Source: a bacterium
Lineage (GTDB): Bacteria; RBG-13-66-14
Direction of reading: 5' to 3'
DNA: 64,000 bases
NCBI GenBank assembly: GCA_035528375.1
Contig: DATKYS010000118.1
Coordinates: forward strand, 1-64,000
How positions within the stretch are numbered: the first letter of the stretch is position 1; the number at the start of each line of letters is the position of its first letter. Shown here in pieces: positions 1 to 64,000 of this stretch. The position numbers were made by a program, and so were the translations under genes. The notes beneath the pieces were generated by a model. That model had not been told where the DNA came from, searched no databases, and saw only the letters and a list, made by a program, of their open reading frames with translations.

Positions 1-1
1 C

Positions 2-1810
2 AATCCCATCCAGGAAGCCGAGAGCATCCGCCATGCCACCTCGGTGCAACAGGCCAGCGACTCAAACGCGTTCACCGTGAGCGTTTCCCACACGGACCCG
101 AAGATGGTGTCCAGGCTGGCGAACACCATCGCCGAGGTCTACGTGGATGAAAATCTGCGCTGGAAACAGGAGCGCGCCCGAAAGGCCCGGGAGTTCATCG
201 GGCAGCAGATCGAAGTGGCCGAAGTCAAGCTGCGGCTGACGGAGGACCTCCTGAGGGAGTACAAGGAAGAGCTGGGCATCGTTTCCTTCACCGAAGAGGC
301 GAGGAACTTGATTCAACGTTTGAGCGGTGTCGAAGAGAGCAAGAACAACCTGGAACGGGAACTCGCCGAGCTCCAGGAACAGCAAAGAACCGCCGAGAAC
401 TACCTGAATCAAGGCGAGGTAAACCTCGACACGCTGACTGCCATCAGTTCCTGGCCCGAATTCCAAACGGACCAGATGTTGAAGGAGATCATCCGGACAA
501 CCGGGGAGCTCACGATCGAGAAAGAGCAGTTGAAGCAAACCTCCGGTCAACTCAACCCCAGGCTGGCCGAGATTGATGGGGAGTTGGGCGCCCTCGAAGA
601 TGACATAGAGAGGCGGCTCGCCTACATCATCACCGCCGGCGCCCTCGGCATATCTATCGAAGGCGTCAAATCCAAACTCGTAGAAACGTCGAGCACCATC
701 TCGGAGTTGACTTCGGAGCTTTCCACCATGCCGCGGGAGGAGATGGAACTCTCCATCCGGGAGCGAAAGAGCGAAGTCGCGTCGAAAATCCACTCACTGC
801 TCCTCGAGCGATACGAGGAGGCGCGCATCAACGAGAGCATGGAAACGGGTGACGTCCGCATCATTGACCGGGCGATACGGCCCACGGCGCCGGTAAGCCC
901 CAACCACGCGTCGGATCTTCTCCTCGGCTTGGCCGTCGGCCTCGTCATCGGAATCGGCCTGGCCATGATCGTCGAAATGAACGACACGACGGTGAAATCG
1001 GCCGATGAAGTCACCAGTCTGACCGGGCTCACAGCGATCGGCACGATCCCGAAAGCGACCGAGGAGTTCGAAGAGCTCGGTGAAGGTCGCCTGATCGTCT
1101 TGGAAAATCCGCGTTCCCCCATCGCCGAAACGTACCGCATCATTCGAACGAACATCCAATACTTCAGCATCGACAAGCAAATCCGCGTTCTTTCCATCAC
1201 GAGTCCCAGCAAGGGTGAGGGGAAGACCACGACCACGGCGAACCTGGGTGTATCCATCGCCCAGCAGGGTTATAAAACCCTCCTGGTGGACACCGATCTG
1301 CGCAAGGCGAAAATGCACCGTTTCTTCAACATCCCCAACACACCCGGTTTCACCGAGCTCATTCTCGGGGACAGAACCGACGAGGAAGTCATCCGACCCA
1401 CCCGGGTCGAAAACCTCTTCATCCTCCCCTCGGGGCACCCGCCGCCGAATCCCTCCGAACTCCTGTCCAGCCGCCGGACACAGGATATCCTCGAACGATT
1501 CCGTCAGGAGTACGAGAAGGTGATTCTGGACACATCCCCCGTCCTGGCGGTGACCGATCCCGCCATCCTGGGAACCCTGGTTGACGGAACCATCCTGGTC
1601 ATCGAAGCCGAGACGAGCGAGGCCGAGGCCGTCAAGGAAGCGGTGAGCCTCCTGAAAAACGCGCGGGCTCAGATCCTGGGCTTCGTTTTGAACAAGGTGG
1701 ATCTCACCAGAACGTACAAATCGCACAGGTACTACCACTATTACCACCACGACGACGAAGCGGAGCGGTCTAAAGGTTCGATTTGGAAACGTTTCCGGGG
1801 CAAAAAGTAA
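2..1810 (+). CDS. Polysaccharide co-polymerase / tyrosine autokinase (Wzc/CpsD-like), 5' truncated
   Basis: The reading frame is open from base 2, so the true start lies left of the window. The N-terminal part is a charged coiled-coil of the Wzz/GNVR type, ended by a hydrophobic membrane segment near 900-970 (LLLGLAVGLVIGIGLAMIV). A cytoplasmic BY-kinase domain follows: Walker A SPSKGEGKTTT near 1202-1234, Walker A' LLVDTDLRKAK near 1280, and Walker B VILDTSP near 1523. The C-terminus carries a tyrosine cluster (RYYHYYHH), the usual autophosphorylation tail. Known members control chain length and export of Wzy-dependent exopolysaccharide or capsule in the inner membrane. As the first gene seen here, it marks the polysaccharide locus. 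Its 3' end overlaps the next gene by 28 bases, so translation is probably coupled. Confidence 0.93.
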   Translation, partial: NPIQEAESIRHATSVQQASDSNAFTVSVSHTDPKMVSRLANTIAEVYVDENLRWKQERARKAREFIGQQIEVAEVKLRLTEDLLREYKEELGIVSFTEEARNLIQRLSGVEESKNNLERELAELQEQQRTAENYLNQGEVNLDTLTAISSWPEFQTDQMLKEIIRTTGELTIEKEQLKQTSGQLNPRLAEIDGELGALEDDIERRLAYIITAGALGISIEGVKSKLVETSSTISELTSELSTMPREEMELSIRERKSEVASKIHSLLLERYEEARINESMETGDVRIIDRAIRPTAPVSPNHASDLLLGLAVGLVIGIGLAMIVEMNDTTVKSADEVTSLTGLTAIGTIPKATEEFEELGEGRLIVLENPRSPIAETYRIIRTNIQYFSIDKQIRVLSITSPSKGEGKTTTTANLGVSIAQQGYKTLLVDTDLRKAKMHRFFNIPNTPGFTELILGDRTDEEVIRPTRVENLFILPSGHPPPNPSELLSSRRTQDILERFRQEYEKVILDTSPVLAVTDPAILGTLVDGTILVIEAETSEAEAVKEAVSLLKNARAQILGFVLNKVDLTRTYKSHRYYHYYHHDDEAERSKGSIWKRFRGKK

Positions 1811-2778
1811 CCCTTTTCACCGCGCTGACGAGTCGAGATCCCGGCGATCTGGCTCGTCACATTGTGGAAACACCGAACGCCCAGGAATGGCTGAAGGAGG
1901 AGCGACTCGCCCCGCTGGCGGATTGGAGGCTGGGCGGCGGGGGTTTGGCACGGGGCTTGCAAAATAACATGCTGATCCCCCTGAAGGAAGAAAGGCGTCG
2001 AGAGGCCCGCTGGGAGTTGGTCCAAACCGCCCCGCTCCTGGACCTTCTGTCGGAGACGGCGGCGCTGCAACCGCTGGCCCTCAAGGGTTTGGATTTCCGC
2101 GCGCGGCTGTACCCGCCCGCCACCCGACCGGCGGTGGACCTGGATCTCTACCTCGAGCGCAGAAAGACAGCCCGGTTCGCCGAGGCGGCGGAAAAAACGG
2201 GCTGGAGACTGGCCACCCGGGGGCGGCTGGGGCGCCGGCTCTGGCGGCGCTGGAATCACCTGATCTGGGGCAAGGACCAAACCATCTTAGAAGTCCACCA
2301 TGACCTCACCGCGCCCGGGAGATACAACGCCCGGTACAGGTTCGGCGAAGAGCCTACACCTCTGGACCTGTACGGGGTCACGCTCTGGGTGCCATCGAGG
2401 GAGGACGCGGCGCTCTTCTGCATGGTCCACCTCTGCGGGAACCACTTCTTCGATCCCCACCTCCTGTCGGTGTACGATATCTGGCTGTTGTGTCCCGGTC
2501 TGGATTGGGGTAAACTTTACACGCTGGCGCGCAAGGCGGGATTGGAACGGACGGTCTCCTTCGCCCTGGCCTACCTGAGGTGCTACCCGACGATGAGGAG
2601 GCTCGTCCCACCCGGAGAACCGCTCAGGCCGGGAAGAAGCGGGATGAATTTTTTCAGGCAGAGGGCGGGAGGGGTGCGGACACGATCCAGGCTGCTGGGC
2701 CTCTACCTCGCGGACCCGCGGATCCGTTCACTGACCTACATCCTCGGCCACCTCGGGGAGAGGCTCGATATTTTCTGA
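1783..2778 (+). CDS. Nucleotidyltransferase-like protein (NTP_transf_5 type)
   Basis: This protein of about 331 residues resembles the uncharacterised nucleotidyltransferase family PF14907. The recognisable motif is LALKGLDFRARLYPP followed by RPAVDLDLYL, where the two aspartates match the family's D-x-D metal-binding pair. The family often occurs in loci for ribosomally made modified peptides beside PqqD-like proteins, and the next gene here is a PqqD-like protein. The start is uncertain. TTG 1783 overlaps the kinase gene, and GTG 1864 is an alternative that keeps the conserved core. The gene ends in a TGATG overlap with the PqqD-like gene, so the two are translationally coupled. The substrate is unknown. 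The family assignment is from motif memory only. Confidence 0.72.
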   Translation: METFPGQKVTLFTALTSRDPGDLARHIVETPNAQEWLKEERLAPLADWRLGGGGLARGLQNNMLIPLKEERRREARWELVQTAPLLDLLSETAALQPLALKGLDFRARLYPPATRPAVDLDLYLERRKTARFAEAAEKTGWRLATRGRLGRRLWRRWNHLIWGKDQTILEVHHDLTAPGRYNARYRFGEEPTPLDLYGVTLWVPSREDAALFCMVHLCGNHFFDPHLLSVYDIWLLCPGLDWGKLYTLARKAGLERTVSFALAYLRCYPTMRRLVPPGEPLRPGRSGMNFFRQRAGGVRTRSRLLGLYLADPRIRSLTYILGHLGERLDIF

Positions 2779-3062
2779 TGAAAACCTACGATCCCGACGC
2801 GGTGCCCGTAAAAGCGGGGCTGATACCCTCCCAGAATGTGGACGGCGAAATTTTCGCCATCACCCCAGAAGACGGGGTACTCCACAACTTCAACGAGGTG
2901 GGGAGTTTCATCTGGAACCTGATTGACGACGAAAAAAGCGTGAGAGAAATTGCAAGTAAGGTGTTGTCGGAGTACGAAGTCGCTCCAGACGCGCTAAAAC
3001 AGGACATGATAGAATTCTTTTCACAATTGCACAAAAAAGGCCTTATCGAGTACCGCCGGTGA
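2778..3062 (+). CDS. PqqD-like peptide carrier protein
   Basis: This is a 94-residue protein of the PqqD (RiPP recognition element) fold. Family landmarks are visible: an N-terminal beta region, the central NEVGSFIWNLIDDEKSVREI segment, and a C-terminal helix ending in FFSQLHKKGLIEYRR. PqqD-type domains bind the leader part of a precursor peptide and present it to a partner radical SAM enzyme. ATG 2778 overlaps the upstream TGA by one base, and the TGA end overlaps the downstream GTG start by four bases. The three genes are therefore a tight cistron. Base composition starts to shift to AT-rich inside this gene. Confidence 0.85.
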   Translation: MKTYDPDAVPVKAGLIPSQNVDGEIFAITPEDGVLHNFNEVGSFIWNLIDDEKSVREIASKVLSEYEVAPDALKQDMIEFFSQLHKKGLIEYRR

Positions 3063-4138
3063 AAAAACAAGTGACACAAACCGAGAATATAAACGCTTTC
3101 GATAAGCTGCTGTGGAAAGCGATTCGGTACCACATACCATACATCGTGACGTTCGAACTCACTTACAGCTGCAATCAGAAGTGCGTGCACTGTTACCTGA
3201 CCCATGATGACCCCTATCAGAAAGAGATGCCCGTCGAGGAATGGTTGAGGGCAATCGGAGAGTTGAAGGAGCTCGGAACTTTCTATGTATCCGTCACGGG
3301 CGGTGAACCGACTCTCTACCCGGGATTTTGGGAGATAATCGAGGAGCTTCACAGGCAAAACATGCTCATCCGCGTTTTCACCAACGCGACGACATTTACA
3401 AAGGACGACATTGACCATTTAATTCGATGCGGCGTGCAATATGTAGATATATCCATTCATGGATCAGATCGTGATACCCACGAAGAAATTACCGGTGTGC
3501 CGGGTAGTTACGACCGTACGGTCAATGCAATAAAGCAATTGAAAGCCGCTGGAATTCATGTGATGTTGAAGGGCAGCCTGTTAAAAAGCAATTATAAAAA
3601 AGTCAACAATTTAAATAGGCTGATGCTGTCTTTAGGAGGATATCCACATATCTCACATAACATTACACCGGACAACAACGGGGGTCAGCAACCACTTGAA
3701 TATGCAATTTCCGAAGTTGAATTCTGTTATGTTTTTGATAATTTTTATAAAACCGATTACGACTTGCCCGATGTAGAGGAAGATCACATACCTTTGGCTA
3801 TAAGGTGTACGGCTGGTTTCTCAACGATGACGATAACCCCGAATGGAACCGTTATCCCCTGCGTTCAGTTCAGGGCTCCCCTGGGGAACATCCAAAGAAA
3901 CAGCTTGAGAAGGATATGGCATCATTCCCCTTTGTGCCAGTATTTAAGCGGATTAACACGCCTGTCGCCCTCTGAATGTACCGGGTGCAAATTTATAACC
4001 TTTTGTATTCGATGTCCCGGTCTATCGTTCATCGAAACGGGGAGTCTGTGGAAACCATCACCCAACGCCTGTAGAGCTGCCGAGCACTACTTCAACGCCT
4101 ACTACAGAAGTCGAGGAAAAAGGAGCGCAAGTGCTTAA
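3059..4138 (+). CDS. Radical SAM / SPASM peptide-maturase-like enzyme
   Basis: The 359-residue protein begins at GTG 3059. It has the radical SAM cluster motif CNQKCVHC (Cys38, Cys42, Cys45) and the SAM-binding TGGEPTLYP. The C-terminal SPASM region has cysteines at about 251, 269, 308, 311, 317, 320 and 339, enough for two auxiliary iron-sulfur clusters. Known SPASM enzymes paired with PqqD-like proteins form C-C, C-S or related crosslinks in short peptides. The neighbours fit that role: a PqqD-like gene directly upstream and a Cys-rich small ORF directly downstream. The gene is visibly more AT-rich and has different codon use from the surrounding locus, which suggests horizontal acquisition. 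The exact reaction cannot be read from sequence. Confidence 0.88.
   Translation: MKKQVTQTENINAFDKLLWKAIRYHIPYIVTFELTYSCNQKCVHCYLTHDDPYQKEMPVEEWLRAIGELKELGTFYVSVTGGEPTLYPGFWEIIEELHRQNMLIRVFTNATTFTKDDIDHLIRCGVQYVDISIHGSDRDTHEEITGVPGSYDRTVNAIKQLKAAGIHVMLKGSLLKSNYKKVNNLNRLMLSLGGYPHISHNITPDNNGGQQPLEYAISEVEFCYVFDNFYKTDYDLPDVEEDHIPLAIRCTAGFSTMTITPNGTVIPCVQFRAPLGNIQRNSLRRIWHHSPLCQYLSGLTRLSPSECTGCKFITFCIRCPGLSFIETGSLWKPSPNACRAAEHYFNAYYRSRGKRSASA
4121..4125 (+). promoter_or_regulatory. Ribosome binding site of the Cys-rich peptide
   Basis: AGGAG lies five bases before GTG 4131, inside the 3' end of the radical SAM gene. This near-ideal site is the main support that the very short ORF downstream is translated. 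Confidence 0.65.
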
Positions 4139-4313
4139 AAAAACGTATACGGCACCCTTCATCTCGAGCAAGCTCATCTTTCAGGAAGCATCGTTGAAGT
4201 GTGTGTACGCACAAAGCTCCGTCAGCAAGTGCCAAAAACATACAACAAGCTGCAACTATCCCACTCCTGCGAGTACGTCCGGGTGTTGCTTGATCTGGCC
4301 CTTCGATTCTTAG
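4131..4313 (+). CDS. Small Cys-rich peptide, candidate RiPP precursor
   Basis: This 60-residue ORF starts at GTG 4131, overlaps the radical SAM stop by eight bases and has a strong ribosome binding site. The first half is leader-like (MLKKTYTAPFISSKLIF) and holds no cysteine. The second half is rich in Cys, Ser and Thr, with cysteines at 24, 34, 41, 52 and 53, and ends in LIWPFDS. The pattern K-x-Y-x-x-P then S-x-x-x-x-F resembles, from memory, leaders of other small peptides encoded beside PqqD/radical SAM pairs. No transmembrane segment or known domain is present. I infer that it is the substrate of the upstream SPASM enzyme, with crosslinks at the core cysteines. An alternative is a remnant ORF, but position and ribosome binding site argue against that. 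Confidence 0.66.
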   Translation: MLKKTYTAPFISSKLIFQEASLKCVYAQSSVSKCQKHTTSCNYPTPASTSGCCLIWPFDS

Positions 4314-4442
4314 CGGGGAGATTCGACACCTTGGGGCGGCGTTAAGCACCGTCGAATCCCTTGAACCAACGAGGGTTGGATCAAACAAAACCTGAAAGCC
4401 GGGCTCATAGCGGAGGCGCTGCGCGCGGGCGGCCCCCGATGG

Positions 4443-4847
4443 GTGAAGAGCCGTGGCCGATGCCACGGTGAATTGATACCCGACGGGGCCGAGATTCTTC
4501 TCGAGCCTTTCGGGGAAACACCTCCGCGGGTCGGCGAGATAGCAGCCTATTTGAATCCCGACGGCCTCGAGGTCGTCCACCGCCTCTGCCACCGGGACGC
4601 CGACGGCTGGTGGGGCAACGCGGACACCGTGCTGGCGATGGAACGCGCCGGGAGCCTTATCGGCCGCGTCACGGCCCGCCGGTGGAAAAGCTCCGTCCGC
4701 GGCGTGAAACCGATGCCCGCCCGGGCCAGGCTGGCCTGGTTCGTCCACCGGCTCTACCGACGCTCCCACGGTCTGGGCGGCGCCTGGGGGCGGATTACCC
4801 TGCAACTCGTCCAACGGCTCAAACCACGACTCTACCCCACCCGATGA
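4443..4847 (+). CDS. S24/S26 signal-peptidase-like protein, catalytic residues replaced
   Basis: The 134-residue ORF from GTG 4443 carries the beta-barrel pattern of SipW-type S24/S26 peptidases: LIPDGAEILLEPF, then VGEIAAY, VVHRLC and LIGRV. Where family members have G-x-S-M-x-P with the catalytic serine, this protein has GRCHGEL, so serine is replaced by cysteine. The usual K-G-D-A region reads GNAD, so the lysine position also appears lost. Homology continues upstream of the GTG: the frame is open from 4365 and reads LKAGLIAEALRAGG, typical of the family N-terminus. No ATG, GTG or TTG starts that stretch, so CTG 4392 or a decayed start is possible. Such peptidases are common near RiPP genes. 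It may be a non-catalytic relative or a dying gene. Confidence 0.6.
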   Translation: MKSRGRCHGELIPDGAEILLEPFGETPPRVGEIAAYLNPDGLEVVHRLCHRDADGWWGNADTVLAMERAGSLIGRVTARRWKSSVRGVKPMPARARLAWFVHRLYRRSHGLGGAWGRITLQLVQRLKPRLYPTR

Positions 4848-4851
4848 GGAC

Positions 4852-6174
4852 ATGAACCACAACGAACTCGTGAAAAAACTGACAGGGGGTCCGGCGGTTT
4901 TCGGCGTCATCGGACTGGGCTACGTGGGGCTGCCCCTCGCCCTGGAGTTCGCCGAGGCCGGCATCCGCGTCGTCGGCTTCGACATAGACCCGTCAAAAGT
5001 AGAGTTTCTCCGAAAAGGCGAGAGCTACATCCAGCAGATACCGGCCGGGCGGATCAAACCGTACGTGGACGGCGGCCTTCTCGACGCGACCGGCGACCTC
5101 GGCCGCCTGGGCGAAGTTGACGTCATCGCCATCTGCGTGCCCACGCCGCTCGACGATCACCGGCAGCCGGACCTGAGCTTCATCGAGGCCACGTCCCGGG
5201 ACGTGGCCCGTCGGCTCGGGAAGGGACAGGTGGTGATTCTCGAGTCCACCACCTACCCCGGCACCACCCGGGAGGTCGTTCTGCCCATCCTCGAGGAGGG
5301 ATCGGGCCTGAAAGGCGGGTCGGACTTCTTCCTCGCCTTCTCCCCGGAGCGGGAGGACCCGGGCAACAAGGAGTATCGGACCCGGACGATTCCCAAGGTC
5401 ATCGGCGCGCTGACGCCGGCGGGGCTGGACCTGGTCAAGGGCTTCTACGACCGGGTCTTCGAGCAAACGGTCCCGGTGTCCAGCCTGGAGGTGGCCGAGA
5501 TGACCAAAATCTTCGAGAACACCTTCCGGGCCGTGAACATCGCCCTGGTCAACGAGCTGAAGATGCTGGCGCTGCGCATGGGGGTCAACCTGCACGAGGT
5601 GATAGACGCCGCCTCGACGAAGCCCTTCGGGTTCATGCCCTTCCGCCCGGGGCCGGGCCTCGGGGGACACTGCATCCCCATAGACCCCTTCTACCTCACC
5701 TGGAAGGCCCACGAGTACGAGTTCAGCACCCGATTCATCGAGCTGGCCGGCGAGATAAACACGGGGATGCCCCGTTTCGTGGTGGAGCGCACCGCCGAGG
5801 CGCTCAACCACGCGGGCAAGCCGCTCCGGGGCTCGAAAATTTTAATCCTCGGCATCTCCTACAAGCCGGACATAGACGACATGCGCGAAAGCCCGGCCGT
5901 GCCGGTCATGGAGGGCCTCCTGAAGCGCGGGGCGGAGGTGGATTACCACGACCCGTACATCAGGAAGATGCCCGCCACGCGCCAGACCAAACTGCGCCTG
6001 GAGAGCATCCCCCTGAAGAATTACTCCGAGCTCGCGGCCTACGACGCCGTGGTCGTCGTGACCAACCACTCCGCCTACGATTACCGGGAGGTGGTCCGCC
6101 GCGCGGCCCTGGTGGTGGACACGCGGAACGCCACCGCGGGAATCCCCAACGATGGGAACGTGTGGCTGGCCTAG
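4852..6174 (+). CDS. Nucleotide sugar dehydrogenase (UDP-HexNAc 6-dehydrogenase type)
   Basis: The 440-residue protein fits the UDP-glucose/GDP-mannose dehydrogenase family, closest in pattern to UDP-GlcNAc or UDP-ManNAc 6-dehydrogenases (WbpA/WecC). The N-terminal NAD-binding motif is GVIGLGYVGLPLALEFAEAG. The middle helices contain EMTKIFENTFRAVNIALVNE. The catalytic cysteine sits in PGLGGHCIPIDPFYL, and the C-terminal Rossmann domain contains LILGISYKPDIDDMRESP. It oxidises C6 of an activated amino sugar to a uronate in two NAD-dependent steps. ATG 4852 follows a GAGGA site, and a terminator-like hairpin follows the stop. The exact substrate is inferred from the surrounding nonulosonate genes. 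Confidence 0.9.
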   Translation: MNHNELVKKLTGGPAVFGVIGLGYVGLPLALEFAEAGIRVVGFDIDPSKVEFLRKGESYIQQIPAGRIKPYVDGGLLDATGDLGRLGEVDVIAICVPTPLDDHRQPDLSFIEATSRDVARRLGKGQVVILESTTYPGTTREVVLPILEEGSGLKGGSDFFLAFSPEREDPGNKEYRTRTIPKVIGALTPAGLDLVKGFYDRVFEQTVPVSSLEVAEMTKIFENTFRAVNIALVNELKMLALRMGVNLHEVIDAASTKPFGFMPFRPGPGLGGHCIPIDPFYLTWKAHEYEFSTRFIELAGEINTGMPRFVVERTAEALNHAGKPLRGSKILILGISYKPDIDDMRESPAVPVMEGLLKRGAEVDYHDPYIRKMPATRQTKLRLESIPLKNYSELAAYDAVVVVTNHSAYDYREVVRRAALVVDTRNATAGIPNDGNVWLA

Positions 6175-6220
6175 GATTTTTCACATCGCAGACTGATAAA
6201 GCGGCGAGAAGGGCGGTCTT

Positions 6221-6240
6221 GCGGGGGGGACCCCCTTTTT
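6221..6240 (+). terminator. Rho-independent terminator-like hairpin after the dehydrogenase
   Basis: A G-run and a C-run separated by GGA are followed by five T. It lies about 55 bases before the next gene, so the cytidylyltransferase operon may have its own promoter or depend on read-through. Confidence 0.5.
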
Positions 6241-6294
6241 GTATCATCACCTGGATAATACGGCCTCAACCGCCGCGCGGTCGTTGAGAAGGAC

Positions 6295-6990
6295 ATGGAG
6301 ATACTCGCCGTCATCCCCGCCCGGGGCTCATCCAAGGGCCTGGAGCGGAAGAACCTCGCTCCCCTGGGAGGGAGGCCGCTGTTGGCCTACACGGCCGACT
6401 GCGTCCTGGGGGCCGTCCATTCACTCCGGGCGGTCCTGTCCACCGAGGACGACGAAATAGCGAGCCTGGGACGCCGCCTGGGCCTCGAGGTTCCCTTCCG
6501 GCGCCCCGTCGAGCTGGCGGGAGACGCATCCACCTCCCTGGAGGTCCTCCAGCACGCCCTGGCAGGCCTGCACGCCGACGAGGGGTACGCCCCGGAATGG
6601 GTGGTGCTTCTGCAGCCGACCTCGCCGCTGCGGACCGCCGCCCATCTGGACGCCTCGCTGGACCTGCTTCTTTCCGGGGGGTTCGATTCCCTGATTTCGC
6701 TGACCCCCATGCGTCAGAACCCGGCCTGGGCTTACCGCATCACCGACGGGCTGGCCGAGCCCATCGAGCGGGAACGACCCGACCGCCGGCAGGGGTTGCC
6801 CGATTTTTACTACCCCAACGGGGCGATTTACGCGACCTCCCCGGAGCTTTTAGCCGCCGACCGCATCCTCGGCGACCGCTGCGCCGCCTTCGTGATGGAG
6901 CCCCGGGAGTCGGTGGACGTGGACGACTCCTGGGACATGGCGGTGGCCGAGGCCGGTCTCATCCACGCCAAAAGAGCCCCGAGATGGTAG
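6295..6990 (+). CDS. CMP-nonulosonate (acylneuraminate) cytidylyltransferase
   Basis: The 231-residue protein begins with the family P-loop-like motif IPARGSSKGLERKNL used by NeuA/LegF/PseF enzymes to bind CTP. LLQPTSPLRT and the PNGAIYAT stretch are also typical. It activates a nine-carbon sugar acid to its CMP form, the donor for glycosyltransferases. The stop codon overlaps the next gene, a NeuB-type synthase, by seven bases (ATGGTAG), so the two enzymes are co-translated. Sequence alone does not tell sialic from legionaminic or pseudaminic acid. Confidence 0.88.
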   Translation: MEILAVIPARGSSKGLERKNLAPLGGRPLLAYTADCVLGAVHSLRAVLSTEDDEIASLGRRLGLEVPFRRPVELAGDASTSLEVLQHALAGLHADEGYAPEWVVLLQPTSPLRTAAHLDASLDLLLSGGFDSLISLTPMRQNPAWAYRITDGLAEPIERERPDRRQGLPDFYYPNGAIYATSPELLAADRILGDRCAAFVMEPRESVDVDDSWDMAVAEAGLIHAKRAPRW

Positions 6991-8024
6991 CCGCCTTCCG
7001 TGTGGGTGGGCGCCTGTTGACGTCGGGCGAACCGGTGTACATCGTCGCCGAGGGTGGGGTGAACCACGACGGCGACCCGGAGAAGGCCCTTGAACTGGCG
7101 GCCGCCGCCGGGGAGTGCGGCGCCGACGCGGTCAAGTTCCAACTCTTCACCCCCGAGAACCTCGTCGCCGCCGATGCGCCCCTGGCGCGCTACCAGAGGC
7201 ATAACGCCGGCGGGAACGACCAGTTGGCCATGCTCGAGCGATTGAAACTCTCCGAGCGGGACTTCGCCCGGGTGAAATCCCGCTGCGACGGACTGGGCCT
7301 GGATTTCACCCTCTCGGCCTTCTCCGCGGGGGACGTGCGCGCCGCCGCGGAGCTGGGCGTGCCGGTGCTGAAAATCGGCTCCGGCGAGCTCACCGATCCT
7401 TTCGTGCTGGACGCCGCGCGGGATACCGGCCTCCCGCTCATGGTCTCCACGGGGATGGCGAATCTGGAAGACGTCGCCTGGGCCGTGAACCGCCTGGGGA
7501 AGGCGGAAATTCTCCTCCTCCACTGCACCAGCGCGTACCCCGCCCCGGCGGAGGAGCTGAACCTGCGCGCCCTGACCGCCCTGCGCGAACGCTTCGACCG
7601 TCCCGTGGGCCTCTCCGACCACAGCCCGGGCACCCTGGCCGCATGCCTGGCCGTGGCCCTGGGCGCCTGCGCCGTGGAGAAACACTTCACCCTGGACACG
7701 GGCGCCGCGGGTCCCGACCACGCGGCCAGCCTGGACCCGACCGGTTTTCGGGAACTAGTCCGCGGGATACGCAACGCGGAGCGCATCCTGGGCGATGGAG
7801 AGAAACGCTCCACCCCCTCGGAAGAGGACACCCGGTCGGTCTCGCGGAAGGGCCTCCGAACGACCCGGAGGCTGGAGGCGGGTCACCGCCTGGCCCCGGG
7901 TGATTTAACCGCCAAGCGGCCGGCGGTGGGCCTGGACCCCCGCGGGGTCGAACGCCTGTACGGGAGAAAACTGAAAGGGACGCTGGAGCCGGATCAACCC
8001 CTGACCAAAGACGATCTGGAATAA
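6984..8024 (+). CDS. N-acylneuraminate / legionaminate synthase (NeuB/LegI type)
   Basis: From ATG 6984 the protein has 346 residues. The N-terminal TIM barrel contains VAEGGVNHDGDPEKALELA, ADAVKFQLF, LKIGSGEL, LLHCTSAYP and GLSDHSPG, all hallmarks of NeuB enzymes. The C-terminal part after EEDTRSVSRKGL is a SAF (antifreeze-like) domain ending in a typical VERLYGRKL region. It condenses phosphoenolpyruvate with an N-acyl hexosamine to a nonulosonic acid. The frame extends further upstream, but that part overlaps the cytidylyltransferase and lacks family similarity, so ATG 6984 is chosen. Confidence 0.92.
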   Translation: MVAAFRVGGRLLTSGEPVYIVAEGGVNHDGDPEKALELAAAAGECGADAVKFQLFTPENLVAADAPLARYQRHNAGGNDQLAMLERLKLSERDFARVKSRCDGLGLDFTLSAFSAGDVRAAAELGVPVLKIGSGELTDPFVLDAARDTGLPLMVSTGMANLEDVAWAVNRLGKAEILLLHCTSAYPAPAEELNLRALTALRERFDRPVGLSDHSPGTLAACLAVALGACAVEKHFTLDTGAAGPDHAASLDPTGFRELVRGIRNAERILGDGEKRSTPSEEDTRSVSRKGLRTTRRLEAGHRLAPGDLTAKRPAVGLDPRGVERLYGRKLKGTLEPDQPLTKDDLE

Positions 8025-8044
8025 TCGAAGCCTTTTAAAGAGGG

Positions 8045-8869
8045 GTGAGCGTGGAGTACGAAATCTACGATACCGCGCCCGATTCGCTGCCCACCGAGGC
8101 CATCCGGAAGAGGAGCGTGGCCTCGATCCACCGGCGCTTCGGAAACGCGGACCTCGCCGGTTGGACCATCGCCAACCTGGGGCTGGCCTCGGGGGAAAGG
8201 GTCATAGACATCGGCTGCGGGGTGGGGCAAATAACGATCCCGCTCGCCCGGGCGGTGGCGCCGGACGGCCACGCCAAGGGGATAGACAACGAGCCGGACT
8301 ACGCGGCGGCCTGGGACGCTCTCGAAAAGGACGACCTGCCCGTCTCCTTCGACCTCTGGCGGTGGGAGGCTCCCTGGCCCTGGCCCGACGGCTCCTACGA
8401 CGCGGCGGTGTCCAACTTCACCCTCACCATCCTGCCCGATCTCGACCTCGCCCTGAGGGAAATCGGGCGTATCCTCCGCCCCAACGGTCGGTTGCTCGTC
8501 ACCGGTTCCGCCCCCGACGACCAGGCCGAGTTCATGCAGATGCACTGGGAGCTGGTGGGGGAGCACCCCACCGCCGAGATGGCCGCCCGGGGGAGGGACT
8601 TGACCGCCGAGGTCCTGCCGCTTTTGGACGAAAGCCTCGGCCCCGGCAAACGGATCGAATTCGCCAACGACCTGAGCTTCCCCCGGCCCCAGGACGTGGC
8701 CGAGTTTTACGCGACCGGGAAGCTCTACGGGCTCCTGGCCACCGATTCCCGCACGCGCGACGATCTCTTGGACCTGATTTTCCACGCCGCCGAGGCGCAC
8801 ATCGCCAAGTTCGGCACCTACGTCGTCAAGCGAAGGCTCCTGGGCGGGCTCTACATCAAGAAGCCCTGA
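8045..8869 (+). CDS. Class I SAM-dependent methyltransferase
   Basis: The 274-residue protein contains motif I VIDIGCGVGQITIPLA, the acidic binding residue in GIDNEPD, and the post-I region DGSYDAAVSNFTLTILPDL followed by LRPNGRLLVTG. This is the UbiE/Methyltransf_11 pattern. Start GTG 8045 lies after AAAGAGG, with GTG 8051 as an in-frame alternative. It sits between the synthase and epimerase genes, one base before the epimerase start, so I infer that it O- or N-methylates a nonulosonate precursor or the finished glycan. The acceptor cannot be read from the sequence. Confidence 0.8.
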   Translation: MSVEYEIYDTAPDSLPTEAIRKRSVASIHRRFGNADLAGWTIANLGLASGERVIDIGCGVGQITIPLARAVAPDGHAKGIDNEPDYAAAWDALEKDDLPVSFDLWRWEAPWPWPDGSYDAAVSNFTLTILPDLDLALREIGRILRPNGRLLVTGSAPDDQAEFMQMHWELVGEHPTAEMAARGRDLTAEVLPLLDESLGPGKRIEFANDLSFPRPQDVAEFYATGKLYGLLATDSRTRDDLLDLIFHAAEAHIAKFGTYVVKRRLLGGLYIKKP

Positions 8870-8870
8870 C

Positions 8871-10028
8871 TTGACGCACCGGCGGATAGCCATCCTCACC
8901 GGTTGCCGCTCCGATTACGGCCTGCTCCGCCCCTTCATCCGGCGGGTGAAGGGGGAACCGGGGGCGGAGCTGGTACTCTATGCGGCGGCCGGTCACCTCT
9001 CGCCCTCCCGCGGGATGACGGTGGAGGAGATACGCCGGGACGGGTTCGAGCCGGTGACCCTGGCCCCCGTGGTCGAGGATGACGACACTCCGGCGGGCAT
9101 GGCGGAGCTGGCCTCCCGGGTGACCGGGGAGCTGGCGCGCCTGTGGATCCGCGACCGGCCGGACTGGCTCGTTGTGCTGGGGGACCGGGTCGAGGTGCTG
9201 GGCGCCGCCGTTGCTGCTTGGTACTGCCGCGTCCCCCTGGCCCAGTTCCACGCCGGGGACCTGTCACTGGTGGACGACGGGCCCCGGCACGCCGTCAGCC
9301 GTCTGGCCCATCTTCTATTCCCCGCCACCCGGTCCGCGGCCCAGAGGCTGCTCGGATGGGGGGAGGAGGCCTGGAGGGTGCACCCGGTGGGCTCCCTGGC
9401 GGCCGACCACGCCCTTTCCAGCCCACCCCTCGGCCCCGGGAAGCTCCGCGCCCTGGGCGAACGGGTGGGCCTGAACCTGGACGGCGATTTCCTGGTGCTG
9501 GTATACCACCCCCTCCCCGGGGAGCCGGAGAAGACGGCTAAGGGGCTTGCGGCGTGCCTGAAGGCGCTGGACGCCGCCTCGCTCCCCGCCCTCGTCCTCC
9601 ACCCCAACGCCGACGCCGGGGGACGGCCGATCGCCCTGGAACTGGAACGGTGGGTGGGACGTGGGCCGCACCGCGCTCTCCAGGCCAGCCTGGCGCCGGA
9701 GTCGTTCACCGAAATCCTGCGCCGGACGCGGGCCCTCGTGGGCAACTCCTCGGCGGGGCTCATCGAGTGCTCCGTCCTGGGAACGCCGGCAGTCAACGTA
9801 GGACCAAGACAGATGGGTCGCGAGCGCGGGGCCAACGTCCTCGACGCCGACGCGGACTCGGGAGAAGTGCGGGCGGCGCTCGAAAAAATCCTCGCCGAGG
9901 CGGGCATCCGCGAACGGCTCCTACGGCAGCCCTCCCCTTACGGTGACGGCGGTGCGGCGCCCAGGGCGCTCAAGAAAATATTGGAAACACCGACCGACGA
10001 TACCCTCCTGGATAAATCGCTGAGGTGA
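8871..10028 (+). CDS. Hydrolysing NDP-HexNAc 2-epimerase (NeuC/LegG type)
   Basis: The 385-residue GT-B-fold protein has the WecB/NeuC pattern: ILTGCRSDYGLLRPFI at the N-terminus, VLGDRVEVL, AQFHAGDLS and the C-terminal GNSSAGLIECSVLGTPAVNVGPRQ. NeuC-class enzymes release UDP and invert C2, giving free ManNAc or its 4-acetamido analogue for the NeuB step. The start TTG 8871 lies one base after the methyltransferase stop. No other start fits the conserved first strand, which argues for tight coupling. Confidence 0.87.
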   Translation: MTHRRIAILTGCRSDYGLLRPFIRRVKGEPGAELVLYAAAGHLSPSRGMTVEEIRRDGFEPVTLAPVVEDDDTPAGMAELASRVTGELARLWIRDRPDWLVVLGDRVEVLGAAVAAWYCRVPLAQFHAGDLSLVDDGPRHAVSRLAHLLFPATRSAAQRLLGWGEEAWRVHPVGSLAADHALSSPPLGPGKLRALGERVGLNLDGDFLVLVYHPLPGEPEKTAKGLAACLKALDAASLPALVLHPNADAGGRPIALELERWVGRGPHRALQASLAPESFTEILRRTRALVGNSSAGLIECSVLGTPAVNVGPRQMGRERGANVLDADADSGEVRAALEKILAEAGIRERLLRQPSPYGDGGAAPRALKKILETPTDDTLLDKSLR

Positions 10029-10046
10029 AAACCCGAGAGGTGCGCG

Positions 10047-11669
10047 ATGGCCGGAAAGGAGACAACGGGGGGCGGAACAGGGGATTTAAACCCCTCGTCG
10101 AACCCCTTGCCCGTGAACAACCTCTTCCTATCCCCCACCGACGGGCTGCGTCGGGCGATGGAGGTGATAGACGCCGGACGGTTGGGGATGGCGCTGGTGG
10201 TGGATACCGACGGCCGGTTGCTGGGCACGCTCACCGACGGCGACGTTCGGCGCCACCTGCTCGGGGGAGGCGGCCGGGACGAGAGTGTGGAAAAGCTGTA
10301 CTGCCGCAAGCCGCTGACGGCGACGACGGGGTACGACCGCGCCGGGCTCGCCCGGATCGCCCGGGAACGCGGAATCAAGCTCATCCCCTTCATCGAGGAC
10401 GGACGGCCTACGCGGCTCCTGACCCCGGACGATAGGTCGGGGAAGGACCGGCCGGCGATACTGGGCGGCGCTCCGGCATTCCGGGAGCCCATACCGGTGG
10501 CCAGACCCACCCTGCCCAAGTTCGGGGAGATTTCCGACGAGCTGGAGCGCGTGCTCGCGAGCGGGATCATAACGAACGGTCCGCAGGTGGAGGCCTTCGA
10601 GCGGGAAGCGGCGGAGTGGATGGGGACGGAGCCGGAGAAGGTGGTCGCGGTCTCGAGCTGCACCACGGGGCTGGTCCTGGCACTCTCACGCATCGAAGCG
10701 CCCGGCGAGGTGGTGATGCCCAGCTTCACCTACTTCGCCACGGGGCTCGCGGCGACGTGGAACGCGCTGACACCGGTGTTCGTGGACGCAAGGCCGGACG
10801 ACTTCAACGTGGACGCGGGGGCGGTGGAAAGGGCCGTCGTGGATAAAACGAACGGCGTGCCGAACGGCGCGCCGTTGGCCATCGTCGGCGTGTACGTCTT
10901 CGGCTGCCCGCCACCGGTCGTCGAACTGCGCAAGCTGGCCGACGCTCACGGGATACCGCTGATCCTCGACGCCGCACACGCCTTCGGCGCCGGACAGGAC
11001 GGTACGCCGGCCGGGCGCTTCGGTGACATCGAAGTCTTCTCCCTCTCGCCCACCAAACCGGTCACCTCCGGGGAGGGCGGCCTGATCGTCTGTCGCGAAG
11101 AGGCGACCGCCGCCGACCTCAGGCGTCGCCGGAACCTCGGCCTCCTGGACTCGGCCACCGATCCCACCCGGGGCTTGAACGGCAGGATGAGCGAGTTCAA
11201 CGCCGTGCTGGGAAGGGCCTCCCTGCGACACCTGGAGGAAAACCTCCAGACGCGCCACCGGCTGGTCCAGGTCTACCGCGACGAACTGGGGGACACACCC
11301 GGCCTGGGGTTCCAGAAGCTGCCGTCGGGCGCCGTCTCGACCTTCAAGGACCTCGCCCTCGTCGTGGATTCCGACACGTTGGGGATGACTCGCGACGACC
11401 TCGCCGAGGGGCTCGCCGCGGAGAACATCGGCACCAAGAAGTATTTCTCGCCGCCGCTGCACCTCCAGCGCCGCTTCGCCGGCCTATCCCGGACACAGGG
11501 ACCGTTGAAGGTCACCGAGAAACTCGCGGACGGCGTGCTCTGTCTCCCACTCTACTCCCACCAGGAGGAGGAGGACGTCCGGCGGGTGGCCGCGGCGTTG
11601 AAACGTCTCGTTGCGCACGGGGAAGAGGTCAACCGACGGCTGACCGAGTTACGTAGAGAATGGGAGTAA
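10047..11669 (+). CDS. CBS-domain pair fused to DegT/DnrJ/EryC1 aminotransferase
   Basis: The 540-residue protein has two modules. Residues about 23-130 are a CBS pair (LFLSPTDGLRRAMEVID, GMALVVDTDGRLLGTLTDGDVRRHLL), in the style found on LegX/PtmE sugar nucleotidyltransferases. Residues about 150-540 are a PLP sugar aminotransferase: RPTLPKFGEISDELERV, VSSCTTGLVLAL, ILDAAHAFGA, with the Schiff-base lysine in SLSPTKPVTSGEGG. The context of NeuC, NeuB and NeuA homologues suggests that it makes a 4-amino hexose for a legionaminic-like acid, possibly regulated by a nucleotide bound to the CBS pair. The first 22 residues include an apparent copy of a palindromic repeat, and GTG 10113 is an alternative start. 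GAGAGG upstream supports ATG 10047. Confidence 0.85.
   Translation: MAGKETTGGGTGDLNPSSNPLPVNNLFLSPTDGLRRAMEVIDAGRLGMALVVDTDGRLLGTLTDGDVRRHLLGGGGRDESVEKLYCRKPLTATTGYDRAGLARIARERGIKLIPFIEDGRPTRLLTPDDRSGKDRPAILGGAPAFREPIPVARPTLPKFGEISDELERVLASGIITNGPQVEAFEREAAEWMGTEPEKVVAVSSCTTGLVLALSRIEAPGEVVMPSFTYFATGLAATWNALTPVFVDARPDDFNVDAGAVERAVVDKTNGVPNGAPLAIVGVYVFGCPPPVVELRKLADAHGIPLILDAAHAFGAGQDGTPAGRFGDIEVFSLSPTKPVTSGEGGLIVCREEATAADLRRRRNLGLLDSATDPTRGLNGRMSEFNAVLGRASLRHLEENLQTRHRLVQVYRDELGDTPGLGFQKLPSGAVSTFKDLALVVDSDTLGMTRDDLAEGLAAENIGTKKYFSPPLHLQRRFAGLSRTQGPLKVTEKLADGVLCLPLYSHQEEEDVRRVAAALKRLVAHGEEVNRRLTELRREWE
10054..10095. repeat. Repeat element with TTTAAA-centred palindrome, copy 1
   Basis: The string GAAAGGAGACAA (10054-10065) and a near-palindrome centred on TTTAAA (10079-10095) both recur at 34609-34639. 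Here the element lies inside the N-terminal codons of the CBS-aminotransferase gene. Confidence 0.5.
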
Positions 11670-11754
11670 CCATCAGCCTCTTTGAGCCGGAAGCCGGGAG
11701 ACCGCTTTCGGCCGTTTTTTCCCCCAGGGACCCGTATTCCGGGGAACCCTACGA

Positions 11755-13311
11755 TTGAGGTCGGGATTGCCCACGGGTAAAGTCAAGGCGAGCCACCTCT
11801 GGAGCGACACGTTTTGGATGTCCACCGCCGGTCTGGTCAGCGCCGGTCTGAGCATCCTGCGCGCCCTCCTTCTGCCGAAAATCATCGCCAATCCGGCACA
11901 TTACGGGCTGTTCCTCGTCATCAATCTCATCGTGGGCTACGGGGCCTACGCCCATCTCGGCGTGACGCTGGGCATCTACCGCCAGATTCCCTACCTGCGG
12001 GGGGCGGGGACCCCGGAGGAGGAAATCGCCGACCTACGAAACGCCTCCCTGGGCTTCATACTCCTGATGGGTCTCGTGGCCGTCATTGCCGCCTTCCTCC
12101 TCGGCTGGACCCAGATAGAAGAAGGCACGCTCCTCGGATTCGCCATCCTTGGCGCAGGAGCGGCCCTGGTCCCCATACGGAATCTGACGGCCATTTTAAC
12201 GAACTTCTACCAGGCCGAGGGGCGGTTCCGCTTCCTGGCCATCCTGGAATTCTTCTACTTCCTGTCGTCCGTCGGCCTCAGCCTTCTGGGGGCGCAGCTC
12301 TACGGGGTTCTCGGCGCCGCCGGGGCCCTGATAATCGTGGAAATCGTCTTCGTCGTCATCTACTGGAGCCGAACCGGCTACCCCCGTCGGCTGCGGTTGG
12401 TTCCCCGTCTCGACTGGGCGAAAATTTTCCGGGTGATGCGCGTCGGGCTGCCGCTGACCATCGTCGTATTCCTCCGTTTTTGCCTGGAAAGCGTGGACAA
12501 GCTGTTCATCGCCCGGTTCATCGGCGGGGTGGACCGGGGTTTTTTAAACCTCGCCGCCACCATCGGTATGCTCGTCATCCTGGTCCCGGGCAAGCTCGGC
12601 GTCGTCCTCAACCCGGAACTGGCCCGCAGCACCGGCGCCGGAGAAATCGGTGAGCTCCGGCGTCGTCTGGTAAGCTACACCGAGGCGGCCGCCTACGTCG
12701 GCGCCCTGGTGGCCGGACTGGCGGTCATGGGTTCGCGGACGGTTTTGGCGGCCTGGCTGCCGAATTACGCCCCGTCCCTGGCGCTCATAGACCTCTACGC
12801 GCCCCGGATGGCCTTCTACGCCATCATTACCATCGCCGGAAACACCCTCATCAATCTCCTCATCGAACGCCGGCGCGTCGGGCTGTGGATCGGGATGCAG
12901 ATCGGCATCCTGCTCCTGGCCGTCTGTGGTTGCACCCTGGCCCTGTTCCGCTTCGGCTCCAGCTGGTCCATCGTGCTGGCGAGCACGGGCGCCATCATCG
13001 TGAACTCCCTCATCATCAACCACTTCGCCGCGAAAGAGGTGGGGATGAATCTGCGGGAGCGGCTGGGCTTCCTCCTGCGACTCCTCCTGCCTTTGGGCTA
13101 CGTCGGCGCGCTCGTGGAAGGGTTGAAGTTTGGATTGACCTACATCGAACACTGGCCGCCCTTTTTACGCCTGATGGCCGGAACCGGTGCCTTTCTCGTC
13201 CTCGCGCTGCCCCTCATCGTTTACGGTGAGCACCGGTTGGGGCTTTTCAAGATGCTGAAGACCCGGCTCCGTGAACGCCTCTTTCAATCCCGCGGTGAGT
13301 TGGATGATTAG
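11755..13311 (+). CDS. Wzx-type polysaccharide flippase (MOP superfamily)
   Basis: The 518-residue protein is strongly hydrophobic with about 12-14 predicted helices, for example STAGLVSAGLSILRALLLPKI, LLMGLVAVIAAFLLGW and AAYVGALVAGLAVMG. The N-terminus matches the Wzx/RfbX/MVIN-like pattern, in which an oligosaccharide flippase moves lipid-linked repeat units across the inner membrane. Start TTG 11755 is uncertain, and TTG 11767 is equally possible. The 3' end overlaps the next gene by eight bases. It lies between nonulosonate synthesis and the glycosyltransferase block, as expected for a Wzy-dependent locus. Confidence 0.86.
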   Translation: MRSGLPTGKVKASHLWSDTFWMSTAGLVSAGLSILRALLLPKIIANPAHYGLFLVINLIVGYGAYAHLGVTLGIYRQIPYLRGAGTPEEEIADLRNASLGFILLMGLVAVIAAFLLGWTQIEEGTLLGFAILGAGAALVPIRNLTAILTNFYQAEGRFRFLAILEFFYFLSSVGLSLLGAQLYGVLGAAGALIIVEIVFVVIYWSRTGYPRRLRLVPRLDWAKIFRVMRVGLPLTIVVFLRFCLESVDKLFIARFIGGVDRGFLNLAATIGMLVILVPGKLGVVLNPELARSTGAGEIGELRRRLVSYTEAAAYVGALVAGLAVMGSRTVLAAWLPNYAPSLALIDLYAPRMAFYAIITIAGNTLINLLIERRRVGLWIGMQIGILLLAVCGCTLALFRFGSSWSIVLASTGAIIVNSLIINHFAAKEVGMNLRERLGFLLRLLLPLGYVGALVEGLKFGLTYIEHWPPFLRLMAGTGAFLVLALPLIVYGEHRLGLFKMLKTRLRERLFQSRGELDD

Positions 13312-15139
13312 GGCGCCATCTCTTCTGGGTCTGGCCGGATACGTCTCCCCGAAGGCACTCGAGCGGGAGATTGACCGCCAGAGGCGCATAAATCGCGAAC
13401 CGACCGTGACGGACCTTCTCCCGGGCGTGCTCGGCGCGTCGTTGTTGAAGGTCTGCCGGGACAAAGGCGTCACCGTGACGACCTCCGAGGCGATTCTGGG
13501 GCGGGAGGGAATACGACGGGTGGACGCCGAGTCCAAGGAGCTCACCGACCGCGCGCTCGAGACCCTCGGTCGGGACGACGTGACGCGGGTCATCTGGCAC
13601 CTCTTCTACTGGTACCGCCTGCGCCGGGCATGCCTCGGCGCAGCGATTCTGGACTCGGCGCTGACGGAGAGCTTTTACGCGACGACCCTTCTGGGCGGGG
13701 AAGAGCTCCTGGCCGGGGTTCTCGACGAGGTTTGCCGGGGTAAAGGCGTCCGCCTCACCGCGCCCGGCATGGTCCCCACTTCCTTCACCCGCCGCCTGCG
13801 GACCTCCCGGGTCGGCGCTGGACCGAGCATCACACTGAACGAAGGGCTGGCCCGCTGGCTCAAGCTGGCGGTGTCGCTCCTGCGTTCCTTAGGTAAAAGA
13901 GAGAGCCCCACCCCCGTGGATGGCCTGATTCTGACGACCCTTCCCTCCGAAAGGGCGACCTGGCGGTCCGTATTGGATGGGATACCCGAAGGGTTGCGGG
14001 TCGGGCTGGCGACGACATACCGGGTGAGGCCCCGCGATCTCCCTCCCGCCGTCCGCCGGTACAGCCTCGACGTGCGGGTCCGGTCGAAACGCCTCGACGA
14101 ATGGATAGGGACCTACCGGAGTTACTGGCGGATCGGACCGGAGTTGCCCCAAATCCTGCCCCGCCTGCCGTGGAGGGGGCTGGACCTGGGCGAGTACACC
14201 CGGGGCTGGCTCACGAGCGTGATTCGGCAGCTCTTCTGGAGGTTGATTCCCCGGGCGTCGGCCCTCGAGGAACTGATCGAAGCGGTGAGGCCGCGGCTGC
14301 TCGTCAGCCTTACGGAGCGCAACGATCTCGTCAACCTCGCCTTCCGGATGGCCGCCGCGAGGGGGATTCCCACCCTGGCGATCGAATCCCACGACATGGT
14401 CTGGGACTCGCCGCTCTTCGGACGGGTGGAAGCGGACAGGCTGGCGGTGAGCGGCGCATACTCCGAAAACATTTACGCCAAGAACGGGGTCCCCCGGGAG
14501 AAGATGGTCGTCACCGGTCAACCCTCCTTCGACGGGCTGGTCCGGTACCGTGAAAAAGAGCCCGTTAAAAAAGAGACCGATGAACGCCTGCTGGTCGTCA
14601 TCACCCAGCCGCCCGACGTCGCACTCACCGATGACACGCGCCGAGAGATGCTGCGGGGGGCGTTCCTCGCCGCTCGGGAGATACCCCGGCTTCGGGTTTT
14701 AGTCAAACCGCACCCCCGCGAAAACCTCGGGGACCTGCGCCTGATTTTGAGTGAACTTGGGGCGCCCCGGGATGCGCTCCTGCCGAAGAAGCTGGATCTA
14801 TACGGTCTGCTCGCCTCCTCGGACGTCATCCTCACGGCCTTCTCCACCGTGGGCGTGGAGGCGATCATGCTGGGGCGGCCGGTGGTGGTCTTCAGGACCG
14901 GTGAAGAGCCCCCGGTGCTGCCCTACGTGGATTCAGAGGCGGTCCTGGGGGCCAAAGACGCGGAGCAGATAGCGGAAAGGATAAAACTGGTAATCGAAGG
15001 TGAAGTCATCCATAAGCTGGCCCAAGGCCGCGACGAATACATCGCCCGCCACGAGTGCGCGGCGGACGGAGGCTCCGGGGCCAGGGTGGTCCGGCTCATC
15101 CTCGAGATGCTGAACGGAGAAGGTCGTGCCGGGATATAG
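13304..15139 (+). CDS. GT-B glycosyltransferase / CDP-glycerophosphotransferase-like protein
   Basis: The 611-residue protein starts at ATG 13304, overlapping the flippase stop (ATGATTAG); GTG 13271 is an in-frame alternative. The N-terminal half is unrecognised. The C-terminal half has the fold marks of CDP-glycerol glycerophosphotransferases and capsule transferases: GIPTLAIESHDMVWDSP, SGAYSENIYAKNGVP, MVVTGQPSFDGL, VLVKPHPRENL and LLASSDVILTAFSTVGVEA. It probably adds a sugar or polyol phosphate, or a nonulosonic acid, to the repeat unit. The donor is not readable. Its end overlaps the next gene by 14 bases. Confidence 0.68.
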   Translation: MIRAPSLLGLAGYVSPKALEREIDRQRRINREPTVTDLLPGVLGASLLKVCRDKGVTVTTSEAILGREGIRRVDAESKELTDRALETLGRDDVTRVIWHLFYWYRLRRACLGAAILDSALTESFYATTLLGGEELLAGVLDEVCRGKGVRLTAPGMVPTSFTRRLRTSRVGAGPSITLNEGLARWLKLAVSLLRSLGKRESPTPVDGLILTTLPSERATWRSVLDGIPEGLRVGLATTYRVRPRDLPPAVRRYSLDVRVRSKRLDEWIGTYRSYWRIGPELPQILPRLPWRGLDLGEYTRGWLTSVIRQLFWRLIPRASALEELIEAVRPRLLVSLTERNDLVNLAFRMAAARGIPTLAIESHDMVWDSPLFGRVEADRLAVSGAYSENIYAKNGVPREKMVVTGQPSFDGLVRYREKEPVKKETDERLLVVITQPPDVALTDDTRREMLRGAFLAAREIPRLRVLVKPHPRENLGDLRLILSELGAPRDALLPKKLDLYGLLASSDVILTAFSTVGVEAIMLGRPVVVFRTGEEPPVLPYVDSEAVLGAKDAEQIAERIKLVIEGEVIHKLAQGRDEYIARHECAADGGSGARVVRLILEMLNGEGRAGI

Positions 15140-16337
15140 GGTGCTTTGCATTTCGATACTGATGCCCTACCCACCGGTGGGCGGGGGGGAGAGTAAATTT
15201 TTCCACCTCCTGCGCGAGGTTTCCAGGTTCCACGAGGTGGACCTCCTCCTCTTCCCACACGTCGCGCCCGAGCAAGGGGACATTGAAGGTTTACGCCCCC
15301 ATGCCCGTAGTATCAGAATCGAACCGTTCCGACACCGACCGGACTGCCGGGATAAACTACGCTCCCTCGTAAGTCCATTCCCCCTCCCCTTCTCCTTCTT
15401 CCGCAATTCACTCATCCGGGATGCAGTGAAGCGGGCTCTGAGTGATGGAATATATGATCTCCTGCACGTGGAGGGGTGTTTTCTCGGATACTCTATCGTG
15501 GGCCTGAGAACGCCGCCGCGGCTGATCGTCCCGCACGACGCCTATTACAGAAATTATATGGAGAACCTTAAAATGGCTCCCTGGCGCAAAAAGCCGCCCA
15601 TTGCCATTGACTTTCTGAAGTTCCGACGTATCGAGCCGCGTCTGTACGGCTATTACGACGCCGTGGGGATGTGTACCAACCTGGATGCCCAGGCCGTGAA
15701 GAAACTGAACCCCGCCCTTCACGTGGGCGTCGTCTCCAACGGTGCCGACCCCTGTGCCACGGCTCCCGAACCGCATGCCGAGGAATTCCCCAGCCTCGTT
15801 TTCAGCGGCTCATTCGATTACCCCCCCAACGAACTGGCCGCGCTGAGGCTCATGGGGAGGATTGCCCCCCAGCTACGCAGGAGGTGGCCGAAGCTCGCGG
15901 TTTTCATCGTCGGAAACCGCCCCACCCGACGCATGAAGAGGGCCGCCGCCGGTAATCCCGGGAACGTCATCACCGGTCGGGTGGAATCGGTGTCGGAGTG
16001 GATTGCCCGGGGATCGGTGTACTGCAGCCCTCTATCGTACGGCGTGGGTTTCAAGAACAAGGTGCCGGAGGCCTGGGCCGCCGCCAGACCCCTCGTGGCC
16101 ACGCCCAAGACCATGGAGGGAATCGAGTTCATCCCCGGTCGGGACGCCCTGGTGGCTGAAACCGATGCCGATTTGGTCCGCGCCTGTGCTATGCTTCTGG
16201 ATGATGCGGACATGCGAAGGAATATCGGGGAATGGGGCAGGAAACGGGTTGACGAACGGTACAACTGGCCGCTTCTGGCCAAAGATCTCCTCGAGCTGTA
16301 CGACTACGTAGCCGCCCAACCGGCCAATACGAGATGA
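15126..16337 (+). CDS. Glycosyltransferase family 4-like
   Basis: The 403-residue protein from GTG 15126 has the GT-B layout. The N-terminus is CISILMPYPPVGGGESKFFHLL, with the glycine-rich loop usual for GT4 acceptor domains. The C-terminal nucleotide-sugar domain contains SLVFSGSFDYPPNELA, AVFIVGNRPT and FKNKVPEAWAAARPLVATPKTMEGI, where the conserved acidic residues of the E-x7-E motif are altered. Overlaps with both neighbours show a single transcription unit. The linkage and sugar are unknown. Confidence 0.8.
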   Translation: MPGYRVLCISILMPYPPVGGGESKFFHLLREVSRFHEVDLLLFPHVAPEQGDIEGLRPHARSIRIEPFRHRPDCRDKLRSLVSPFPLPFSFFRNSLIRDAVKRALSDGIYDLLHVEGCFLGYSIVGLRTPPRLIVPHDAYYRNYMENLKMAPWRKKPPIAIDFLKFRRIEPRLYGYYDAVGMCTNLDAQAVKKLNPALHVGVVSNGADPCATAPEPHAEEFPSLVFSGSFDYPPNELAALRLMGRIAPQLRRRWPKLAVFIVGNRPTRRMKRAAAGNPGNVITGRVESVSEWIARGSVYCSPLSYGVGFKNKVPEAWAAARPLVATPKTMEGIEFIPGRDALVAETDADLVRACAMLLDDADMRRNIGEWGRKRVDERYNWPLLAKDLLELYDYVAAQPANTR

Positions 16338-17767
16338 ATTTTTCGCAACCGGGGATATTCCAAAGGTCCAACGAGAGATGGCTGGAATACGCCCGTCGGC
16401 ACCGCGATCTCACCGCGTGCGCACTGCTGGCGACGGCGTATCTGGTCGTCTGCGTATTTTTACGACTGCCCTACTACTACGTCTGCCTGGGTATAGTGGG
16501 CGTCATCGCCCTGGGCATCTCCCTGAAGTACCCCTTCACCGCGTTTCTCGGTTACATATTCCTCGTCAACTTCCTCCCCTACGGCTACATCGAGTCGAAT
16601 ACCTTCACCCTGGCCAAAATCGGGGGGGTTCTTCTCGTCGCCGTGACCCTCGCCGTAACGGCGATCAGGACACCGGAGTATGGGCAGCGGCTCAAACGGG
16701 CCTTCGACAAGCGGGGCATCGTGGTCCTCATCCTGATAGCGGCCGGCGCCTTCTCGACCATCATCAGCCACAACCCCCAGTCGGCCTTCGTCGAGCAGCA
16801 CTTTCAATTCCTGGTCCTCTTCGTCCTGACGCGCGTGTACGTGGACACGGAGAAACGGTTATGGTGGTTGCTCGTGATCATCCTCCTGGCCCGAGGCATG
16901 GATGGCGCGCTGGGGCTGTACCAGTACATCACGGTACCGGAGGCCGGTAGAATCGCGGGAAATTTTCTCGATCCAAACGAGTACGCCTGCTACTCTGTGG
17001 TTGCGCTTCCCATCGCGGTTTATCTCGCCCAATACCGGAAGAGCAAAGTAACCTGGGCCTTTTTTATCGCGCTGGGCCTCCTCACGTTCATCGCAGTCAT
17101 CATCTCCTTCTCCCGCGCCGGTTTCGTAACTCTGGCGCTCATCCTCCTAGTCATCTTCTTCATACCGGTGATAAAACTGAGAAACCGCTTGATTCTGCTG
17201 CTCCTCACCGTCGTGCTCATCATCGCGTTCATCCCTTTCGAATACTGGTCGCGGATCGAAACCCTGAACTCCCTCTTCGGGGATGAGGGCACGGATCAGT
17301 CCGTGATAATTAGAAAAAGACAGGTGGACACCTCCATCCGCCTGTTTTTGGAAAATCCGATCCTCGGTGTGGGGTACATGCGGTACCGAACCGCCCCCGA
17401 GAAGCTGCTGGGCGGTTACATCATCAAACGAGGCCGCACCGGGGAACACTCGACGATGCTCCAGGTCCTCGTCGAGTTCGGCCTGATAGGATTCATCCCC
17501 TTCGTCGTTCTGATTATCCTCTCCTTCTGGTCGGGTATTCGCGCGGTGAAACTCGCCAAGCTGGCCGGTGACCAGGGGATTCGACTCCTGTCCACGGCAA
17601 CGACGCTCTCCTTCACCTCTTTTATAATATTCAGTTTCATGCTGGGAACTTACACCAAATATCTGTATCTCTATCTCGTGCTGCCCATGGTGGCTTACGA
17701 TATAGCGATCGAAAAGCTGTCGGGCCCGTTGGCGGAGCGGGAGGTCTTACGAAGAGGACATCGGTAG
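16334..17767 (+). CDS. O-antigen polymerase / ligase (Wzy/WaaL-like)
   Basis: The 477-residue protein has about 11-12 hydrophobic helices and the Wzy_C hallmark region. IISFSRAGFVTLALILL is followed by a large periplasmic loop (residues about 300-370) with NPILGVGYMRY and HSTMLQVLVEFGLIGF, where His and Gly residues typical of ligases and polymerases occur. It either polymerises repeat units made by this locus or ligates glycan to a lipid or protein acceptor. ATG 16334 overlaps the upstream stop by four bases. With Wzx and the Wzc-like kinase nearby, a polymerase role is most likely. Confidence 0.84.
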   Translation: MNFSQPGIFQRSNERWLEYARRHRDLTACALLATAYLVVCVFLRLPYYYVCLGIVGVIALGISLKYPFTAFLGYIFLVNFLPYGYIESNTFTLAKIGGVLLVAVTLAVTAIRTPEYGQRLKRAFDKRGIVVLILIAAGAFSTIISHNPQSAFVEQHFQFLVLFVLTRVYVDTEKRLWWLLVIILLARGMDGALGLYQYITVPEAGRIAGNFLDPNEYACYSVVALPIAVYLAQYRKSKVTWAFFIALGLLTFIAVIISFSRAGFVTLALILLVIFFIPVIKLRNRLILLLLTVVLIIAFIPFEYWSRIETLNSLFGDEGTDQSVIIRKRQVDTSIRLFLENPILGVGYMRYRTAPEKLLGGYIIKRGRTGEHSTMLQVLVEFGLIGFIPFVVLIILSFWSGIRAVKLAKLAGDQGIRLLSTATTLSFTSFIIFSFMLGTYTKYLYLYLVLPMVAYDIAIEKLSGPLAEREVLRRGHR

Positions 17768-17817
17768 AAGCTTGGCGTGAGCATCCTTCGATTCTTCACG
17801 TCATCGGACCCTGGTAT

Positions 17818-18879
17818 ATGGCCGGCGCGGAGAAGCAGCTCTCCAACGTCGCCAGCCGCGCGGCGAAGGCGGGGTGGAGGGTGGAGATACTGGTTCTCGG
17901 CGACCAATGGGAAGAAACGCTCCTCCCGATAGCCGAGCCCTGCCCCGTGACGACCCTGCCGAACCGTCCCCGGGGGTTGGCCCGGCTCCGGGCCCTGGCA
18001 CAGAAGTTGGAACGGGAAGACTGGCCGCTCGTGGCGGGCCAGCTCTTCTCGGGAAACCTCTACGCCGTGGCCGCGGCCCGCAAGACGGGGAGGAAGGCGC
18101 TCGTCTTCGAGGGGGGGCTGGAGCCCTGGAAGCGCTGGTATCACCTGACTGCCTGCCGGTGGTACTGGAGGAGGGCGGAGCTGATCGAGGTCAACTCCCG
18201 GGCGGTGGGGGAAATGGTTCTCTCGCGGGGCGGTCCGGAGCCCAAGCTCCGAATCATCTACAACGGCATAGAAGCCGGGCGACCAGTGACCGATGACGAG
18301 CGCAGGGAAGCCAGGCGGAAGCTCGGGGTGAGCTCGGGACCGGTGGTGGTGATGGTGGCCAACCTCCGGCACCCCAAGGACCCCCAGACCCTGGTGAAAG
18401 CGACCGCTCGCTTGAAAAACGCATACCCCGGAATCCGGACCCTCCTCGCCGGAAAAGGCCACCTCCGCCCCGCGGTCGAGGAGCTCGTACGAGAGCTGGG
18501 ACTCGGGGAAGAGGTGCGGCTTCTCGGTCGGACCTACGACGTGATGTGCGTGCTGGCCGCGGCGGACGTTTTCTGCCATTCGAGCCTCTCCGAGGGACTT
18601 CCCAACGCGGTGATCGAGGCTCAGGCCGCCGGAATCCCCTGTGTCGTTTCGAGGGCCGGGGGGAGCACGGAACTCATTACGGATGGCGACCGGGGGTTGG
18701 TTTTTGAGATAGGTGACGTGGACGGCTGCGCCGCGGCCATCTCCCGCTTGCTGGAAGACCCCGGGGAGGCCCGACGGATGGCCGAAAATTCCCGCGACTG
18801 GGTCGTCCGGGAGCTCTCCTTCGAGCGGAACCTGGAACTGCACCGCCGTCTGTACGAGGAAGCCCTGGGCATCTCGTAA
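17818..18879 (+). CDS. Glycosyltransferase family 4, disturbed 5' end
   Basis: The 353-residue protein from ATG 17818 is a GT4 enzyme: GAEKQLSNVA at the N-terminus, YNGIEAGRPV, VVMVANLRHPKDPQTL, LLAGKGHLRP and the donor-site motif HSSLSEGLPNAVIEAQAAGIPCV. Family members start earlier, with I-L-H-V-I-G-P-W before the M-A-G-A. That string is encoded in frame from 17791, but no ATG, GTG or TTG precedes it. A GTG at 17777 is out of frame by an apparent eight-base insertion (17783-17790). The shortened form keeps the catalytic core but loses the first beta strand, so activity is uncertain. Confidence 0.78.
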   Translation: MAGAEKQLSNVASRAAKAGWRVEILVLGDQWEETLLPIAEPCPVTTLPNRPRGLARLRALAQKLEREDWPLVAGQLFSGNLYAVAAARKTGRKALVFEGGLEPWKRWYHLTACRWYWRRAELIEVNSRAVGEMVLSRGGPEPKLRIIYNGIEAGRPVTDDERREARRKLGVSSGPVVVMVANLRHPKDPQTLVKATARLKNAYPGIRTLLAGKGHLRPAVEELVRELGLGEEVRLLGRTYDVMCVLAAADVFCHSSLSEGLPNAVIEAQAAGIPCVVSRAGGSTELITDGDRGLVFEIGDVDGCAAAISRLLEDPGEARRMAENSRDWVVRELSFERNLELHRRLYEEALGIS

Positions 18880-18881
18880 AA

Positions 18882-19943
18882 ATGCGTCTTTTTCTCATCA
18901 CCCCCCACCTCATCGCCGGCGGCGCCGAACGGGACACCATCGCGCTGGCGGGCGGGCTCGTACACCGCGGGCACCGGGTGACCCTGGTCTCGCACGGCGG
19001 CGCGCTCTCCCCCGAGGCCAAAGACTGCGGAGTGGAGGTCGTGGAGCTGCGGACGCACAGCCGCACGCCACGGGGCCTCGCGCGGCTGTCCCGGGAACTG
19101 GCGGCGTTGATCGCCGAGAGGGGCTGCGACCTGGTCCACACCCAGGCGATTCTGCCGGCGGTCGCGGCGCGGAGGGGCCTCGGGCGAGGGGTGCCGGTCC
19201 TGGTGACCATCCACAACCTCCACCGGCGCTGGTCCTACCCCCTGGCGGCGGGGCTGCTCCGGTGGGCCGCCGACCGGGTGCTGTTCGTATCCGATTACGA
19301 GCGGCGGAATTTTCGGCGGTGCGGTTTTCCCGACAATCTCGCCCTGACCGTGCAGACCGGCCTGCCGGACGCGTTCTTCGACATCGAGCCCGAGCGGACC
19401 GGGGATCGCTTCACCTTCCTGATGCCGGCCCGCATTGACGGACGGAAGGGGCACGACGACCTCCTGCGGGCCGTATCCATTTGCGGAGACGCCCCCTTCG
19501 ATGTGTGGATCGCCGGCGACGGCCCCGCCCGGCGTTCCCTGGAACGGATGGCCGCCCGTCTCGGCGTGACCGGCCGGGTCAAGTTCCTCGGCTTCCAGCG
19601 GGATATGCCGGCGCTGCTCGAGCGCGTGAACGCCCTGGTCCTTCCCAGCCTGCGCGAGTCGCTGCCGCTTTCCCTGCGCGAGGGTTTCGCCGCCGGGCTC
19701 CCGGCGGTCGCCACCGCCGTGGGCGGGATTCCCGAGCTCGTCGAGCACGGCCGGACGGGATTGTTGGTCCCCCGCCGCGACCACCGGAGGCTGGCCCGGG
19801 CGATGAGATGCCTCGCCGTCAGACCGGGCCTGGTGGACAGCATGGGCGAAACCGCCCGGCGGACCGCCGAACGTCGCTGGAGGTTGAAGGGATACCTGGA
19901 TCAGCTGGAAATGGTGTACCGGGAACTGCTGGAGGGTCGGTGA
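18882..19943 (+). CDS. Glycosyltransferase family 4
   Basis: The 353-residue protein starts at ATG 18882, two bases after the previous stop. It has FLITPHLIAGGAERDTIALA at the N-terminus, and PARIDGRKGHDDLLRAV, WIAGDGPARRSLE, VKFLGFQRDMPALL and PSLRESLPLSLREGFAAGLPAVAT in the donor domain, with the acidic E-x7-E pair visible. It probably extends the oligosaccharide repeat unit on the cytoplasmic face. The stop overlaps a small membrane-protein gene (GTGA). Confidence 0.87.
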   Translation: MRLFLITPHLIAGGAERDTIALAGGLVHRGHRVTLVSHGGALSPEAKDCGVEVVELRTHSRTPRGLARLSRELAALIAERGCDLVHTQAILPAVAARRGLGRGVPVLVTIHNLHRRWSYPLAAGLLRWAADRVLFVSDYERRNFRRCGFPDNLALTVQTGLPDAFFDIEPERTGDRFTFLMPARIDGRKGHDDLLRAVSICGDAPFDVWIAGDGPARRSLERMAARLGVTGRVKFLGFQRDMPALLERVNALVLPSLRESLPLSLREGFAAGLPAVATAVGGIPELVEHGRTGLLVPRRDHRRLARAMRCLAVRPGLVDSMGETARRTAERRWRLKGYLDQLEMVYRELLEGR

Positions 19944-20254
19944 GCCTTTACGAGTGGGCGCTTCTGGTCGGAGGGGTGGTGCTTCTATCCCTGGCGAATT
20001 ACCGCTTTTACTTCGGTGGCCGGCGTTTTAGTTACGTGCTATTCGTTCTGGCCTCGGCGTTCTTCGTCGGCAGCTTCCTCCTGGCCGGGCTGGTGCGGGA
20101 GGATTACAACGCCGCGCTGACGCTGATGCTCATCTACCTCGCGGTCTACGTCGTCGAGCGGGTCGGCTTTATCCTGCTCACGGGCTTTCTGCGCAAGCGC
20201 GCCGCGAAGGGTCACGAGGACGAGGGGGACCAGACCGGCCAGAGCGGCGATTAA
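19940..20254 (+). CDS. Small three-helix membrane protein, possibly DUF2304-like
   Basis: This 104-residue ORF starts at GTG 19940, overlapping the upstream TGA by four bases. Three hydrophobic stretches are seen (ALLVGGVVLLSLANY, YVLFVLASAFFVGSFLLAGL, TLMLIYLAVYVVERVGFILL), followed by a basic then acidic tail. Small proteins of this layout, including DUF2304, commonly follow glycosyltransferases in polysaccharide loci; that link is a guess. Its last 216 bases lie antisense to the 3' end of the next, convergent gene. Confidence 0.62.
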   Translation: MSLYEWALLVGGVVLLSLANYRFYFGGRRFSYVLFVLASAFFVGSFLLAGLVREDYNAALTLMLIYLAVYVVERVGFILLTGFLRKRAAKGHEDEGDQTGQSGD

Positions 20255-20833
20255 CCAGGGTCCGGTCGAAGACAGCCCCTCCACGGACACACCGCAATCG
20301 AAGGTGTTAAACAGGGCGGTGAAGAGCACCGCGGCCGGCCAGAAGCTCCCCGCCGCCCAGGTCAGCATCCCCGCCAGACCGGCCGACACGACGCCGCGGG
20401 TCGTGGGCACGACGGCGAGCACCGCCAGCGCCCCCCAGATGATTCTCCCCATGAAACCGCCCGAGTCGAGAAAAACGGGCAGAAAGCGGTAGGCGAAATA
20501 GGCCACTCCCGCCGCGGCCACCGCATTGGAGACCCAGACCCAGACATCCGCCCAGCCTGCGGGAGCTTTCAGCTCGGGGAAGAGGAAGAACACCGCGACG
20601 GCGACCGCGCCCGCGACGAGAAGCTGCCGGTAGAGGCTCGCCCCCGATTCGGCGGGAATCCGATTGAGTCTGATCCAGACCAGGGGCGCGACGATGCCGA
20701 CCGCGACGAAGGCGATCAGCCGGTAAAAAAGCTCGTAGGCCACGTTGGCTCCGCCCAGCCAGTGGGTCGCGGCCAGGAGAACGTAGGCGGTCACCAGGCC
20801 CAGGGCGTAAAAAAGACGTATCCTCGACGACAT
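20039..20833 (-). CDS. Polytopic membrane protein of unknown function
   Basis: The 264-residue protein starts at ATG 20833, behind a good GAGGTGA site. It has about six or seven hydrophobic helices, for example YALGLVTAYVLLAATHW, LIAFVAVGIVAPLVWI, QLLVAGAVAVAVFFLFP and WLIAALAGLVPLVLVTL. I do not recognise a family. The last roughly 65 residues are hydrophilic and are encoded opposite the 3' end of the small membrane protein, so they may be read-through after loss of an earlier stop. Its start codon overlaps that of the divergent TPR gene within the same CATG. Confidence 0.6.
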   Translation of the reverse strand: MSSRIRLFYALGLVTAYVLLAATHWLGGANVAYELFYRLIAFVAVGIVAPLVWIRLNRIPAESGASLYRQLLVAGAVAVAVFFLFPELKAPAGWADVWVWVSNAVAAAGVAYFAYRFLPVFLDSGGFMGRIIWGALAVLAVVPTTRGVVSAGLAGMLTWAAGSFWPAAVLFTALFNTFDCGVSVEGLSSTGPWLIAALAGLVPLVLVTLRGALAQKAREQDKADPLDDVDREVDEHQRQRGVVILPHQPGQEEAADEERRGQNE

Positions 20834-23186
20834 GACGTCACCTCGGCTTCACAAAATTATATGGGTCATCCTCCTGCTGGTCAAGCCGGCCGGGGCGGAT
20901 GCCTGGTCCGAGGCCCAGTCCGCCGCCGGCTCCGGGGATTACGCGGAGGCGGTCGGTATTCTGACCCGGGCCGTGGACGCGGGTGAGGTCCGCCCGGACA
21001 ATCTGGGCCGGTGCGAGACCCAGATTTTCCTCTGGCGCCGGGAGCTGGGCGAGGGGCGGCAGGCTCTGGAGAGGCTTTTCGAGCTGCCCGATCGGGCGAC
21101 GGGCGGACTGGACTCCGCCGCCCTGGCCCTGGGGGATTATTTCGCGCAGGCCCCCGCCGACCTCCATCTCTGGTTCGAGGCCGCGGAGAGCCGCGCCGCA
21201 TGGAACGTCGTGGCGGACGTGCTGGCGAAGCGCCTCCTGGAAAAAAACGCCTTCGAAGCCGCCGCCCGGGTGGCCGGTTCCCAGCCCACCCGGTGCCGGA
21301 GCGTGCTCGACGACCTGACCCGCCGACCGGAAATCGCCGCGCTCGCCCTGGCCTCTTACGGGGGAGACCCCTACGGCTTCGACCTAGGCACCTGGAAGGT
21401 CTGGCTCCGCCTGACCGAATCCGCCCGGGGACCCGAGGTCGCGGTAACCGAGGCCCTGCGGAAGGTCGCGCTCGACCCGTACCGGGTGGATTTTCGCTGC
21501 GAGGCGAGTGAGCGGCTGCGCGGTCTGGGCCGCGCCGACGAGGCCCTCGGGCTCTGGGAGGGCCGGGACGGCTCCCGGGACGACCGGGTGTACGTCGAGC
21601 GGGGGGAGTGTCTCTACGCCCTGGGGCGCGTGGAAGAGGCGCTGGAAAACTGGCGGGCCAAGCTGGATCGGGCCGACCTGAGGCCGGGTGACGTGCGGAC
21701 GGTGGCGCGAATTTTCTCCGACCACGGGCTCAACGAAGAGGCGCTCCGGTTGCTGGAAAACCCGCCCACCGGCGATTTGGCGGATTACAGTCGGGACGTC
21801 GTCCGGCTCCTCTTCGCCCTCGGGCGCTACCGGGATGCCGCCGAAACCTGTGTCGAGGCCATTTCCCGGGAGGGTCCCGGCTCATGGGCCGTCGGGTTTT
21901 TCGGAAATTTCGGTGCGACGGAAGAGACGGCGCTCGTCGCCCTGGACACCCTCGAGGGCCGCGATGAGCCGGTGTTCGGCCGCATCCGCCTGGGCATCGC
22001 CCTCTCGCCCTGGGCGCTGGGCACCGTGGAGGACGGTCCCGGGCCCCTGCCCCACCCCTGGGCACAGGGAAGACCGAGGCTAGTGCTGGATGAACGTGCC
22101 CATCGGATCGTCGAGGACGAAATCCGCTCCTTGACCGCCTTCTTCGCCGAGCACGCCGACATCACCCCCTGGCTGACCGGCGCGGGCGGAATCCTCCCCC
22201 TCGAGGTGGTGAAAGCCCTGGGACAGGTCGGGCTCCCGGAAGCGGCGCTGGAATCCGCCCTGCGACTGGCCTCCCTGGAGGGACTGACCGCCGACGCCCG
22301 GGGAGCGCTCGCGTCCGCCGGCCTGTCCTTCGCCTGCGCCTCCAACCTGAGCGCCCGCGGTATCGAGCCGGATAAAATCCTCGCCCTGAACCCCGCCGAC
22401 CGTGAACTGACGTGGCGAACGGCCCTCTTCCTCCTGCGCGGCGGCCGGCCCGCCGAGGCGGAGGAACTGCTTGAGGAACTGACCGAAGGATACGGTTACG
22501 GTCCCGACGAGGAACAGCTCCTCGCCGCCCGCATCGAGGCCGCCCTACTCCGGGGCGAGCCGGAACGGGCCTGGAAGCTCTCCGGACGGACACCGGACGA
22601 CCTCGTCGAGCCGACCGACCCGGAGCTCCACTACCAGTTGACACTTCTCCAACTCACGCGCCTGGCGGAAAGGCTCGAGGGGGACCCGTCCTTCGATCCG
22701 GCGCCGGTCATGGATTGGGTCCGGCGGTATATCGCGCGGAACGGGGACGACCCGCGGGCCACGGACCTCTTACGCCTGCTCCTGGCCTCGGGCTTCGCCG
22801 AGAGTTTTGAGGAAAAGGGGGCGTTCACCGACCTGGTGGAGGCCTATCTGGCCGGCATCCGGTGTGATTCGTCCGCGGAGGGACGTTGCCTTCGGGAAGC
22901 CCTGGCCGCCGGCGGTCCGCTGGGGGACGAGGCGGCCGTCCAACTGGCCGACCTCCTGGCCGGGGAGGGGGATTACGCCTCGGCCCGCGACGTTCTCGCG
23001 GACGTCATCGCCGCCGCCACCGAGGGCACGGGCGATCGGGCGTTGGCTCTGGCGGCCTGGCTCGACGCCGATTTTCTCGAGGACACCGAGGGCGCGACGG
23101 GTGACCTGACCGCGCTGATCAGCGACTACCCCGGGTCGGTGCTGCTTGAGTACGCCCGCCGCGGCCTGGCCGTCCTGAACCGATGA
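20832..23186 (+). CDS. Secreted tetratricopeptide-repeat-like protein
   Basis: The 784-residue protein has a signal peptide (KIIWVILLLVKPAGADA) and then many degenerate 34-residue helical repeats, such as SAAGSGDYAEAVGILTRAVDAG, YALGRVEEALENWRAKLD, LLRGGRPAEAEELLEELTEG and LLAGEGDYASARDVLADV. No catalytic motif is visible, so it probably acts as a periplasmic or surface scaffold. Only ATG 20832 gives a start in frame, though its ribosome site is weak. Its end overlaps the next gene by four bases (ATGA), so it is coupled to the PflX-like radical SAM protein. Confidence 0.72.
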   Translation: MTSPRLHKIIWVILLLVKPAGADAWSEAQSAAGSGDYAEAVGILTRAVDAGEVRPDNLGRCETQIFLWRRELGEGRQALERLFELPDRATGGLDSAALALGDYFAQAPADLHLWFEAAESRAAWNVVADVLAKRLLEKNAFEAAARVAGSQPTRCRSVLDDLTRRPEIAALALASYGGDPYGFDLGTWKVWLRLTESARGPEVAVTEALRKVALDPYRVDFRCEASERLRGLGRADEALGLWEGRDGSRDDRVYVERGECLYALGRVEEALENWRAKLDRADLRPGDVRTVARIFSDHGLNEEALRLLENPPTGDLADYSRDVVRLLFALGRYRDAAETCVEAISREGPGSWAVGFFGNFGATEETALVALDTLEGRDEPVFGRIRLGIALSPWALGTVEDGPGPLPHPWAQGRPRLVLDERAHRIVEDEIRSLTAFFAEHADITPWLTGAGGILPLEVVKALGQVGLPEAALESALRLASLEGLTADARGALASAGLSFACASNLSARGIEPDKILALNPADRELTWRTALFLLRGGRPAEAEELLEELTEGYGYGPDEEQLLAARIEAALLRGEPERAWKLSGRTPDDLVEPTDPELHYQLTLLQLTRLAERLEGDPSFDPAPVMDWVRRYIARNGDDPRATDLLRLLLASGFAESFEEKGAFTDLVEAYLAGIRCDSSAEGRCLREALAAGGPLGDEAAVQLADLLAGEGDYASARDVLADVIAAATEGTGDRALALAAWLDADFLEDTEGATGDLTALISDYPGSVLLEYARRGLAVLNR

Positions 23187-24052
23187 CTGAGCGCAACGGC
23201 GCGTCGCTCCGACGTCTCGACGAGATTTACCGGAGCTGCGCCCTCTGCCCCCGGGCATGCGGGGTGGACCGGACGGCGGGGGAGAGGGGGTCCTGCGGCG
23301 TGGGACCGGTGCCGCCGGTCACCTCCGCCGGTCCCCACTTCGGAGAGGAGCCGGAGCTGGTCGGGGGCGGCGGTTCGGGGACCATCTTCTTCGGCGGCTG
23401 CAACCTCCACTGCCTCTTCTGCCAGAACGCCGACATCAGCCAGCGCGCGGTGGGGAGACCCGCGGGGCCCGAGGAACTGGCCCGATTGATGCTCACCCTG
23501 GAGGGGATGGACTGCCAGAACGTGAACCTGGTGACGCCGACCCACCTCGCCCCCCCGCTGGCCCGGGCGGTGAGCCTCGCCCGGGGGATGGGCCTGCGGG
23601 TGCCGCTGGTCTGGAACTGCGGGGGGTACGAGAGTCGGGAGGTCATCGCCCTGCTGGACGGTTTGGTTGAGATTTACATGCCCGACTTCAAGTACGGCCC
23701 CGACGCTCCCGCCGGGGAGCTCTCGGGGGCGCCGGACTACTTCGAGAAATGCTCCGAGGTTCTTTGCGAGATGCAGCGCCAGGTGGGGGTCCTGGAGACC
23801 GACGACCGCGGCGTAGCCCGGAAGGGGCTTTTAATCCGCCACCTGGTCCTCCCGGGCGGACTGGCCGACTCCCGGGGCGTCCTGCGGTTCATCGCCGAAC
23901 TATCCACCGAAAGCTACGTCAACGTCATGGACCAGTACCGCCCCTGCCACCGGGTGGGTGAGTACGGGGGCCTGAACCGGCGGCCGACCGCCGGCGAGGT
24001 GGAGGATGTCCGGGGGTACGCGCGGGGGCTGGGTCTTCACCGCGGATTTTGA
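23183..24052 (+). CDS. PflX-like radical SAM protein (COG1313)
   Basis: The 289-residue protein has an N-terminal cysteine cluster (CALCPRACGVDRTAGERGSC) and then the radical SAM motif CNLHCLFC in GTIFFGGCNLHCLFCQN. Further family marks are VNLVTPTH, PLVWNCGGYES and the C-terminal MDQYRPCHRVGEY. This matches the PflX group, relatives of pyruvate formate-lyase activating enzyme with an unknown substrate. It is coupled to the TPR protein upstream. A bidirectional pair of terminators follows. Confidence 0.83.
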   Translation: MTERNGASLRRLDEIYRSCALCPRACGVDRTAGERGSCGVGPVPPVTSAGPHFGEEPELVGGGGSGTIFFGGCNLHCLFCQNADISQRAVGRPAGPEELARLMLTLEGMDCQNVNLVTPTHLAPPLARAVSLARGMGLRVPLVWNCGGYESREVIALLDGLVEIYMPDFKYGPDAPAGELSGAPDYFEKCSEVLCEMQRQVGVLETDDRGVARKGLLIRHLVLPGGLADSRGVLRFIAELSTESYVNVMDQYRPCHRVGEYGGLNRRPTAGEVEDVRGYARGLGLHRGF

Positions 24053-24076
24053 AGACGCACCAAACCGGTCAAAAAA

Positions 24077-24100
24077 GAGGCCCCACGGTCTCCCCTTTTT
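24077..24100 (+). terminator. Terminator after the PflX-like gene
   Basis: GAGGCC and GGTCTC pair with one G-U around a CCAC loop, followed by five T. It is the rightward half of a back-to-back terminator pair. Confidence 0.6.
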
Positions 24101-24130
24101 ATGACCTCCCAGGTGTTTTTTCTTCTTTCT

Positions 24131-24157
24131 TAAAAAAGGGAGGCCCCACGGCCTCCC
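24131..24157 (-). terminator. Terminator of the leftward secreted-protein gene
   Basis: GGGAGGCC pairs perfectly with GGCCTCCC around a four-base loop. Read leftward, it is followed by six T. It lies just downstream of the stop at 24181. Confidence 0.75.
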
Positions 24158-24180
24158 CTCATTCAATCAAAACCGGCGGA

Positions 24181-24972
24181 TCACTGCGCGAAGACGCTCT
24201 TGAGGCTGCCCCAGGTTACCTCAGCCACACCCGATACGTTGTCGGTGAGGAAGTTCATCATGTTCTTGAACATGTTGACCGTAACGGGCGTTTGTGACAT
24301 ACGCCACCATTCGGCGGCGTCACGGTTGCCGTTCCAGTACACCACGATGCCGCCTAGGGGCGGAACCACCTCCGTGACGAGGATTTTCGCCGGTCCCACG
24401 CCGTGGTCGCCGGTAACGGTGACGGCCACCGCGTACGTCACCGGCAGCTTCGGTTCGGCCATGTCGTGGTCGGAGGCATAGGCTATGATATCGTAGGTTC
24501 CGTCGTAAAAACCGGCCTCGCCGTCGGCGACCCAGTTGTTCGGATTGGTGACGGTGAACTGTTCGCAGAAGGGGCAGTCGCCGTAGATTGCGGAGCCGAC
24601 CAGTTCGGCCATCAGCGGGTCGTTGGGGCTGCCCAGGGAATCCTCCCCGGTCACCACCAGGAAGTTGCCCTCGCCGACCCACTTCTGCATGACCTGGTAC
24701 TCGCTTTCCAGGATGGCCCGGTTGTCGTTGTACCAGAGGATGATGTCGTAATCCAAGAGGAATCTTAAATCCGCCGATTTATTCATAATCCAGTTGTTGT
24801 GCCAGTGATCGAAACTGATGCCCATGTCGGTGAGGACCTGCTCCACACTGTCCAGATTGTTGTTGTCGTCGGGCATGCCGTAATCGGGGGAGGAGTCGTC
24901 CAGGAGTAAAAGATTGTAAGCCGACGCACCGAGGACCATCGCGAAGCAAAGAGTGATAGCGGTAAGTTTCAT
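24181..24972 (-). CDS. Secreted protein of the VLLVDD type, paralogue A
   Basis: The 263-residue protein has a signal peptide (MKLTAITLCFAMVLGASA) and then NLLLLDDSSPDYGMP, an alpha/beta stretch with DIILWYNDNRA, a GNFLVVTGEDSLG segment and GGIVVYWNGNRDAAEWWR. It is clearly paralogous to the next gene upstream, with the same order of motifs and similar length. The pattern resembles the glutamine-amidotransferase-like fold of GldG/DUF4350 or ThuA proteins, without a visible catalytic Cys. The function is unknown. It is probably exported to the periplasm or surface. Confidence 0.75.
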   Translation of the reverse strand: MKLTAITLCFAMVLGASAYNLLLLDDSSPDYGMPDDNNNLDSVEQVLTDMGISFDHWHNNWIMNKSADLRFLLDYDIILWYNDNRAILESEYQVMQKWVGEGNFLVVTGEDSLGSPNDPLMAELVGSAIYGDCPFCEQFTVTNPNNWVADGEAGFYDGTYDIIAYASDHDMAEPKLPVTYAVAVTVTGDHGVGPAKILVTEVVPPLGGIVVYWNGNRDAAEWWRMSQTPVTVNMFKNMMNFLTDNVSGVAEVTWGSLKSVFAQ

Positions 24973-25047
24973 CTCTCGTCCCCCCGATCAGAGGTTACTT
25001 TTTGTTGAAAAAATCTAATCCCGAGAAAAACAGAACATACCGGAGAT

Positions 25048-25077
25048 ATTGTACACCAACCAGGGTTACGGTGTAAA
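25048..25077 (-). promoter_or_regulatory. Sigma70-type promoter for paralogue A
   Basis: Read leftward, TTTACA and TACAAT are separated by 18 bases. It lies across the stop codon of paralogue B, so each paralogue may be transcribed separately. Confidence 0.4.
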
Positions 25078-25854
25078 CACTCCCTTAATCCCGCCCCAGC
25101 TCATCTCCTGAACGGGCACCAGGGCGACGAAGTAATCCATCATGTTCCGGAACATGTTGACCGTCTCGGGCGACTGGGTAAAACGCCACCACTCGATGGA
25201 ATCCCAGTTTCCGTTCCAGTAGACGATTATCCCCCCGTTGCCCACGCCCTCGGTGAGCAGAATCTTCGCCGGTCCCATGACGTGACCGGTGAATGAGGTG
25301 GCGATTTTTCGCGTGCCGGGCGCCGGCTGGGCCCAGTCGTGGTCCGCGCCATCGGGGAGGATGTCGTAGCTACCGGAGAAATAACCCCAATCCCCGTCCA
25401 TGATGAAGTTGTCCGATTCACCGACGGTGAAGGAATCGCAGAAGGGGTAGTCACCGCAGGTCGAAGAGCCCACCAGTTGGGCCATGATGGGGTCGTTGGG
25501 GTTCCCCAGGGAGTCGTAGCCGGTGACGATGAGGATGTTGCCCTCCTCGACCCAGGCGTGAACCGCGTCGTACTCGGTCTGGTCTATGGCCCGGTTGTCG
25601 TTGTACCAGATAATGATCCGGTAGTCGTTCAGAAAATCGAGATCGGCGGTGATACCCGGATAGCGGAGTCGGTCGTTCCACTCGTGGTCGAAGGGGATGC
25701 CCATGTTTGTTAAAATATTCTCAACTCGGTCCAGATTGACGATGTTTGGATACCCATCAGGTCCGTCCTGGATGTTGTCGTCTACAAGCAGGACATCCAC
25801 CGCCCCCGCCGCGGTGAAACCGAGGAAGAGCAACGCTAGAAGCATCCGTTTCAT
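25066..25854 (-). CDS. Secreted protein of the VLLVDD type, paralogue B
   Basis: The 262-residue protein begins at ATG 25854 with a signal peptide (MKRMLLALLFLGFTAAGA), then VDVLLVDDNIQDGPDG, YRIIIWYNDNRA, GNILIVTGYDSLGNP, and GGIIVYWNGNWDSIEWWR near the C-terminus. The frame is open another 42 codons upstream, but that part lacks sense and covers the promoter, so the internal ATG is chosen. It shares most motifs with paralogue A and arose by tandem duplication. No catalytic residue set is evident. Confidence 0.77.
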   Translation of the reverse strand: MKRMLLALLFLGFTAAGAVDVLLVDDNIQDGPDGYPNIVNLDRVENILTNMGIPFDHEWNDRLRYPGITADLDFLNDYRIIIWYNDNRAIDQTEYDAVHAWVEEGNILIVTGYDSLGNPNDPIMAQLVGSSTCGDYPFCDSFTVGESDNFIMDGDWGYFSGSYDILPDGADHDWAQPAPGTRKIATSFTGHVMGPAKILLTEGVGNGGIIVYWNGNWDSIEWWRFTQSPETVNMFRNMMDYFVALVPVQEMSWGGIKGVFTP

Positions 25855-25951
25855 GACTCGCCCCCTTCCCTCAGCCTCCGGCAGACCGTTTCCACCCCTG
25901 AAACCGCCGGGGCGCGTCGGGAAACCTGGTTGATTCCTCCAAGCCATTTTA

Positions 25952-25980
25952 AATATAGCACCGGAGTTCCTCTGCGTCAA
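25952..25980 (-). promoter_or_regulatory. Sigma70-type promoter for paralogue B
   Basis: Read leftward, TTGACG and TATATT are separated by 17 bases, about 100 bases before ATG 25854. A weaker rightward pair (TTGATT at 25930, TATAGC at 25954) overlaps it and could serve ispE. Confidence 0.6.
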
Positions 25981-26030
25981 GAAAATGTACGGCTTGACTA
26001 ATCGGGGCGCCCCATGCAGAATCCGAACAG

Positions 26031-26912
26031 ATGGACGAGACTCGGTCTTTACTTCTCAGATGCCCCGCCAAGGTCAACCTCGGTCTCGCCGTTCTCGGTC
26101 GGCGCGACGACGGCTACCACGACGTGGAAACAATCCTGGCGGCCATCTCCCTGGGGGACAACCTGACCGTGCACCGGGCGGACCGGCTCTCACTCGCGGT
26201 ACACGGTCAGCCGGGCGTCCCGACCGACCGGCGCAACCTGGTTTGGCGGGCCGCCGAAGCCTTCGCCGCGGCCACCGGAACCACGCCGGATACGCGGATC
26301 GAGATATCCAAGCATATCCCCCCCGGAAGCGGGCTGGGTGGCGGATCCAGCGACACCGCGGGGACCCTGGCGGCCCTGAACCGGCTCCACGGCGACCCCC
26401 TCGACCGGGAGCGGCTGCACGGGCTGGCCGCCGGGCTTGGGGCCGACGTGCCGTTCTTTCTGGAGGGGGGAATCGCGTTGGCCGAGGGGCGCGGCGAGCG
26501 GTTGACGAGGCTCGCGCAAAAGAAAATCCACATCGTCCTGGCCTTCCCCAAGGCCGCCGTTTCGACGGCCTGGGCCTACAAGCAGCTCACGGAGGAGGAT
26601 TTCGCAAAACTCCCCCGGGAGGAAATCGAGGGCTGGCTCTCGGGCGGAGCCTCGCCGCCGGAGCTGCCCAACGCATTCTCCACCAAAATCATCCGCTTCT
26701 TCCACGAAATCGGCCGCACTCTGGACGCCCTCCGCGCCAGCGGCCTGAAACCGGTCAGCCTGTCCGGCTCCGGGGCCTGCTGCTTCGGCGTCGCCCGGGA
26801 TGAAAAAGAGGCTTTTCAGCTCACCAGCGAGCTGGAATCGAGAGGAATAGCCTCGATTCCGACGGAAGTTATTGACAAAGGCGTCTCGATGGTCGAAAAT
26901 AAAATAGCCTGA
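26031..26912 (+). CDS. ispE: 4-diphosphocytidyl-2-C-methyl-D-erythritol kinase
   Basis: The 293-residue protein is a GHMP kinase of the MEP isoprenoid pathway. The N-terminal PAKVNLGLAVLGRRDDGYHDV carries the substrate lysine and the GYH motif. The ATP loop is PPGSGLGGGSSDTAG, followed by GADVPFFLEGG and the third GHMP motif SLSGSGACCFGV. It phosphorylates CDP-methylerythritol at the 2-hydroxyl. Its presence shows that the organism uses the non-mevalonate route. It is followed by spoVG, a common pairing in several phyla. Confidence 0.95.
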   Translation: MDETRSLLLRCPAKVNLGLAVLGRRDDGYHDVETILAAISLGDNLTVHRADRLSLAVHGQPGVPTDRRNLVWRAAEAFAAATGTTPDTRIEISKHIPPGSGLGGGSSDTAGTLAALNRLHGDPLDRERLHGLAAGLGADVPFFLEGGIALAEGRGERLTRLAQKKIHIVLAFPKAAVSTAWAYKQLTEEDFAKLPREEIEGWLSGGASPPELPNAFSTKIIRFFHEIGRTLDALRASGLKPVSLSGSGACCFGVARDEKEAFQLTSELESRGIASIPTEVIDKGVSMVENKIA

Positions 26913-26940
26913 AGCTTTGTCACCCACGAGGAGGCAAATT

Positions 26941-27318
26941 GTGGAAATCACCGAGGTGAGGGTCAGCCTGCGCGATGAGGAAAAGCTAAAGGCTTACGCC
27001 TCCATCGTATTCGACAACTGTTTCATCGTCAAAGACCTGCGCGTCATTGACGGCAACGACCGTCTCTGGGTGGCCATGCCGAACAAGAAGCGCCGCGATG
27101 GTACGCGTCGCGACGTCTGCCACCCCCTGAACGCCGAGACGCGGTCCAAGATCGAGGAAGCGGTTTTGGCGAAGTACGATGAGCTCATGCGGGAGGGCCT
27201 CTACGACAGTTCCCCCGAAGCCGGAGGAACCGAGGTCCCCTCCGAGGTCCCCTCCGAGGTCCCCTCCGAGGACCCCTCCGAGGACCCCCCCGAGGAGTTC
27301 GAAGAAGGCGAAGCATAG
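26941..27318 (+). CDS. spoVG: SpoVG family regulator with acidic repeat tail
   Basis: The protein starts at GTG 26941 behind a perfect GAGGAGG site and has 125 residues. Residues 1-85 match SpoVG: VEITEVRVSLRDEEKLKAYA, FIVKDLRVIDG, and VAMPNKKRRDGTRRDVCHPL. SpoVG binds nucleic acids and tunes gene expression in bacteria that need not sporulate. The tail after residue 95 is an expansion of S-E-V-P and S-E-D-P units from a 12-base tandem repeat and ends in an acidic stretch. Family members are usually shorter at this end, and the tail may vary between strains. Confidence 0.93.
   Translation: MEITEVRVSLRDEEKLKAYASIVFDNCFIVKDLRVIDGNDRLWVAMPNKKRRDGTRRDVCHPLNAETRSKIEEAVLAKYDELMREGLYDSSPEAGGTEVPSEVPSEVPSEDPSEDPPEEFEEGEA
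27232..27291 (+). repeat. Five 12-base tandem repeats in spoVG
   Basis: Three copies of GAGGTCCCCTCC are followed by two variant copies with GAGGAC. The repeat is in frame and codes for a Pro/Ser/Glu tail, so gain or loss of units would not shift the frame. Confidence 0.9.
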
Positions 27319-27419
27319 CCTCAGCGTTCACGCACGGAACGAACGACCGTTCAACGGCAGCCGTCCGACGCACCAGCCCCGCACCCGGCCGTCGGGGAAG
27401 GGGTGATCCGGAATAGCCC

Positions 27420-27493
27420 TGGGGCGTCGACAAGCGGTAAGTCAACGGCCTTTGGAGCCGTCATCGTAGGTTCGAATCCTACCGCCCCAGCCA
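27420..27493 (+). tRNA. trnQ: tRNA-Gln(UUG)
   Basis: The cloverleaf is complete. The acceptor arm TGGGGCG pairs with CGCCCCA, the anticodon stem is ACGGC/GCCGT with loop CTTTGGA giving anticodon TTG, and the T arm contains GGTTCGAATCC. The CCA end is encoded. A T-rich hairpin follows 32 bases downstream. Confidence 0.95.
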
Positions 27494-27524
27494 GGGGATT
27501 GGAAAATCGTCCCGATCGGGATAG

Positions 27525-27549
27525 AAAAAGCCGTGCCGAACGGCTTTTT
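27525..27549 (+). terminator. Terminator after tRNA-Gln
   Basis: AAAAAGCCG pairs with CGGCTTTTT around a seven-base loop. The 3' side ends in five T. Confidence 0.75.
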
Positions 27550-27585
27550 CCACTTCTTTAAAATCCCCCCGACCACGACAATACG

Positions 27586-27612
27586 TAAAAAACCGGGGCC
27601 GCCGACCCCGGT
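27586..27612 (-). terminator. Leftward terminator for the membrane-anchored gene
   Basis: ACCGGGG and CCCCGGT pair, and read leftward they are followed by six T. It lies about 140 bases downstream of the stop at 27754. Nothing else is visible in the 27494-27753 gap. Confidence 0.6.
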
Positions 27613-27753
27613 AAACCTCGTTCGCGCCCATACCCTACCTGTGACGCGTCGGCCCGAAAGCCATAGTCGGGCACTCATGAGGACAACAAATCTTTTTCGC
27701 GCCTGTACTCTTTTTATCGGACCCAACCCGGAACCCGGACCCGAAAGATAAGC

Positions 27754-28665
27754 TCAGGGGAAACGGGTCAGGACGACGCCGGTCAGGGCGTCCACCACGA
27801 ACTCGGTGAAAGCGGCCTCGTCGTCGGGGTTCATCCGCACGGCGAGCCTCTGAAAGATCCGGTAGGTGACGTTGTTGAGCCAGGGGTCACCGAGATTCTC
27901 CGGGTCGCCCTGGTGCACGAGGAAGATGCGGAAAAGCTCCCACCGGCTCTTTTCCTTATCACTCCGGTCGTCGGAGGCCCACGCGGCCTCCAGAGCGGCG
28001 GGGGAATCCACGGCGGGACGGCCCAGGGCGAGTCTCGCCGAACCCAGGGGCCAGTTCGCGAAATCGTCGGCGGGCAAATCCGGGGGGGAATCCTCCTGAA
28101 CCGCCGGTTGGGCCCCCGTGCTGAGCGCCACGCGCAGAATCCGCTTCAGCCCGTTGGAGTAGAAGGCGACCACCCATTCCCGGCTCCGGCCCCCCGAGGG
28201 CTCATCGCCGGAGGCGGCGGCGTAGGCAATTGCGTCGTGGGACCAGCCGCGTCCCAGCGGTTCGGCAAGATCGAGGGCCTCCAGGACGGTCCAGTCGTCC
28301 TTCGCGTAGAGCTCGACCAGCCCGCCGGTCGCCCGTTCAAAGAACCCGCGGAACCCGTCCTTCCACGCCAGCTCGCCCGCGGTTCCGTCCGACACCAGCT
28401 CGACCTCGGCCACGTCCTCCCGCACCCCGGTCACCTCGAGGAGGCTGCCCGGCGGCAGCGGGGTCTCACCGGTGGAGGTTTTCAACATGGAGGAGATGCC
28501 CGGCTTGAGCTGAACCACGTCGCCGACCCGGGGTGGCTGGAGGTGGGGGGGCGGGGCGGTGCGCTGGCACTGAAAAATCTCACCGAAGACGACCAGAAGA
28601 AGAAAGCCGACGCCGACGACACTCAGGATGGACCACATCAGTAACCTCTGACTCCGACTCGCCAT
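27754..28665 (-). CDS. Membrane-anchored protein of unknown function
   Basis: From ATG 28665 the protein has 303 residues. A single N-terminal membrane helix (MWSILSVVGVGFLLLVVFGEIF) is followed by an extracytoplasmic domain with VGDVVQLKPG and GSLLEVTGVREDVAEVEL, which looks like a small SH3-type beta domain. The rest (WVVAFYSNGLKRILRVAL, TYRIFQRLAVRMNPDDE) is not recognised. ATG 28713 is in frame but lies inside the likely -10 region, so the later start is preferred. It is transcribed alone, divergent from the HtrA gene. Confidence 0.6.
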   Translation of the reverse strand: MASRSQRLLMWSILSVVGVGFLLLVVFGEIFQCQRTAPPPHLQPPRVGDVVQLKPGISSMLKTSTGETPLPPGSLLEVTGVREDVAEVELVSDGTAGELAWKDGFRGFFERATGGLVELYAKDDWTVLEALDLAEPLGRGWSHDAIAYAAASGDEPSGGRSREWVVAFYSNGLKRILRVALSTGAQPAVQEDSPPDLPADDFANWPLGSARLALGRPAVDSPAALEAAWASDDRSDKEKSRWELFRIFLVHQGDPENLGDPWLNNVTYRIFQRLAVRMNPDDEAAFTEFVVDALTGVVLTRFP

Positions 28666-28713
28666 CGCCGCACCGGCCTTTTCACTTAACGCGGGGTTTC
28701 GACATCCGTACAT

Positions 28714-28742
28714 ATATTACCCCAGATGACCGGGTAAGGCAA
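28714..28742 (-). promoter_or_regulatory. Sigma70-type promoter of the membrane-anchored gene
   Basis: Read leftward, TTGCCT and TAATAT are 17 bases apart. The predicted transcription start lies just upstream of ATG 28665 and excludes ATG 28713. Confidence 0.5.
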
Positions 28743-28887
28743 GTTGTAATGAAAAGGGAACTTATCCCTTCCTAACGCGTGGGGCGCGGAACAAAGCGAT
28801 TCGGTGTAACGTATAAGCGGAATGTAAGCGCGTATTCAACACGGTACCGCGGGACTTGCGCGCAAGGCCCGCGGGGGAGGTACATCC

Positions 28888-30096
<1,209 letters not shown>

Positions 30097-30120
30097 CGTT
30101 AAAGGCCGGGATTTGAGGTG

Positions 30121-30150
30121 AAAAGGCGGGTGGAACGACCCGCCTTTTTT
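30121..30150 (+). terminator. Terminator after the HtrA-type protease gene
   Basis: GGCGGGT and ACCCGCC form a seven-pair stem around a six-base loop, followed by six T. Confidence 0.85.
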
Positions 30151-30177
30151 CACTGCGGATGGAAAATCTACTTCTCC

Positions 30178-30206
30178 TTGGCCCTCACCGTCTTGTATGG
30201 TAGGAT
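30178..30206 (+). promoter_or_regulatory. Promoter upstream of purB
   Basis: TTGGCC and TAGGAT are 17 bases apart and end about 28 bases before ATG 30235. It follows the upstream terminator, as expected for a new operon. Confidence 0.4.
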
Positions 30207-30234
30207 AGGGGTGAGTCGTTTAAAAAGACCGCCC

Positions 30235-31530
30235 ATGATCCACCGGTACGAAATCCCCGAAATCCGGAAAATCTTCTCCGACGAGGGCCGGTTCAACACC
30301 TGGCTGGAGGTGGAGCTGGCGGCGGCGGCGGCCATGGCCGAGCTGGGGCTCGTTCCGGCGGAGGCCGTCCGCGTCTGCCGGGAGAGGGCCCGGATAGACC
30401 CGAAGCGGATCGAAGAGATCGAGAAAATCACCCGTCACGACGTCATCGCCTTCCTGGAGCACCTCGAGGAGACCGTCGGTCCCGAGGCCCGGCACCTGCA
30501 CCTGGGGATGACCTCCTCCGACGTGCTGGATACCGCCCTCGCCCTCCAGATAAACCGTGCGCACCGCGTGCTCCTGGACGATCTGGAACAGCTCCTCTCG
30601 GCGGTGCGCGAACAAGCCTTGAAGTACAAAGACACCCCGTGCATCGGTCGCAGCCACGGCGTCCACGCCGAACCGACCACCTTCGGCCTCAAGCTCGCCG
30701 TCTCCTACGCCCAGTTCAAGCGTGACCACGAGCGGCTCTCCGCGACGGCCGAGGGCCTGCGCGTCGGCCAGATATCCGGGGCGGTCGGCACCTACACCTC
30801 GCTCTCCCCGGAAATCGAGGAGCGTACGTGCGCCAAGCTGGGCCTCAAGCCGGCGCCGATCTCCACCCAGATTCTGCAGCGGGACCGCCACGCGGCCTAC
30901 CTCTCGGCCCTGGCGATTCTGGGGGCGGACCTGGAGCGTCTGGCCCTCGAAATCCGACACCTGCAGAGAACCGAGGTCGCCGAGGCCTTCGAGCCCTTCA
31001 CCAAGGGGCAGAAGGGCTCCTCGGCCATGCCCCACAAACGGAACCCCATCATCACCGAGCGCGTCGCCGGCATGGCGCGCCTGCTGCGCTCAAACGCCCA
31101 CGCCGCCCTGGAGAACGTCGCCCTCTGGCACGAGCGGGACATCAGCCACTCCTCCGTGGAGCGGGTGATAATCCCCGACGGCTTCCACCTGGCGGTGTAC
31201 ATGCTGCGCAAGATGGTCTTCGTCGTGCGGGGCCTGGTGGTGGACGAAAAGCGCATGGCGGAGAACCTCGCCCTCACCGGTGGGCTGACGGCCAGCTCCG
31301 GCCTGCTGGTCGAGCTGATTCGGGCCGGCCTCGAGCGCAAGGCGGCCTACGAGCTCGTCCAGAGGCACGCCCTGGCCGCCTGGGAGGGGAGGGGCGATTT
31401 CAGGACCGCCGTCGAAAGTGACCCCGTAGTCGCCGAAAACCTCGACCGGGAGGTCGTCGAACGCTGCTTCGAACAAAAACCGAGATTCATTGACGTGACT
31501 TACCGTCGTCTGGGTATAATAGGGGACTGA
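30235..31530 (+). CDS. purB: Adenylosuccinate lyase
   Basis: The 431-residue protein belongs to the fumarase/aspartase superfamily. It shows MTSSDVLDTALALQ, the histidine region IGRSHGVHAEPTTFG, and the signature GSSAMPHKRNPII, which carries the catalytic serine loop. It cleaves SAICAR and adenylosuccinate, releasing fumarate, in purine synthesis. ATG 30235 starts the usual MIHRYEIPEIRKIF N-terminus; the longer open frame covers the terminator and promoter. purC follows after 35 bases in the same direction. Confidence 0.96.
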   Translation: MIHRYEIPEIRKIFSDEGRFNTWLEVELAAAAAMAELGLVPAEAVRVCRERARIDPKRIEEIEKITRHDVIAFLEHLEETVGPEARHLHLGMTSSDVLDTALALQINRAHRVLLDDLEQLLSAVREQALKYKDTPCIGRSHGVHAEPTTFGLKLAVSYAQFKRDHERLSATAEGLRVGQISGAVGTYTSLSPEIEERTCAKLGLKPAPISTQILQRDRHAAYLSALAILGADLERLALEIRHLQRTEVAEAFEPFTKGQKGSSAMPHKRNPIITERVAGMARLLRSNAHAALENVALWHERDISHSSVERVIIPDGFHLAVYMLRKMVFVVRGLVVDEKRMAENLALTGGLTASSGLLVELIRAGLERKAAYELVQRHALAAWEGRGDFRTAVESDPVVAENLDREVVERCFEQKPRFIDVTYRRLGIIGD

Positions 31531-31565
31531 CTGGAGCTTTATCTTATTCCGAGAAGGGGACCACC

Positions 31566-32273
31566 ATGGCCGAAGAGCGCGTTCTTTACGAGGGCAAGGC
31601 CAAGATAACCTACGCCACCGAAGACCCCAACGTCGTGCGCCTCTACTACAAAGACTCGGCCACCGCCTTCGACGGCAAGAAAAAGGGCACCATCAAGGAC
31701 AAGGGGCCCATCAACAACGCCATCACCGAGGTGTTCTTCAAGCTCCTGGAAGAGGCCGGCGTGGCCACCCACTACATTGACCGCCCGTCGGATCGTGATA
31801 TGCGCGTCAAGATGCTGCGCATGATACCCCTGGAGATCGTGGTGCGCAACGTGACCGCGGGCTCGCTCTCGAAAAGGATGGGCATCCCAGAGGGCACCGC
31901 CCTTTCGAGCACCATCCTCGAGTACTACTACAAGGACGACTCCCTGGGCGACCCGATGCTGTGCGAGAGCCACGTCCACGCGCTCGAAATCTGCTCCAAG
32001 GAAAACCTCGCAAAAATCGCCAAGACGGCGTTCAAGGTCAACGAGGTGCTCACCCCCTTCCTCTCCCAGCGGGACATCAAGCTGATAGACTTCAAGCTCG
32101 AGTTCGGCTACGACTCCGAGGGCAAAATCCTCCTGGGGGATGAGATAAGCCCCGACTCCTGCCGCTTCTGGGACGCCAAGACCAACGAGAAGATGGACAA
32201 GGACCGCTTCCGGCGAGACCTGGGACAGGTGGAAGATTTCTACGCCGAGCTTCTGCGGCGCATCACCTCGTGA
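31566..32273 (+). CDS. purC: SAICAR synthetase
   Basis: The 235-residue protein is a complete bacterial PurC: LYEGKAKITYATEDPNVVRLYYKDSATAFDGKKKG at the N-terminus (read as separate LYEGKAK and KDSATAFDG motifs), PLEIVVRNVTAGSL, and LLGDEISPDSCRFWD in the nucleotide and aspartate site. It joins CAIR and aspartate with ATP. It is preceded by GAGAAGGGG and lies in an operon with purB, whose product acts in the following step. Confidence 0.96.
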   Translation: MAEERVLYEGKAKITYATEDPNVVRLYYKDSATAFDGKKKGTIKDKGPINNAITEVFFKLLEEAGVATHYIDRPSDRDMRVKMLRMIPLEIVVRNVTAGSLSKRMGIPEGTALSSTILEYYYKDDSLGDPMLCESHVHALEICSKENLAKIAKTAFKVNEVLTPFLSQRDIKLIDFKLEFGYDSEGKILLGDEISPDSCRFWDAKTNEKMDKDRFRRDLGQVEDFYAELLRRITS

Positions 32274-32332
32274 GCTGACGGTGGATGAAACGAGGGGTCG
32301 TGGGGACCCCGGATAAAACTGCCAACCATAAA

Positions 32333-32359
32333 GGGACGCCTGCGCGGCGTCCCCTTTTT
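32333..32359 (+). terminator. Terminator after purC
   Basis: GGGACGCC and GGCGTCCC form an eight-pair stem around a five-base loop, followed by five T. Confidence 0.85.
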
Positions 32360-32389
32360 CATATCAACGGCGACCGGCTTCACGCGGTA

Positions 32390-33415
32390 TCAGAGGGCCA
32401 GGGCCTCGTTCAGAAGGCGCTCGAACTCGGCCGAATCGGCGACCACGGCCATCCGGCGACGCAGCTCCCCCGCTCCCTCCACCCCGCGGAGGTAGTGCAG
32501 GGCGAAGCGCCGCACCCGGAACATCGCCCGCTTCTCGCCGTAGAAATCGCAGAGCAGCCGCCCGTGCCTGCGCGTCCACCCGACCCGCTCCGGCCAGTCC
32601 GCCTCGGGTCCGACCTCCTCCCCCCCCAGCACCTGCGCCATGCGCCGCGCCTGCCAGGGCTCACCGATGAGCGCCCGACCCGCCATCACCGCGTGGCACC
32701 CCGTGGATTCCAGCATACGGCGCGCGTCCTCGGGGTTCTTCACGTCGCCGTTGCCGATGACGGGACAACGCACCGCTCCCACGAGCTCGGCGATGGCCGA
32801 CCAGTCGGAGACGCCGGAGAAACCATCCTCCCACGTGCGGGGATGGAGCGTGAGGGCGGTGATTCCCAGCCCGTCCAGCTCCGTCGCCAGGCGCAGGAAA
32901 ATCCTCGGGTCCGAGGCGAAGCCCAGGCGCAGCTTGGCGGTGACCGGTAGAGAGGTGGACTCCAGGGTCGCCGACGCAATCTCGACGGCCAGCGGCAGGT
33001 CGCGCATGAGTGCCACCCCGTTCCCCGATCGCACGACCTTCTTCGCCGGGCAGCCGAAGTTCAGGTCGAGGGCGTCGTAGCCGCAGAGCTCGACGAACCG
33101 GGCAGCGTAGGCGAAGGCTTCCGGGAGGTGGCCGAAGAGCTGGCAGACCACCGGCACGCCCAGGTCGGGGTGCAGGCGGGGGAGGGGGCGGGGCGGATCT
33201 CCGGGCCGCCCGGGTTCCGGGGTCAGCATGGCCCGCGTCTTACGGCCCCCCCGGAAAAGCCCGTCGGCGGTGGTCATCTCCGTCCAGAAGGCGCTAATCC
33301 CCTCCCCGGCGAGGAGACGGTACCAGGGTACGTCGCTGGTGCCGGCCAGGGGGGCGGAGACGAGCCCGCCGGTAATCCGCTCCCGGAATGTTTTTACGAG
33401 GTCCGGTTTGGACAT
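32390..33415 (-). CDS. tRNA-dihydrouridine synthase family protein
   Basis: The 341-residue flavoprotein has the Dus TIM-barrel pattern: APLAGTSDVPWYRLL at the start, VVCQLFGHLPEAFA, the catalytic cysteine in DLNFGCPAKKVVRSGNG, LTLHPRTWEDGFSG and CPVIGNGDVKNPEDA. It reduces uridine in the tRNA D-loop with FMN and NADPH. It is closest in style to DusB/DusA, but the subtype is not decided. It is convergent with purC. Confidence 0.9.
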   Translation of the reverse strand: MSKPDLVKTFRERITGGLVSAPLAGTSDVPWYRLLAGEGISAFWTEMTTADGLFRGGRKTRAMLTPEPGRPGDPPRPLPRLHPDLGVPVVCQLFGHLPEAFAYAARFVELCGYDALDLNFGCPAKKVVRSGNGVALMRDLPLAVEIASATLESTSLPVTAKLRLGFASDPRIFLRLATELDGLGITALTLHPRTWEDGFSGVSDWSAIAELVGAVRCPVIGNGDVKNPEDARRMLESTGCHAVMAGRALIGEPWQARRMAQVLGGEEVGPEADWPERVGWTRRHGRLLCDFYGEKRAMFRVRRFALHYLRGVEGAGELRRRMAVVADSAEFERLLNEALAL

Positions 33416-33478
33416 GGGCGTTAAATGGAGGGCAAGGTCCGGGCCCCTTGCCTGTTCAGTACATCGGATTGAATTCGT

Positions 33479-34579
33479 CTACCCGCCGACGAGCCACCGG
33501 ATGCTCCGTCCCAGGAACGCCAGCGCCTCGGTCTCGGAGGAGATGTTCTCCCAGGCGAAGGAGAGGAAGACCGAGCGGTGATTCCCGCTCTCGGAGGCCA
33601 CGCCGCAGACGTCGCCGCGGGTGCGGTTCGTGAAAAGGACCTGCGCCCCGGCGGAGGCGGTGAAGCCGTCGCTCCAGTTCCCCACGATTTGCCTGTCACC
33701 GAAGAGGGACAGGGAGAGACCGGCGTTCAGCTCCCCCTCGGGCTCGGCGATGGCCACGAGGGTCTTGGCGTCGGCGCGCCAGTCCTTGACCCCCAACGCC
33801 TCCTCCAGGGAACCCGACGAGGCCGTCCCGCTCCGGGAGACCTGGCCCAGGTAGTTCTGGCTCACGAGGAGGAGCCGACCGCCGTCGTCCAGGTACCGCC
33901 GCAGCGCCCGGCGGTCGCTCTCGCTCAGGCAGACCTTGAGCGCGTCCAGGCCGGTGAAGTAGATGACCAGCCGGTAAGGTTCCAGCTCGGCGTAGGTGGG
34001 GCCGCTGGAGTTGTGGCTGACCACGCGGGTGTCGTAGTTCACCCCGAGCGCGTCCAGCGCCGCGGTGTACCGTTCGTGGACGTCCACCCCGTAGGGGTTG
34101 CCGTTGTTCACGCCGTCGTCGTCGTCCACCAGGAGCACCGGCCCGACATCCAGCCCCGAAAGGTCCGGCGGGCCCTTGGGCTCGACGGTGACCGGCGTCT
34201 CGACCACCGCGGTCCGCGCCGAGATTTCGAGCACGGCCCGCAGCGGGTCGCGGGCCAGGTAGGCCTTGTACGACCCGGCCGTGGCCGCGGGGTAAACCAG
34301 GAAGACGGCGTCCGCGCCGGACTGGTAAAAATTCCCCCCGACGACGTGCCCCACGGGACCGCCCAGACGTCCCCCGCTGTCGAGGTGCGCCGCGCGCGCG
34401 ATGAGCCCCAGGCTGGCCTCCCCGGCGGTCAGCGAGTCGGACACCTGCACCGTGCACTCCTCGTCCAGGTAGAGCACGACGTAGGTCACGTCCTCCTGGG
34501 CGTAGCAGCGGACGTTGGTCACGCGCGCCCCGAAGGCCGCGACCGCCAGCGCGAGAAAGATGAAAACCGCTCTTTTCAC
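33479..34579 (-). CDS. Secreted protein with VLLVDDD amidotransferase-like domain
   Basis: From GTG 34579 (behind GGGGAG) the protein has 366 residues and a signal peptide (VKRAVFIFLALAVAAFGA). The N-terminal third is a beta-rich domain. From about residue 155 a domain reads VGPVLLVDDDDGVNNGNPYG, then YTAALDALGVNYDTRVV, YRLVIYFTGLDAL, LRRYLDDGGRLLLVSQNYLG and a C-terminal SIRWLVG. This is the same broad type as the two paralogues at 24-26 kb, but more distant. Longer open frame upstream is made of a palindromic repeat and is rejected. Confidence 0.72.
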   Translation of the reverse strand: MKRAVFIFLALAVAAFGARVTNVRCYAQEDVTYVVLYLDEECTVQVSDSLTAGEASLGLIARAAHLDSGGRLGGPVGHVVGGNFYQSGADAVFLVYPAATAGSYKAYLARDPLRAVLEISARTAVVETPVTVEPKGPPDLSGLDVGPVLLVDDDDGVNNGNPYGVDVHERYTAALDALGVNYDTRVVSHNSSGPTYAELEPYRLVIYFTGLDALKVCLSESDRRALRRYLDDGGRLLLVSQNYLGQVSRSGTASSGSLEEALGVKDWRADAKTLVAIAEPEGELNAGLSLSLFGDRQIVGNWSDGFTASAGAQVLFTNRTRGDVCGVASESGNHRSVFLSFAWENISSETEALAFLGRSIRWLVGG

Positions 34580-34608
34580 CGACTCCCCTTTTTCCAACCA
34601 TTCTACCA

Positions 34609-34639
34609 GAAAGGAGACAAGGGGTTTAAACCCCTTGTC
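34609..34639. repeat. Repeat element with perfect 24-base palindrome, copy 2
   Basis: GAAAGGA is followed by a perfect palindrome 34616-34639 centred on TTTAAA with arms GACAAGGGG. A related copy is at 10054-10095. It lies between two leftward genes, 30 bases upstream of the signal-peptide start. Confidence 0.75.
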
Positions 34640-34666
34640 CTTTGTCAAGGGCTGATTCGGTCCCGC

Positions 34667-37129
34667 CTACGCCACGACCCCCAGGTCGCCGGAGCCGTAA
34701 ACCGATTCCAGGCGCCGTTTGAGCCGGGGGTGTTTTTCCAGCTCCGGGTCGTCCTCGAGCAGGCGCCGGGCCGCTTCCCGGGCCTCCTCGAGCATCCTCC
34801 GGTCGGTGACCAGCGTGGCCAGGGCCACGTCGGGCAGACCGTGCTGCCGCGTCCCGAGGAGCTCACCTGGGCCGCGCAGCTCGAGGTCCAGCTCGGCCAG
34901 GCGGAAGCCGTCGTCGGTCTCGGTCATCGCCCGCAGGCGCCGTTTGGCCGCGTCGGTCAGCCCCCTCCCCGAGACGAGGTAACAGCGGGCGGAGTGCGGG
35001 CTTCTCGCCACCCGGCCCCGGAGCTGGTGCAGCTGCGACAGGCCGAACTGCTGGGCCTCCTCCACCACCATCACCGTGGCGTTGGGCACGTCTATCCCCA
35101 CCTCCACCACCGTGGTGGCGACCAAGACGTCCAGTTTGCCGGTGGCGAAGGAGCGCATCGTCCTCTCCTTCTCCAAAGAATCCAGGCGACCGTGGACCAG
35201 CCCGAGCCTCAACTCGGCCAGGGGGCCCTCCCGGAGTTCGTCGTAGCGCGCGGTGGCGGCGGCGAGGCCTTTTTCCAAAGATTCCTCCACCAGCGGGCAG
35301 ACGACGAAGGCCTGACGCCCGCGGGCGGCCTCCTCCCGGATGAAATCGAAGGCCTCCCGGGCGTTCCTCCCCGAGAGCCACCGGGTCTCCACGGGGCGGC
35401 GACCGGGGGGGAGCTCGTCAATGACCGAGGAATCCAGGTCGCCGTAAACGGTGAGCGCCAGGGAGCGGGGGATGGGTGTGGCCGTCATCACCAGGACGTT
35501 GGTCGAGGGCGGGCAGAGCCTGCCGCGTTGGGCCACGCCGAAGCGGTGCTGCTCGTCAACCACGGCCAGACCCAGGCGGGGGAAAACGACTCCCTCCTGG
35601 ATGAGCGCGGTGGTACCGATGGTTACGCCGGGCTCGCCGGCAGCAATCGCCTCGAGTGCCGGCCTCCGGGCGCGGTCCTTCACGCCGCCCGTGACGAGAT
35701 GGCAGGGCACGCCGAGCGGATCGAGAACGCGGCGGAAGGTGCGGTGGTGCTGTCGGGCGAGCACCTCGGTGGGCGCCATGAGCGCCGCCTGCCACCCGGC
35801 TTCCACCGCCAGGAGCATCGCCAGGAGGGCCACGACCGTCTTCCCCGACCCAACGTCGCCCTGGAGGAGACGGTTCATGGGTCTCGACTGGGCCAGGTCG
35901 TGGCGGATGCGTTCCAGGACGCGTTTCTGCGCTCCGGTGAGCTCGAAGCCCAGCTTGTCGAGGGCGCGGCGGACCAACTCGCCCCCGGCCTCGATCCTGC
36001 CGCCCGAGGTTTTATCAAGGCGCATCCGCTCGCGCAGGACCGCCAACTGCAAGAGGAACAGGCCGTCGAAGGCCAGGCGCCGGCGGGCTCTCTCGGGGGC
36101 GTCGAGGTCGGGCGGGTAGTGGAGGTGCTCGAACGCCTCGGCCAGCCCCGGCAGCCCCCGGGGCGCCCACACCTCTTCGGGAACGTGGTCCTGGAGTTTC
36201 GGCAGGTACCGGTCGAGAACGCGGCGGACGAGCGTGCGGAGGTAGCGCTGACCGAGCCCCTCCGTCAGGCCGTAGGTGGGCACGATGCGTCCGAAGGCCA
36301 GGGGGTCCTCGCCCGCGTCCAGGAACTCGAAATCGGGGTTGATGAGAGCGCCGCCGTCCTGAGGGCTGACCTTGCCGAAGGCCACCAGGCGGCGGCCGGG
36401 CCTGAGCTTTTCCGCCAGGTACAGCGCGTTGAACCAGGTGAGGACGAGGCTCCCGCCCTCTCCGGTCAAAATCGCGCTCAGGCGCGGTTTTCGACCCCTG
36501 AAACCGCGGATGAGCTCCACGCTCCTGAGCTCGCCGACCACGGTGACCTCCTCCCCCGCCCGCAGCCGGTCCAGCGGGACCAGGCGCGACCGGTCCTGGT
36601 AACCGCGGGGCTCGCAGGCGAAGAGATCGTCCACGGTGAAGAGGCCGAGCCTCTTCAGGCGCTCGTACCGGGCGGGACCGACGCCCTTCTCGTAGAGCAG
36701 GGGACGCCCGGCCAGATCGTCCACACTCCACCCATCTTTCGGCAGGGGAGGTTCGGACGGCTTCGGGCACGCCTTTTGCTTCAGATATTCACGCCATTCC
36801 CGGGTGAATTTACGCAGGCGGTCCGCCCGCCGGTCGGCGGGCAGGGAATCCAGACCGAGGACGAGATCCCGGCAACGCCCCAGGGCGTCGGAGTCCGATT
36901 CCAACTCGTCCAGCCAGCCCAGGAGCCGCGCCCCCAGGTCCGGCATCCGGTCGGCCAGGGCGTATCCGCTCCGCTCGAGGGCCTCCAACGGGCGGGCTAT
37001 CCGGCGGGCGACGCTTTCAAGTCCGGTCTCCACGCTCCCTAGTCTACCAACCCCGGCGCATCCCGACAATGTTTCTAATAAATTGACAGTCGGGATTTTT
37101 TCCGCTAGATTGTTGGTGGATTGGTACAT
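34667..37129 (-). CDS. recG: ATP-dependent DNA helicase RecG
   Basis: The protein of up to 820 residues has an N-terminal helical extension, an OB-fold wedge domain (VTVVGELRSVELIRGFRGRKP), and two helicase domains. Walker A is LLQGDVGSGKTVVALL, the DEQH box is VVDEQHRFGVAQR, and motif III is VMTATPIPRSLALT. Motif VI lies in LHQLRGRVARSPHSARC. RecG remodels stalled forks and branched DNA. The start is uncertain: ATG 37129 covers a strong rightward promoter, and GTG 37033 would give 788 residues and leave that promoter free. Confidence 0.95.
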   Translation of the reverse strand: MYQSTNNLAEKIPTVNLLETLSGCAGVGRLGSVETGLESVARRIARPLEALERSGYALADRMPDLGARLLGWLDELESDSDALGRCRDLVLGLDSLPADRRADRLRKFTREWREYLKQKACPKPSEPPLPKDGWSVDDLAGRPLLYEKGVGPARYERLKRLGLFTVDDLFACEPRGYQDRSRLVPLDRLRAGEEVTVVGELRSVELIRGFRGRKPRLSAILTGEGGSLVLTWFNALYLAEKLRPGRRLVAFGKVSPQDGGALINPDFEFLDAGEDPLAFGRIVPTYGLTEGLGQRYLRTLVRRVLDRYLPKLQDHVPEEVWAPRGLPGLAEAFEHLHYPPDLDAPERARRRLAFDGLFLLQLAVLRERMRLDKTSGGRIEAGGELVRRALDKLGFELTGAQKRVLERIRHDLAQSRPMNRLLQGDVGSGKTVVALLAMLLAVEAGWQAALMAPTEVLARQHHRTFRRVLDPLGVPCHLVTGGVKDRARRPALEAIAAGEPGVTIGTTALIQEGVVFPRLGLAVVDEQHRFGVAQRGRLCPPSTNVLVMTATPIPRSLALTVYGDLDSSVIDELPPGRRPVETRWLSGRNAREAFDFIREEAARGRQAFVVCPLVEESLEKGLAAATARYDELREGPLAELRLGLVHGRLDSLEKERTMRSFATGKLDVLVATTVVEVGIDVPNATVMVVEEAQQFGLSQLHQLRGRVARSPHSARCYLVSGRGLTDAAKRRLRAMTETDDGFRLAELDLELRGPGELLGTRQHGLPDVALATLVTDRRMLEEAREAARRLLEDDPELEKHPRLKRRLESVYGSGDLGVVA
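37083..37111 (+). promoter_or_regulatory. Strong promoter of the C11 peptidase gene
   Basis: TTGACA and TAGATT are exactly 17 bases apart. Transcription would start near 37118, giving a 65-base leader that ends in AAAGGAG before ATG 37183. Confidence 0.7.
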
Positions 37130-37182
37130 TTTACGGCGTAGACCCTTTTGACATTTTTTATTTCAGACAAAGGAGCCCGTAA

Positions 37183-39705
37183 ATGAAGAAGCTGATGTTG
37201 GTCCTCATCCTCCTGACGCTGCCCCTGGCTGCGCTGGCCGAGTCCTGGACCGTCATGGTATGGCTCAACAACCAGAACAACCTGAAAACCTACGGCTGGG
37301 ACGACGTCAACGAGATGGAGGACTGCAACTACAGCGCCTACCCCGACGGGGTGGACGTTATCGTGATGGTTGGATGGGACCCCGACAACCAAACCAAGCT
37401 TTTCCACATAGAAACCGACCCCGGCGGCTACGCCTCGGGCGGCTACGGGGACATCGTCTCCACTGAGATCACCGGCCACGGCATCTGGACCGGCAACGTG
37501 GCCAACATGGACGATCCCCAAATCTTCGAGAACTTCATCCAGTGGGTCACCGACAACTACCCCGCCGACAACTACCTCCTCGACGCCTGGGACCACGGCA
37601 GCGGCATCTTCCTGGAGGACGAGACCAAGGACTGGATAGACCGCGGGATGTGCAGCAACCTGAAAATCTGGCAGATCGAGGAGGCCCTGGAGAACGTCGG
37701 CGAGTTCATAGACGTCATCGGCTTCGACGTCTGTCTGGGCGGGCAGATAGAGAACGGCTACCAGTATCTGGGCGACGTGGGCATCTGCATCTGCAGCGAG
37801 GACTCGGAACCCGGCGACGGGTGGGATTACCAGGCGTTCAACATTTTCGAGGAGGACTCGAGCGTCACCCCGGAGGAGATAGCCGCCCGCATCGTCAACG
37901 ATTACCTGGACTTCTACGGTTCCGGCGTGACCCAGGCCGCCCAGAACGTGAAGAACTGGTCCACCGTCATGGAAGGCGATTGGGCGGACCTCTGCCAGTC
38001 GCTCTTCGACAACTGCTACACCTACCAGGACCGGATAACCGTCGCCCGGAACTCCGCCGACTACTGGAACACGCCCGACGACCGCGACCTGTACCAGTTC
38101 GTGGAAGCCCTGGCGGGAGACGGTTCCCTGCCCGGCGATCTGCACACCAAGGCCGCGCAGGTCGTCGCCGACCTCGAGGACTACGTTCTCGCCGGCGGGA
38201 TGCACAACCCCATTGACTCCGGCGACGGGATGGCCGTCTACTTCCCCGCGAACGGATCGGACCACCCGAACTGGGCCACCTACACCACCCTCATCAACTT
38301 CTCCGACACGCTGTGGGACGAATTTTTGGAAATGTACGCCGATCCCTACCCCGTGCAGCCGGTTTCCATCGCCTTCGATTCCGTCGTCTACGACGATTCC
38401 GCAGGCGGCAACGGCGACGGAAAGCTCGACCCCGGCGAGGCGATTGAAGCGACCATAACCCTGCTCAACGACGGCACGGACACCGCGACGAGCGTCGCCG
38501 CCACCCTCATCATTGATGACGCCTACTTCACCGTCACGGATGCGTCCGGCGACTTCGGCCCCATCCCCCCCGGTGGAACCGCCTCCGACACGTTCAGGTT
38601 CAGCATCGGCAGCTTCTGCCCCGACCACTACTACACCTACGCCGACCTGGCCATCACCGCCGACGGCGGCTACGCCACCGAGGCCACCTTCGGCATCGTC
38701 GTCGGGGTGGGCTTCGAGGACGACGTGGAGTCGGGCGAGGACTTCTGGACCCACGGCGGCACCGGCGACCAGTGGCACGTCTCCACCGAGGACGCGCACT
38801 CCCCCACCCACTCCTGGAAGTGCGGAGACACCGGCTCCGGCGGCTACGGCAACGGCCAGAATTCCTGGATCAAGACCTGCCCCATCTTCGTGGACGCGGA
38901 CCACGACGAGCTGAGCTTCTGGACCAGATACGACATGGAATCGGGCTACGACTTCGTCTACCTCGACGTTTCGGTGGACGGGGGTGCCTGGGTCCAGAAG
39001 GACGTCTTCAGCGGGACGAACCTGGAATGGACCAGGAAGAGTTACGATTTCTCCCCCTACACGGACGATATCGTCGAGGTGCGGTTCCGCTTCTCCTCCG
39101 ACGGCGGTCTTACCTTAGAGGGCTTCTACTTTGACGACGTCTGTGTGGAAGAGCAGACCTCGGACATCGGCTCCGTGGCCTTCTCCGGCGAGGCCGTGGA
39201 CGAGGGGATCCTGCTCGCCTGGAGACCGGACAACCCGGCGGAAATCACGGGGGTGAACGTACTCCGCGAGGAAAAGGATGGCTACGTCCGGCTGAACGAA
39301 ACTCCCCTGACCGGCGGACGCTACCTGGACCTCGATGTCTCACCCGGTTCGAGCTACCGCTACGAGCTGGAGGCGCTGGGCGCCGACGGCTCCAGGAACT
39401 TGTACGGCCCCATCGAGGTGGCCGGTTCGGGCGCCGGGGCGCGGGTCACGAGACTGGAGCCGTGCTACCCCTGCCCGGCCGTAACCTTCACCACGGTTCC
39501 CTTCACCCTGGCCACCGACGGGTCCGTCCGGATAGACGTGTACGACCTGGCCGGCCGCCTGGTACAGACCGTCGCCCGCGGTGAATTCGCGGCGGGTCGC
39601 CACGAGGTCTCCTGGGGGACCGACGGCGTCGCCAACGGCGTTTACCTGATCCGCCTGGCGGGCGGAGGGACGACGGCGACGCAGCGGGTAGTCGTCTCCC
39701 GGTAA
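37183..39705 (+). CDS. Secreted clostripain-like (C11) cysteine peptidase with C-terminal sorting-like domain
   Basis: The 840-residue protein has a signal peptide (MKKLMLVLILLTLPLAALA). The N-terminal 370 residues form a C11 domain: WTVMVWLNNQNNL, catalytic His138 in LDAWDHGSG and Cys184 in IGFDVCLGG. A CARDB-like domain (GDGKLDPGEAIEATITLLND) follows. Next is a jelly-roll or MAM-like domain with DFVYLDVSVDGGAW and FYFDDVCV. The last 75 residues (VRIDVYDLAGRLVQTVA, GVYLIRLAGGG) match FlgD-like/type IX sorting-like ends. Known clostripains cleave after Arg or Lys. I infer a surface or exported protease. A perfect palindromic terminator follows. Confidence 0.88.
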   Translation: MKKLMLVLILLTLPLAALAESWTVMVWLNNQNNLKTYGWDDVNEMEDCNYSAYPDGVDVIVMVGWDPDNQTKLFHIETDPGGYASGGYGDIVSTEITGHGIWTGNVANMDDPQIFENFIQWVTDNYPADNYLLDAWDHGSGIFLEDETKDWIDRGMCSNLKIWQIEEALENVGEFIDVIGFDVCLGGQIENGYQYLGDVGICICSEDSEPGDGWDYQAFNIFEEDSSVTPEEIAARIVNDYLDFYGSGVTQAAQNVKNWSTVMEGDWADLCQSLFDNCYTYQDRITVARNSADYWNTPDDRDLYQFVEALAGDGSLPGDLHTKAAQVVADLEDYVLAGGMHNPIDSGDGMAVYFPANGSDHPNWATYTTLINFSDTLWDEFLEMYADPYPVQPVSIAFDSVVYDDSAGGNGDGKLDPGEAIEATITLLNDGTDTATSVAATLIIDDAYFTVTDASGDFGPIPPGGTASDTFRFSIGSFCPDHYYTYADLAITADGGYATEATFGIVVGVGFEDDVESGEDFWTHGGTGDQWHVSTEDAHSPTHSWKCGDTGSGGYGNGQNSWIKTCPIFVDADHDELSFWTRYDMESGYDFVYLDVSVDGGAWVQKDVFSGTNLEWTRKSYDFSPYTDDIVEVRFRFSSDGGLTLEGFYFDDVCVEEQTSDIGSVAFSGEAVDEGILLAWRPDNPAEITGVNVLREEKDGYVRLNETPLTGGRYLDLDVSPGSSYRYELEALGADGSRNLYGPIEVAGSGAGARVTRLEPCYPCPAVTFTTVPFTLATDGSVRIDVYDLAGRLVQTVARGEFAAGRHEVSWGTDGVANGVYLIRLAGGGTTATQRVVVSR

Positions 39706-39726
39706 GCGATTCCCCTACGCAAACGA

Positions 39727-39749
39727 GGGGGACCCGCGGGTCCCCCTTT
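39727..39749 (+). terminator. Terminator after the C11 peptidase gene
   Basis: A perfect 20-base palindrome of GGGGGACCC and GGGTCCCCC around GC is followed by TTT. Confidence 0.75.
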
Positions 39750-39788
39750 CCGCTGCGAAGTTTTTTCCACCTCGCCTCTTCCGGCGAA

Positions 39789-39817
39789 TTGACACGACGG
39801 GTGGGCCTTGGTAAGCT
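39789..39817 (+). promoter_or_regulatory. Promoter of the NYN-domain gene
   Basis: TTGACA and TAAGCT are 17 bases apart, about 47 bases before ATG 39864. Confidence 0.6.
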
Positions 39818-39863
39818 AGCGCCTCCCAAGGCCGAATACTAAAAAAACATCCGGGGTGAGAAA

Positions 39864-40373
39864 ATGAAGGTCGCTCTCTTCGTGGACGGCGTCAACATGT
39901 TCTACGCCCAGAAGAAGCTGGGCTGGCACCTGGACTATAAACGCATCCTCCACTACTTCATCCCCGATCCCGAGGACCTGTACAACGCCTTTTACTACAC
40001 CGGCGTGCAGAACCCCACCGAAGCCAAGGAGGAAAACTTCCTCAACGCGCTGACCATGATGGGTTACACCGTGCGGCGCAAGAAGGTGAAGGTCATCTTC
40101 GACCTGGATTCCGGGGAGGAGATACGCAAGGCCAACCTTGACACCGAGATGGTCGTGGACATGTTCAACACGGTGGAGAACTACCAGCGCGCGATCATCT
40201 TCTCGGGCGACTCCGACTTCGAGCGGGCCCTGGAGCTGTTGCGCACCCGGGGCAAGGAGGTCATCGTCGTCTCGACCCGCGGGATGGTGGCCATCGAGCT
40301 CATCAACTCGGCGGACCGCTACTACGACCTGCAGTACCTGCGCGAGGAGTTCGAGAAGCTGCCGGGCACCTAG
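39864..40373 (+). CDS. NYN-domain (LabA/DUF88-like) putative nuclease
   Basis: The 169-residue protein has the PIN-like NYN fold: VALFVDGVNMFYAQKKLGW at the N-terminus, KANLDTEMVVDMF in the middle and IIFSGDSDFERALELLRTRGKEVIVVS near the end. Conserved aspartates in VDGVN, LDTEMVVD and SGDSDF would bind metal for RNA or DNA cleavage. Homologues include LabA and human MARF1-type NYN proteins. It is a single gene with its own promoter and terminator. The biological target is unknown. Confidence 0.87.
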   Translation: MKVALFVDGVNMFYAQKKLGWHLDYKRILHYFIPDPEDLYNAFYYTGVQNPTEAKEENFLNALTMMGYTVRRKKVKVIFDLDSGEEIRKANLDTEMVVDMFNTVENYQRAIIFSGDSDFERALELLRTRGKEVIVVSTRGMVAIELINSADRYYDLQYLREEFEKLPGT

Positions 40374-40404
40374 CCGGTCCGACCCGTGAACGGCCATAAA
40401 AGAA

Positions 40405-40424
40405 AGGCGCTTCGGCGCCTTTTT
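40405..40424 (+). terminator. Terminator after the NYN gene
   Basis: AGGCGC and GCGCCT pair around a stable TTCG tetraloop, followed by four T. Read leftward there is also a weaker A-derived T-run, so it may serve the convergent ABC operon too. Confidence 0.8.
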
Positions 40425-40492
40425 CGCTGGCGGCCCGCGAAGGACCCCGGACACAAAACGACTCGCCTTCACGGGGTCGGTGTCCGCTCACA

Positions 40493-41227
40493 TCAGAGTA
40501 TCCACCTGCGGCGGATGTTGCGCAGGCTCAGGAGGAAGAGGAGGGTACAGAAGCCGGCCAGGGCGGTGAAATCCAACCAGAGTGGGATGTAGGCCGCACC
40601 GCCCAGGCCGTCGCGCAGGGCGTCGACCCCATAGGTTACCGGCAGGGTGTAGGAAAGCGGCCGCAGCCAGCCGGGCAGACTGCTGAGCGGGATGAAGAGG
40701 CCGCAGAGAAAGACCATGGGGAAGCGCAGGAAGTTTGAGAAGGTTTGGGCCTCGAAGACCTCGCTCACGCTGACGGCGACGAAGAGGCCGACCAGGGCGG
40801 AACCGAAGGCGGTGAGGAGCACCGCAGGGACGACGACGAGCCATCGCACCGGACCGACGTCGGCCAGAAGCAGCCCTGCGGTCAACGGGACGGCGGAGTT
40901 TAGCACACCGAATAGGACCGCCCCACCCAGCTTGGCCAACATCAGCGTCTCCAAGGTAAGCGGGGCCATGAGCAGGCGGTCGAAGGAGGCGGACCTGCGC
41001 TCGAAGGTGATGGTGACGGCCAGCATCGAGGTGGTGCCGAAGAGCACGCTCATCGCCGTGACCCCCGGCAGAAGGTGGGCGATGTCCACATCGCCGCCGG
41101 AGCGCAGGAAGAACATGAGCGTCCAGGCCAGGGGGAAGATCAGGCCCCAGCTTATGTTAGGCGGTTTGAAGTAGTAGGCCCGCAGGTCCTTCCGCAGGAC
41201 CGCCCAGAAAGCTACGGCCTCAGTCAC
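40493..41227 (-). CDS. ABC-2 type transporter permease
   Basis: The 244-residue membrane protein has six hydrophobic helices and the ABC-2 signature region LRFPMVFLCGLFIPLSSLPGWL, plus SVLFGTTSMLAVTITFERRS. It pairs with the ATPase encoded directly upstream, and the two genes overlap by eight bases. ABC-2 exporters move drugs, lipids or polysaccharides. The substrate is not readable. Confidence 0.88.
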   Translation of the reverse strand: MTEAVAFWAVLRKDLRAYYFKPPNISWGLIFPLAWTLMFFLRSGGDVDIAHLLPGVTAMSVLFGTTSMLAVTITFERRSASFDRLLMAPLTLETLMLAKLGGAVLFGVLNSAVPLTAGLLLADVGPVRWLVVVPAVLLTAFGSALVGLFVAVSVSEVFEAQTFSNFLRFPMVFLCGLFIPLSSLPGWLRPLSYTLPVTYGVDALRDGLGGAAYIPLWLDFTALAGFCTLLFLLSLRNIRRRWIL

Positions 41228-42194
41228 GGCGACCTCCCTTCTCGAGTCGCAGCCGCCCGGCCTCGACGCCGGTGACCCGGACGAAGACCTCCTCCAGGCT
41301 CCGGCGTAACCGCTGCGCCTCGAGCAGCCTTCGGCCGTGCTCGGCGAGGAAGGCCGCCAGGGGCGTCAGGTCCATTTCGTCGGTGGAGTGCAGGCAAAGG
41401 CGGTTGCCCGCCCTGGACTCCCATTCCAGACCGGGGAACCGCCTGCGCAGTTTCTCCACCAGACCCGCCGGCACGGTGTCCAGCTCCAGCTCCAGGCTGC
41501 GGCGCCCCCGCAGCTCCTCCAGTAGCTTGTCCACGGTGTCGCACCGCACGATACGCCCCTCGACGATGAAGGCCACCCGGTCGCAGAGGCGTTCGGCTTC
41601 TTCAATGTAGTGTGTGGTGAGGAAGATGGTCGTCCCCATCTGGGAGAGCCCGGAGAGGAGGCGGCGGATTTCACGGGCGTTGGGCACGTCGACGCCGGTG
41701 GTGGGCTCGTCTAAAAAGAGCAGCCTCGGCCTGTGGATGAGGGCGGCGGCGATGGCGAGCCGGCGGCCCATCCCGCGGGAGTAACCGGAGAAACGCCGGT
41801 CGGCGGCCTTCTCGAGGTCGAAGGCCGCCAGGAGCTCGCCGGCCCTGCGACGCCGCTCTTCACGCTCGACGCCGTAGAGGGCGGCGCAGAACTCCAGGTT
41901 GTCACGTCCGGTCAGCTCGGGGTAGAGGCTGCTCGTGTCGGGCACGACGCCGAAAAGGTGCTGGGCGGCCTTGATGCGCCTTGTGTATTCCTCCCCATAA
42001 TAATGAATGCGCCCGGCGTCGGGTCGCGCCAGGCCGGTGAGCATCTTTATTGTGGTCGTCTTGCCGGCGCCGTTGGGCCCCAGAAAACCGAAGACCTCTC
42101 CGGGGAACACGTCGAAATCCGCGCCGTCGACGGCGGTAACGTCGCCGAAGCGTTTGACGAGGCCCCGGACCCGGACTGCGGGGACGTCAGTCAT
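41220..42194 (-). CDS. ABC transporter ATP-binding protein (drug/DrrA-type)
   Basis: From ATG 42194 the protein has 324 residues. Walker A is GFLGPNGAGKTTTIKML, the signature motif is SGYSRGMGRR, Walker B is RLLFLDEPTTGVD, and the switch histidine lies in FLTTHYIEEAERL. The C-terminal 100 residues are the extra domain of DrrA/YadG-type exporters. The open frame continues upstream but runs into the partner gene, with which it overlaps by four bases. Confidence 0.92.
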   Translation of the reverse strand: MTDVPAVRVRGLVKRFGDVTAVDGADFDVFPGEVFGFLGPNGAGKTTTIKMLTGLARPDAGRIHYYGEEYTRRIKAAQHLFGVVPDTSSLYPELTGRDNLEFCAALYGVEREERRRRAGELLAAFDLEKAADRRFSGYSRGMGRRLAIAAALIHRPRLLFLDEPTTGVDVPNAREIRRLLSGLSQMGTTIFLTTHYIEEAERLCDRVAFIVEGRIVRCDTVDKLLEELRGRRSLELELDTVPAGLVEKLRRRFPGLEWESRAGNRLCLHSTDEMDLTPLAAFLAEHGRRLLEAQRLRRSLEEVFVRVTGVEAGRLRLEKGGRRD

Positions 42195-43285
42195 CGGACG
42201 GGTTCCGGCTCCACCGACTCGAGACCCGTCCGGGGCGGTCGGCCCGTGTACGGATCCAGCCCCAGGTAGTCCAGCACCTCGCGCAGGGTGAAACCGGGCA
42301 GGCTGCACCGGATTCTCGTGGTCGCCTTCCACTTAGGCCCCTCCTGGGAACGGGCCGCGGCCAGCGCCTCCTCGATCAGCGCGCGCTCGCTCTCGGAAAG
42401 ACCCGCGAAGGGATCGTCCAGGGTCTCCGCCTCCGGCTCCTCTCCGGCGAGGGACTCGCCCTCCAGGCTGCGTTTCTCCTCCGCCTGCGTCAGCTCCGTC
42501 TCCAGAATCTCGTAGACGACGCGCTCGGCGAACTGCAGGTACTCGCCCAGTTTGACCTCGGACACCAGGGGGGCGTCCTCCAGGGGGGGAGGACCGAGCT
42601 CAATCCGTTCGTCCAGGAGCGCGGCCAGCTCACCCGGTGCGCGGCGCTCGGCCTCCATCTCCGCCGCCCCGACGTCGCGCTCGGCCGTCCGGGGGTCCTG
42701 GTAGGCCATCTGTTTCTCGTACTCCAGAACCCAATCCACGTCGTAGGAACGGTCCAGCTCGCGGTCGAAGACGACGTCCACGGCGTCCAGGGAGTCGGAG
42801 CCGACCTGCGCGCAGTACCCACGCAGCTTCACCGCCGTGGCGTACCGGAAGCCTTCTTCCATAACGAGGTTCCGATCTAACTGGTCCAGCACCATCTCGC
42901 CCAGCCGGTCCCACTCGAAGACGTCCCCCGAAGGGAAAAGGGCGACCAGCTCATCGAGCACCCGGCAGCCGTCGGAGCACTTCCCCTGGTCCAGCAAAAG
43001 GGTGCTCCAGAGCAGGAGCAGGTCGTCCTTGTGCTCCCCGTCGTTGTAGGTGTAGGCGAAGGTGACCAGGGTCAAGGCCCCCTCGTAATCGCCCTCCCGG
43101 TAAGCCTCCTCGGCCAGGCCCAGCAGGCGCTCCGTCTCGGCGTCGGAGAGGTTCCCGAAGAAGACGGTGGCGGTCACGTCCCCGTAAACCCCCACCGTTT
43201 TGACGTTCAACACAACGGCCAGCACCGCGGCCCCCAGTGTGACGACCACCAGAATCACGATGATGAGGGTGCGTTTTCCGGCCAT
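42191..43285 (-). CDS. Membrane-anchored TPR-like protein linked to the ABC exporter
   Basis: The 364-residue protein has one N-terminal membrane helix (TLIIVILVVVTLGAAVLAVVL), then a helical region LLGLAEEAYREGDYEGALTLVTFAYTYND that looks like one TPR unit. A long acidic, charged C-terminal half follows. I do not recognise a family. It is the first gene of the three-gene ABC operon and overlaps the ATPase start by four bases (ATGA), so it may be an accessory or adaptor of that exporter. Confidence 0.62.
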   Translation of the reverse strand: MAGKRTLIIVILVVVTLGAAVLAVVLNVKTVGVYGDVTATVFFGNLSDAETERLLGLAEEAYREGDYEGALTLVTFAYTYNDGEHKDDLLLLWSTLLLDQGKCSDGCRVLDELVALFPSGDVFEWDRLGEMVLDQLDRNLVMEEGFRYATAVKLRGYCAQVGSDSLDAVDVVFDRELDRSYDVDWVLEYEKQMAYQDPRTAERDVGAAEMEAERRAPGELAALLDERIELGPPPLEDAPLVSEVKLGEYLQFAERVVYEILETELTQAEEKRSLEGESLAGEEPEAETLDDPFAGLSESERALIEEALAAARSQEGPKWKATTRIRCSLPGFTLREVLDYLGLDPYTGRPPRTGLESVEPEPVR

Positions 43286-43297
43286 TTTACCCGCGCT

Positions 43298-43326
43298 TTG
43301 ACCCGTCGTTTATACCGTTGCATAAT
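43298..43326 (+). promoter_or_regulatory. Promoter of priA
   Basis: TTGACC and CATAAT are 17 bases apart, about 55 bases before ATG 43382. Confidence 0.5.
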
Positions 43327-43381
43327 CTACCAGACCGGAGGGGGAGGGGTCAACTCGGAAACGGACGGGGGACGGACGCCG

Positions 43382-45805
43382 ATGGGCACCGATGACGGAC
43401 AGCTCTACGTCGAGGTCGCGCTGAACCTGGAGCTCCGGCGGACCCTCACCTACTCCCTGCCGCCGGGGATGCGGGCCGAACCGGGCGCGCGGGTTCACGT
43501 TCCGCTCCGGGGCGCGACAGCCCTGGGTTTCGTCGTGGAAGTCCTTGACCAACCACCGGGGGGAATGGACCCCGCCGCGATCCAGCCCGTGAAAGGGGTG
43601 TTGGACGACCGGTCGCTCTTCGACGAAAAGCGGCTCACCCTGGGCCGCTGGCTGGCCGATTACTACTCGGAGCCCCCGGGCGTCACGCTGGACGCCATGC
43701 TCCCCGTCGGGTCCCGCACGCGCCGGATGTACGGCTACGGCCCGACCGGGCCGCCACTGGACCTGGGGGGGACCGTCGCCGAAATCTGGAATCGGCTCCA
43801 GGACGGCCCCATCAACAGACGCAGGTTGATCCACGGTCTGGGGAAGGGGGCGGGGGCGGAGTTGGACCGCCTGGTCGCCGAGGGCCATCTGCGTACCTGG
43901 GACGAGCCGGCGGCGCCGCCGGTCACCGCGAAGGAGGGCCTCGCCGTCCGATTGATCGCCGACCCGCCGGAGCTGGGGGATTTTGGGAAAAAGTCACCCG
44001 CCGGGGCCCGCGCCCTGGCGTACCTCATCTCCCACACCGCGGGCCGGGACGCCGTCTGGGCCGCCGACGCCTGCCGGTCGGCCGAGGTCGGCTACTCCAC
44101 CCTCCACGCCCTGGAAAAGAAAAAACTGGTGGAGCTCTTCCCCGTGGAGCGGTTGGATGAGGGGGACCCCGCCCCGCCGCCGCGCCACCGGCTCACCGAC
44201 GAGCAGGACCGGGCCCTGGAGAGGATTACCGCCTCGCTGGGCGGCTACAGCGCCTTCCTCCTCGACGGCGTGACCGGCTCCGGGAAGACCGAGGTTTACC
44301 TCCGGGCGACGGAGGCGTGCCTGGCCGGGGACCGGAGCGTCATCGTGCTGGTGCCCGAGATAGCCCTGACGGCCCAACTGATGCGCCTGTTCCGCCGGTG
44401 GTTCGGGGACGGGGTCGCCCTGTTGCACTCGCGGCAGGGGTTCGCCCAGCGCCGCTCGGAGTGGCTGCGTCTTTACGAGGGAAAGGCCAGGGTGGCCCTG
44501 GGGCCGCGCTCCGCCGTGTTCGCCCCGGTGAGGAACCTCGGCCTGGTGGTGATGGACGAGGAGCACGAGGACGCCTACAAGCAGCAGGAGCAGCCCCGGT
44601 ACCACGCCCGGGAGGTCGCGGCCAAGCGGTGCCGGATCGAGGGGGCGACACTGGTGCTGGGCAGCGCCACCCCCAGCGTCTGGACGGCACAGTTGGTTCT
44701 GGAGGAGAGGATCGAGCGGCTCCGGCTCACGGAGCGGGTGGACGGGGCGAGCTTCCCCACGGTCCAACTGGTGGACGTGCGCGGCCGGCCCCGCGACCAG
44801 CTCGTGCCGACCGAGCTACTGGAGGCGCTCAACCACGAGATAGGGAAGGGGCGGCAGGCGATAATCCTCCTCAACCGCCGCGGTTTCGCCACACAGGTCC
44901 GGTGTGAGACCTGCGGCTACATCCCCCTCTGCCCGGGCTGCGGCATACCCCTTGTGCTCCACGAGCCGGGCGGCGAGCTGCGCTGCCACCACTGCGGGCA
45001 CCGGGAGGTCAAACCGAAGGCATGCCCCTCCTGCGGCGATCCGGACGCCCTGGGGATATTCGGCGCGGGCACCCAGCGGGTGGAACATGAGCTGGTCCGC
45101 CAGCTTCCCTTCGCCCGGGTGGTCCGGCTGGACACGGACGCCGCGACCGGGGCCGCGGGCCACGAGAAGGTGCTCTCCCGCTTCGCCTCCGGTCAGGCCG
45201 ATATCCTGTTGGGCACGCAGATGGTGGCCAAGGGGCTGCACTTCCCGAAAGTGACGCTGGTGGGCGTCCTGCGGGCCGACGCCGGACTGGCCGTCCCCGA
45301 TTTCCGCGCCGCCGAGCGAACCTTCAACCTTCTCTCCCAGGTCATCGGCCGGGCCGGACGGGGGGTCTGGCCGGGGAGGGCGATTCTGGCCGCCCACGCG
45401 CCCGAGCACTACGCCGTACGGGCCGCGGTTCGGAGCGATTACGACCTCTTCCTCACCGAGGAGCTGAGGCAGCGCCGCATCGGCAACTGGCCCCCCTTCG
45501 TCCGCCTGGCTTCGCTCGTATTCTCGGCGGAGAAGCCGGACGCCGCCCTGGCAACGGCGGAGAAAACGAAACACGCCGTCCTGTCCGCATTCGTGGAGAG
45601 CGGCTACGACGAGCGGCTGGTGCAGCTCCTCGGCCCGGCCCCGGCGCCGTTGCAGCGGCTGGCGGGGCGCTGGCGGTTCCAGCTTCTGGTCAAGGCCTCA
45701 AGCGGGGCGGCGCTCTCCCGGGGGGTGGAGACGGCCTTGCGGACGGGTGGGGGCGGCGGCGCGGTACGGCTGACCGTGGACGTGGACCCGGTATCCCTGA
45801 TGTAG
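43382..45805 (+). CDS. priA: Primosomal protein N' (replication restart helicase PriA)
   Basis: From ATG 43382 the protein has 807 residues. The N-terminal DNA-binding part contains LRRTLTYSLPPGMRAEPGARV. Walker A is LLDGVTGSGKTEVYLRA, and the DEEH box is VVMDEEHEDAYKQQ. Zinc-binding cysteines follow in CETCGYIPLCPGCG, CHHCG and CPSCG. The late helicase motif is SQVIGRAGRG. PriA restarts collapsed forks. The open frame starts 117 codons earlier, but that stretch is antisense to the membrane-anchored gene and has no family similarity. Confidence 0.95.
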   Translation: MGTDDGQLYVEVALNLELRRTLTYSLPPGMRAEPGARVHVPLRGATALGFVVEVLDQPPGGMDPAAIQPVKGVLDDRSLFDEKRLTLGRWLADYYSEPPGVTLDAMLPVGSRTRRMYGYGPTGPPLDLGGTVAEIWNRLQDGPINRRRLIHGLGKGAGAELDRLVAEGHLRTWDEPAAPPVTAKEGLAVRLIADPPELGDFGKKSPAGARALAYLISHTAGRDAVWAADACRSAEVGYSTLHALEKKKLVELFPVERLDEGDPAPPPRHRLTDEQDRALERITASLGGYSAFLLDGVTGSGKTEVYLRATEACLAGDRSVIVLVPEIALTAQLMRLFRRWFGDGVALLHSRQGFAQRRSEWLRLYEGKARVALGPRSAVFAPVRNLGLVVMDEEHEDAYKQQEQPRYHAREVAAKRCRIEGATLVLGSATPSVWTAQLVLEERIERLRLTERVDGASFPTVQLVDVRGRPRDQLVPTELLEALNHEIGKGRQAIILLNRRGFATQVRCETCGYIPLCPGCGIPLVLHEPGGELRCHHCGHREVKPKACPSCGDPDALGIFGAGTQRVEHELVRQLPFARVVRLDTDAATGAAGHEKVLSRFASGQADILLGTQMVAKGLHFPKVTLVGVLRADAGLAVPDFRAAERTFNLLSQVIGRAGRGVWPGRAILAAHAPEHYAVRAAVRSDYDLFLTEELRQRRIGNWPPFVRLASLVFSAEKPDAALATAEKTKHAVLSAFVESGYDERLVQLLGPAPAPLQRLAGRWRFQLLVKASSGAALSRGVETALRTGGGGGAVRLTVDVDPVSLM

Positions 45806-45809
45806 CGCC

Positions 45810-45838
45810 TTGACCGGTGGACGAGCCGCCGGTATACT
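45810..45838 (+). promoter_or_regulatory. Strong promoter of the pseudopilin gene
   Basis: TTGACC and TATACT are 17 bases apart, starting just after the priA stop. GAGG lies six bases before ATG 45872. Confidence 0.65.
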
Positions 45839-45871
45839 TGGGGCGCGTCCACAGTCCACCGAGGAATTTTG

Positions 45872-46387
45872 ATGAAGAGCCCCTTCGACCGCATCCGAGA
45901 GCGTCTGGCGGCAATTATGGCCGCGCCGTCGCGGATATTCGGCATCCGCGGCCTGACCCTCATCGAGCTGATGATCGTCCTGGCCATCATCGCCATCCTC
46001 ATCGCCATCGCCGTGCCCAACATCATTGACTACATCTCCGACGCCAACCGTACCGCCTGCATCACCAACCAGTCGAACCTAGAGGTCGAGATAGCGCGGT
46101 ACAAGTCCACCCACCCCGGCGCCCGGATAGGCCCGGCCGGGGCGCGGCTCTCCGACCCCAACGCCCACCCCAACGCCCAGGAGCTGATGGCCAACTCCTC
46201 CAACCCGGAAAACATCCGCCGGATGCTCACCTGTCCCGAGGCCGGGCAGGACGGCTCGGCGCCCGGCTACCACTACGCCTATTCCGACGACCAGGGGCAC
46301 ATCGAGTGCGCCATGGACAACGCGGGATTAGTGCGCGCCGAGGGCGCTGACTTCAACCACGACCGCTTCAACGTTGGAGAAGAGTAG
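45872..46387 (+). CDS. Type IV pilin-like / pseudopilin protein
   Basis: The 171-residue protein has a prepilin-type helix: IRGLTLIELMIVLAIIAILI with Glu at position +5 after the G-L cleavage site, then AVPNIIDYISDANRTACITNQ. The leader is about 27 residues and basic, longer than the usual leader, and residue +1 is Leu, not Phe. The C-terminal domain is short and contains a Cys pair. Known proteins of this class are processed by a prepilin peptidase and assemble into pili or secretion pseudopili. No other pilus gene is in the window, so it is an orphan. Confidence 0.85.
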   Translation: MKSPFDRIRERLAAIMAAPSRIFGIRGLTLIELMIVLAIIAILIAIAVPNIIDYISDANRTACITNQSNLEVEIARYKSTHPGARIGPAGARLSDPNAHPNAQELMANSSNPENIRRMLTCPEAGQDGSAPGYHYAYSDDQGHIECAMDNAGLVRAEGADFNHDRFNVGEE

Positions 46388-46735
46388 CCTTTCTGTGGCT
46401 TCACTTCACCCTTTTTCTCTCCCGCTCATACCGTTAATTTTCCCTGCCATGCTCCGGGACAAGAATATCGGGCGCTGACACCCCTCTTTAGCCTGAATCC
46501 CGGGCAAAACGACACCCTCGCCTCATCATTAGAATTTCGTGATATTGAGGTCTATAATCCGCGCGAAACGTCCGTGGCAAAAAAAAAAGACGGTCTGACC
46601 GCCTCTTAAGATTAAGATTGTCGAAGAGCAGCAACCTCCAAACCGACCGTTTCCACCGCTGATAACCCTCACGAAAACCCGCCCCGCGCGAGGCCGGCCC
46701 CTCCGGCGACGCGGGCTGACAATCGAGGAGTAATC
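46388..46735 (+). other. 348-base gap with a -10 box, A-tract and hairpin
   Basis: No ORF is credible here. A perfect TATAAT lies at 46553-46558 with no good -35. It is followed by a ten-A run and an inverted repeat GACGGTC/GACCGCC near 46589. Read leftward, the hairpin plus T-run would act as a terminator, but no leftward gene ends here, so a leader structure is possible. A GAGGAG site precedes ATG 46736. Confidence 0.45.
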
Positions 46736-48631
46736 ATGAGAAGCGCGATTGCGATGCTTTTGATCATCACCGCCGCGGCCCTGGCCATCACCGAGGCCCC
46801 GCTCTTTTTCTCCGAGATGCAGAGAGCCGACGCGGACAGGCCCCGGGTCGGCCCCGCGCCGCCCGGAACCGCCGAGTACAACATTGGAGACCACCTCCAG
46901 CTCTGGAAGTGGAACCTTTCCGGCTACCCGACTCAGGACCTCGTGGACTGCACCATCCGCGGAAAAAGAGACCACGGCTACGTCGTCGTGGACGACACGG
47001 TCTGGGGAAGTCAGGTGAACCAGACCGACGTCAACCAGATTCTCGAGGCCTGGGAGAACTCCTCGGACGGCCCCCGCCCCGGCGACGGCATCTACGAGAT
47101 AAACACCACGACCTTCGGGCCGTGCCCCGACGAGATTGACGGGGACCCGCGCGTGTTCCCTTTCTACTACGACCTGGACATCTCCGCCGACGGCTTCTGG
47201 ATGTTCTACGACGAGTACCCCGACGGCGAGTACGAATGGCACTCCAACGAGCGGGAAATCGTCTACCTGAACAGCTCGGACAACGACCCCGGCGGGGACT
47301 ACATGATAGCCGTCGCCGCCCACGAGTGCCAGCACATGCTCCACTGGTACCAGGACTCCGACGAGCTCGCCTGGGTGGACGAGGGCTGCGCCGAGCTGGC
47401 CATGTTCCTCTACGGGCATCCCGACTCCATCAGCGGCTTCAACGGCAACTCGGACAACGACCTGACGGCCTGGAACGGCGCCTGGGCTGACTACATCAAG
47501 ACCTACCTCTGGACGCTCTACCTCTACGAGCACTACGGCGAGGGCTCCGCCGACCCGGTGGACCTCGTATGGGAGCTGGTCCACGAGCAGGCGAACTCCA
47601 TCACCGGGGTGAACAACGCCCTGGACACCGTGGACGCCGGGACCACCTTCGAGGATATCCTGCCCGACTGGGTCGCCGCGAACTTCCTCGACCTGGCGGA
47701 CTCCGACCTCTTCGATGGCCGGTACAGCTATTTCGGCGAAGACTTGCCGCTCTTCACCCCCGCCTCGATCCACAACAACTACCCCGCCTCGGGCTCCAAC
47801 AGCCTCTCCCGCTACGCCGGGGAGTACGTGCTCTTCGTGGAGCCCGGACGCGGGCCTGAAATCACCGAATGGCTCTACGGAACCTTCGACGGCCACGACG
47901 CCTCCGACTTCACCGTGGACGTCCTGCGCATAGACTCGGGCGACGAGTCGGCCACCGAGGTCGCGCGCCTCGACCTGGACTCGGAGAACTGGTCCACCTT
48001 CGACGCGCCGGAATTCCCGTACACCCACGACCGGGTGGTGCTCGTGACGACGAGGCCGACCGCGGCGGGGCCCGGAACCTACGACTACCACGCTGACGTG
48101 AGCGAAACCGGCGTCGGGGACGCGGAATTCAGCGCCGCGCGCACCGGGGACGGCGTCCTGACCCGGTGGAGCTCGCCAGAGGCGCGGACGGTCGTCCTTC
48201 TGCGCGAGGACGGGGCGGAGGAGACAACGGTAGTCCGGCTGGATTCCACCGAGGGTCGCTATCTCGACCGGGAGGCCCCGGATGCCGGCTGTTACTACGT
48301 TCTCGAAGTGACGGACCTCTCCGGGCGGCGGACGCGCCTCGGACCGGTGGAGGTGGGTCCCGCCGAGAGCGACCGCGCCGGTCTCACTCTCAGCGCGCCT
48401 TACCCCTCGCCCTCCTCCGACCGGGTGACCTTCGAATTCACCGTCCCCGGCGATGGAGCGGCCCGATTCGTCATTTACGACCTCGCCGGTCGCGAGCTGT
48501 TCTCGACGGCGGTGACGCCGGCGGAGGGACGCGTGGTGTGGGATTCCTCGGCCGCGGCTCCGGGGGTGTACCTGGCACGGCTCGCCGGTGACGGGTGGAC
48601 GGTCGGCCGCCGGCTGGTCATCGTCCGCTGA
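46736..48631 (+). CDS. Secreted HExxH metallopeptidase-like protein with C-terminal sorting-like domain
   Basis: The 631-residue protein has an N-terminal signal (MRSAIAMLLIITAAALAITE). The catalytic motif is AAHECQHMLHW (His196, Glu197, His200), with WVDEGCAELA about 16 residues later offering the third zinc ligand at Glu216 or Glu220, the pattern of gluzincin-like secreted peptidases. The last 70 residues (RFVIYDLAGRELFSTAV, GVYLARLAGDG, RRLVIVR) match the sorting-like end of the C11 peptidase at 37-39.7 kb. I infer an exported protease. The substrate is unknown. Confidence 0.82.
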   Translation: MRSAIAMLLIITAAALAITEAPLFFSEMQRADADRPRVGPAPPGTAEYNIGDHLQLWKWNLSGYPTQDLVDCTIRGKRDHGYVVVDDTVWGSQVNQTDVNQILEAWENSSDGPRPGDGIYEINTTTFGPCPDEIDGDPRVFPFYYDLDISADGFWMFYDEYPDGEYEWHSNEREIVYLNSSDNDPGGDYMIAVAAHECQHMLHWYQDSDELAWVDEGCAELAMFLYGHPDSISGFNGNSDNDLTAWNGAWADYIKTYLWTLYLYEHYGEGSADPVDLVWELVHEQANSITGVNNALDTVDAGTTFEDILPDWVAANFLDLADSDLFDGRYSYFGEDLPLFTPASIHNNYPASGSNSLSRYAGEYVLFVEPGRGPEITEWLYGTFDGHDASDFTVDVLRIDSGDESATEVARLDLDSENWSTFDAPEFPYTHDRVVLVTTRPTAAGPGTYDYHADVSETGVGDAEFSAARTGDGVLTRWSSPEARTVVLLREDGAEETTVVRLDSTEGRYLDREAPDAGCYYVLEVTDLSGRRTRLGPVEVGPAESDRAGLTLSAPYPSPSSDRVTFEFTVPGDGAARFVIYDLAGRELFSTAVTPAEGRVVWDSSAAAPGVYLARLAGDGWTVGRRLVIVR

Positions 48632-48668
48632 ACCGGCGAAGCGCCACTTTAAAAGTAAGGTTCTTCAC

Positions 48669-48694
48669 GGGGATGGCGAAAGTCATCCCCTTTT
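48669..48694 (+). terminator. Terminator after the HExxH protein gene
   Basis: GGGGATG and CATCCCC pair around an eight-base loop and are followed by four T. Confidence 0.65.
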
Positions 48695-48806
48695 CGCGCC
48701 GGGGACGCCCGGCGACCGGGGCGGCTGTGGTAGAATAAACGTCGAGAAAATCCGACGGCCCCGCACGTCCGAACCGACCCACCACCCGACTCCCGGGAGT
48801 CACGCC

Positions 48807-49751
<945 letters not shown>

Positions 49752-49755
49752 CTCT

Positions 49756-50688
49756 ATGCGCAAAAGACTGATTCTCACGGCCGCCGCGCTTCTCATGGCG
49801 GCGGCCTGCTCAGACATAGACCTGGCGCCCTTCTGGAGCGAGTACGAGCTGCCGGAAGGCCCGGCGCTGGGCCTGCGCGACATCGCGGCCACCCCGACGG
49901 GAGAGGTGTGGGTCGTGGGCCAGGTTGGGGAGGCGTGGTACTGCGACGGGGACTCTTGGATAAACATAAACAGCGGTCATGACGACTACGAGCTGACCGG
50001 CGTGGCCCCGGACGAGGGCGGCGGCTGCTGGGCGGTGGGCGCCGACTCCGAGGAGAAGGGTTGCATCCTCCGCTATGACCCCGCCGAAGGATGGAGTGAG
50101 GTCGGCCCGCCCGGGACGCCGGCCTTCCTCGCCGACGTGGCCGCGAGAAGCGATGGCTCGGTGGTAACAGTGGGCTCCGAGGGCCAGGTCTGGCGGCGGC
50201 GGACGGACTGGGAATTGGTCTGGAGTGACGCCGACTACATCTGGCGGGCGGTGGACGTTCACGCCTCCGGCGAGGCGCTCGTTGTCGGCGTGAGAATTTC
50301 CACGGGCAACGGCGCCTACCTGCATTTCAACTACACCGACGACGATTATACCGTTGAAGATATAGACGGTGGGCGGCTGGAGGATTGCGCCCTGACGGAT
50401 TCCGACGCCGGCTGGGCCGTGGACGCCGACGGCTGCATCTACCGTTACGATGCCGGGACGATGGATACGGTCGCCGACACCGGCGTTCTCCTGCGCGGGC
50501 TGGCCGTCGAGCCGGACCGCGACGACGCCCTCTGGCTCTGCGGTCCCGGCGGAACGCTGGTTCACTACGTCAACGGCGAGCTGGAGTACCCCGATTCACA
50601 CACCGATGAGAACCTGCACGACCTGGTGCTGGTCAACGCCGACGAGGGTTGGGCCGCGGCCCAGACACTCCTTTTGGAGTACCGCTGA
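49756..50688 (+). CDS. Lipoprotein with beta-propeller-like repeats
   Basis: The 310-residue protein has a lipoprotein signal with lipobox LLMAAAC. Several repeated blade-like units follow, each with a small-G-V-W pattern: IAATPTGEVWVVGQVGEAWYC, VAPDEGGGCWAVGADSEEKG, VAARSDGSVVTVGSEGQVW and VEPDRDDALWLCGPGGTLV. This resembles the photosynthesis-system-II / BNR-type propellers. It probably sits at the outer membrane or cell surface. It starts four bases after prs and ends in a TGATG overlap with a glycosyltransferase gene. Confidence 0.75.
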   Translation: MRKRLILTAAALLMAAACSDIDLAPFWSEYELPEGPALGLRDIAATPTGEVWVVGQVGEAWYCDGDSWININSGHDDYELTGVAPDEGGGCWAVGADSEEKGCILRYDPAEGWSEVGPPGTPAFLADVAARSDGSVVTVGSEGQVWRRRTDWELVWSDADYIWRAVDVHASGEALVVGVRISTGNGAYLHFNYTDDDYTVEDIDGGRLEDCALTDSDAGWAVDADGCIYRYDAGTMDTVADTGVLLRGLAVEPDRDDALWLCGPGGTLVHYVNGELEYPDSHTDENLHDLVLVNADEGWAAAQTLLLEYR

Positions 50689-52388
50689 TGCGCGACCTCG
50701 TCATAGACTTCAACTACCCCGAGGGGGCCCGGTGGCCCCCGGCCGACGAGCGCATCCGCCTCGACGACCTCCCCCCGACGGGAGGTTTCGGCCTCTTCCG
50801 CGCGGTGCGCGCCGCGGCTAGGTATCCGCACTACCGGCGCGTCTACCTCGCGTGCAAGGACCAGCGCCACGTGAAAACCTGGCTCCTCCTCGCTGCCCTT
50901 TCCCTGGCCGAGGAGGTCTGGTATGTCATGCTCTTCACGCCGGTTCAGCGGATCACCAAGGGCGGGCTCCTCTGGACGCTGCCCTTTTTTCGGAAAATCC
51001 CGTCCCGCGTGGCGGCGCGGGAATTCACCCGACGTCTCCGGGCGACCGTCCCCCGCGGCGCACCGCTCAAGACGGGGGGCGTCCTCCTGCTGGCCCACTC
51101 GTACCCGCCCTCCGCGGGGGGAATCCAGACCTCGATGGTCCACGCCGCCGAGGGTTTTACCGAACGCGGCCTCCCCGTCCGCGTGCTTGACTGTTACCGC
51201 ACGGGCTGGCGTTCCTACGACGCGGACAGCCCGGTGCCCATCCGGCGCGTCTACACCGGGAGGCGCTTCCGGCTGGGAGAGTGCCGTAGATTGGCGCGCC
51301 GTGCCGCCGAGGCCGCCCGCCCCCTCCCCGGCCGGCCGCCGTCCCGGGAAGTGGTAGGGACGATCGGAAAATTCCTCACCGCCTGCCCCGCGTGGAAGGC
51401 CGCCGAGTTTCTGGGAAATTTCGAGGCCGCCTGCCGGCTCATCTCCGAGGGCTCGCCGGACACCATCCACGTAGGGTACTGCCACCCGGATTCCCTGGCG
51501 GCGATGCTTCTGGCGGCGATCGGCGGCTGGCCATACCTCATCTACGCCCACGGCACCGAGACCCTCCGCTTCTCCAAGGATAAGCGCCTGGCACCCTTCT
51601 TCGCCAAAGGTTTCCGAGCGGCGGCGGCGGTGCTCGCCAACGCACATTACTGCGCCGAGATAGTGGAGCGGGGCCACGGCGTACCCCCCGACCGGATAGA
51701 AATCATCCACCCCGGGGTGGATTTTGGCCACTTCGACGCCCCGCCGCCCGAGGTCCTTCTCGACGAGCTCCGCCGGCGCCACGACATCTCGCCCGTCAAC
51801 AGGGTGCTCTTCATCGTCGGGCGGGTGATCCCGCTCAAGGGGTTCGACACCGTTCTGCGGGCCCTGCCCCGGGTTCTGGAAGAATTCCCCGAGACCGTGC
51901 TCCTCCTGGGCGGCGACGGCTTCTACCTTCCGCGCATTCGCGGGATGGTCGGGGAGCTGGGCTTGACGGACGCGGTGCGCCTCCTGGGGCGGATTCCCGA
52001 CGACGAGCTGGCGGCCTGTTATCACCTGGCCGACCTGTACGTGATGCCCAGCCGAGACGACCCGCCGGGCTCCTTCGAGGGATTCGGCATCGTTTTCATG
52101 GAGGCCGGGGCGGCGGGGACGCCGCAGATCGGCGGCCGGTCCGGGGGGATTCCCGACGCCGTGCGCGACGGGGAGACGGGCCTTCTTTGCGACCCGTGGG
52201 ACCCGGACGACCTGGCGGAAAAAATCCTCCGCCTCTGGCGTGACCCGGACCTCTTGAAAAAGTTGGGCGAGGGGGCCCGGCGATGGGCCGCGGAGCAGGA
52301 CTGGGAGCTGGTGATCGGGAGGAAGATGGCCCTGGATGAGCGGATGCGGAAATCGGCGGCCACCGGGGAGTGGACGCCGCCGGGTTAG
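50688..52388 (+). CDS. Glycosyltransferase family 4 with N-terminal extension
   Basis: The 566-residue protein starts at ATG 50688, overlapping the lipoprotein stop. Residues about 130-566 are GT4: LLAHSYPPSAGGIQTSMVHAA, IIHPGVDFGHFD, RVLFIVGRVIPLKGFDTVLRA, LLLGGDGFYLPRI, and PSRDDPPGSFEGFGIVFMEAGAAGTP with the E-x7-E acidic pair. The first 120 residues are an extra domain I do not recognise. It lies far from the capsule locus, so it may glycosylate a lipid or protein. It is convergent with the GH3 gene, overlapping by four bases. Confidence 0.82.
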   Translation: MRDLVIDFNYPEGARWPPADERIRLDDLPPTGGFGLFRAVRAAARYPHYRRVYLACKDQRHVKTWLLLAALSLAEEVWYVMLFTPVQRITKGGLLWTLPFFRKIPSRVAAREFTRRLRATVPRGAPLKTGGVLLLAHSYPPSAGGIQTSMVHAAEGFTERGLPVRVLDCYRTGWRSYDADSPVPIRRVYTGRRFRLGECRRLARRAAEAARPLPGRPPSREVVGTIGKFLTACPAWKAAEFLGNFEAACRLISEGSPDTIHVGYCHPDSLAAMLLAAIGGWPYLIYAHGTETLRFSKDKRLAPFFAKGFRAAAAVLANAHYCAEIVERGHGVPPDRIEIIHPGVDFGHFDAPPPEVLLDELRRRHDISPVNRVLFIVGRVIPLKGFDTVLRALPRVLEEFPETVLLLGGDGFYLPRIRGMVGELGLTDAVRLLGRIPDDELAACYHLADLYVMPSRDDPPGSFEGFGIVFMEAGAAGTPQIGGRSGGIPDAVRDGETGLLCDPWDPDDLAEKILRLWRDPDLLKKLGEGARRWAAEQDWELVIGRKMALDERMRKSAATGEWTPPG

Positions 52389-53698
52389 CGCAGGGCGCCG
52401 TCCATGAGGGAACGGTGCTCGATCGAGCCACAGACCGAGACGTCGGGCGGGTCGTCCAGCAGCAGCCTCCACTCGAGGGGGTCAAGCCCCAGGCGCAGAC
52501 AGAGCTCCCCGAAGGCGCGGTCGTAATCGCCGAACCCGGGCAGCGGCAGCCCCAGGGCCAGCTTAAAGAGCCACACCCGCAGAACGTGGCGGCGGAGCGA
52601 ATCGCGCTCCAGGCCGCCTTCTTTCAACGCCGCCAGGACGGTGTCCCGGGCCTCGGTCATCCGGGCGGCCGTGTGGCAGATGAGCACCAGATCGGCCCCG
52701 GCCCCGAGCGCCATCACCGCCGCCTCGGGAAGCCCGTAGTTCTTCACTATCGCACCCATCTCCAGGTCGTCGGTCACCGCCACGCCGTCGAAGCCTATTT
52801 CGCCCCGCAGGGCGTCGTAGGCCGCCGGGGAGAGGCTGGCGGGCAGGTCGGGGTCCAGAGTAGGGACGACCACGTGGCTGACCATCGCCGCCTTGAGCCA
52901 CTGACCGTCGGTCAAAAGCGCGCGGAAGGGTGGCCACTCGTAAGCCTCGAGGTGCTCCCGGTCCACGCCGATGACCGGCAGGTCGTAGTGGGCGTCCACG
53001 GCGGCCTCGCCCTTTCCGGGGAAGTGCTTGGCGCAGACGGCGACGCCGGACGCGAGAATCCCCCGGGCCACGGCGGCGGCGTACTCGCACACCACCTGCG
53101 GGTCCGAGGAAAAGGATCGGTCTCCGATGCCCGGGTTGGCCGGGTTCGTCAAAACGTCCACCACCGGGGCCAGGTTCCAGTTGCAACCCACCGCGGCCAG
53201 CTCCCGGCCGACGACCTCCCCCACCGTCTCGGCACCCGCGGGGTCCGTCCTCCCCGGCAGCTCGCCCATGGCCGGGATTGCGGTGAAGCCGTCCTTCAGC
53301 CGACGGACCCTTCCCCCCTCCTGGTCCACGGCGATGAGAAGGCCGGGCAGGCCCAGTTCCGCAGCCTCCGCCTGCAGGGCGCCGGTCAGCCCCCGGAGCC
53401 GGTCGGCGTCGGCGATGTTCCGGGTGAAGAGGATGACCCCGGCGGGCCGGAGCCCGGCGAGCCTCTCCACCGTCGCGTCGTTCAGGTCGAGGCCGTCCAC
53501 CCCGACCACGAAGAGCTGCCCGACCAGCTCCTCGTCGGAGAGCTCCCCGATGCGCTCTAAAAGCGCGTTCCGCACGTCGTAATGCTCCAGGGCGATTTCC
53601 TCGGCGAAGGGGCCGAAACCCAGCCGGTTCGGCAGGAAGGCCAGGACGAGCGCGGCCGCCAGAAGGATCGGTACGGCTGTGAAGAGGACGACCTTCAA
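52385..53698 (-). CDS. Membrane-anchored GH3 glycosidase (NagZ-like)
   Basis: The 437-residue protein has an N-terminal membrane segment (VVLFTAVPILLAAALVLAFL). The GH3 barrel shows LLIAVDQEGGRVRRL, NWNLAPVVDV, AKHFPGKGEAAVDAHYDLP, which holds the acid/base His-Asp loop, and the nucleophile aspartate in GVAVTDDLEMGAI. This is the beta-N-acetylhexosaminidase pattern of NagZ, which trims GlcNAc from muropeptides. The anchor suggests it acts outside the cytoplasm, unlike Escherichia coli NagZ. Confidence 0.9.
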   Translation of the reverse strand: MKVVLFTAVPILLAAALVLAFLPNRLGFGPFAEEIALEHYDVRNALLERIGELSDEELVGQLFVVGVDGLDLNDATVERLAGLRPAGVILFTRNIADADRLRGLTGALQAEAAELGLPGLLIAVDQEGGRVRRLKDGFTAIPAMGELPGRTDPAGAETVGEVVGRELAAVGCNWNLAPVVDVLTNPANPGIGDRSFSSDPQVVCEYAAAVARGILASGVAVCAKHFPGKGEAAVDAHYDLPVIGVDREHLEAYEWPPFRALLTDGQWLKAAMVSHVVVPTLDPDLPASLSPAAYDALRGEIGFDGVAVTDDLEMGAIVKNYGLPEAAVMALGAGADLVLICHTAARMTEARDTVLAALKEGGLERDSLRRHVLRVWLFKLALGLPLPGFGDYDRAFGELCLRLGLDPLEWRLLLDDPPDVSVCGSIEHRSLMDGALR

Positions 53699-53921
53699 CG
53701 TTCCGCCTTTTTTCGGGTCACGGCGACGCCGTCTCGGAACGCCGTCGCGTTCATACCGATCACACCACCCAACGGGGGTCGGTCGTTCCGCCGCGGCGAA
53801 ATGACTTCCCTGTAATGAAGAGGGCTCTCACGCCCTCCGGCATCAAATACCGCACCACAGTGTGCCGATGAATCCAAGACGCGCCGTCGCAGACAATCGC
53901 AGAAAAAGCGGCCCACCGACC

Positions 53922-54371
53922 TCAGTGCTTGATGTCCAGCATCTCGACGACGGCATCGGCCCGCTTCACCAGTTCCACCGGCGCCCTGCGGCCGGTGAGG
54001 ACCAGCTCCAAGGGGAATCCCACACGGAACACCGTCTCGACGTCCGCGAGGGGGATAAAACCGGCCTCCACCGCGTCCAGGAGCCCGTCCAGCACCAGCA
54101 GGTCATGGCCCCGGGCCTCGATTAGGTCGAGAGCCGTCCGCCAGCCCTTTTCCGCCGAGCTCCGCCCGCCCTCGCCGAGGTCGCAGGGAAAAACCTCGAT
54201 TCCCAGCTTGACCGCCGACTCGGCCTCCCCGGACGTTTCCGGCCTCAGAAACCGCACCACCGCCACCCGTCCACCATTACCGCGCCGGCCCATCGCCAGG
54301 CCGAAAGCGGCGGCGCTGCCGGTCTCGACCTCGCCGGAATAGATCCTGACCCTGCGATCCGTATCAGCCAC
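53922..54371 (-). CDS. BtuR/CobA-like corrinoid adenosyltransferase homologue, P-loop lost
   Basis: The 149-residue protein aligns by eye with BtuR/CobO ATP:corrinoid adenosyltransferases over its second half: HDLLVLDGLLDAVEAGFIPL and LELVLTGRRAPVELVKRADAVVEM, ending in DIKH. The N-terminus has IYSGEVETGSAAAFGLAMG where the family has a G-x-x-x-x-G-K-T/S P-loop, so the lysine and threonine that bind ATP are missing. It is shorter than typical members. It may be non-catalytic or use another nucleotide. It lies 30 bases downstream of the HD-GYP gene. Confidence 0.78.
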   Translation of the reverse strand: MADTDRRVRIYSGEVETGSAAAFGLAMGRRGNGGRVAVVRFLRPETSGEAESAVKLGIEVFPCDLGEGGRSSAEKGWRTALDLIEARGHDLLVLDGLLDAVEAGFIPLADVETVFRVGFPLELVLTGRRAPVELVKRADAVVEMLDIKH

Positions 54372-54401
54372 TCCATGCTCCTTGAAGCGGGATAAATCCG
54401 G

Positions 54402-56447
54402 TCAGACCTCGTCGCCGTGCTTGGCGGTGATCAGCCGGACGAAGAGGGACACCACCTTCGGGTCGTAGCGCGAGCCGGCCTCGGCCTCGAGCTCGGCCAG
54501 GGCCGACCGGGCGGTTTTGGGCTGCTGGTACCGTCGTCCCGAGATCATCGCGTCGTAGGAGTCCGCGACCGCCACCAGGCGTGCGCCGACGTAAACCTCC
54601 TCGCCCGCGAGCCCCAGGGTGTAACCCTTCCCGTCCCAGCGCTCGTGATGCTGGCGGACGGTCTTGATGCACTCCTCGTCGAAACCGAGGAGCTTGAGGA
54701 TGTCCGCGCCGACCTCGGGGTGCGCCTCCACCTGTCTCTGCTCCTCCTCGGAGAGCTGCACCGTGTCCTGGATGGTGGCGTCGGCCAGGGTGGCTATCAT
54801 GCCGACGTCGTGCAGAATGGCGCCGTAGACGATCTGGTGGATCTCCTGCCGGGGAAGGTCCATCATCTGCGCGAGCTTGGCCACGTAACGGCTGACGCGC
54901 TCGGAGTGACCGCGGGTGTAGGGATCGCGGGAGTCTATGGCGGCGATGAGACGGCCGACGGTGTCGCGGTCGTGCTTGTGCAGGCGCTGGAACAGGCGGG
55001 CGTTCTCCAGGTGGACGGACACCTGCTTGGAGAGGCTCCAGATGAGGTGCAGATCCTCGGCGTCGTAATCCAGTTGCCCGACCTTGGGCCCCAGGGCCAG
55101 GATGCCGAGGAACTCGCGCGTAGAGACGAGCCCGCAGACCATCGTAAAACCCAGCTCGGTCAGCTTCTGCTTCAGGCTGCCCGAGCCGTCCTCGGTCAGG
55201 GCGTCCAGCGGCAACGGCTTCTTCGTCGTCAAGAGCTCACGGCGGACGTCCTCGGAGAGAACCTGGGAGTAGGTCAGGTCGAGCTCGTCGGTGATGCCCT
55301 TGGCGAGCTTGAGGTTCAGGTGGTCGCCCTCCATCAGGAAGACCGCCGTGCGGCTGACGCCGAGCTGGCCGATGACGATGACCAGGAAGGTGTTCAACAG
55401 CTCGTGAACGGCGAATTGGCCGCTGAAATCACGGGCGGCCTGGAACATGGTCTTGAGCTCGAGGGTCTTGCGGGTGAGCTTTTTACCGGCAAGGGTCAGC
55501 TCCTCGTCCGCCTGCGTCAGCCGCTCCGAAGCAGCCGCCAGTTCACCGACTAAAGGCTCGACCGAGAGGTGGTAGAGGATGAACCAGTTGAGCTGGCGGC
55601 CCAGGAGGGCGAGGGCTTCGACCTCACCCTCGATGATGGGGCTGGGACCGAAACAGATGAACGCGTGGAGACCCTCGCCCGAGCGGATGCGGAGAATGCC
55701 CTGCGTGCCCGCCATCTGTAGCGTCTCAAGCTCCTCCGACGAGGGGAACGTACGGCGCCAGCGCGGGAAGAGGAGGAAGTCGCTCTTCGCGCCGCGCAGA
55801 CGGTCCACGAAATCCCCGTCCACGGGCAGGCGAAAGCCCGGGCCGATGCCGATCCCCTGGCCCGCGACGACCAGGGGCGCGAAAAATCCGTCGCCCGTCT
55901 GGTTGAAGAGCGCCATCCACGGGATGCCGAAGACGTCAACGGCGGCGCTGAGGGCCAGCGCGATGGGCTGATCAGAGCTCCTGAGACGGACCAGGATGTC
56001 TGAAAACTCGAGCACGTCCTTGGGGGTGGCCAGGGAGCGAAGGGGGACCTCGATGGGGGACTCGGGCACCAGGACTTCGGACGTCGTGGGGGTCAGGTGG
56101 GAAAAATGGTCCAGGGCCTCGTCAACCGAGTCGTAAATTTTAAAGTAATCCAGAAGGTCCAGGGATTCCAGCACGCGACGGATGCGGGGGGGGATGAGCG
56201 CGAAAACGATGTCGCCGTCCGAGGCCCGGACCTCCTTGGCCACGGAGATAAAGGCGCCCACGCCCGCGCTGGAGATGAACTCGAGCTTATCGAGGATGAA
56301 GACGGTGTTGTACACACCCTCGCCCAGGCAGACCTCGAAGAGTTTCTGGATGTCCGTCGAGCCCTCGATGCCGAGCATGCCGGAAATTTCGTAGACGCGG
56401 ACGCCGTCCGGGGTGGTGCGGTTGAGGGTTATGGAGAGCTCGTGCAT
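54402..56447 (-). CDS. STAS-GAF-GAF-HD-GYP regulatory protein
   Basis: The 681-residue protein combines four parts. Residues 1-115 are a STAS domain of the RsbV/anti-sigma antagonist type (ISGMLGIEGSTDIQKLF, phosphosite region FISSAGVGAFIS with Ser60). Residues about 140-290 and 335-480 are GAF-like (the second with VLSEDVRRELLTTKKPL). A coiled coil lies between them. Residues about 490-675 are HD-GYP: HDVGM, then QHHERWDGKGYTLGLAGEEV. HD-GYP enzymes hydrolyse cyclic di-GMP. Here the Pro of the GYP triplet is Thr and the HDIGK lysine is Met. An RsbW-like kinase gene lies just upstream, so phosphorylation of STAS may control output. Confidence 0.9.
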   Translation of the reverse strand: MHELSITLNRTTPDGVRVYEISGMLGIEGSTDIQKLFEVCLGEGVYNTVFILDKLEFISSAGVGAFISVAKEVRASDGDIVFALIPPRIRRVLESLDLLDYFKIYDSVDEALDHFSHLTPTTSEVLVPESPIEVPLRSLATPKDVLEFSDILVRLRSSDQPIALALSAAVDVFGIPWMALFNQTGDGFFAPLVVAGQGIGIGPGFRLPVDGDFVDRLRGAKSDFLLFPRWRRTFPSSEELETLQMAGTQGILRIRSGEGLHAFICFGPSPIIEGEVEALALLGRQLNWFILYHLSVEPLVGELAAASERLTQADEELTLAGKKLTRKTLELKTMFQAARDFSGQFAVHELLNTFLVIVIGQLGVSRTAVFLMEGDHLNLKLAKGITDELDLTYSQVLSEDVRRELLTTKKPLPLDALTEDGSGSLKQKLTELGFTMVCGLVSTREFLGILALGPKVGQLDYDAEDLHLIWSLSKQVSVHLENARLFQRLHKHDRDTVGRLIAAIDSRDPYTRGHSERVSRYVAKLAQMMDLPRQEIHQIVYGAILHDVGMIATLADATIQDTVQLSEEEQRQVEAHPEVGADILKLLGFDEECIKTVRQHHERWDGKGYTLGLAGEEVYVGARLVAVADSYDAMISGRRYQQPKTARSALAELEAEAGSRYDPKVVSLFVRLITAKHGDEV

Positions 56448-56632
56448 GGCCGTGGGTGCCCCGGTTAATAGGAAACGAAATTACGTCCCCGGTAAAACGG
56501 ACGTGGAGGGGTGGTTATCTTCTTTAATAGCCAATCACAAACCGTGCCAGCTCCGTAGAGGCGTGCCGAGGTGGTGAATCCACGAGCCGCCATCCGGATC
56601 GAAACCGCAAAACTACTGCGGGTCGGGGCTTT

Positions 56633-57115
56633 TCAAGGCGTAGGTCGCACCTTGAACCCCTTCTTCATCTCCAGAACGTTCAGGCCGTCCCGGTTGTAGA
56701 AGTTGACCTCGTCCATCAGGTTGTGGATCATCCAGAGGCCCAGCCCTCCGTCGGCCCCCCTGTCAATGAGCTCCCACACGTCGGGCGAGGTGCGACCTCC
56801 GGTGCGACCTCCGGTGCGACCCACGTCGTCGGGAGGCCGGAAGGGGGGTCCCGAATCGTAGATGAAGATGATTGCCGCGGATTCCTGTATCTCCAGCTCC
56901 ACCTTGATGTCGAGCTTCGGGGAGTCTTTGTAGGCGTGCTCGATGACGTTGGCGCAGCCCTCGTAAACCGCCAGGGTTATGTCGTCGCGCACGGTTCCCG
57001 GTACGCCGTGCAGGGAAGCCACCCGGTTGACGAACCGCTTGATACCCGCCAGGGCCTCGAGGTCGGATTTCAACCGGATGCTGTACTTGTTGTGCTTCAT
57101 CCTCGCCGGGTTCAC
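56633..57115 (-). CDS. RsbW-like anti-sigma / serine kinase (GHKL ATPase)
   Basis: The protein has about 160 residues from GTG 57115 (ATG 57100 is the alternative). GHKL boxes are visible: N-box AVYEGCANVIEHAY, G1 IFIYDSGPPF and G2 ADGGLGLWMI. It fits the RsbW/SpoIIAB/HATPase_c_2 group that phosphorylates STAS partners and binds sigma factors. The ATP-lid loop contains three G-R-T-G units from a 12-base tandem repeat. The downstream gene in the same direction encodes a STAS-HD-GYP protein, a plausible partner. The 185-base gap between them holds nothing I recognise. Confidence 0.87.
   Translation of the reverse strand: MNPARMKHNKYSIRLKSDLEALAGIKRFVNRVASLHGVPGTVRDDITLAVYEGCANVIEHAYKDSPKLDIKVELEIQESAAIIFIYDSGPPFRPPDDVGRTGGRTGGRTSPDVWELIDRGADGGLGLWMIHNLMDEVNFYNRDGLNVLEMKKGFKVRPTP
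56789..56824 (+). repeat. Three 12-base tandem repeats in the RsbW-like gene
   Basis: Two exact copies of GGTGCGACCTCC and one variant lie in frame in the leftward gene and code for repeated Gly-Arg-Thr units in the ATP-lid loop. Confidence 0.85.
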
Positions 57116-57504
57116 GGGACCCCCGAAACCCGCGTTCGGAGGGTAATTACGGCCCTATCAGCAAGCAATGATAGGGCTTGGCGTAAAAAAAGTCAACGCA
57201 GCCGATTTTAAAGCTCACGCTCGATAACTATTTGATATACAACGAATTAGGCTCTATGAACCCCGGGGCGGGTGGGGCTTTATCCCTCTAAAAGGGCTGA
57301 TGGAGCGGTTTTTTCGTAAATTTTTTCTTGACAAGCCTTGGAAAGCCTGTTTATAGTAGCTTCGTCGGTTGCAGAAAAGCGTAAACGCGCTTTAAACAAC
57401 GCTTCACATGTAGTGACCCCCGGTTTCAGTTTAAACTGAGCCGGCAAGCAGAAGTTCCATAAAACGAGACAGGCGCGAAAGCGCCGCTACCCCAAGGGGG
57501 AAAA
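57116..57504 (+). other. 389-base gap: HU promoter, long leader and palindrome
   Basis: No ORF is credible. It contains the HU promoter at 57328-57357 and a palindrome centred on TTTAAA (CAGTTTAAACTG, near 57427). The leader between transcription start and ATG is about 140 bases, long enough for regulation. AAGGGGG precedes the HU start. Confidence 0.5.
57328..57357 (+). promoter_or_regulatory. Strong sigma70-type promoter of HU
   Basis: A consensus TTGACA and TATAGT are 18 bases apart. The region around them is AT-rich against the GC-rich background. Confidence 0.75.
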
Positions 57505-57777
57505 ATGACCAAGCAAGACCTCATCGATCGCATCGCCAGCCAGACCGGACTCACCAAGCGCCAGGCTGGCCAGGCCCTCAATGCCGTTGTTGACGGCATC
57601 AAGGGCGCCATGAAGAAGGGCGAGCGCGTGACCCTCGTCGGCTTCGGCACCTTCTTCGTCGCCCAGCGGAAGTCCCGCACCGGCCGCAACCCGCGGACAC
57701 AGCAGAAAATCAACATCCCGGCCCGCAAGGTTCCGAACTTCCGTGCCGGCAAAGAGCTCAAGCACCTGGTTCGGTAA
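57505..57777 (+). CDS. hup: HU-family DNA-binding protein
   Basis: The 90-residue protein is a full-length HU: MTKQDLIDRIASQTGLTKRQ at the N-terminus, GFGTFFVAQRKSRTGRNPRT with the DNA-arm residues, and VPNFRAGKELKHLVR at the end. It forms dimers that bend DNA and organise the nucleoid. The consensus promoter and strong terminator fit its usual high expression. Confidence 0.96.
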   Translation: MTKQDLIDRIASQTGLTKRQAGQALNAVVDGIKGAMKKGERVTLVGFGTFFVAQRKSRTGRNPRTQQKINIPARKVPNFRAGKELKHLVR

Positions 57778-57794
57778 CGGGATAACCCGTTCGC

Positions 57795-57823
57795 AAAAAG
57801 GGCCCCCCAAAGGGGCCCTTTTT
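57795..57823 (+). terminator. Terminator after HU
   Basis: AAAAAGGGCCCC and GGGGCCCTTTTT pair around a five-base loop. The T-run is within the stem. Confidence 0.85.
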
Positions 57824-57988
57824 AAAGCGGAGATACACGGCTTCACCGACCGCATTCCACTTCTTCGTGAGAAGGATCCCCCGAAGGGGCCCCATTTTAA
57901 CGGGTGTCGAGGATAAAGAAAAGCCCGCGAAGGTAGACCGAGACGGGTCCTCGAAGGGGCCCTTTTTAACGCTCAAGAAGCCCGCGAA
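57808..57988 (+). repeat. Imperfect repeats of the HU terminator arm in a gene-free stretch
   Basis: A string like GAAGGGGCCC followed by a T-run and AAC occurs at 57808, 57881 and 57951. AAGCCCGCGAA occurs at about 57921 and 57978, after the second and third copies, so a block of 40-70 bases seems duplicated. The 380-base gap 57778-58157 has no gene. It ends with an unrelated hairpin at 58079-58098 (GGCGGGTC/GACCCGCC). Confidence 0.6.
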
Positions 57989-58157
57989 AAATCCACGCCG
58001 CACCTCGTAGGCCGGAGATTACCATCCCCGCCGAATAAGACCGATCCACCAGTCGGCGCACAGGAACGTTATAGAACGGGCGGGTCAGGAGACCCGCCTC
58101 TACGTTAAAAAAACCACCCCAGGCCGGCCCCCGAAGTCCCCGTAGGTCGTACCTGCC

Positions 58158-59264
58158 CTACACCGGGTTCTCCGCCACCCGAGCTCGCGATACAGCGGCG
58201 GGTCGTTCGGCTGGTCGTTTACGCCAGAGCATGTCCACGAAGGCCTCGAGCCTCGTCTGCAATCCCGCCCGCCCCGTGGACTCGTCAATGTCCAGCGACA
58301 GCACCGCCATGCCGGTCTGGGCGCCGATGCGCGGCAGTATGCTCTTGGCAACAATCTCCGGGATGCAGGTGAACGGCGACAACTGTATGACGCCGTCGAA
58401 GCCTTCCCGCGCGTAAATGACGCTCTCTCCGACGCTCTCCCGCCCATCCCCCCCGACCCAGAACTCCAGGAACAGCCTCGACGCCCGGGCAATCCGGTGT
58501 TTGGTCCATCGCCGGTAGATTCCGCCCAGCAGCCACTTGGTGACGTAAAGGCTCCGGTGGACCTCGACGCCAAGGTAGCCCAGGGTCCGTTCTACGTCGC
58601 AGTTGGCGAAGGCGTCCAGGACGACGAAAATTTCCCCGACGATGCCGACGCGGAGCGGCTCGAAGTCGCGCCTGGTGGGCACGTGGTGGGAGAAGAAACG
58701 CCCTATACACTCCACCAGGTCGTCGTAGCGGTGGATGGTGGGTATCTTCGCTACGCGCGCGAGCGCCAGGGCCATGGCCTGGTCCGTCGAGCCGGGGTGG
58801 AGCTCGCGCGGACGGTAGAAATGGGACAGGCGCTCGATCTCCTCCACCACCTTGAGCAAGCGCCACGCATACACGGTCTGGGTAATCCGCTCCGCCCAGG
58901 TCATGCCCGGGCTCATCCGCTTGATGTTGGCGATGACGGGCGGCTCGAGGAGGTAGAGCTCCAGGGGGTGGCCGTGCTCGGCCAGTATCTGGCGGTGCAG
59001 CACGCCGTAGAGCCCGGCGCGGCAAGGGCCTCTGCCCCCCGAGGTGAAGATGGCCTGAATCTCGGGGTGCTGCGCCAGCGCCTGGAAGTACTGACCCGTG
59101 ATTATCTTGAAGGGGAAGCAGACGAACTCGGGGCTGTAGCGCGTGCCCAGGGAGAGGGTGTGCTTGGTCGTGGGGGGCGGGATGAAGACCCGGTGCCCGA
59201 ATCCCTCCAGAAAGCGCCGGTAGCCGAGGTGGCAGAGCCCCATGCGGGGGGTGGTGATGTTCAT
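58158..59264 (-). CDS. COG3581 / HgdB-like protein (acyl-CoA dehydratase activase-related)
   Basis: The 368-residue protein has the pattern of COG3581/DUF2229 proteins: RMGLCHLGYRRFLEGFG, VFIPPPTTKHTLSLGTRYSPE, FVCFPFKIITGQYFQAL and TSGGRGPCRAGLYGVLHR. Cysteines in VCFPFK, GPCRAG and the FTCIPE region could ligate an iron-sulfur cluster. Relatives are 2-hydroxyacyl-CoA dehydratase components or their archerase-type activators. The usual partner activase is not next to it, so the physiological role is open. ATG 59264 is chosen from conserved N-terminal similarity. Confidence 0.8.
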   Translation of the reverse strand: MNITTPRMGLCHLGYRRFLEGFGHRVFIPPPTTKHTLSLGTRYSPEFVCFPFKIITGQYFQALAQHPEIQAIFTSGGRGPCRAGLYGVLHRQILAEHGHPLELYLLEPPVIANIKRMSPGMTWAERITQTVYAWRLLKVVEEIERLSHFYRPRELHPGSTDQAMALALARVAKIPTIHRYDDLVECIGRFFSHHVPTRRDFEPLRVGIVGEIFVVLDAFANCDVERTLGYLGVEVHRSLYVTKWLLGGIYRRWTKHRIARASRLFLEFWVGGDGRESVGESVIYAREGFDGVIQLSPFTCIPEIVAKSILPRIGAQTGMAVLSLDIDESTGRAGLQTRLEAFVDMLWRKRPAERPAAVSRARVAENPV

Positions 59265-59371
59265 GCTCCCGCCAAACTGCGGCGAACTGCGCCGTCGGCT
59301 GCTATAATAGCCCCGGAAGCACCCCGATGTCTACCGGTTCCCGGGACTGCCCGCCCGGGGGTGCGGACAGG

Positions 59372-59857
59372 ATGAGCGACTTGCAGCGTTCAATCGCAGT
59401 CTTCGCCCTACTCGCCCTTGCCGCATCCGCCTCCGGCGCGGGCACCGCCGTGTTCCCCCTCGACCCCGGCGAGTGGCTCTCCGGCGGTTTGGCGGCGTGG
59501 CTCGGCCGGGCGCTGGACGCCGCGGGGTACGGGGCGGAGATGGCGGACCCGACGATAGCGCCGGGCGACCTGGCGGGGATGAACCGGGCGGCCGCCGCGG
59601 GCGGCTTTGAGCGTCTCCTCGTCGTCAACTGCGGCTACCTCGGGGACCGGGTCACCGTCGAGCTCCTCCTCTTCGACACCGCCGGGGAAACGCTGGTCGG
59701 CTCCTGGCGGGGATTGATCAGTTACGACGCCCTCCAAAGAGAGCTACCCTCCGGCCTGAGGGCGATTTTCGGGGATATCCGCCTCCCCGAGGCCGAGGAT
59801 CCCGCCACTTTCCTGGACGACCGCCGGGCGGACTTCACCGCCTCCCTCGGAGGGTGA
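59372..59857 (+). CDS. Small secreted protein of unknown function
   Basis: From ATG 59372 the protein has 161 residues with a signal peptide (SIAVFALLALAASASGAG). The mature part contains GFERLLVVNCGYLGDRVTVELLLFDTAGETLVG, a beta-rich stretch reminiscent of secreted proteins that sense or scale output. I do not recognise a family. It overlaps the RNase HI gene start by four bases, so the two are coupled. A TATAAT-like box at 59303 could serve it. Confidence 0.6.
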   Translation: MSDLQRSIAVFALLALAASASGAGTAVFPLDPGEWLSGGLAAWLGRALDAAGYGAEMADPTIAPGDLAGMNRAAAAGGFERLLVVNCGYLGDRVTVELLLFDTAGETLVGSWRGLISYDALQRELPSGLRAIFGDIRLPEAEDPATFLDDRRADFTASLGG

Positions 59858-60279
59858 TGGAAGAGGTGCAGGCCAGGCTCTTCACCGACGGGGGGGCCCG
59901 GGGAAACCCCGGCCCCGCGGCCTACGGGCTCGTGCTCTACGATGCGGACGGAAACGAGCTTCTCCGTCGCGCGAAAGAGATAGGCCGCGCCACGAACAAC
60001 GTCGCCGAGTACTCCGCCGTCATCGCCGGCCTGGAGCTCGCCCGCCGACTCGGGCTCACCGGGCTGGACGTTTACCTGGACGCCCAGCTCGTCGTCCGCC
60101 AGCTCACCGGCGAGTACAGGACGAAAGACCCCCGCCTCGCCGAGCTGAAGGCCCGGGCGCTCGCCCTCGCTCGGGAACTGACCCGAGTCCGCTTTCACTT
60201 CATCCCCCGGGAGAAGAACCGCCTCGCCGATTCCCTCGTCAACGCGGCCCTCGACGGCCGGGACCCCGACACCCTATGA
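59854..60279 (+). CDS. Ribonuclease HI family protein
   Basis: The 141-residue protein has RNase H fold residues: the first catalytic aspartate in LFTDGGARGNPGPAAYG, the glutamate in NNVAEYSAVIAGLELA, aspartate in VYLDAQLVV, and the last aspartate in NRLADSLVNAAL. It cleaves RNA in RNA-DNA hybrids. Start GTG 59854 or ATG 59857 are equally possible. It ends in a four-base overlap with the ApbE gene. Confidence 0.9.
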   Translation: MMEEVQARLFTDGGARGNPGPAAYGLVLYDADGNELLRRAKEIGRATNNVAEYSAVIAGLELARRLGLTGLDVYLDAQLVVRQLTGEYRTKDPRLAELKARALALARELTRVRFHFIPREKNRLADSLVNAALDGRDPDTL

Positions 60280-61259
60280 GAAAAATCCTCCGAGCCGCGC
60301 CCCTCCTCCTCCCGCTGATAGTGTCCTGCGCCGCCGAGGAGCGGGACGGCTTCTTCGCCATGGACACCGTGGTGGAGCTCTGCGCCGTGGGCGGGGAGAG
60401 CGCCCTGGACGCGGCCCGACGAGCGGTGGAGGACGTGGAGGGCTGGGCCGACTGCTACGACCCCGAGGCGGAGTTGTACCGGCTCAACCTGTCGGCGGGC
60501 GGGGGACCGGTGCGGGTCTCTAAGGGTCTGGCGGAGGTCCTGGAGGTGTCACTCCGGGTCGCCGAGAAATCCGGCGGCGCCTTCGACCCCACCGTCCTGC
60601 CCCTCGTAGAAGCCTACGGGTTCAACGGGGAGAAACGGAGGGTGCCCGGCGACGAGGAAATTTCGAGGATACTCCCCCGCGTGGATTACCGGCGGGTCGG
60701 GCTCGCCGGGGACGGCGTGGATATTCCGGAAGGAGTCGCCCTGGACCTGGGCGGCGTAGCCAAGGGGTACGCCGCAGACCGGGCCCTTGAGGCGATGAAA
60801 GAAGCCGGCGCCGAGGCGGGACTGGTCAACATCGGCGGGGACATCGCCGTGTTCGGGGAAAGGGCCGGCGGCGGTTCGTGGACCATCGGGGTCCAGCACC
60901 CCCGTGCGCCGGGGGAGCTCTTCGCCGTCCTGGAGCTACAGAGCGGGGCGGTGGCCACCTCGGGGGATTACGAGCGCTACTTCATCGAGGACGGCGTGCG
61001 CTACCACCACATCCTCGATCCGAGGACGGGCCGGCCCGCGCGTGGGCTCGTCTCGGTGACCGTCACCGCGCCCGTGTGCGTCCTGGCCGACGCCTACGCC
61101 ACCGCCGTGTTCGTCCTGGGGCCGGAGGAAGGGCTGAGGCTCCTGGAGGCCGACGACGACCTGGAGGGGCTGCTCATTTTCGCCAAGACCGACGGGGGGC
61201 TCGATTTCACCGTCACGGACGGTCTCGAGGGAAGGCTGGAGCTCCTGAGCGGTAAATAA
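60276..61259 (+). CDS. apbE: FAD:protein FMN transferase (ApbE), lipoprotein
   Basis: The 327-residue protein has a lipobox (LLLPLIVSC). The ApbE pattern follows: FFAMDTVVELCAVGG, GGAFDPTVLPLVEAYGF, ALDLGGVAKGYAADRAL, LVNIGGDIAVFG, YHHILDPRTGRPARGL and ADAYATAVFVLGPEEGL, with the Asp and Thr that bind magnesium. It attaches FMN to Ser or Thr of extracytoplasmic flavoproteins such as Rnf or NQR subunits, though none are in the window. Confidence 0.92.
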   Translation: MRKILRAAPLLLPLIVSCAAEERDGFFAMDTVVELCAVGGESALDAARRAVEDVEGWADCYDPEAELYRLNLSAGGGPVRVSKGLAEVLEVSLRVAEKSGGAFDPTVLPLVEAYGFNGEKRRVPGDEEISRILPRVDYRRVGLAGDGVDIPEGVALDLGGVAKGYAADRALEAMKEAGAEAGLVNIGGDIAVFGERAGGGSWTIGVQHPRAPGELFAVLELQSGAVATSGDYERYFIEDGVRYHHILDPRTGRPARGLVSVTVTAPVCVLADAYATAVFVLGPEEGLRLLEADDDLEGLLIFAKTDGGLDFTVTDGLEGRLELLSGK

Positions 61260-61278
61260 AAAAGGGCTCCGAGAGCCC
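61257..61278 (-). terminator. Leftward terminator of the MscS-type gene
   Basis: GGGCTC and GAGCCC pair, and read leftward they are followed by six T from the A-run at 61257-61263. It separates convergent genes. Confidence 0.6.
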
Positions 61279-61296
61279 CGTCGTATAGTCCGCGCG

Positions 61297-63150
61297 CTAG
61301 AACCCGAAGAACTCCCGCATCTGACCGAGAATCGCCCGGCGGATGCGGTCCGTTTTTTCCTTATCCGCCATCGTTTTCTGCTCGTCCTGGGTGAGGTATT
61401 TCGACAGCAGGGCCAGGTTCTGGGTCACCCTCTCGCTGGCGGCCGCGGCCAATTGCGCGCTCACCTCGGGGTGTCCCTGCAGGATTTCCCTGAAGTCCTC
61501 CTTGCCCAGGGCGTAAACCTCGCTCTCCTCGGTGGCGACGACGGTGGCGGTCCTCGCCTCGCCCGTCAGCAGGCTCATCTCGCCGAAGAAGTTGCCCGGC
61601 CCCAGCTCGGCCACCTTGACCCCGAAGCGGTGCTTCGCCTTCGCTTTCTTTACGAAGACCTCGAACCGGCCGCTCCCGATGAGGTAGAAGGTGTCGCCCT
61701 GTTCCCCCTGCTCGATGACGACCTCCCTCCGGGCGAACATCAGGGTCTTGAAGGCTCGGGCCAGCGTATCGAACACTGCAGGCGAAAGAGGCGAGAAGAG
61801 CTCCACCTTGCGGAGCATCTCGATCCGGCGGTTGAGCGCCCGTCGAGCGCCCTCCTCCAGAACCCGCTCATCTACCTGGCGGAGGTAAACGTCGCGGATG
61901 GGGAAGGGAATCGTAATGCCCGCGCGCTTGAAAGCGTACCAGAGCCGGTTCATCACCTCGGCCCGCACGTTGCGCAACCTCGAGTAATCGAAGATGAAGA
62001 AACGGACCCGGTACTCGATGGAAAAGTCCTTGTAATCCATGAGATAGAGGCATTGCTGAGCCGGTTCGATCCCCTCCACGTCATCCAGCACTTCGTGGAC
62101 GATGCGGCGGACCTTCTCGGGCGGGTCCTGGTAGCTGGTGCCGATGAGCAGATCGGCCACGTGCTTCGTCGTGGGGTGGGAGTAGTTGCACAGGTCCGTG
62201 GAGGCGACGACGCTGTTCGGCAGGATGACGTCGTCCCCGTCGAAGGTGCGGATGCGCACCTCGCGCCAGTTCATCTGCACCACCTGGCCCTCGAACTCCT
62301 TGAATGCCACCCAGTCGCCGATTTCGAAGGGCTTGCTGGCCTGGATGCTCATCCCGGCGAAGACGTTCCCCAGTGTGTCCTGGAGCGCCAGGCCCAAAAC
62401 CAGGGAGAGCACCGCCGACGAGGCCAGGAGCGCCGAGAGGTCCAGGCTCGTCGCGGTCCCGACGACGGCCACGACCGCGACTATGTACGCGATTCCGCGG
62501 ACGACCTGCTGGAACAGGGCGGGCATCGTCTTGCCCTGCTTTTTCTTCCGGCTACGCTCCAGGATGAAGTAGCTGAAGATGTTTATAACGAGGAAGGCCG
62601 CCGAGAGGCTGGCGATGGACGTGACCACGCTGTAGAACCAGCCTTTGGTCGCGTCCACCCAGACCAGGGCGCCCAGGACGCCTATGGACAGCATGAGGAT
62701 GCGGAGGAAGAAGTTGTACCGACGGGCCAGACGCCAATCGGGCTTCCCCCTCTTGCGCATGATGCCCTTCACGCCGAGCATCACCAGGCCGTAGAGGATG
62801 AAGAGGCCGACGAGTAACACGGCGCCGACCAGGAAGGCCTCCCAATAACCCGGCAGGGCGGAGAGCCAGGCGAAGAGCTGGCTGATGGGCCCCAGCGCCT
62901 TGCCCACCTCCTCGGTGGCCTTCTCTATCTTCTCCTCGGTGTCGGGCTCGACCTCGGCGGCGTGGGTCTCGGCGCAGGTCCGGGCCTTCTCCTCGATCAG
63001 GGCGGGTAGCTCGGTCCCCTTGGGGTGGGGCAGCTTGAACCCGGCCTCCCGGAGCACCTCCTCCGCCTGTAATGGCGGCGCTTCCACCGGAGTCTGCGCC
63101 GCGGCGGGGAGGAGGAACACGAGCACTGCGATGAAGAGCATCCGTTTCAA
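61297..63150 (-). CDS. MscS-like ion channel with cyclic nucleotide-binding domain
   Basis: The 617-residue protein starts with a signal-like helix (LFIAVLVFLLPAAAQ) and an acidic extracytoplasmic segment. Several membrane helices follow, then the MscS pore and beta domain (SLVLGLALQDTLGNVFAGMSI, FEIGDWVAFKEFEGQV, DGDDVILPNSVV). Residues about 450-600 form a CNBD with the phosphate-binding cassette GNFFGEMSLLTGEARTATVVA. Known bacterial members of this bCNG class are gated by cAMP or cGMP rather than tension alone. No adenylate or guanylate cyclase is in the window. Confidence 0.92.
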   Translation of the reverse strand: MKRMLFIAVLVFLLPAAAQTPVEAPPLQAEEVLREAGFKLPHPKGTELPALIEEKARTCAETHAAEVEPDTEEKIEKATEEVGKALGPISQLFAWLSALPGYWEAFLVGAVLLVGLFILYGLVMLGVKGIMRKRGKPDWRLARRYNFFLRILMLSIGVLGALVWVDATKGWFYSVVTSIASLSAAFLVINIFSYFILERSRKKKQGKTMPALFQQVVRGIAYIVAVVAVVGTATSLDLSALLASSAVLSLVLGLALQDTLGNVFAGMSIQASKPFEIGDWVAFKEFEGQVVQMNWREVRIRTFDGDDVILPNSVVASTDLCNYSHPTTKHVADLLIGTSYQDPPEKVRRIVHEVLDDVEGIEPAQQCLYLMDYKDFSIEYRVRFFIFDYSRLRNVRAEVMNRLWYAFKRAGITIPFPIRDVYLRQVDERVLEEGARRALNRRIEMLRKVELFSPLSPAVFDTLARAFKTLMFARREVVIEQGEQGDTFYLIGSGRFEVFVKKAKAKHRFGVKVAELGPGNFFGEMSLLTGEARTATVVATEESEVYALGKEDFREILQGHPEVSAQLAAAASERVTQNLALLSKYLTQDEQKTMADKEKTDRIRRAILGQMREFFGF

Positions 63151-63252
63151 ATCAACATCCCATTCATCCCGGGCGATTTTAACACATGTGCGTCAGGTAA
63201 CCTCCGGGCATAGATGACCACAGGTCCCGAACCACCCCGGCGGACCCGGGAC

Positions 63253-63999
63253 TTAACCGCCCTCCGGGCGGTACTTCGCGACCCAGGCGGTGAGGCGGTC
63301 AACGAAGCTGTGCAGGTTGACCAGGCTGTTGGCGAAGCTGAAACGGATGTAGCCCTCGCCGGCGGCGCCGAAGGCGGTACCGTGGAGCGCGGCGATGTGG
63401 GCCTCGTTGAGAAGGCGGTCGTTAATTTCCTTGGACGGCATCCCCAGGCTCGAGAGGTCGGCGAAGGCGTAGAAGGCGCCCTTGGGCTCGCTTACCTTGA
63501 GGCAGTCGAGCCGGCGCAGGGCGGGGATGAGGTATGCTCGGCGCGCGGTGAATTCCCGGCGCATCCGCTCCACGGCGTTCCAGCTCTCGGGGTTCTTTAT
63601 CGCCTCCAGCGCCCCGTACTGGTTGAAGGTGCAGGTGCAGGAGTTGGAGTTGGTGGTCAGGGTCGCCAGCTTCTTGGCCAGGGATTCGGGGACGACGCCG
63701 TACCCCAGGCGCCAGCCGGTCATGGCGAAGGTCTTGCTCCAGCCGTCCACCATTATCAGGCGGGGCTTGAGGGCGGGAGAGGCGAGCGCCGAGACGTGGG
63801 GCTCGTCGTAGACGATGGAGGAGTACACCTCGTCGGAGAGGACCCAGAACCCGTACTTCTCGGACAATTCGGCGATCCGGGAGTAATCCTCCGCGGCGAA
63901 CATCCCGCCGGTGGGGTTGTGGGGGCTGTTGGTGACGAGTATCCGGATTTTGTCGGAGGCCGCTTTGTCGGCGAGCCAGTCCAGGTCGGGCCGGAACCC
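63253..63999 (-). CDS. Class I/II aminotransferase, N-terminal part outside the window
   Basis: The leftward frame is open to the right edge, so the gene is truncated. Visible marks are NSPHNPTGG (beyond 63903), SDEVYSSIVYDEPH, the PLP lysine in DGWSKTFAMTGWRLGYGV, and the C-terminal FSFANS region. This is the aspartate/aromatic aminotransferase class with fold type I. The substrate is not readable. The first internal ATG at 63903 is not the start. Confidence 0.92.
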   Translation of the reverse strand, partial: GFRPDLDWLADKAASDKIRILVTNSPHNPTGGMFAAEDYSRIAELSEKYGFWVLSDEVYSSIVYDEPHVSALASPALKPRLIMVDGWSKTFAMTGWRLGYGVVPESLAKKLATLTTNSNSCTCTFNQYGALEAIKNPESWNAVERMRREFTARRAYLIPALRRLDCLKVSEPKGAFYAFADLSSLGMPSKEINDRLLNEAHIAALHGTAFGAAGEGYIRFSFANSLVNLHSFVDRLTAWVAKYRPEGG

Positions 64000-64000
64000 C

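Follow-up and report, generated by a model that had tools for sequence, protein, structure and literature searches.

What is made by a set of putative peptide-modification genes that lies in the middle of a surface-glycan locus, and does the product have anything to do with the glycan? The stretch analysed here (the window, 64,000 nucleotides of a bacterial contig) raises this question near its first end. A preliminary description had proposed a radical-SAM peptide (RiPP) cassette at this place, and its gene content, a recurring gene order, a conserved precursor family and a maturase like SkfB, PqqE and CteB together make such a cassette within a surface-glycan locus well supported; that the product is a modified peptide is predicted from these genes.

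The cassette and its glycan surroundings

Four reading frames and an S26-like follower were confirmed where they had been placed (Table 1), with starts and stops overlapping by 28 nt (Wzc/NTP_transf_5), 1 nt (NTP_transf_5/PqqD), 4 nt (PqqD/SPASM) and 8 nt (SPASM/precursor). The polysaccharide flanks were also borne out, since the cassette lies between a Wzc gene, truncated by the contig start, and a UDP-sugar dehydrogenase gene. Beyond the latter follow the genes for a PseF-like cytidylyltransferase (start at 6295), a NeuB-like synthase (6987) and NeuC (8871), with a methyltransferase gene (8045) interspersed among them. No dedicated exporter was seen within the cassette.

Table 1. Features of the cassette and its flanks (window coordinates)
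Feature	Position	Strand	Evidence
Wzc/BY-kinase, C-terminal part (chain-length determinant and tyrosine autokinase)	2..1810	+	TIGR01007 201.5 bits, above cut-off
NTP_transf_5 nucleotidyltransferase	1783..2778	+	PF14907 89.9 bits, gathering cut-off 31.2
PqqD-like RRE	2778..3062	+	PF05402 64.4 bits, cut-off 23.4
Swapped core (PqqD end, SPASM, precursor)	2900..4380		low GC, divergent, flanks conserved
Radical SAM/SPASM peptide maturase	3059..4138	+	PF04055 102.7 and PF13186 45.8 bits, both above cut-off
Precursor peptide, 60 aa, five Cys	4131..4313	+	homologues in 14/14 phylum genomes
S24/S26 signal-peptidase-like protein	4443..4847	+	profile match to SEC11
UDP-sugar dehydrogenase, downstream flank	4852..6174	+	TIGR03026 422.9 bits, cut-off 189.8
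Nonulosonic-acid genes of the glycan locus	6295..10028	+	TIGR03584 and TIGR03569 below cut-off, TIGR03568 (NeuC) above

The SPASM enzyme has full cysteine sets (CxxxCxxC and a seven-Cys SPASM pattern), and its nearest relatives in the PDB are SkfB (1.7e-25, the best), PqqE and CteB. No NCBIfam equivalog scored above its cut-off for this maturase, and neither it nor the precursor reached that of a named sactipeptide or ranthipeptide model. A scan of genome contigs with the SPASM protein returned a single distant relative. For the PqqD-like protein, the best NCBIfam model is lasso_PqqD_Bac (48.5 bits, below the cut-off of 80).

In the S26-like protein a Cys (RGxCxG) stands where the catalytic Ser would be, and the VHRL His is retained. 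The Ser of the SMxP motif is thus absent from this column in the window's family, where C7 and H46 are invariant, while homologues from other lineages keep the canonical SMxP. A profile built with these canonical homologues (alignment A4) matched SEC11 (2.2e-8) and, weakly, LexA; a single-sequence AlphaFold model (pLDDT 40.8) was uninformative. The 129-base spacing described ahead of this gene is correct, but the gap is partly coding, since the homology extends upstream of the first standard start codon; the true start probably lies near 4365-4400.

The order Wzc-NTP_transf_5-PqqD-SPASM-peptide-S26-like(-UDP-sugar dehydrogenase) is kept in all six same-family relatives found (three from the same genus and three from elsewhere in the family), and this recurrence means that it is not due to chance. 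A gene order that failed to recur, or signs of a non-peptide substrate, were the grounds on which the preliminary description would have abandoned the cassette; both were examined and the cassette reading stands.

A variable core and a constant tail

The window's precursor (MLKKTYTAPFISSKLIFQEASLKC...WPFDS) has a leader with the pattern Y..P...S...F, five Cys and a C-terminal Ser. It belongs to a family with a constant leader and a variable core, encoded adjacent to the maturase; in the phylum a precursor adjoins PqqD-SPASM in 14 of 14 genomes, and the same arrangement is seen in several other lineages. Residues Y6, P9, S13, F17, C24 and C34 are invariant in a ten-member alignment. The core is hypervariable: members of the genus share 48-54% identity here, against up to about 90% in the flanks, and some genomes hold 2 to 9 different precursors.

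New here is a Ser/Thr ending common to all precursors collected (50 of 50 from 30 genomes, 45 of them Ser), most of which were matched through their N-terminal half. Among ordinary reading frames, 63 of 525 (12%) end in this way. If our reading is true, precursors of this kind could be mined simply by combining the leader motif with the obligatory C-terminal Ser/Thr.

It is also new that the AT-rich PqqD-SPASM-precursor core was swapped between conserved flanks. Compared with the nearest relative, DNA identity drops from ~0.88 upstream to 0.50-0.71 (about 55%) in the core and is back at 0.90 beyond it, the 3′ part of the PqqD gene lying inside the exchanged segment. Of the core sites, 136 join two of the relatives (G001 and G002), and the alternative splits are backed by 24 and 32 sites. 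The whole cassette had been described as AT-richer than its surroundings; this holds for the core only (about 2.9-4.38 kb, GC 0.46-0.50), which is AT-rich because it was swapped, while NTP_transf_5 (0.64) and the S26-like gene (0.68) resemble their surroundings. Horizontal gain of the entire cassette was therefore dropped, as only the core looks foreign. The RRE, maturase and precursor would form a substrate-specific trio exchanged between strains as a unit, with the tail enzyme and the peptidase staying in place; the exchange of such a module at a surface locus suggests that its product is under diversifying selection.

Proposed tail enzymes, the proposed pathway and its rivals

The NTP_transf_5 protein carries a conserved KG...R...DxD motif, with D110 and D112 of the DxD invariant. 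Its alignment (A6) found no match among solved structures; in a plasmid search the window's protein gave no match, and a divergent homologue used as query did. One copy is present in each of the 14 phylum genomes. The Wzc orthologue stands directly before it in all seven genomes of the family, and the two adjoin in every phylum genome whose flank was read. This neighbour is kept even in families f2-f5 of the phylum, where the peptide genes sit away from the glycan locus, and NTP_transf_5 is found in peptide-free glycan loci as well; it may therefore serve the glycan only. Elsewhere it lies within or adjoining the peptide operon, as in G098 and its relatives, G051, G057 and the phylum of G277. 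Genome G098 has S26, kinase, PqqD, precursor, SPASM and NTP_transf_5 genes all in one operon, which is broadly similar in G051 and, as far as the contigs extend, in five G098 relatives; G057 has a comparable set, in which neither S26 nor a precursor was found. Outside the phylum, PF14907 occurs in 5/5 precursor-bearing genomes compared with 80/261 others (Fisher p = 0.003).

In other lineages the full gene set includes an HPr-kinase-like protein. The kinase of the window's family is encoded at a separate locus (G000:C137:70814-71641), beside Maf and CBS-domain genes; a search with it as query recovers the kinase in each of the seven family genomes, and also the kinases of precursor clusters in genomes outside the family. 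It has a P-loop, the His and the Asp/Glu motifs, and its best models, HprK-related and ScmC, score far below their curated cut-offs (28.9 of 200 for the former). The link to HPr kinase is drawn from NCBIfam and Pfam models and these motifs, since the kinase alignment (A5) matched mainly P-loop proteins among known structures. PadeK phosphorylates the C-terminal Ser of a lasso peptide (PMC9266682), and the lasso N enzyme adds hexoses onto the Ser-phosphate (PMC8498205). A Paenibacillus lasso cluster with Asn synthase, HPrK and Transglut_core3 genes (L155) also holds a PF14907 gene (208 bits), so the lasso gene N looks like a member of the same family; no lasso precursor was recognised there by the Y..P motif.

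On our preferred reading, to which we give a probability of about 0.6, this nonulosonic-acid glycan locus makes a RiPP whose Cys residues are cross-linked by radical chemistry and whose Ser/Thr tail receives first a phosphate and next a sugar or nucleotide. The PqqD-like RRE would bind the leader through its Y..P...S...F pattern and present the precursor to the maturase; this SPASM enzyme would cross-link the core Cys by radical chemistry, most likely as thioethers. The HPr-kinase-like enzyme, acting in trans from elsewhere in the genome, would phosphorylate the invariant C-terminal Ser/Thr; NTP_transf_5 would next add a sugar or nucleotide to the tail, like the N enzyme of the lasso peptide pseudomycoidin, and the S26-like protein would remove or hold the leader. 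Recurrence across several phyla, the Ser/Thr ending and the enzymes of tail-decorated lasso peptides predict a decorated tail, perhaps sugar-linked. In the window's family the cassette is part of a capsule/EPS operon with nonulosonic-acid genes, so that the peptide, once decorated, is probably displayed at the surface or secreted. Counted against this pathway are the unlinked kinase with its far sub-threshold scores, the local peptidase that lacks the catalytic Ser, the missing exporter, and the occurrence of NTP_transf_5 by Wzc without nearby peptide genes and in peptide-free glycan loci.

These last placements would also suit an ordinary sactipeptide- or ranthipeptide-like RiPP, a free secreted antagonist or signal, for which the tail Ser is a recognition feature and NTP_transf_5 and the S26-like protein belong to the glycan only. 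SkfB and CteB as nearest solved relatives of the maturase, and a core swapped in the manner of polymorphic weapons, fit such a peptide; however, the invariant tail Ser/Thr, the lasso-type kinase in the set and the peptide operons that contain or adjoin NTP_transf_5 make it somewhat unlikely. More doubtful still is a role like that of PqqE and the mycofactocin maturases, in which the SPASM enzyme would mature a redox cofactor or a larger protein and the 60-residue frame would be an accessory. Presence in all 14 phylum genomes suggests a housekeeping role, and the RRE and maturase genes are similar to PqqD/PqqE, but a hypervariable core, with several different precursors in some genomes, is unlike a cofactor precursor, and we consider this very improbable.

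As a special case of the preferred pathway, the phospho-Ser/Thr tail might form a covalent link between the peptide and the nonulosonic-acid capsule/EPS. Several observations favour such attachment: the cassette of the window's family lies strictly between Wzc and UDP-sugar dehydrogenase, NTP_transf_5 keeps its Wzc neighbour across the phylum, the Ser/Thr tail has lasso-type kinase and nucleotidyltransferase partners, and sugars on Ser-phosphate have a precedent (PMC8498205). Exosortase anchoring was dropped, as the genome has no PF09721 match, and this absence of an alternative anchor also speaks for the glycan. However, families f2-f5 have peptide genes unlinked to the glycan locus, NTP_transf_5 occurs in glycan loci without a peptide, and the ligase step was not identified; we regard the attachment as a long shot. 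Also improbable is a widespread undescribed RiPP class with a radical-cross-linked core and a phospho-Ser/Thr tail linking sugars and, in the window's family, the capsule, the peptide type being exchanged by module swap. If true, this would mean a surface glycan decorated with peptides whose type changes by exchange of the RRE-maturase-precursor module.

Comparison with known systems

Among the papers searched, none combines radical SAM, an HPr-kinase and a tail Ser. The SynChlorMet models of NCBIfam (ScmC/D/E/F) detect members of the set through the HPrK-like ScmC, PqqD-like ScmD and SPASM ScmE, but the scores are far under the curated equivalog cut-offs (ScmE 136 of 400, ScmD 38 of 100, ScmC 24-45 of 125), the second SPASM maturase is absent from the window, and the precursors are unmatched. 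The HPr-rel-A system (TIGR04352/TIGR04353) likewise shares an HprK-related kinase and a PqqD protein, but neither of its models comes near the cut-off (28.9 of 200 and 14.1 of 35). With sactipeptides and ranthipeptides (SkfB, AlbA, CteB) the cassette has in common a SPASM maturase, SkfB being the best PDB match, and a Cys-rich core; in contrast to them, this cassette type, known here from genes, has a separate RRE, the kinase, NTP_transf_5 and the Ser/Thr tail.

Phosphorylated or glycosylated lasso peptides (paeninodin with PadeK; pseudomycoidin with K and N) likewise have a PqqD-like leader binder, a C-terminal Ser, an HPr-kinase-like enzyme and a nucleotidyltransferase. Lasso leaders carry a Gly/Thr pattern, which the window's leader lacks, and scans of the cassette proteins and those of neighbouring genes found neither the Asn-synthase-like cyclase C nor the transglutaminase-like B2 protease; the cassette has a SPASM enzyme together with a Cys-rich core instead. 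The trait of the phosphorylated lasso subgroup, a C-terminal Ser with a putative HPrK-like kinase, is present, the kinase being in the genome but unlinked. If the preferred pathway is true, lasso-type tail phosphorylation and glycosylation would be a general RiPP module common to radical-SAM peptides of several phyla, giving a function to the 'uncharacterised nucleotidyltransferase' PF14907 and to the ScmC-like kinases in such clusters. Since the full set in other lineages includes the HPr-kinase-like protein, the partners resemble kinase K and nucleotidyltransferase N of the phospho-glycosylated lasso peptides, and what appears new here is this lasso-like K/N partner set with a SPASM maturase in place of the lasso cyclase.

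Gene order and distribution of the precursor

Re-analysis returned the same reading frames, overlaps and domains for the cassette as the preliminary description; the window opens at base 1 of contig G000:C118, which truncates Wzc. When 61 genomes were searched with the SPASM protein and compared locally, the order Wzc-NTP_transf_5-PqqD-SPASM-peptide-S26-like was found to be kept in three genomes of the same genus and three of the same family, which is the recurrence in related genomes that had been proposed as a check. The UDP-sugar dehydrogenase comes next in these loci, except in one genome whose contig stops earlier. In the window it is followed by nonulosonic-acid genes (NeuB-like, NeuC and PseF-like), accompanied by XrtA-type glycosyltransferase and ligase relatives, although a search of the genome revealed no exosortase.

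Features discussed and their coordinates (window positions unless a locus is named)
Feature	Coordinates	Remark
Wzc	2-1810	truncated
NTP_transf_5
PqqD
Radical SAM/SPASM maturase
60-aa five-Cys peptide	4131-4313
S24/S26-like protein	4443 (GTG)	first ATG/GTG/TTG; homology also at 4365-4443
UDP-sugar dehydrogenase
PEP-CTERM/XrtA-type glycosyltransferase and O-ligase relatives	15126-17767	TIGR03087, TIGR03097, each below cut-off
Two adjacent secreted-looking proteins	24181-25980 (-)	alike in sequence; starts LLLDD.../VLLVDD...
Protein with LLVDDDDG motif	33479-34648 (-)	motif common to the preceding pair; possible paralogue family
614-aa ORF, outside the window	G000:C72:30354-31550 (L035)	PqqD-like stretch (28.7 bits); second radical SAM/SPASM match (29% identity)
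Maf-like gene/kinase, window's genus	L032 6556-7155
Maf-like gene/SPASM gene, G057	L109 5255-6735

A profile built from ten precursors detected the family in all 14 phylum genomes searched, each with PqqD and SPASM adjoining the precursor, and in five lineages outside the phylum. The collected precursors share the motif K-Y-x-x-P-x-[hydrophobic]-x-S-x-x-[hydrophobic]-F and the first Cys, and have cores of variable length and sequence with 2 to 5 Cys. One genome, G117, carries about nine precursors over several contigs (loci L099, L100, L105, L106 and others), several in tandem and one near a distant SPASM gene; all those collected there end in Ser/Thr. The L035 ORF, which has similar second radical SAM/SPASM matches (frames of 456-581 aa) in many phylum genomes, probably belongs to a system separate from the cassette.

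The C-terminal tail and its candidate enzymes

The last residue is Ser in 45 and Thr in 5 of 50 precursors (30 genomes), compared with Ser/Thr endings in 63/525 (12%) long ORFs of the same loci. Since the 50 are related, they are not 50 independent draws; taking one precursor per lineage (seven) gives a probability of 3.6e-7 at the 12% background. The tail was not selected for, because most precursors were matched by the N-terminal half of the profile. A C-terminal Ser is the exact target of the HPr-kinase homologues that phosphorylate lasso peptides (PMC9266682), and in pseudomycoidin a nucleotidyltransferase puts one or two hexoses on that Ser phosphate (PMC8498205).

The phylum's other families carry an HPr-kinase-like gene immediately 5' of the precursor or PqqD; in the one exception, G008, the contig stops at that point. 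All seven genomes of the window's family encode a member of the same kinase family of their own, at a locus apart from the cassette and next to Maf and CBS-domain genes in the genomes inspected; used as a query, its matches outside the family were the kinases of precursor clusters. A Maf-like gene also adjoins the SPASM gene in G057, and such a neighbour may mark an ancestral linkage.

NTP_transf_5 is present as one copy in each of the 14 phylum genomes, 3' of Wzc wherever the flank was read. In G098 a single operon holds S26, kinase, PqqD, precursor, SPASM and NTP_transf_5, and five relatives keep this order up to their contig ends. G051 has all six parts and additional genes, with a divergent precursor that the first profile detected (E 5e-4) and the second did not recover. 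NTP, kinase, PqqD and SPASM are present in G057; in the phylum of G277, NTP lies near PqqD-SPASM-precursor, with a kinase nearby in some genomes. Among 280 sampled genomes, NTP_transf_5 exceeded the cut-off in 99, including 5/5 verified precursor-bearing genomes outside the phylum (p = 0.003), an association that we take as support only, given the small sample and the fact that it was the precursor that first drew attention to the five.

Probable replacement of the core; features of the S26-like protein

Wzc, the S26-like protein and the UDP-sugar dehydrogenase are 85-93% identical between the window's genome and its two nearest relatives, as against about 60% for SPASM and 48-50% for the precursor, for which the relatives share 83% and 78% with each other. 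Sliding-window identity changes sharply at about 2.9 kb, within pqqD, and at about 4.38 kb, 3' of the precursor; these borders coincide with a GC of 0.38-0.53 seen in this genome only. Within the core, 136 sites group the two relatives together versus 24 and 32 for the alternative splits, and the branch to the window's genome is 0.51, compared with a flank value of about 0.04. Accelerated evolution of the three core genes, along with their base composition, is less likely; from the sharp borders, the site counts and the long branch, we read the core as a specificity module that was probably exchanged by homologous replacement.

Beyond the window's family, the S26-like protein is an ordinary relative of signal peptidases, with SMxP, HRV/HRL and KGD (that of G051 scores above the TIGR02228 cut-off). 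Within it, an invariant Cys occupies the Ser column, KGD is lost and His is kept. The protein may act either as a Cys/His enzyme or as a leader binder without catalytic function. The 129-base gap described before it holds for the first standard start, but is partly coding, as homology continues upstream of that start, both here and in the relatives; a rare codon may serve as the true start.

Proposed pathway and comparison with lasso peptides

The cassette is best read as a pathway in which the RRE would guide radical cross-linking of precursor Cys residues, followed by putative phosphorylation of the tail and its decoration by NTP_transf_5, all of this chemistry being inferred. The attachment to surface glycan suggested earlier is thinkable, given the capsule/EPS operon and the constant Wzc-NTP_transf_5 adjacency; caution is called for because the genes are unlinked in other families and NTP_transf_5 occurs in peptide-less glycan loci. 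On plasmids of Azospirillum (L157) and Crinalium (L156), it lies in glycan loci with no annotated peptide gene, beside a tyrosine autokinase, or an ABC transporter and glycosyltransferases with an HPr kinase farther on.

The precursors tested were recognised by no NCBIfam or Pfam model, and the maturase by no NCBIfam equivalog at or above cut-off; a search of literature readable without subscription returned no paper combining these parts. PF14907 (NTP_transf_5) is common to the cassette and a lasso-type locus on a Paenibacillus plasmid, where it (208 bits) precedes Asn synthase, an HPrK-like kinase and Transglut_core3. We regard the cassette family as a RiPP family in which a SPASM maturase is joined by putative counterparts of the enzymes that modify lasso-peptide tails.
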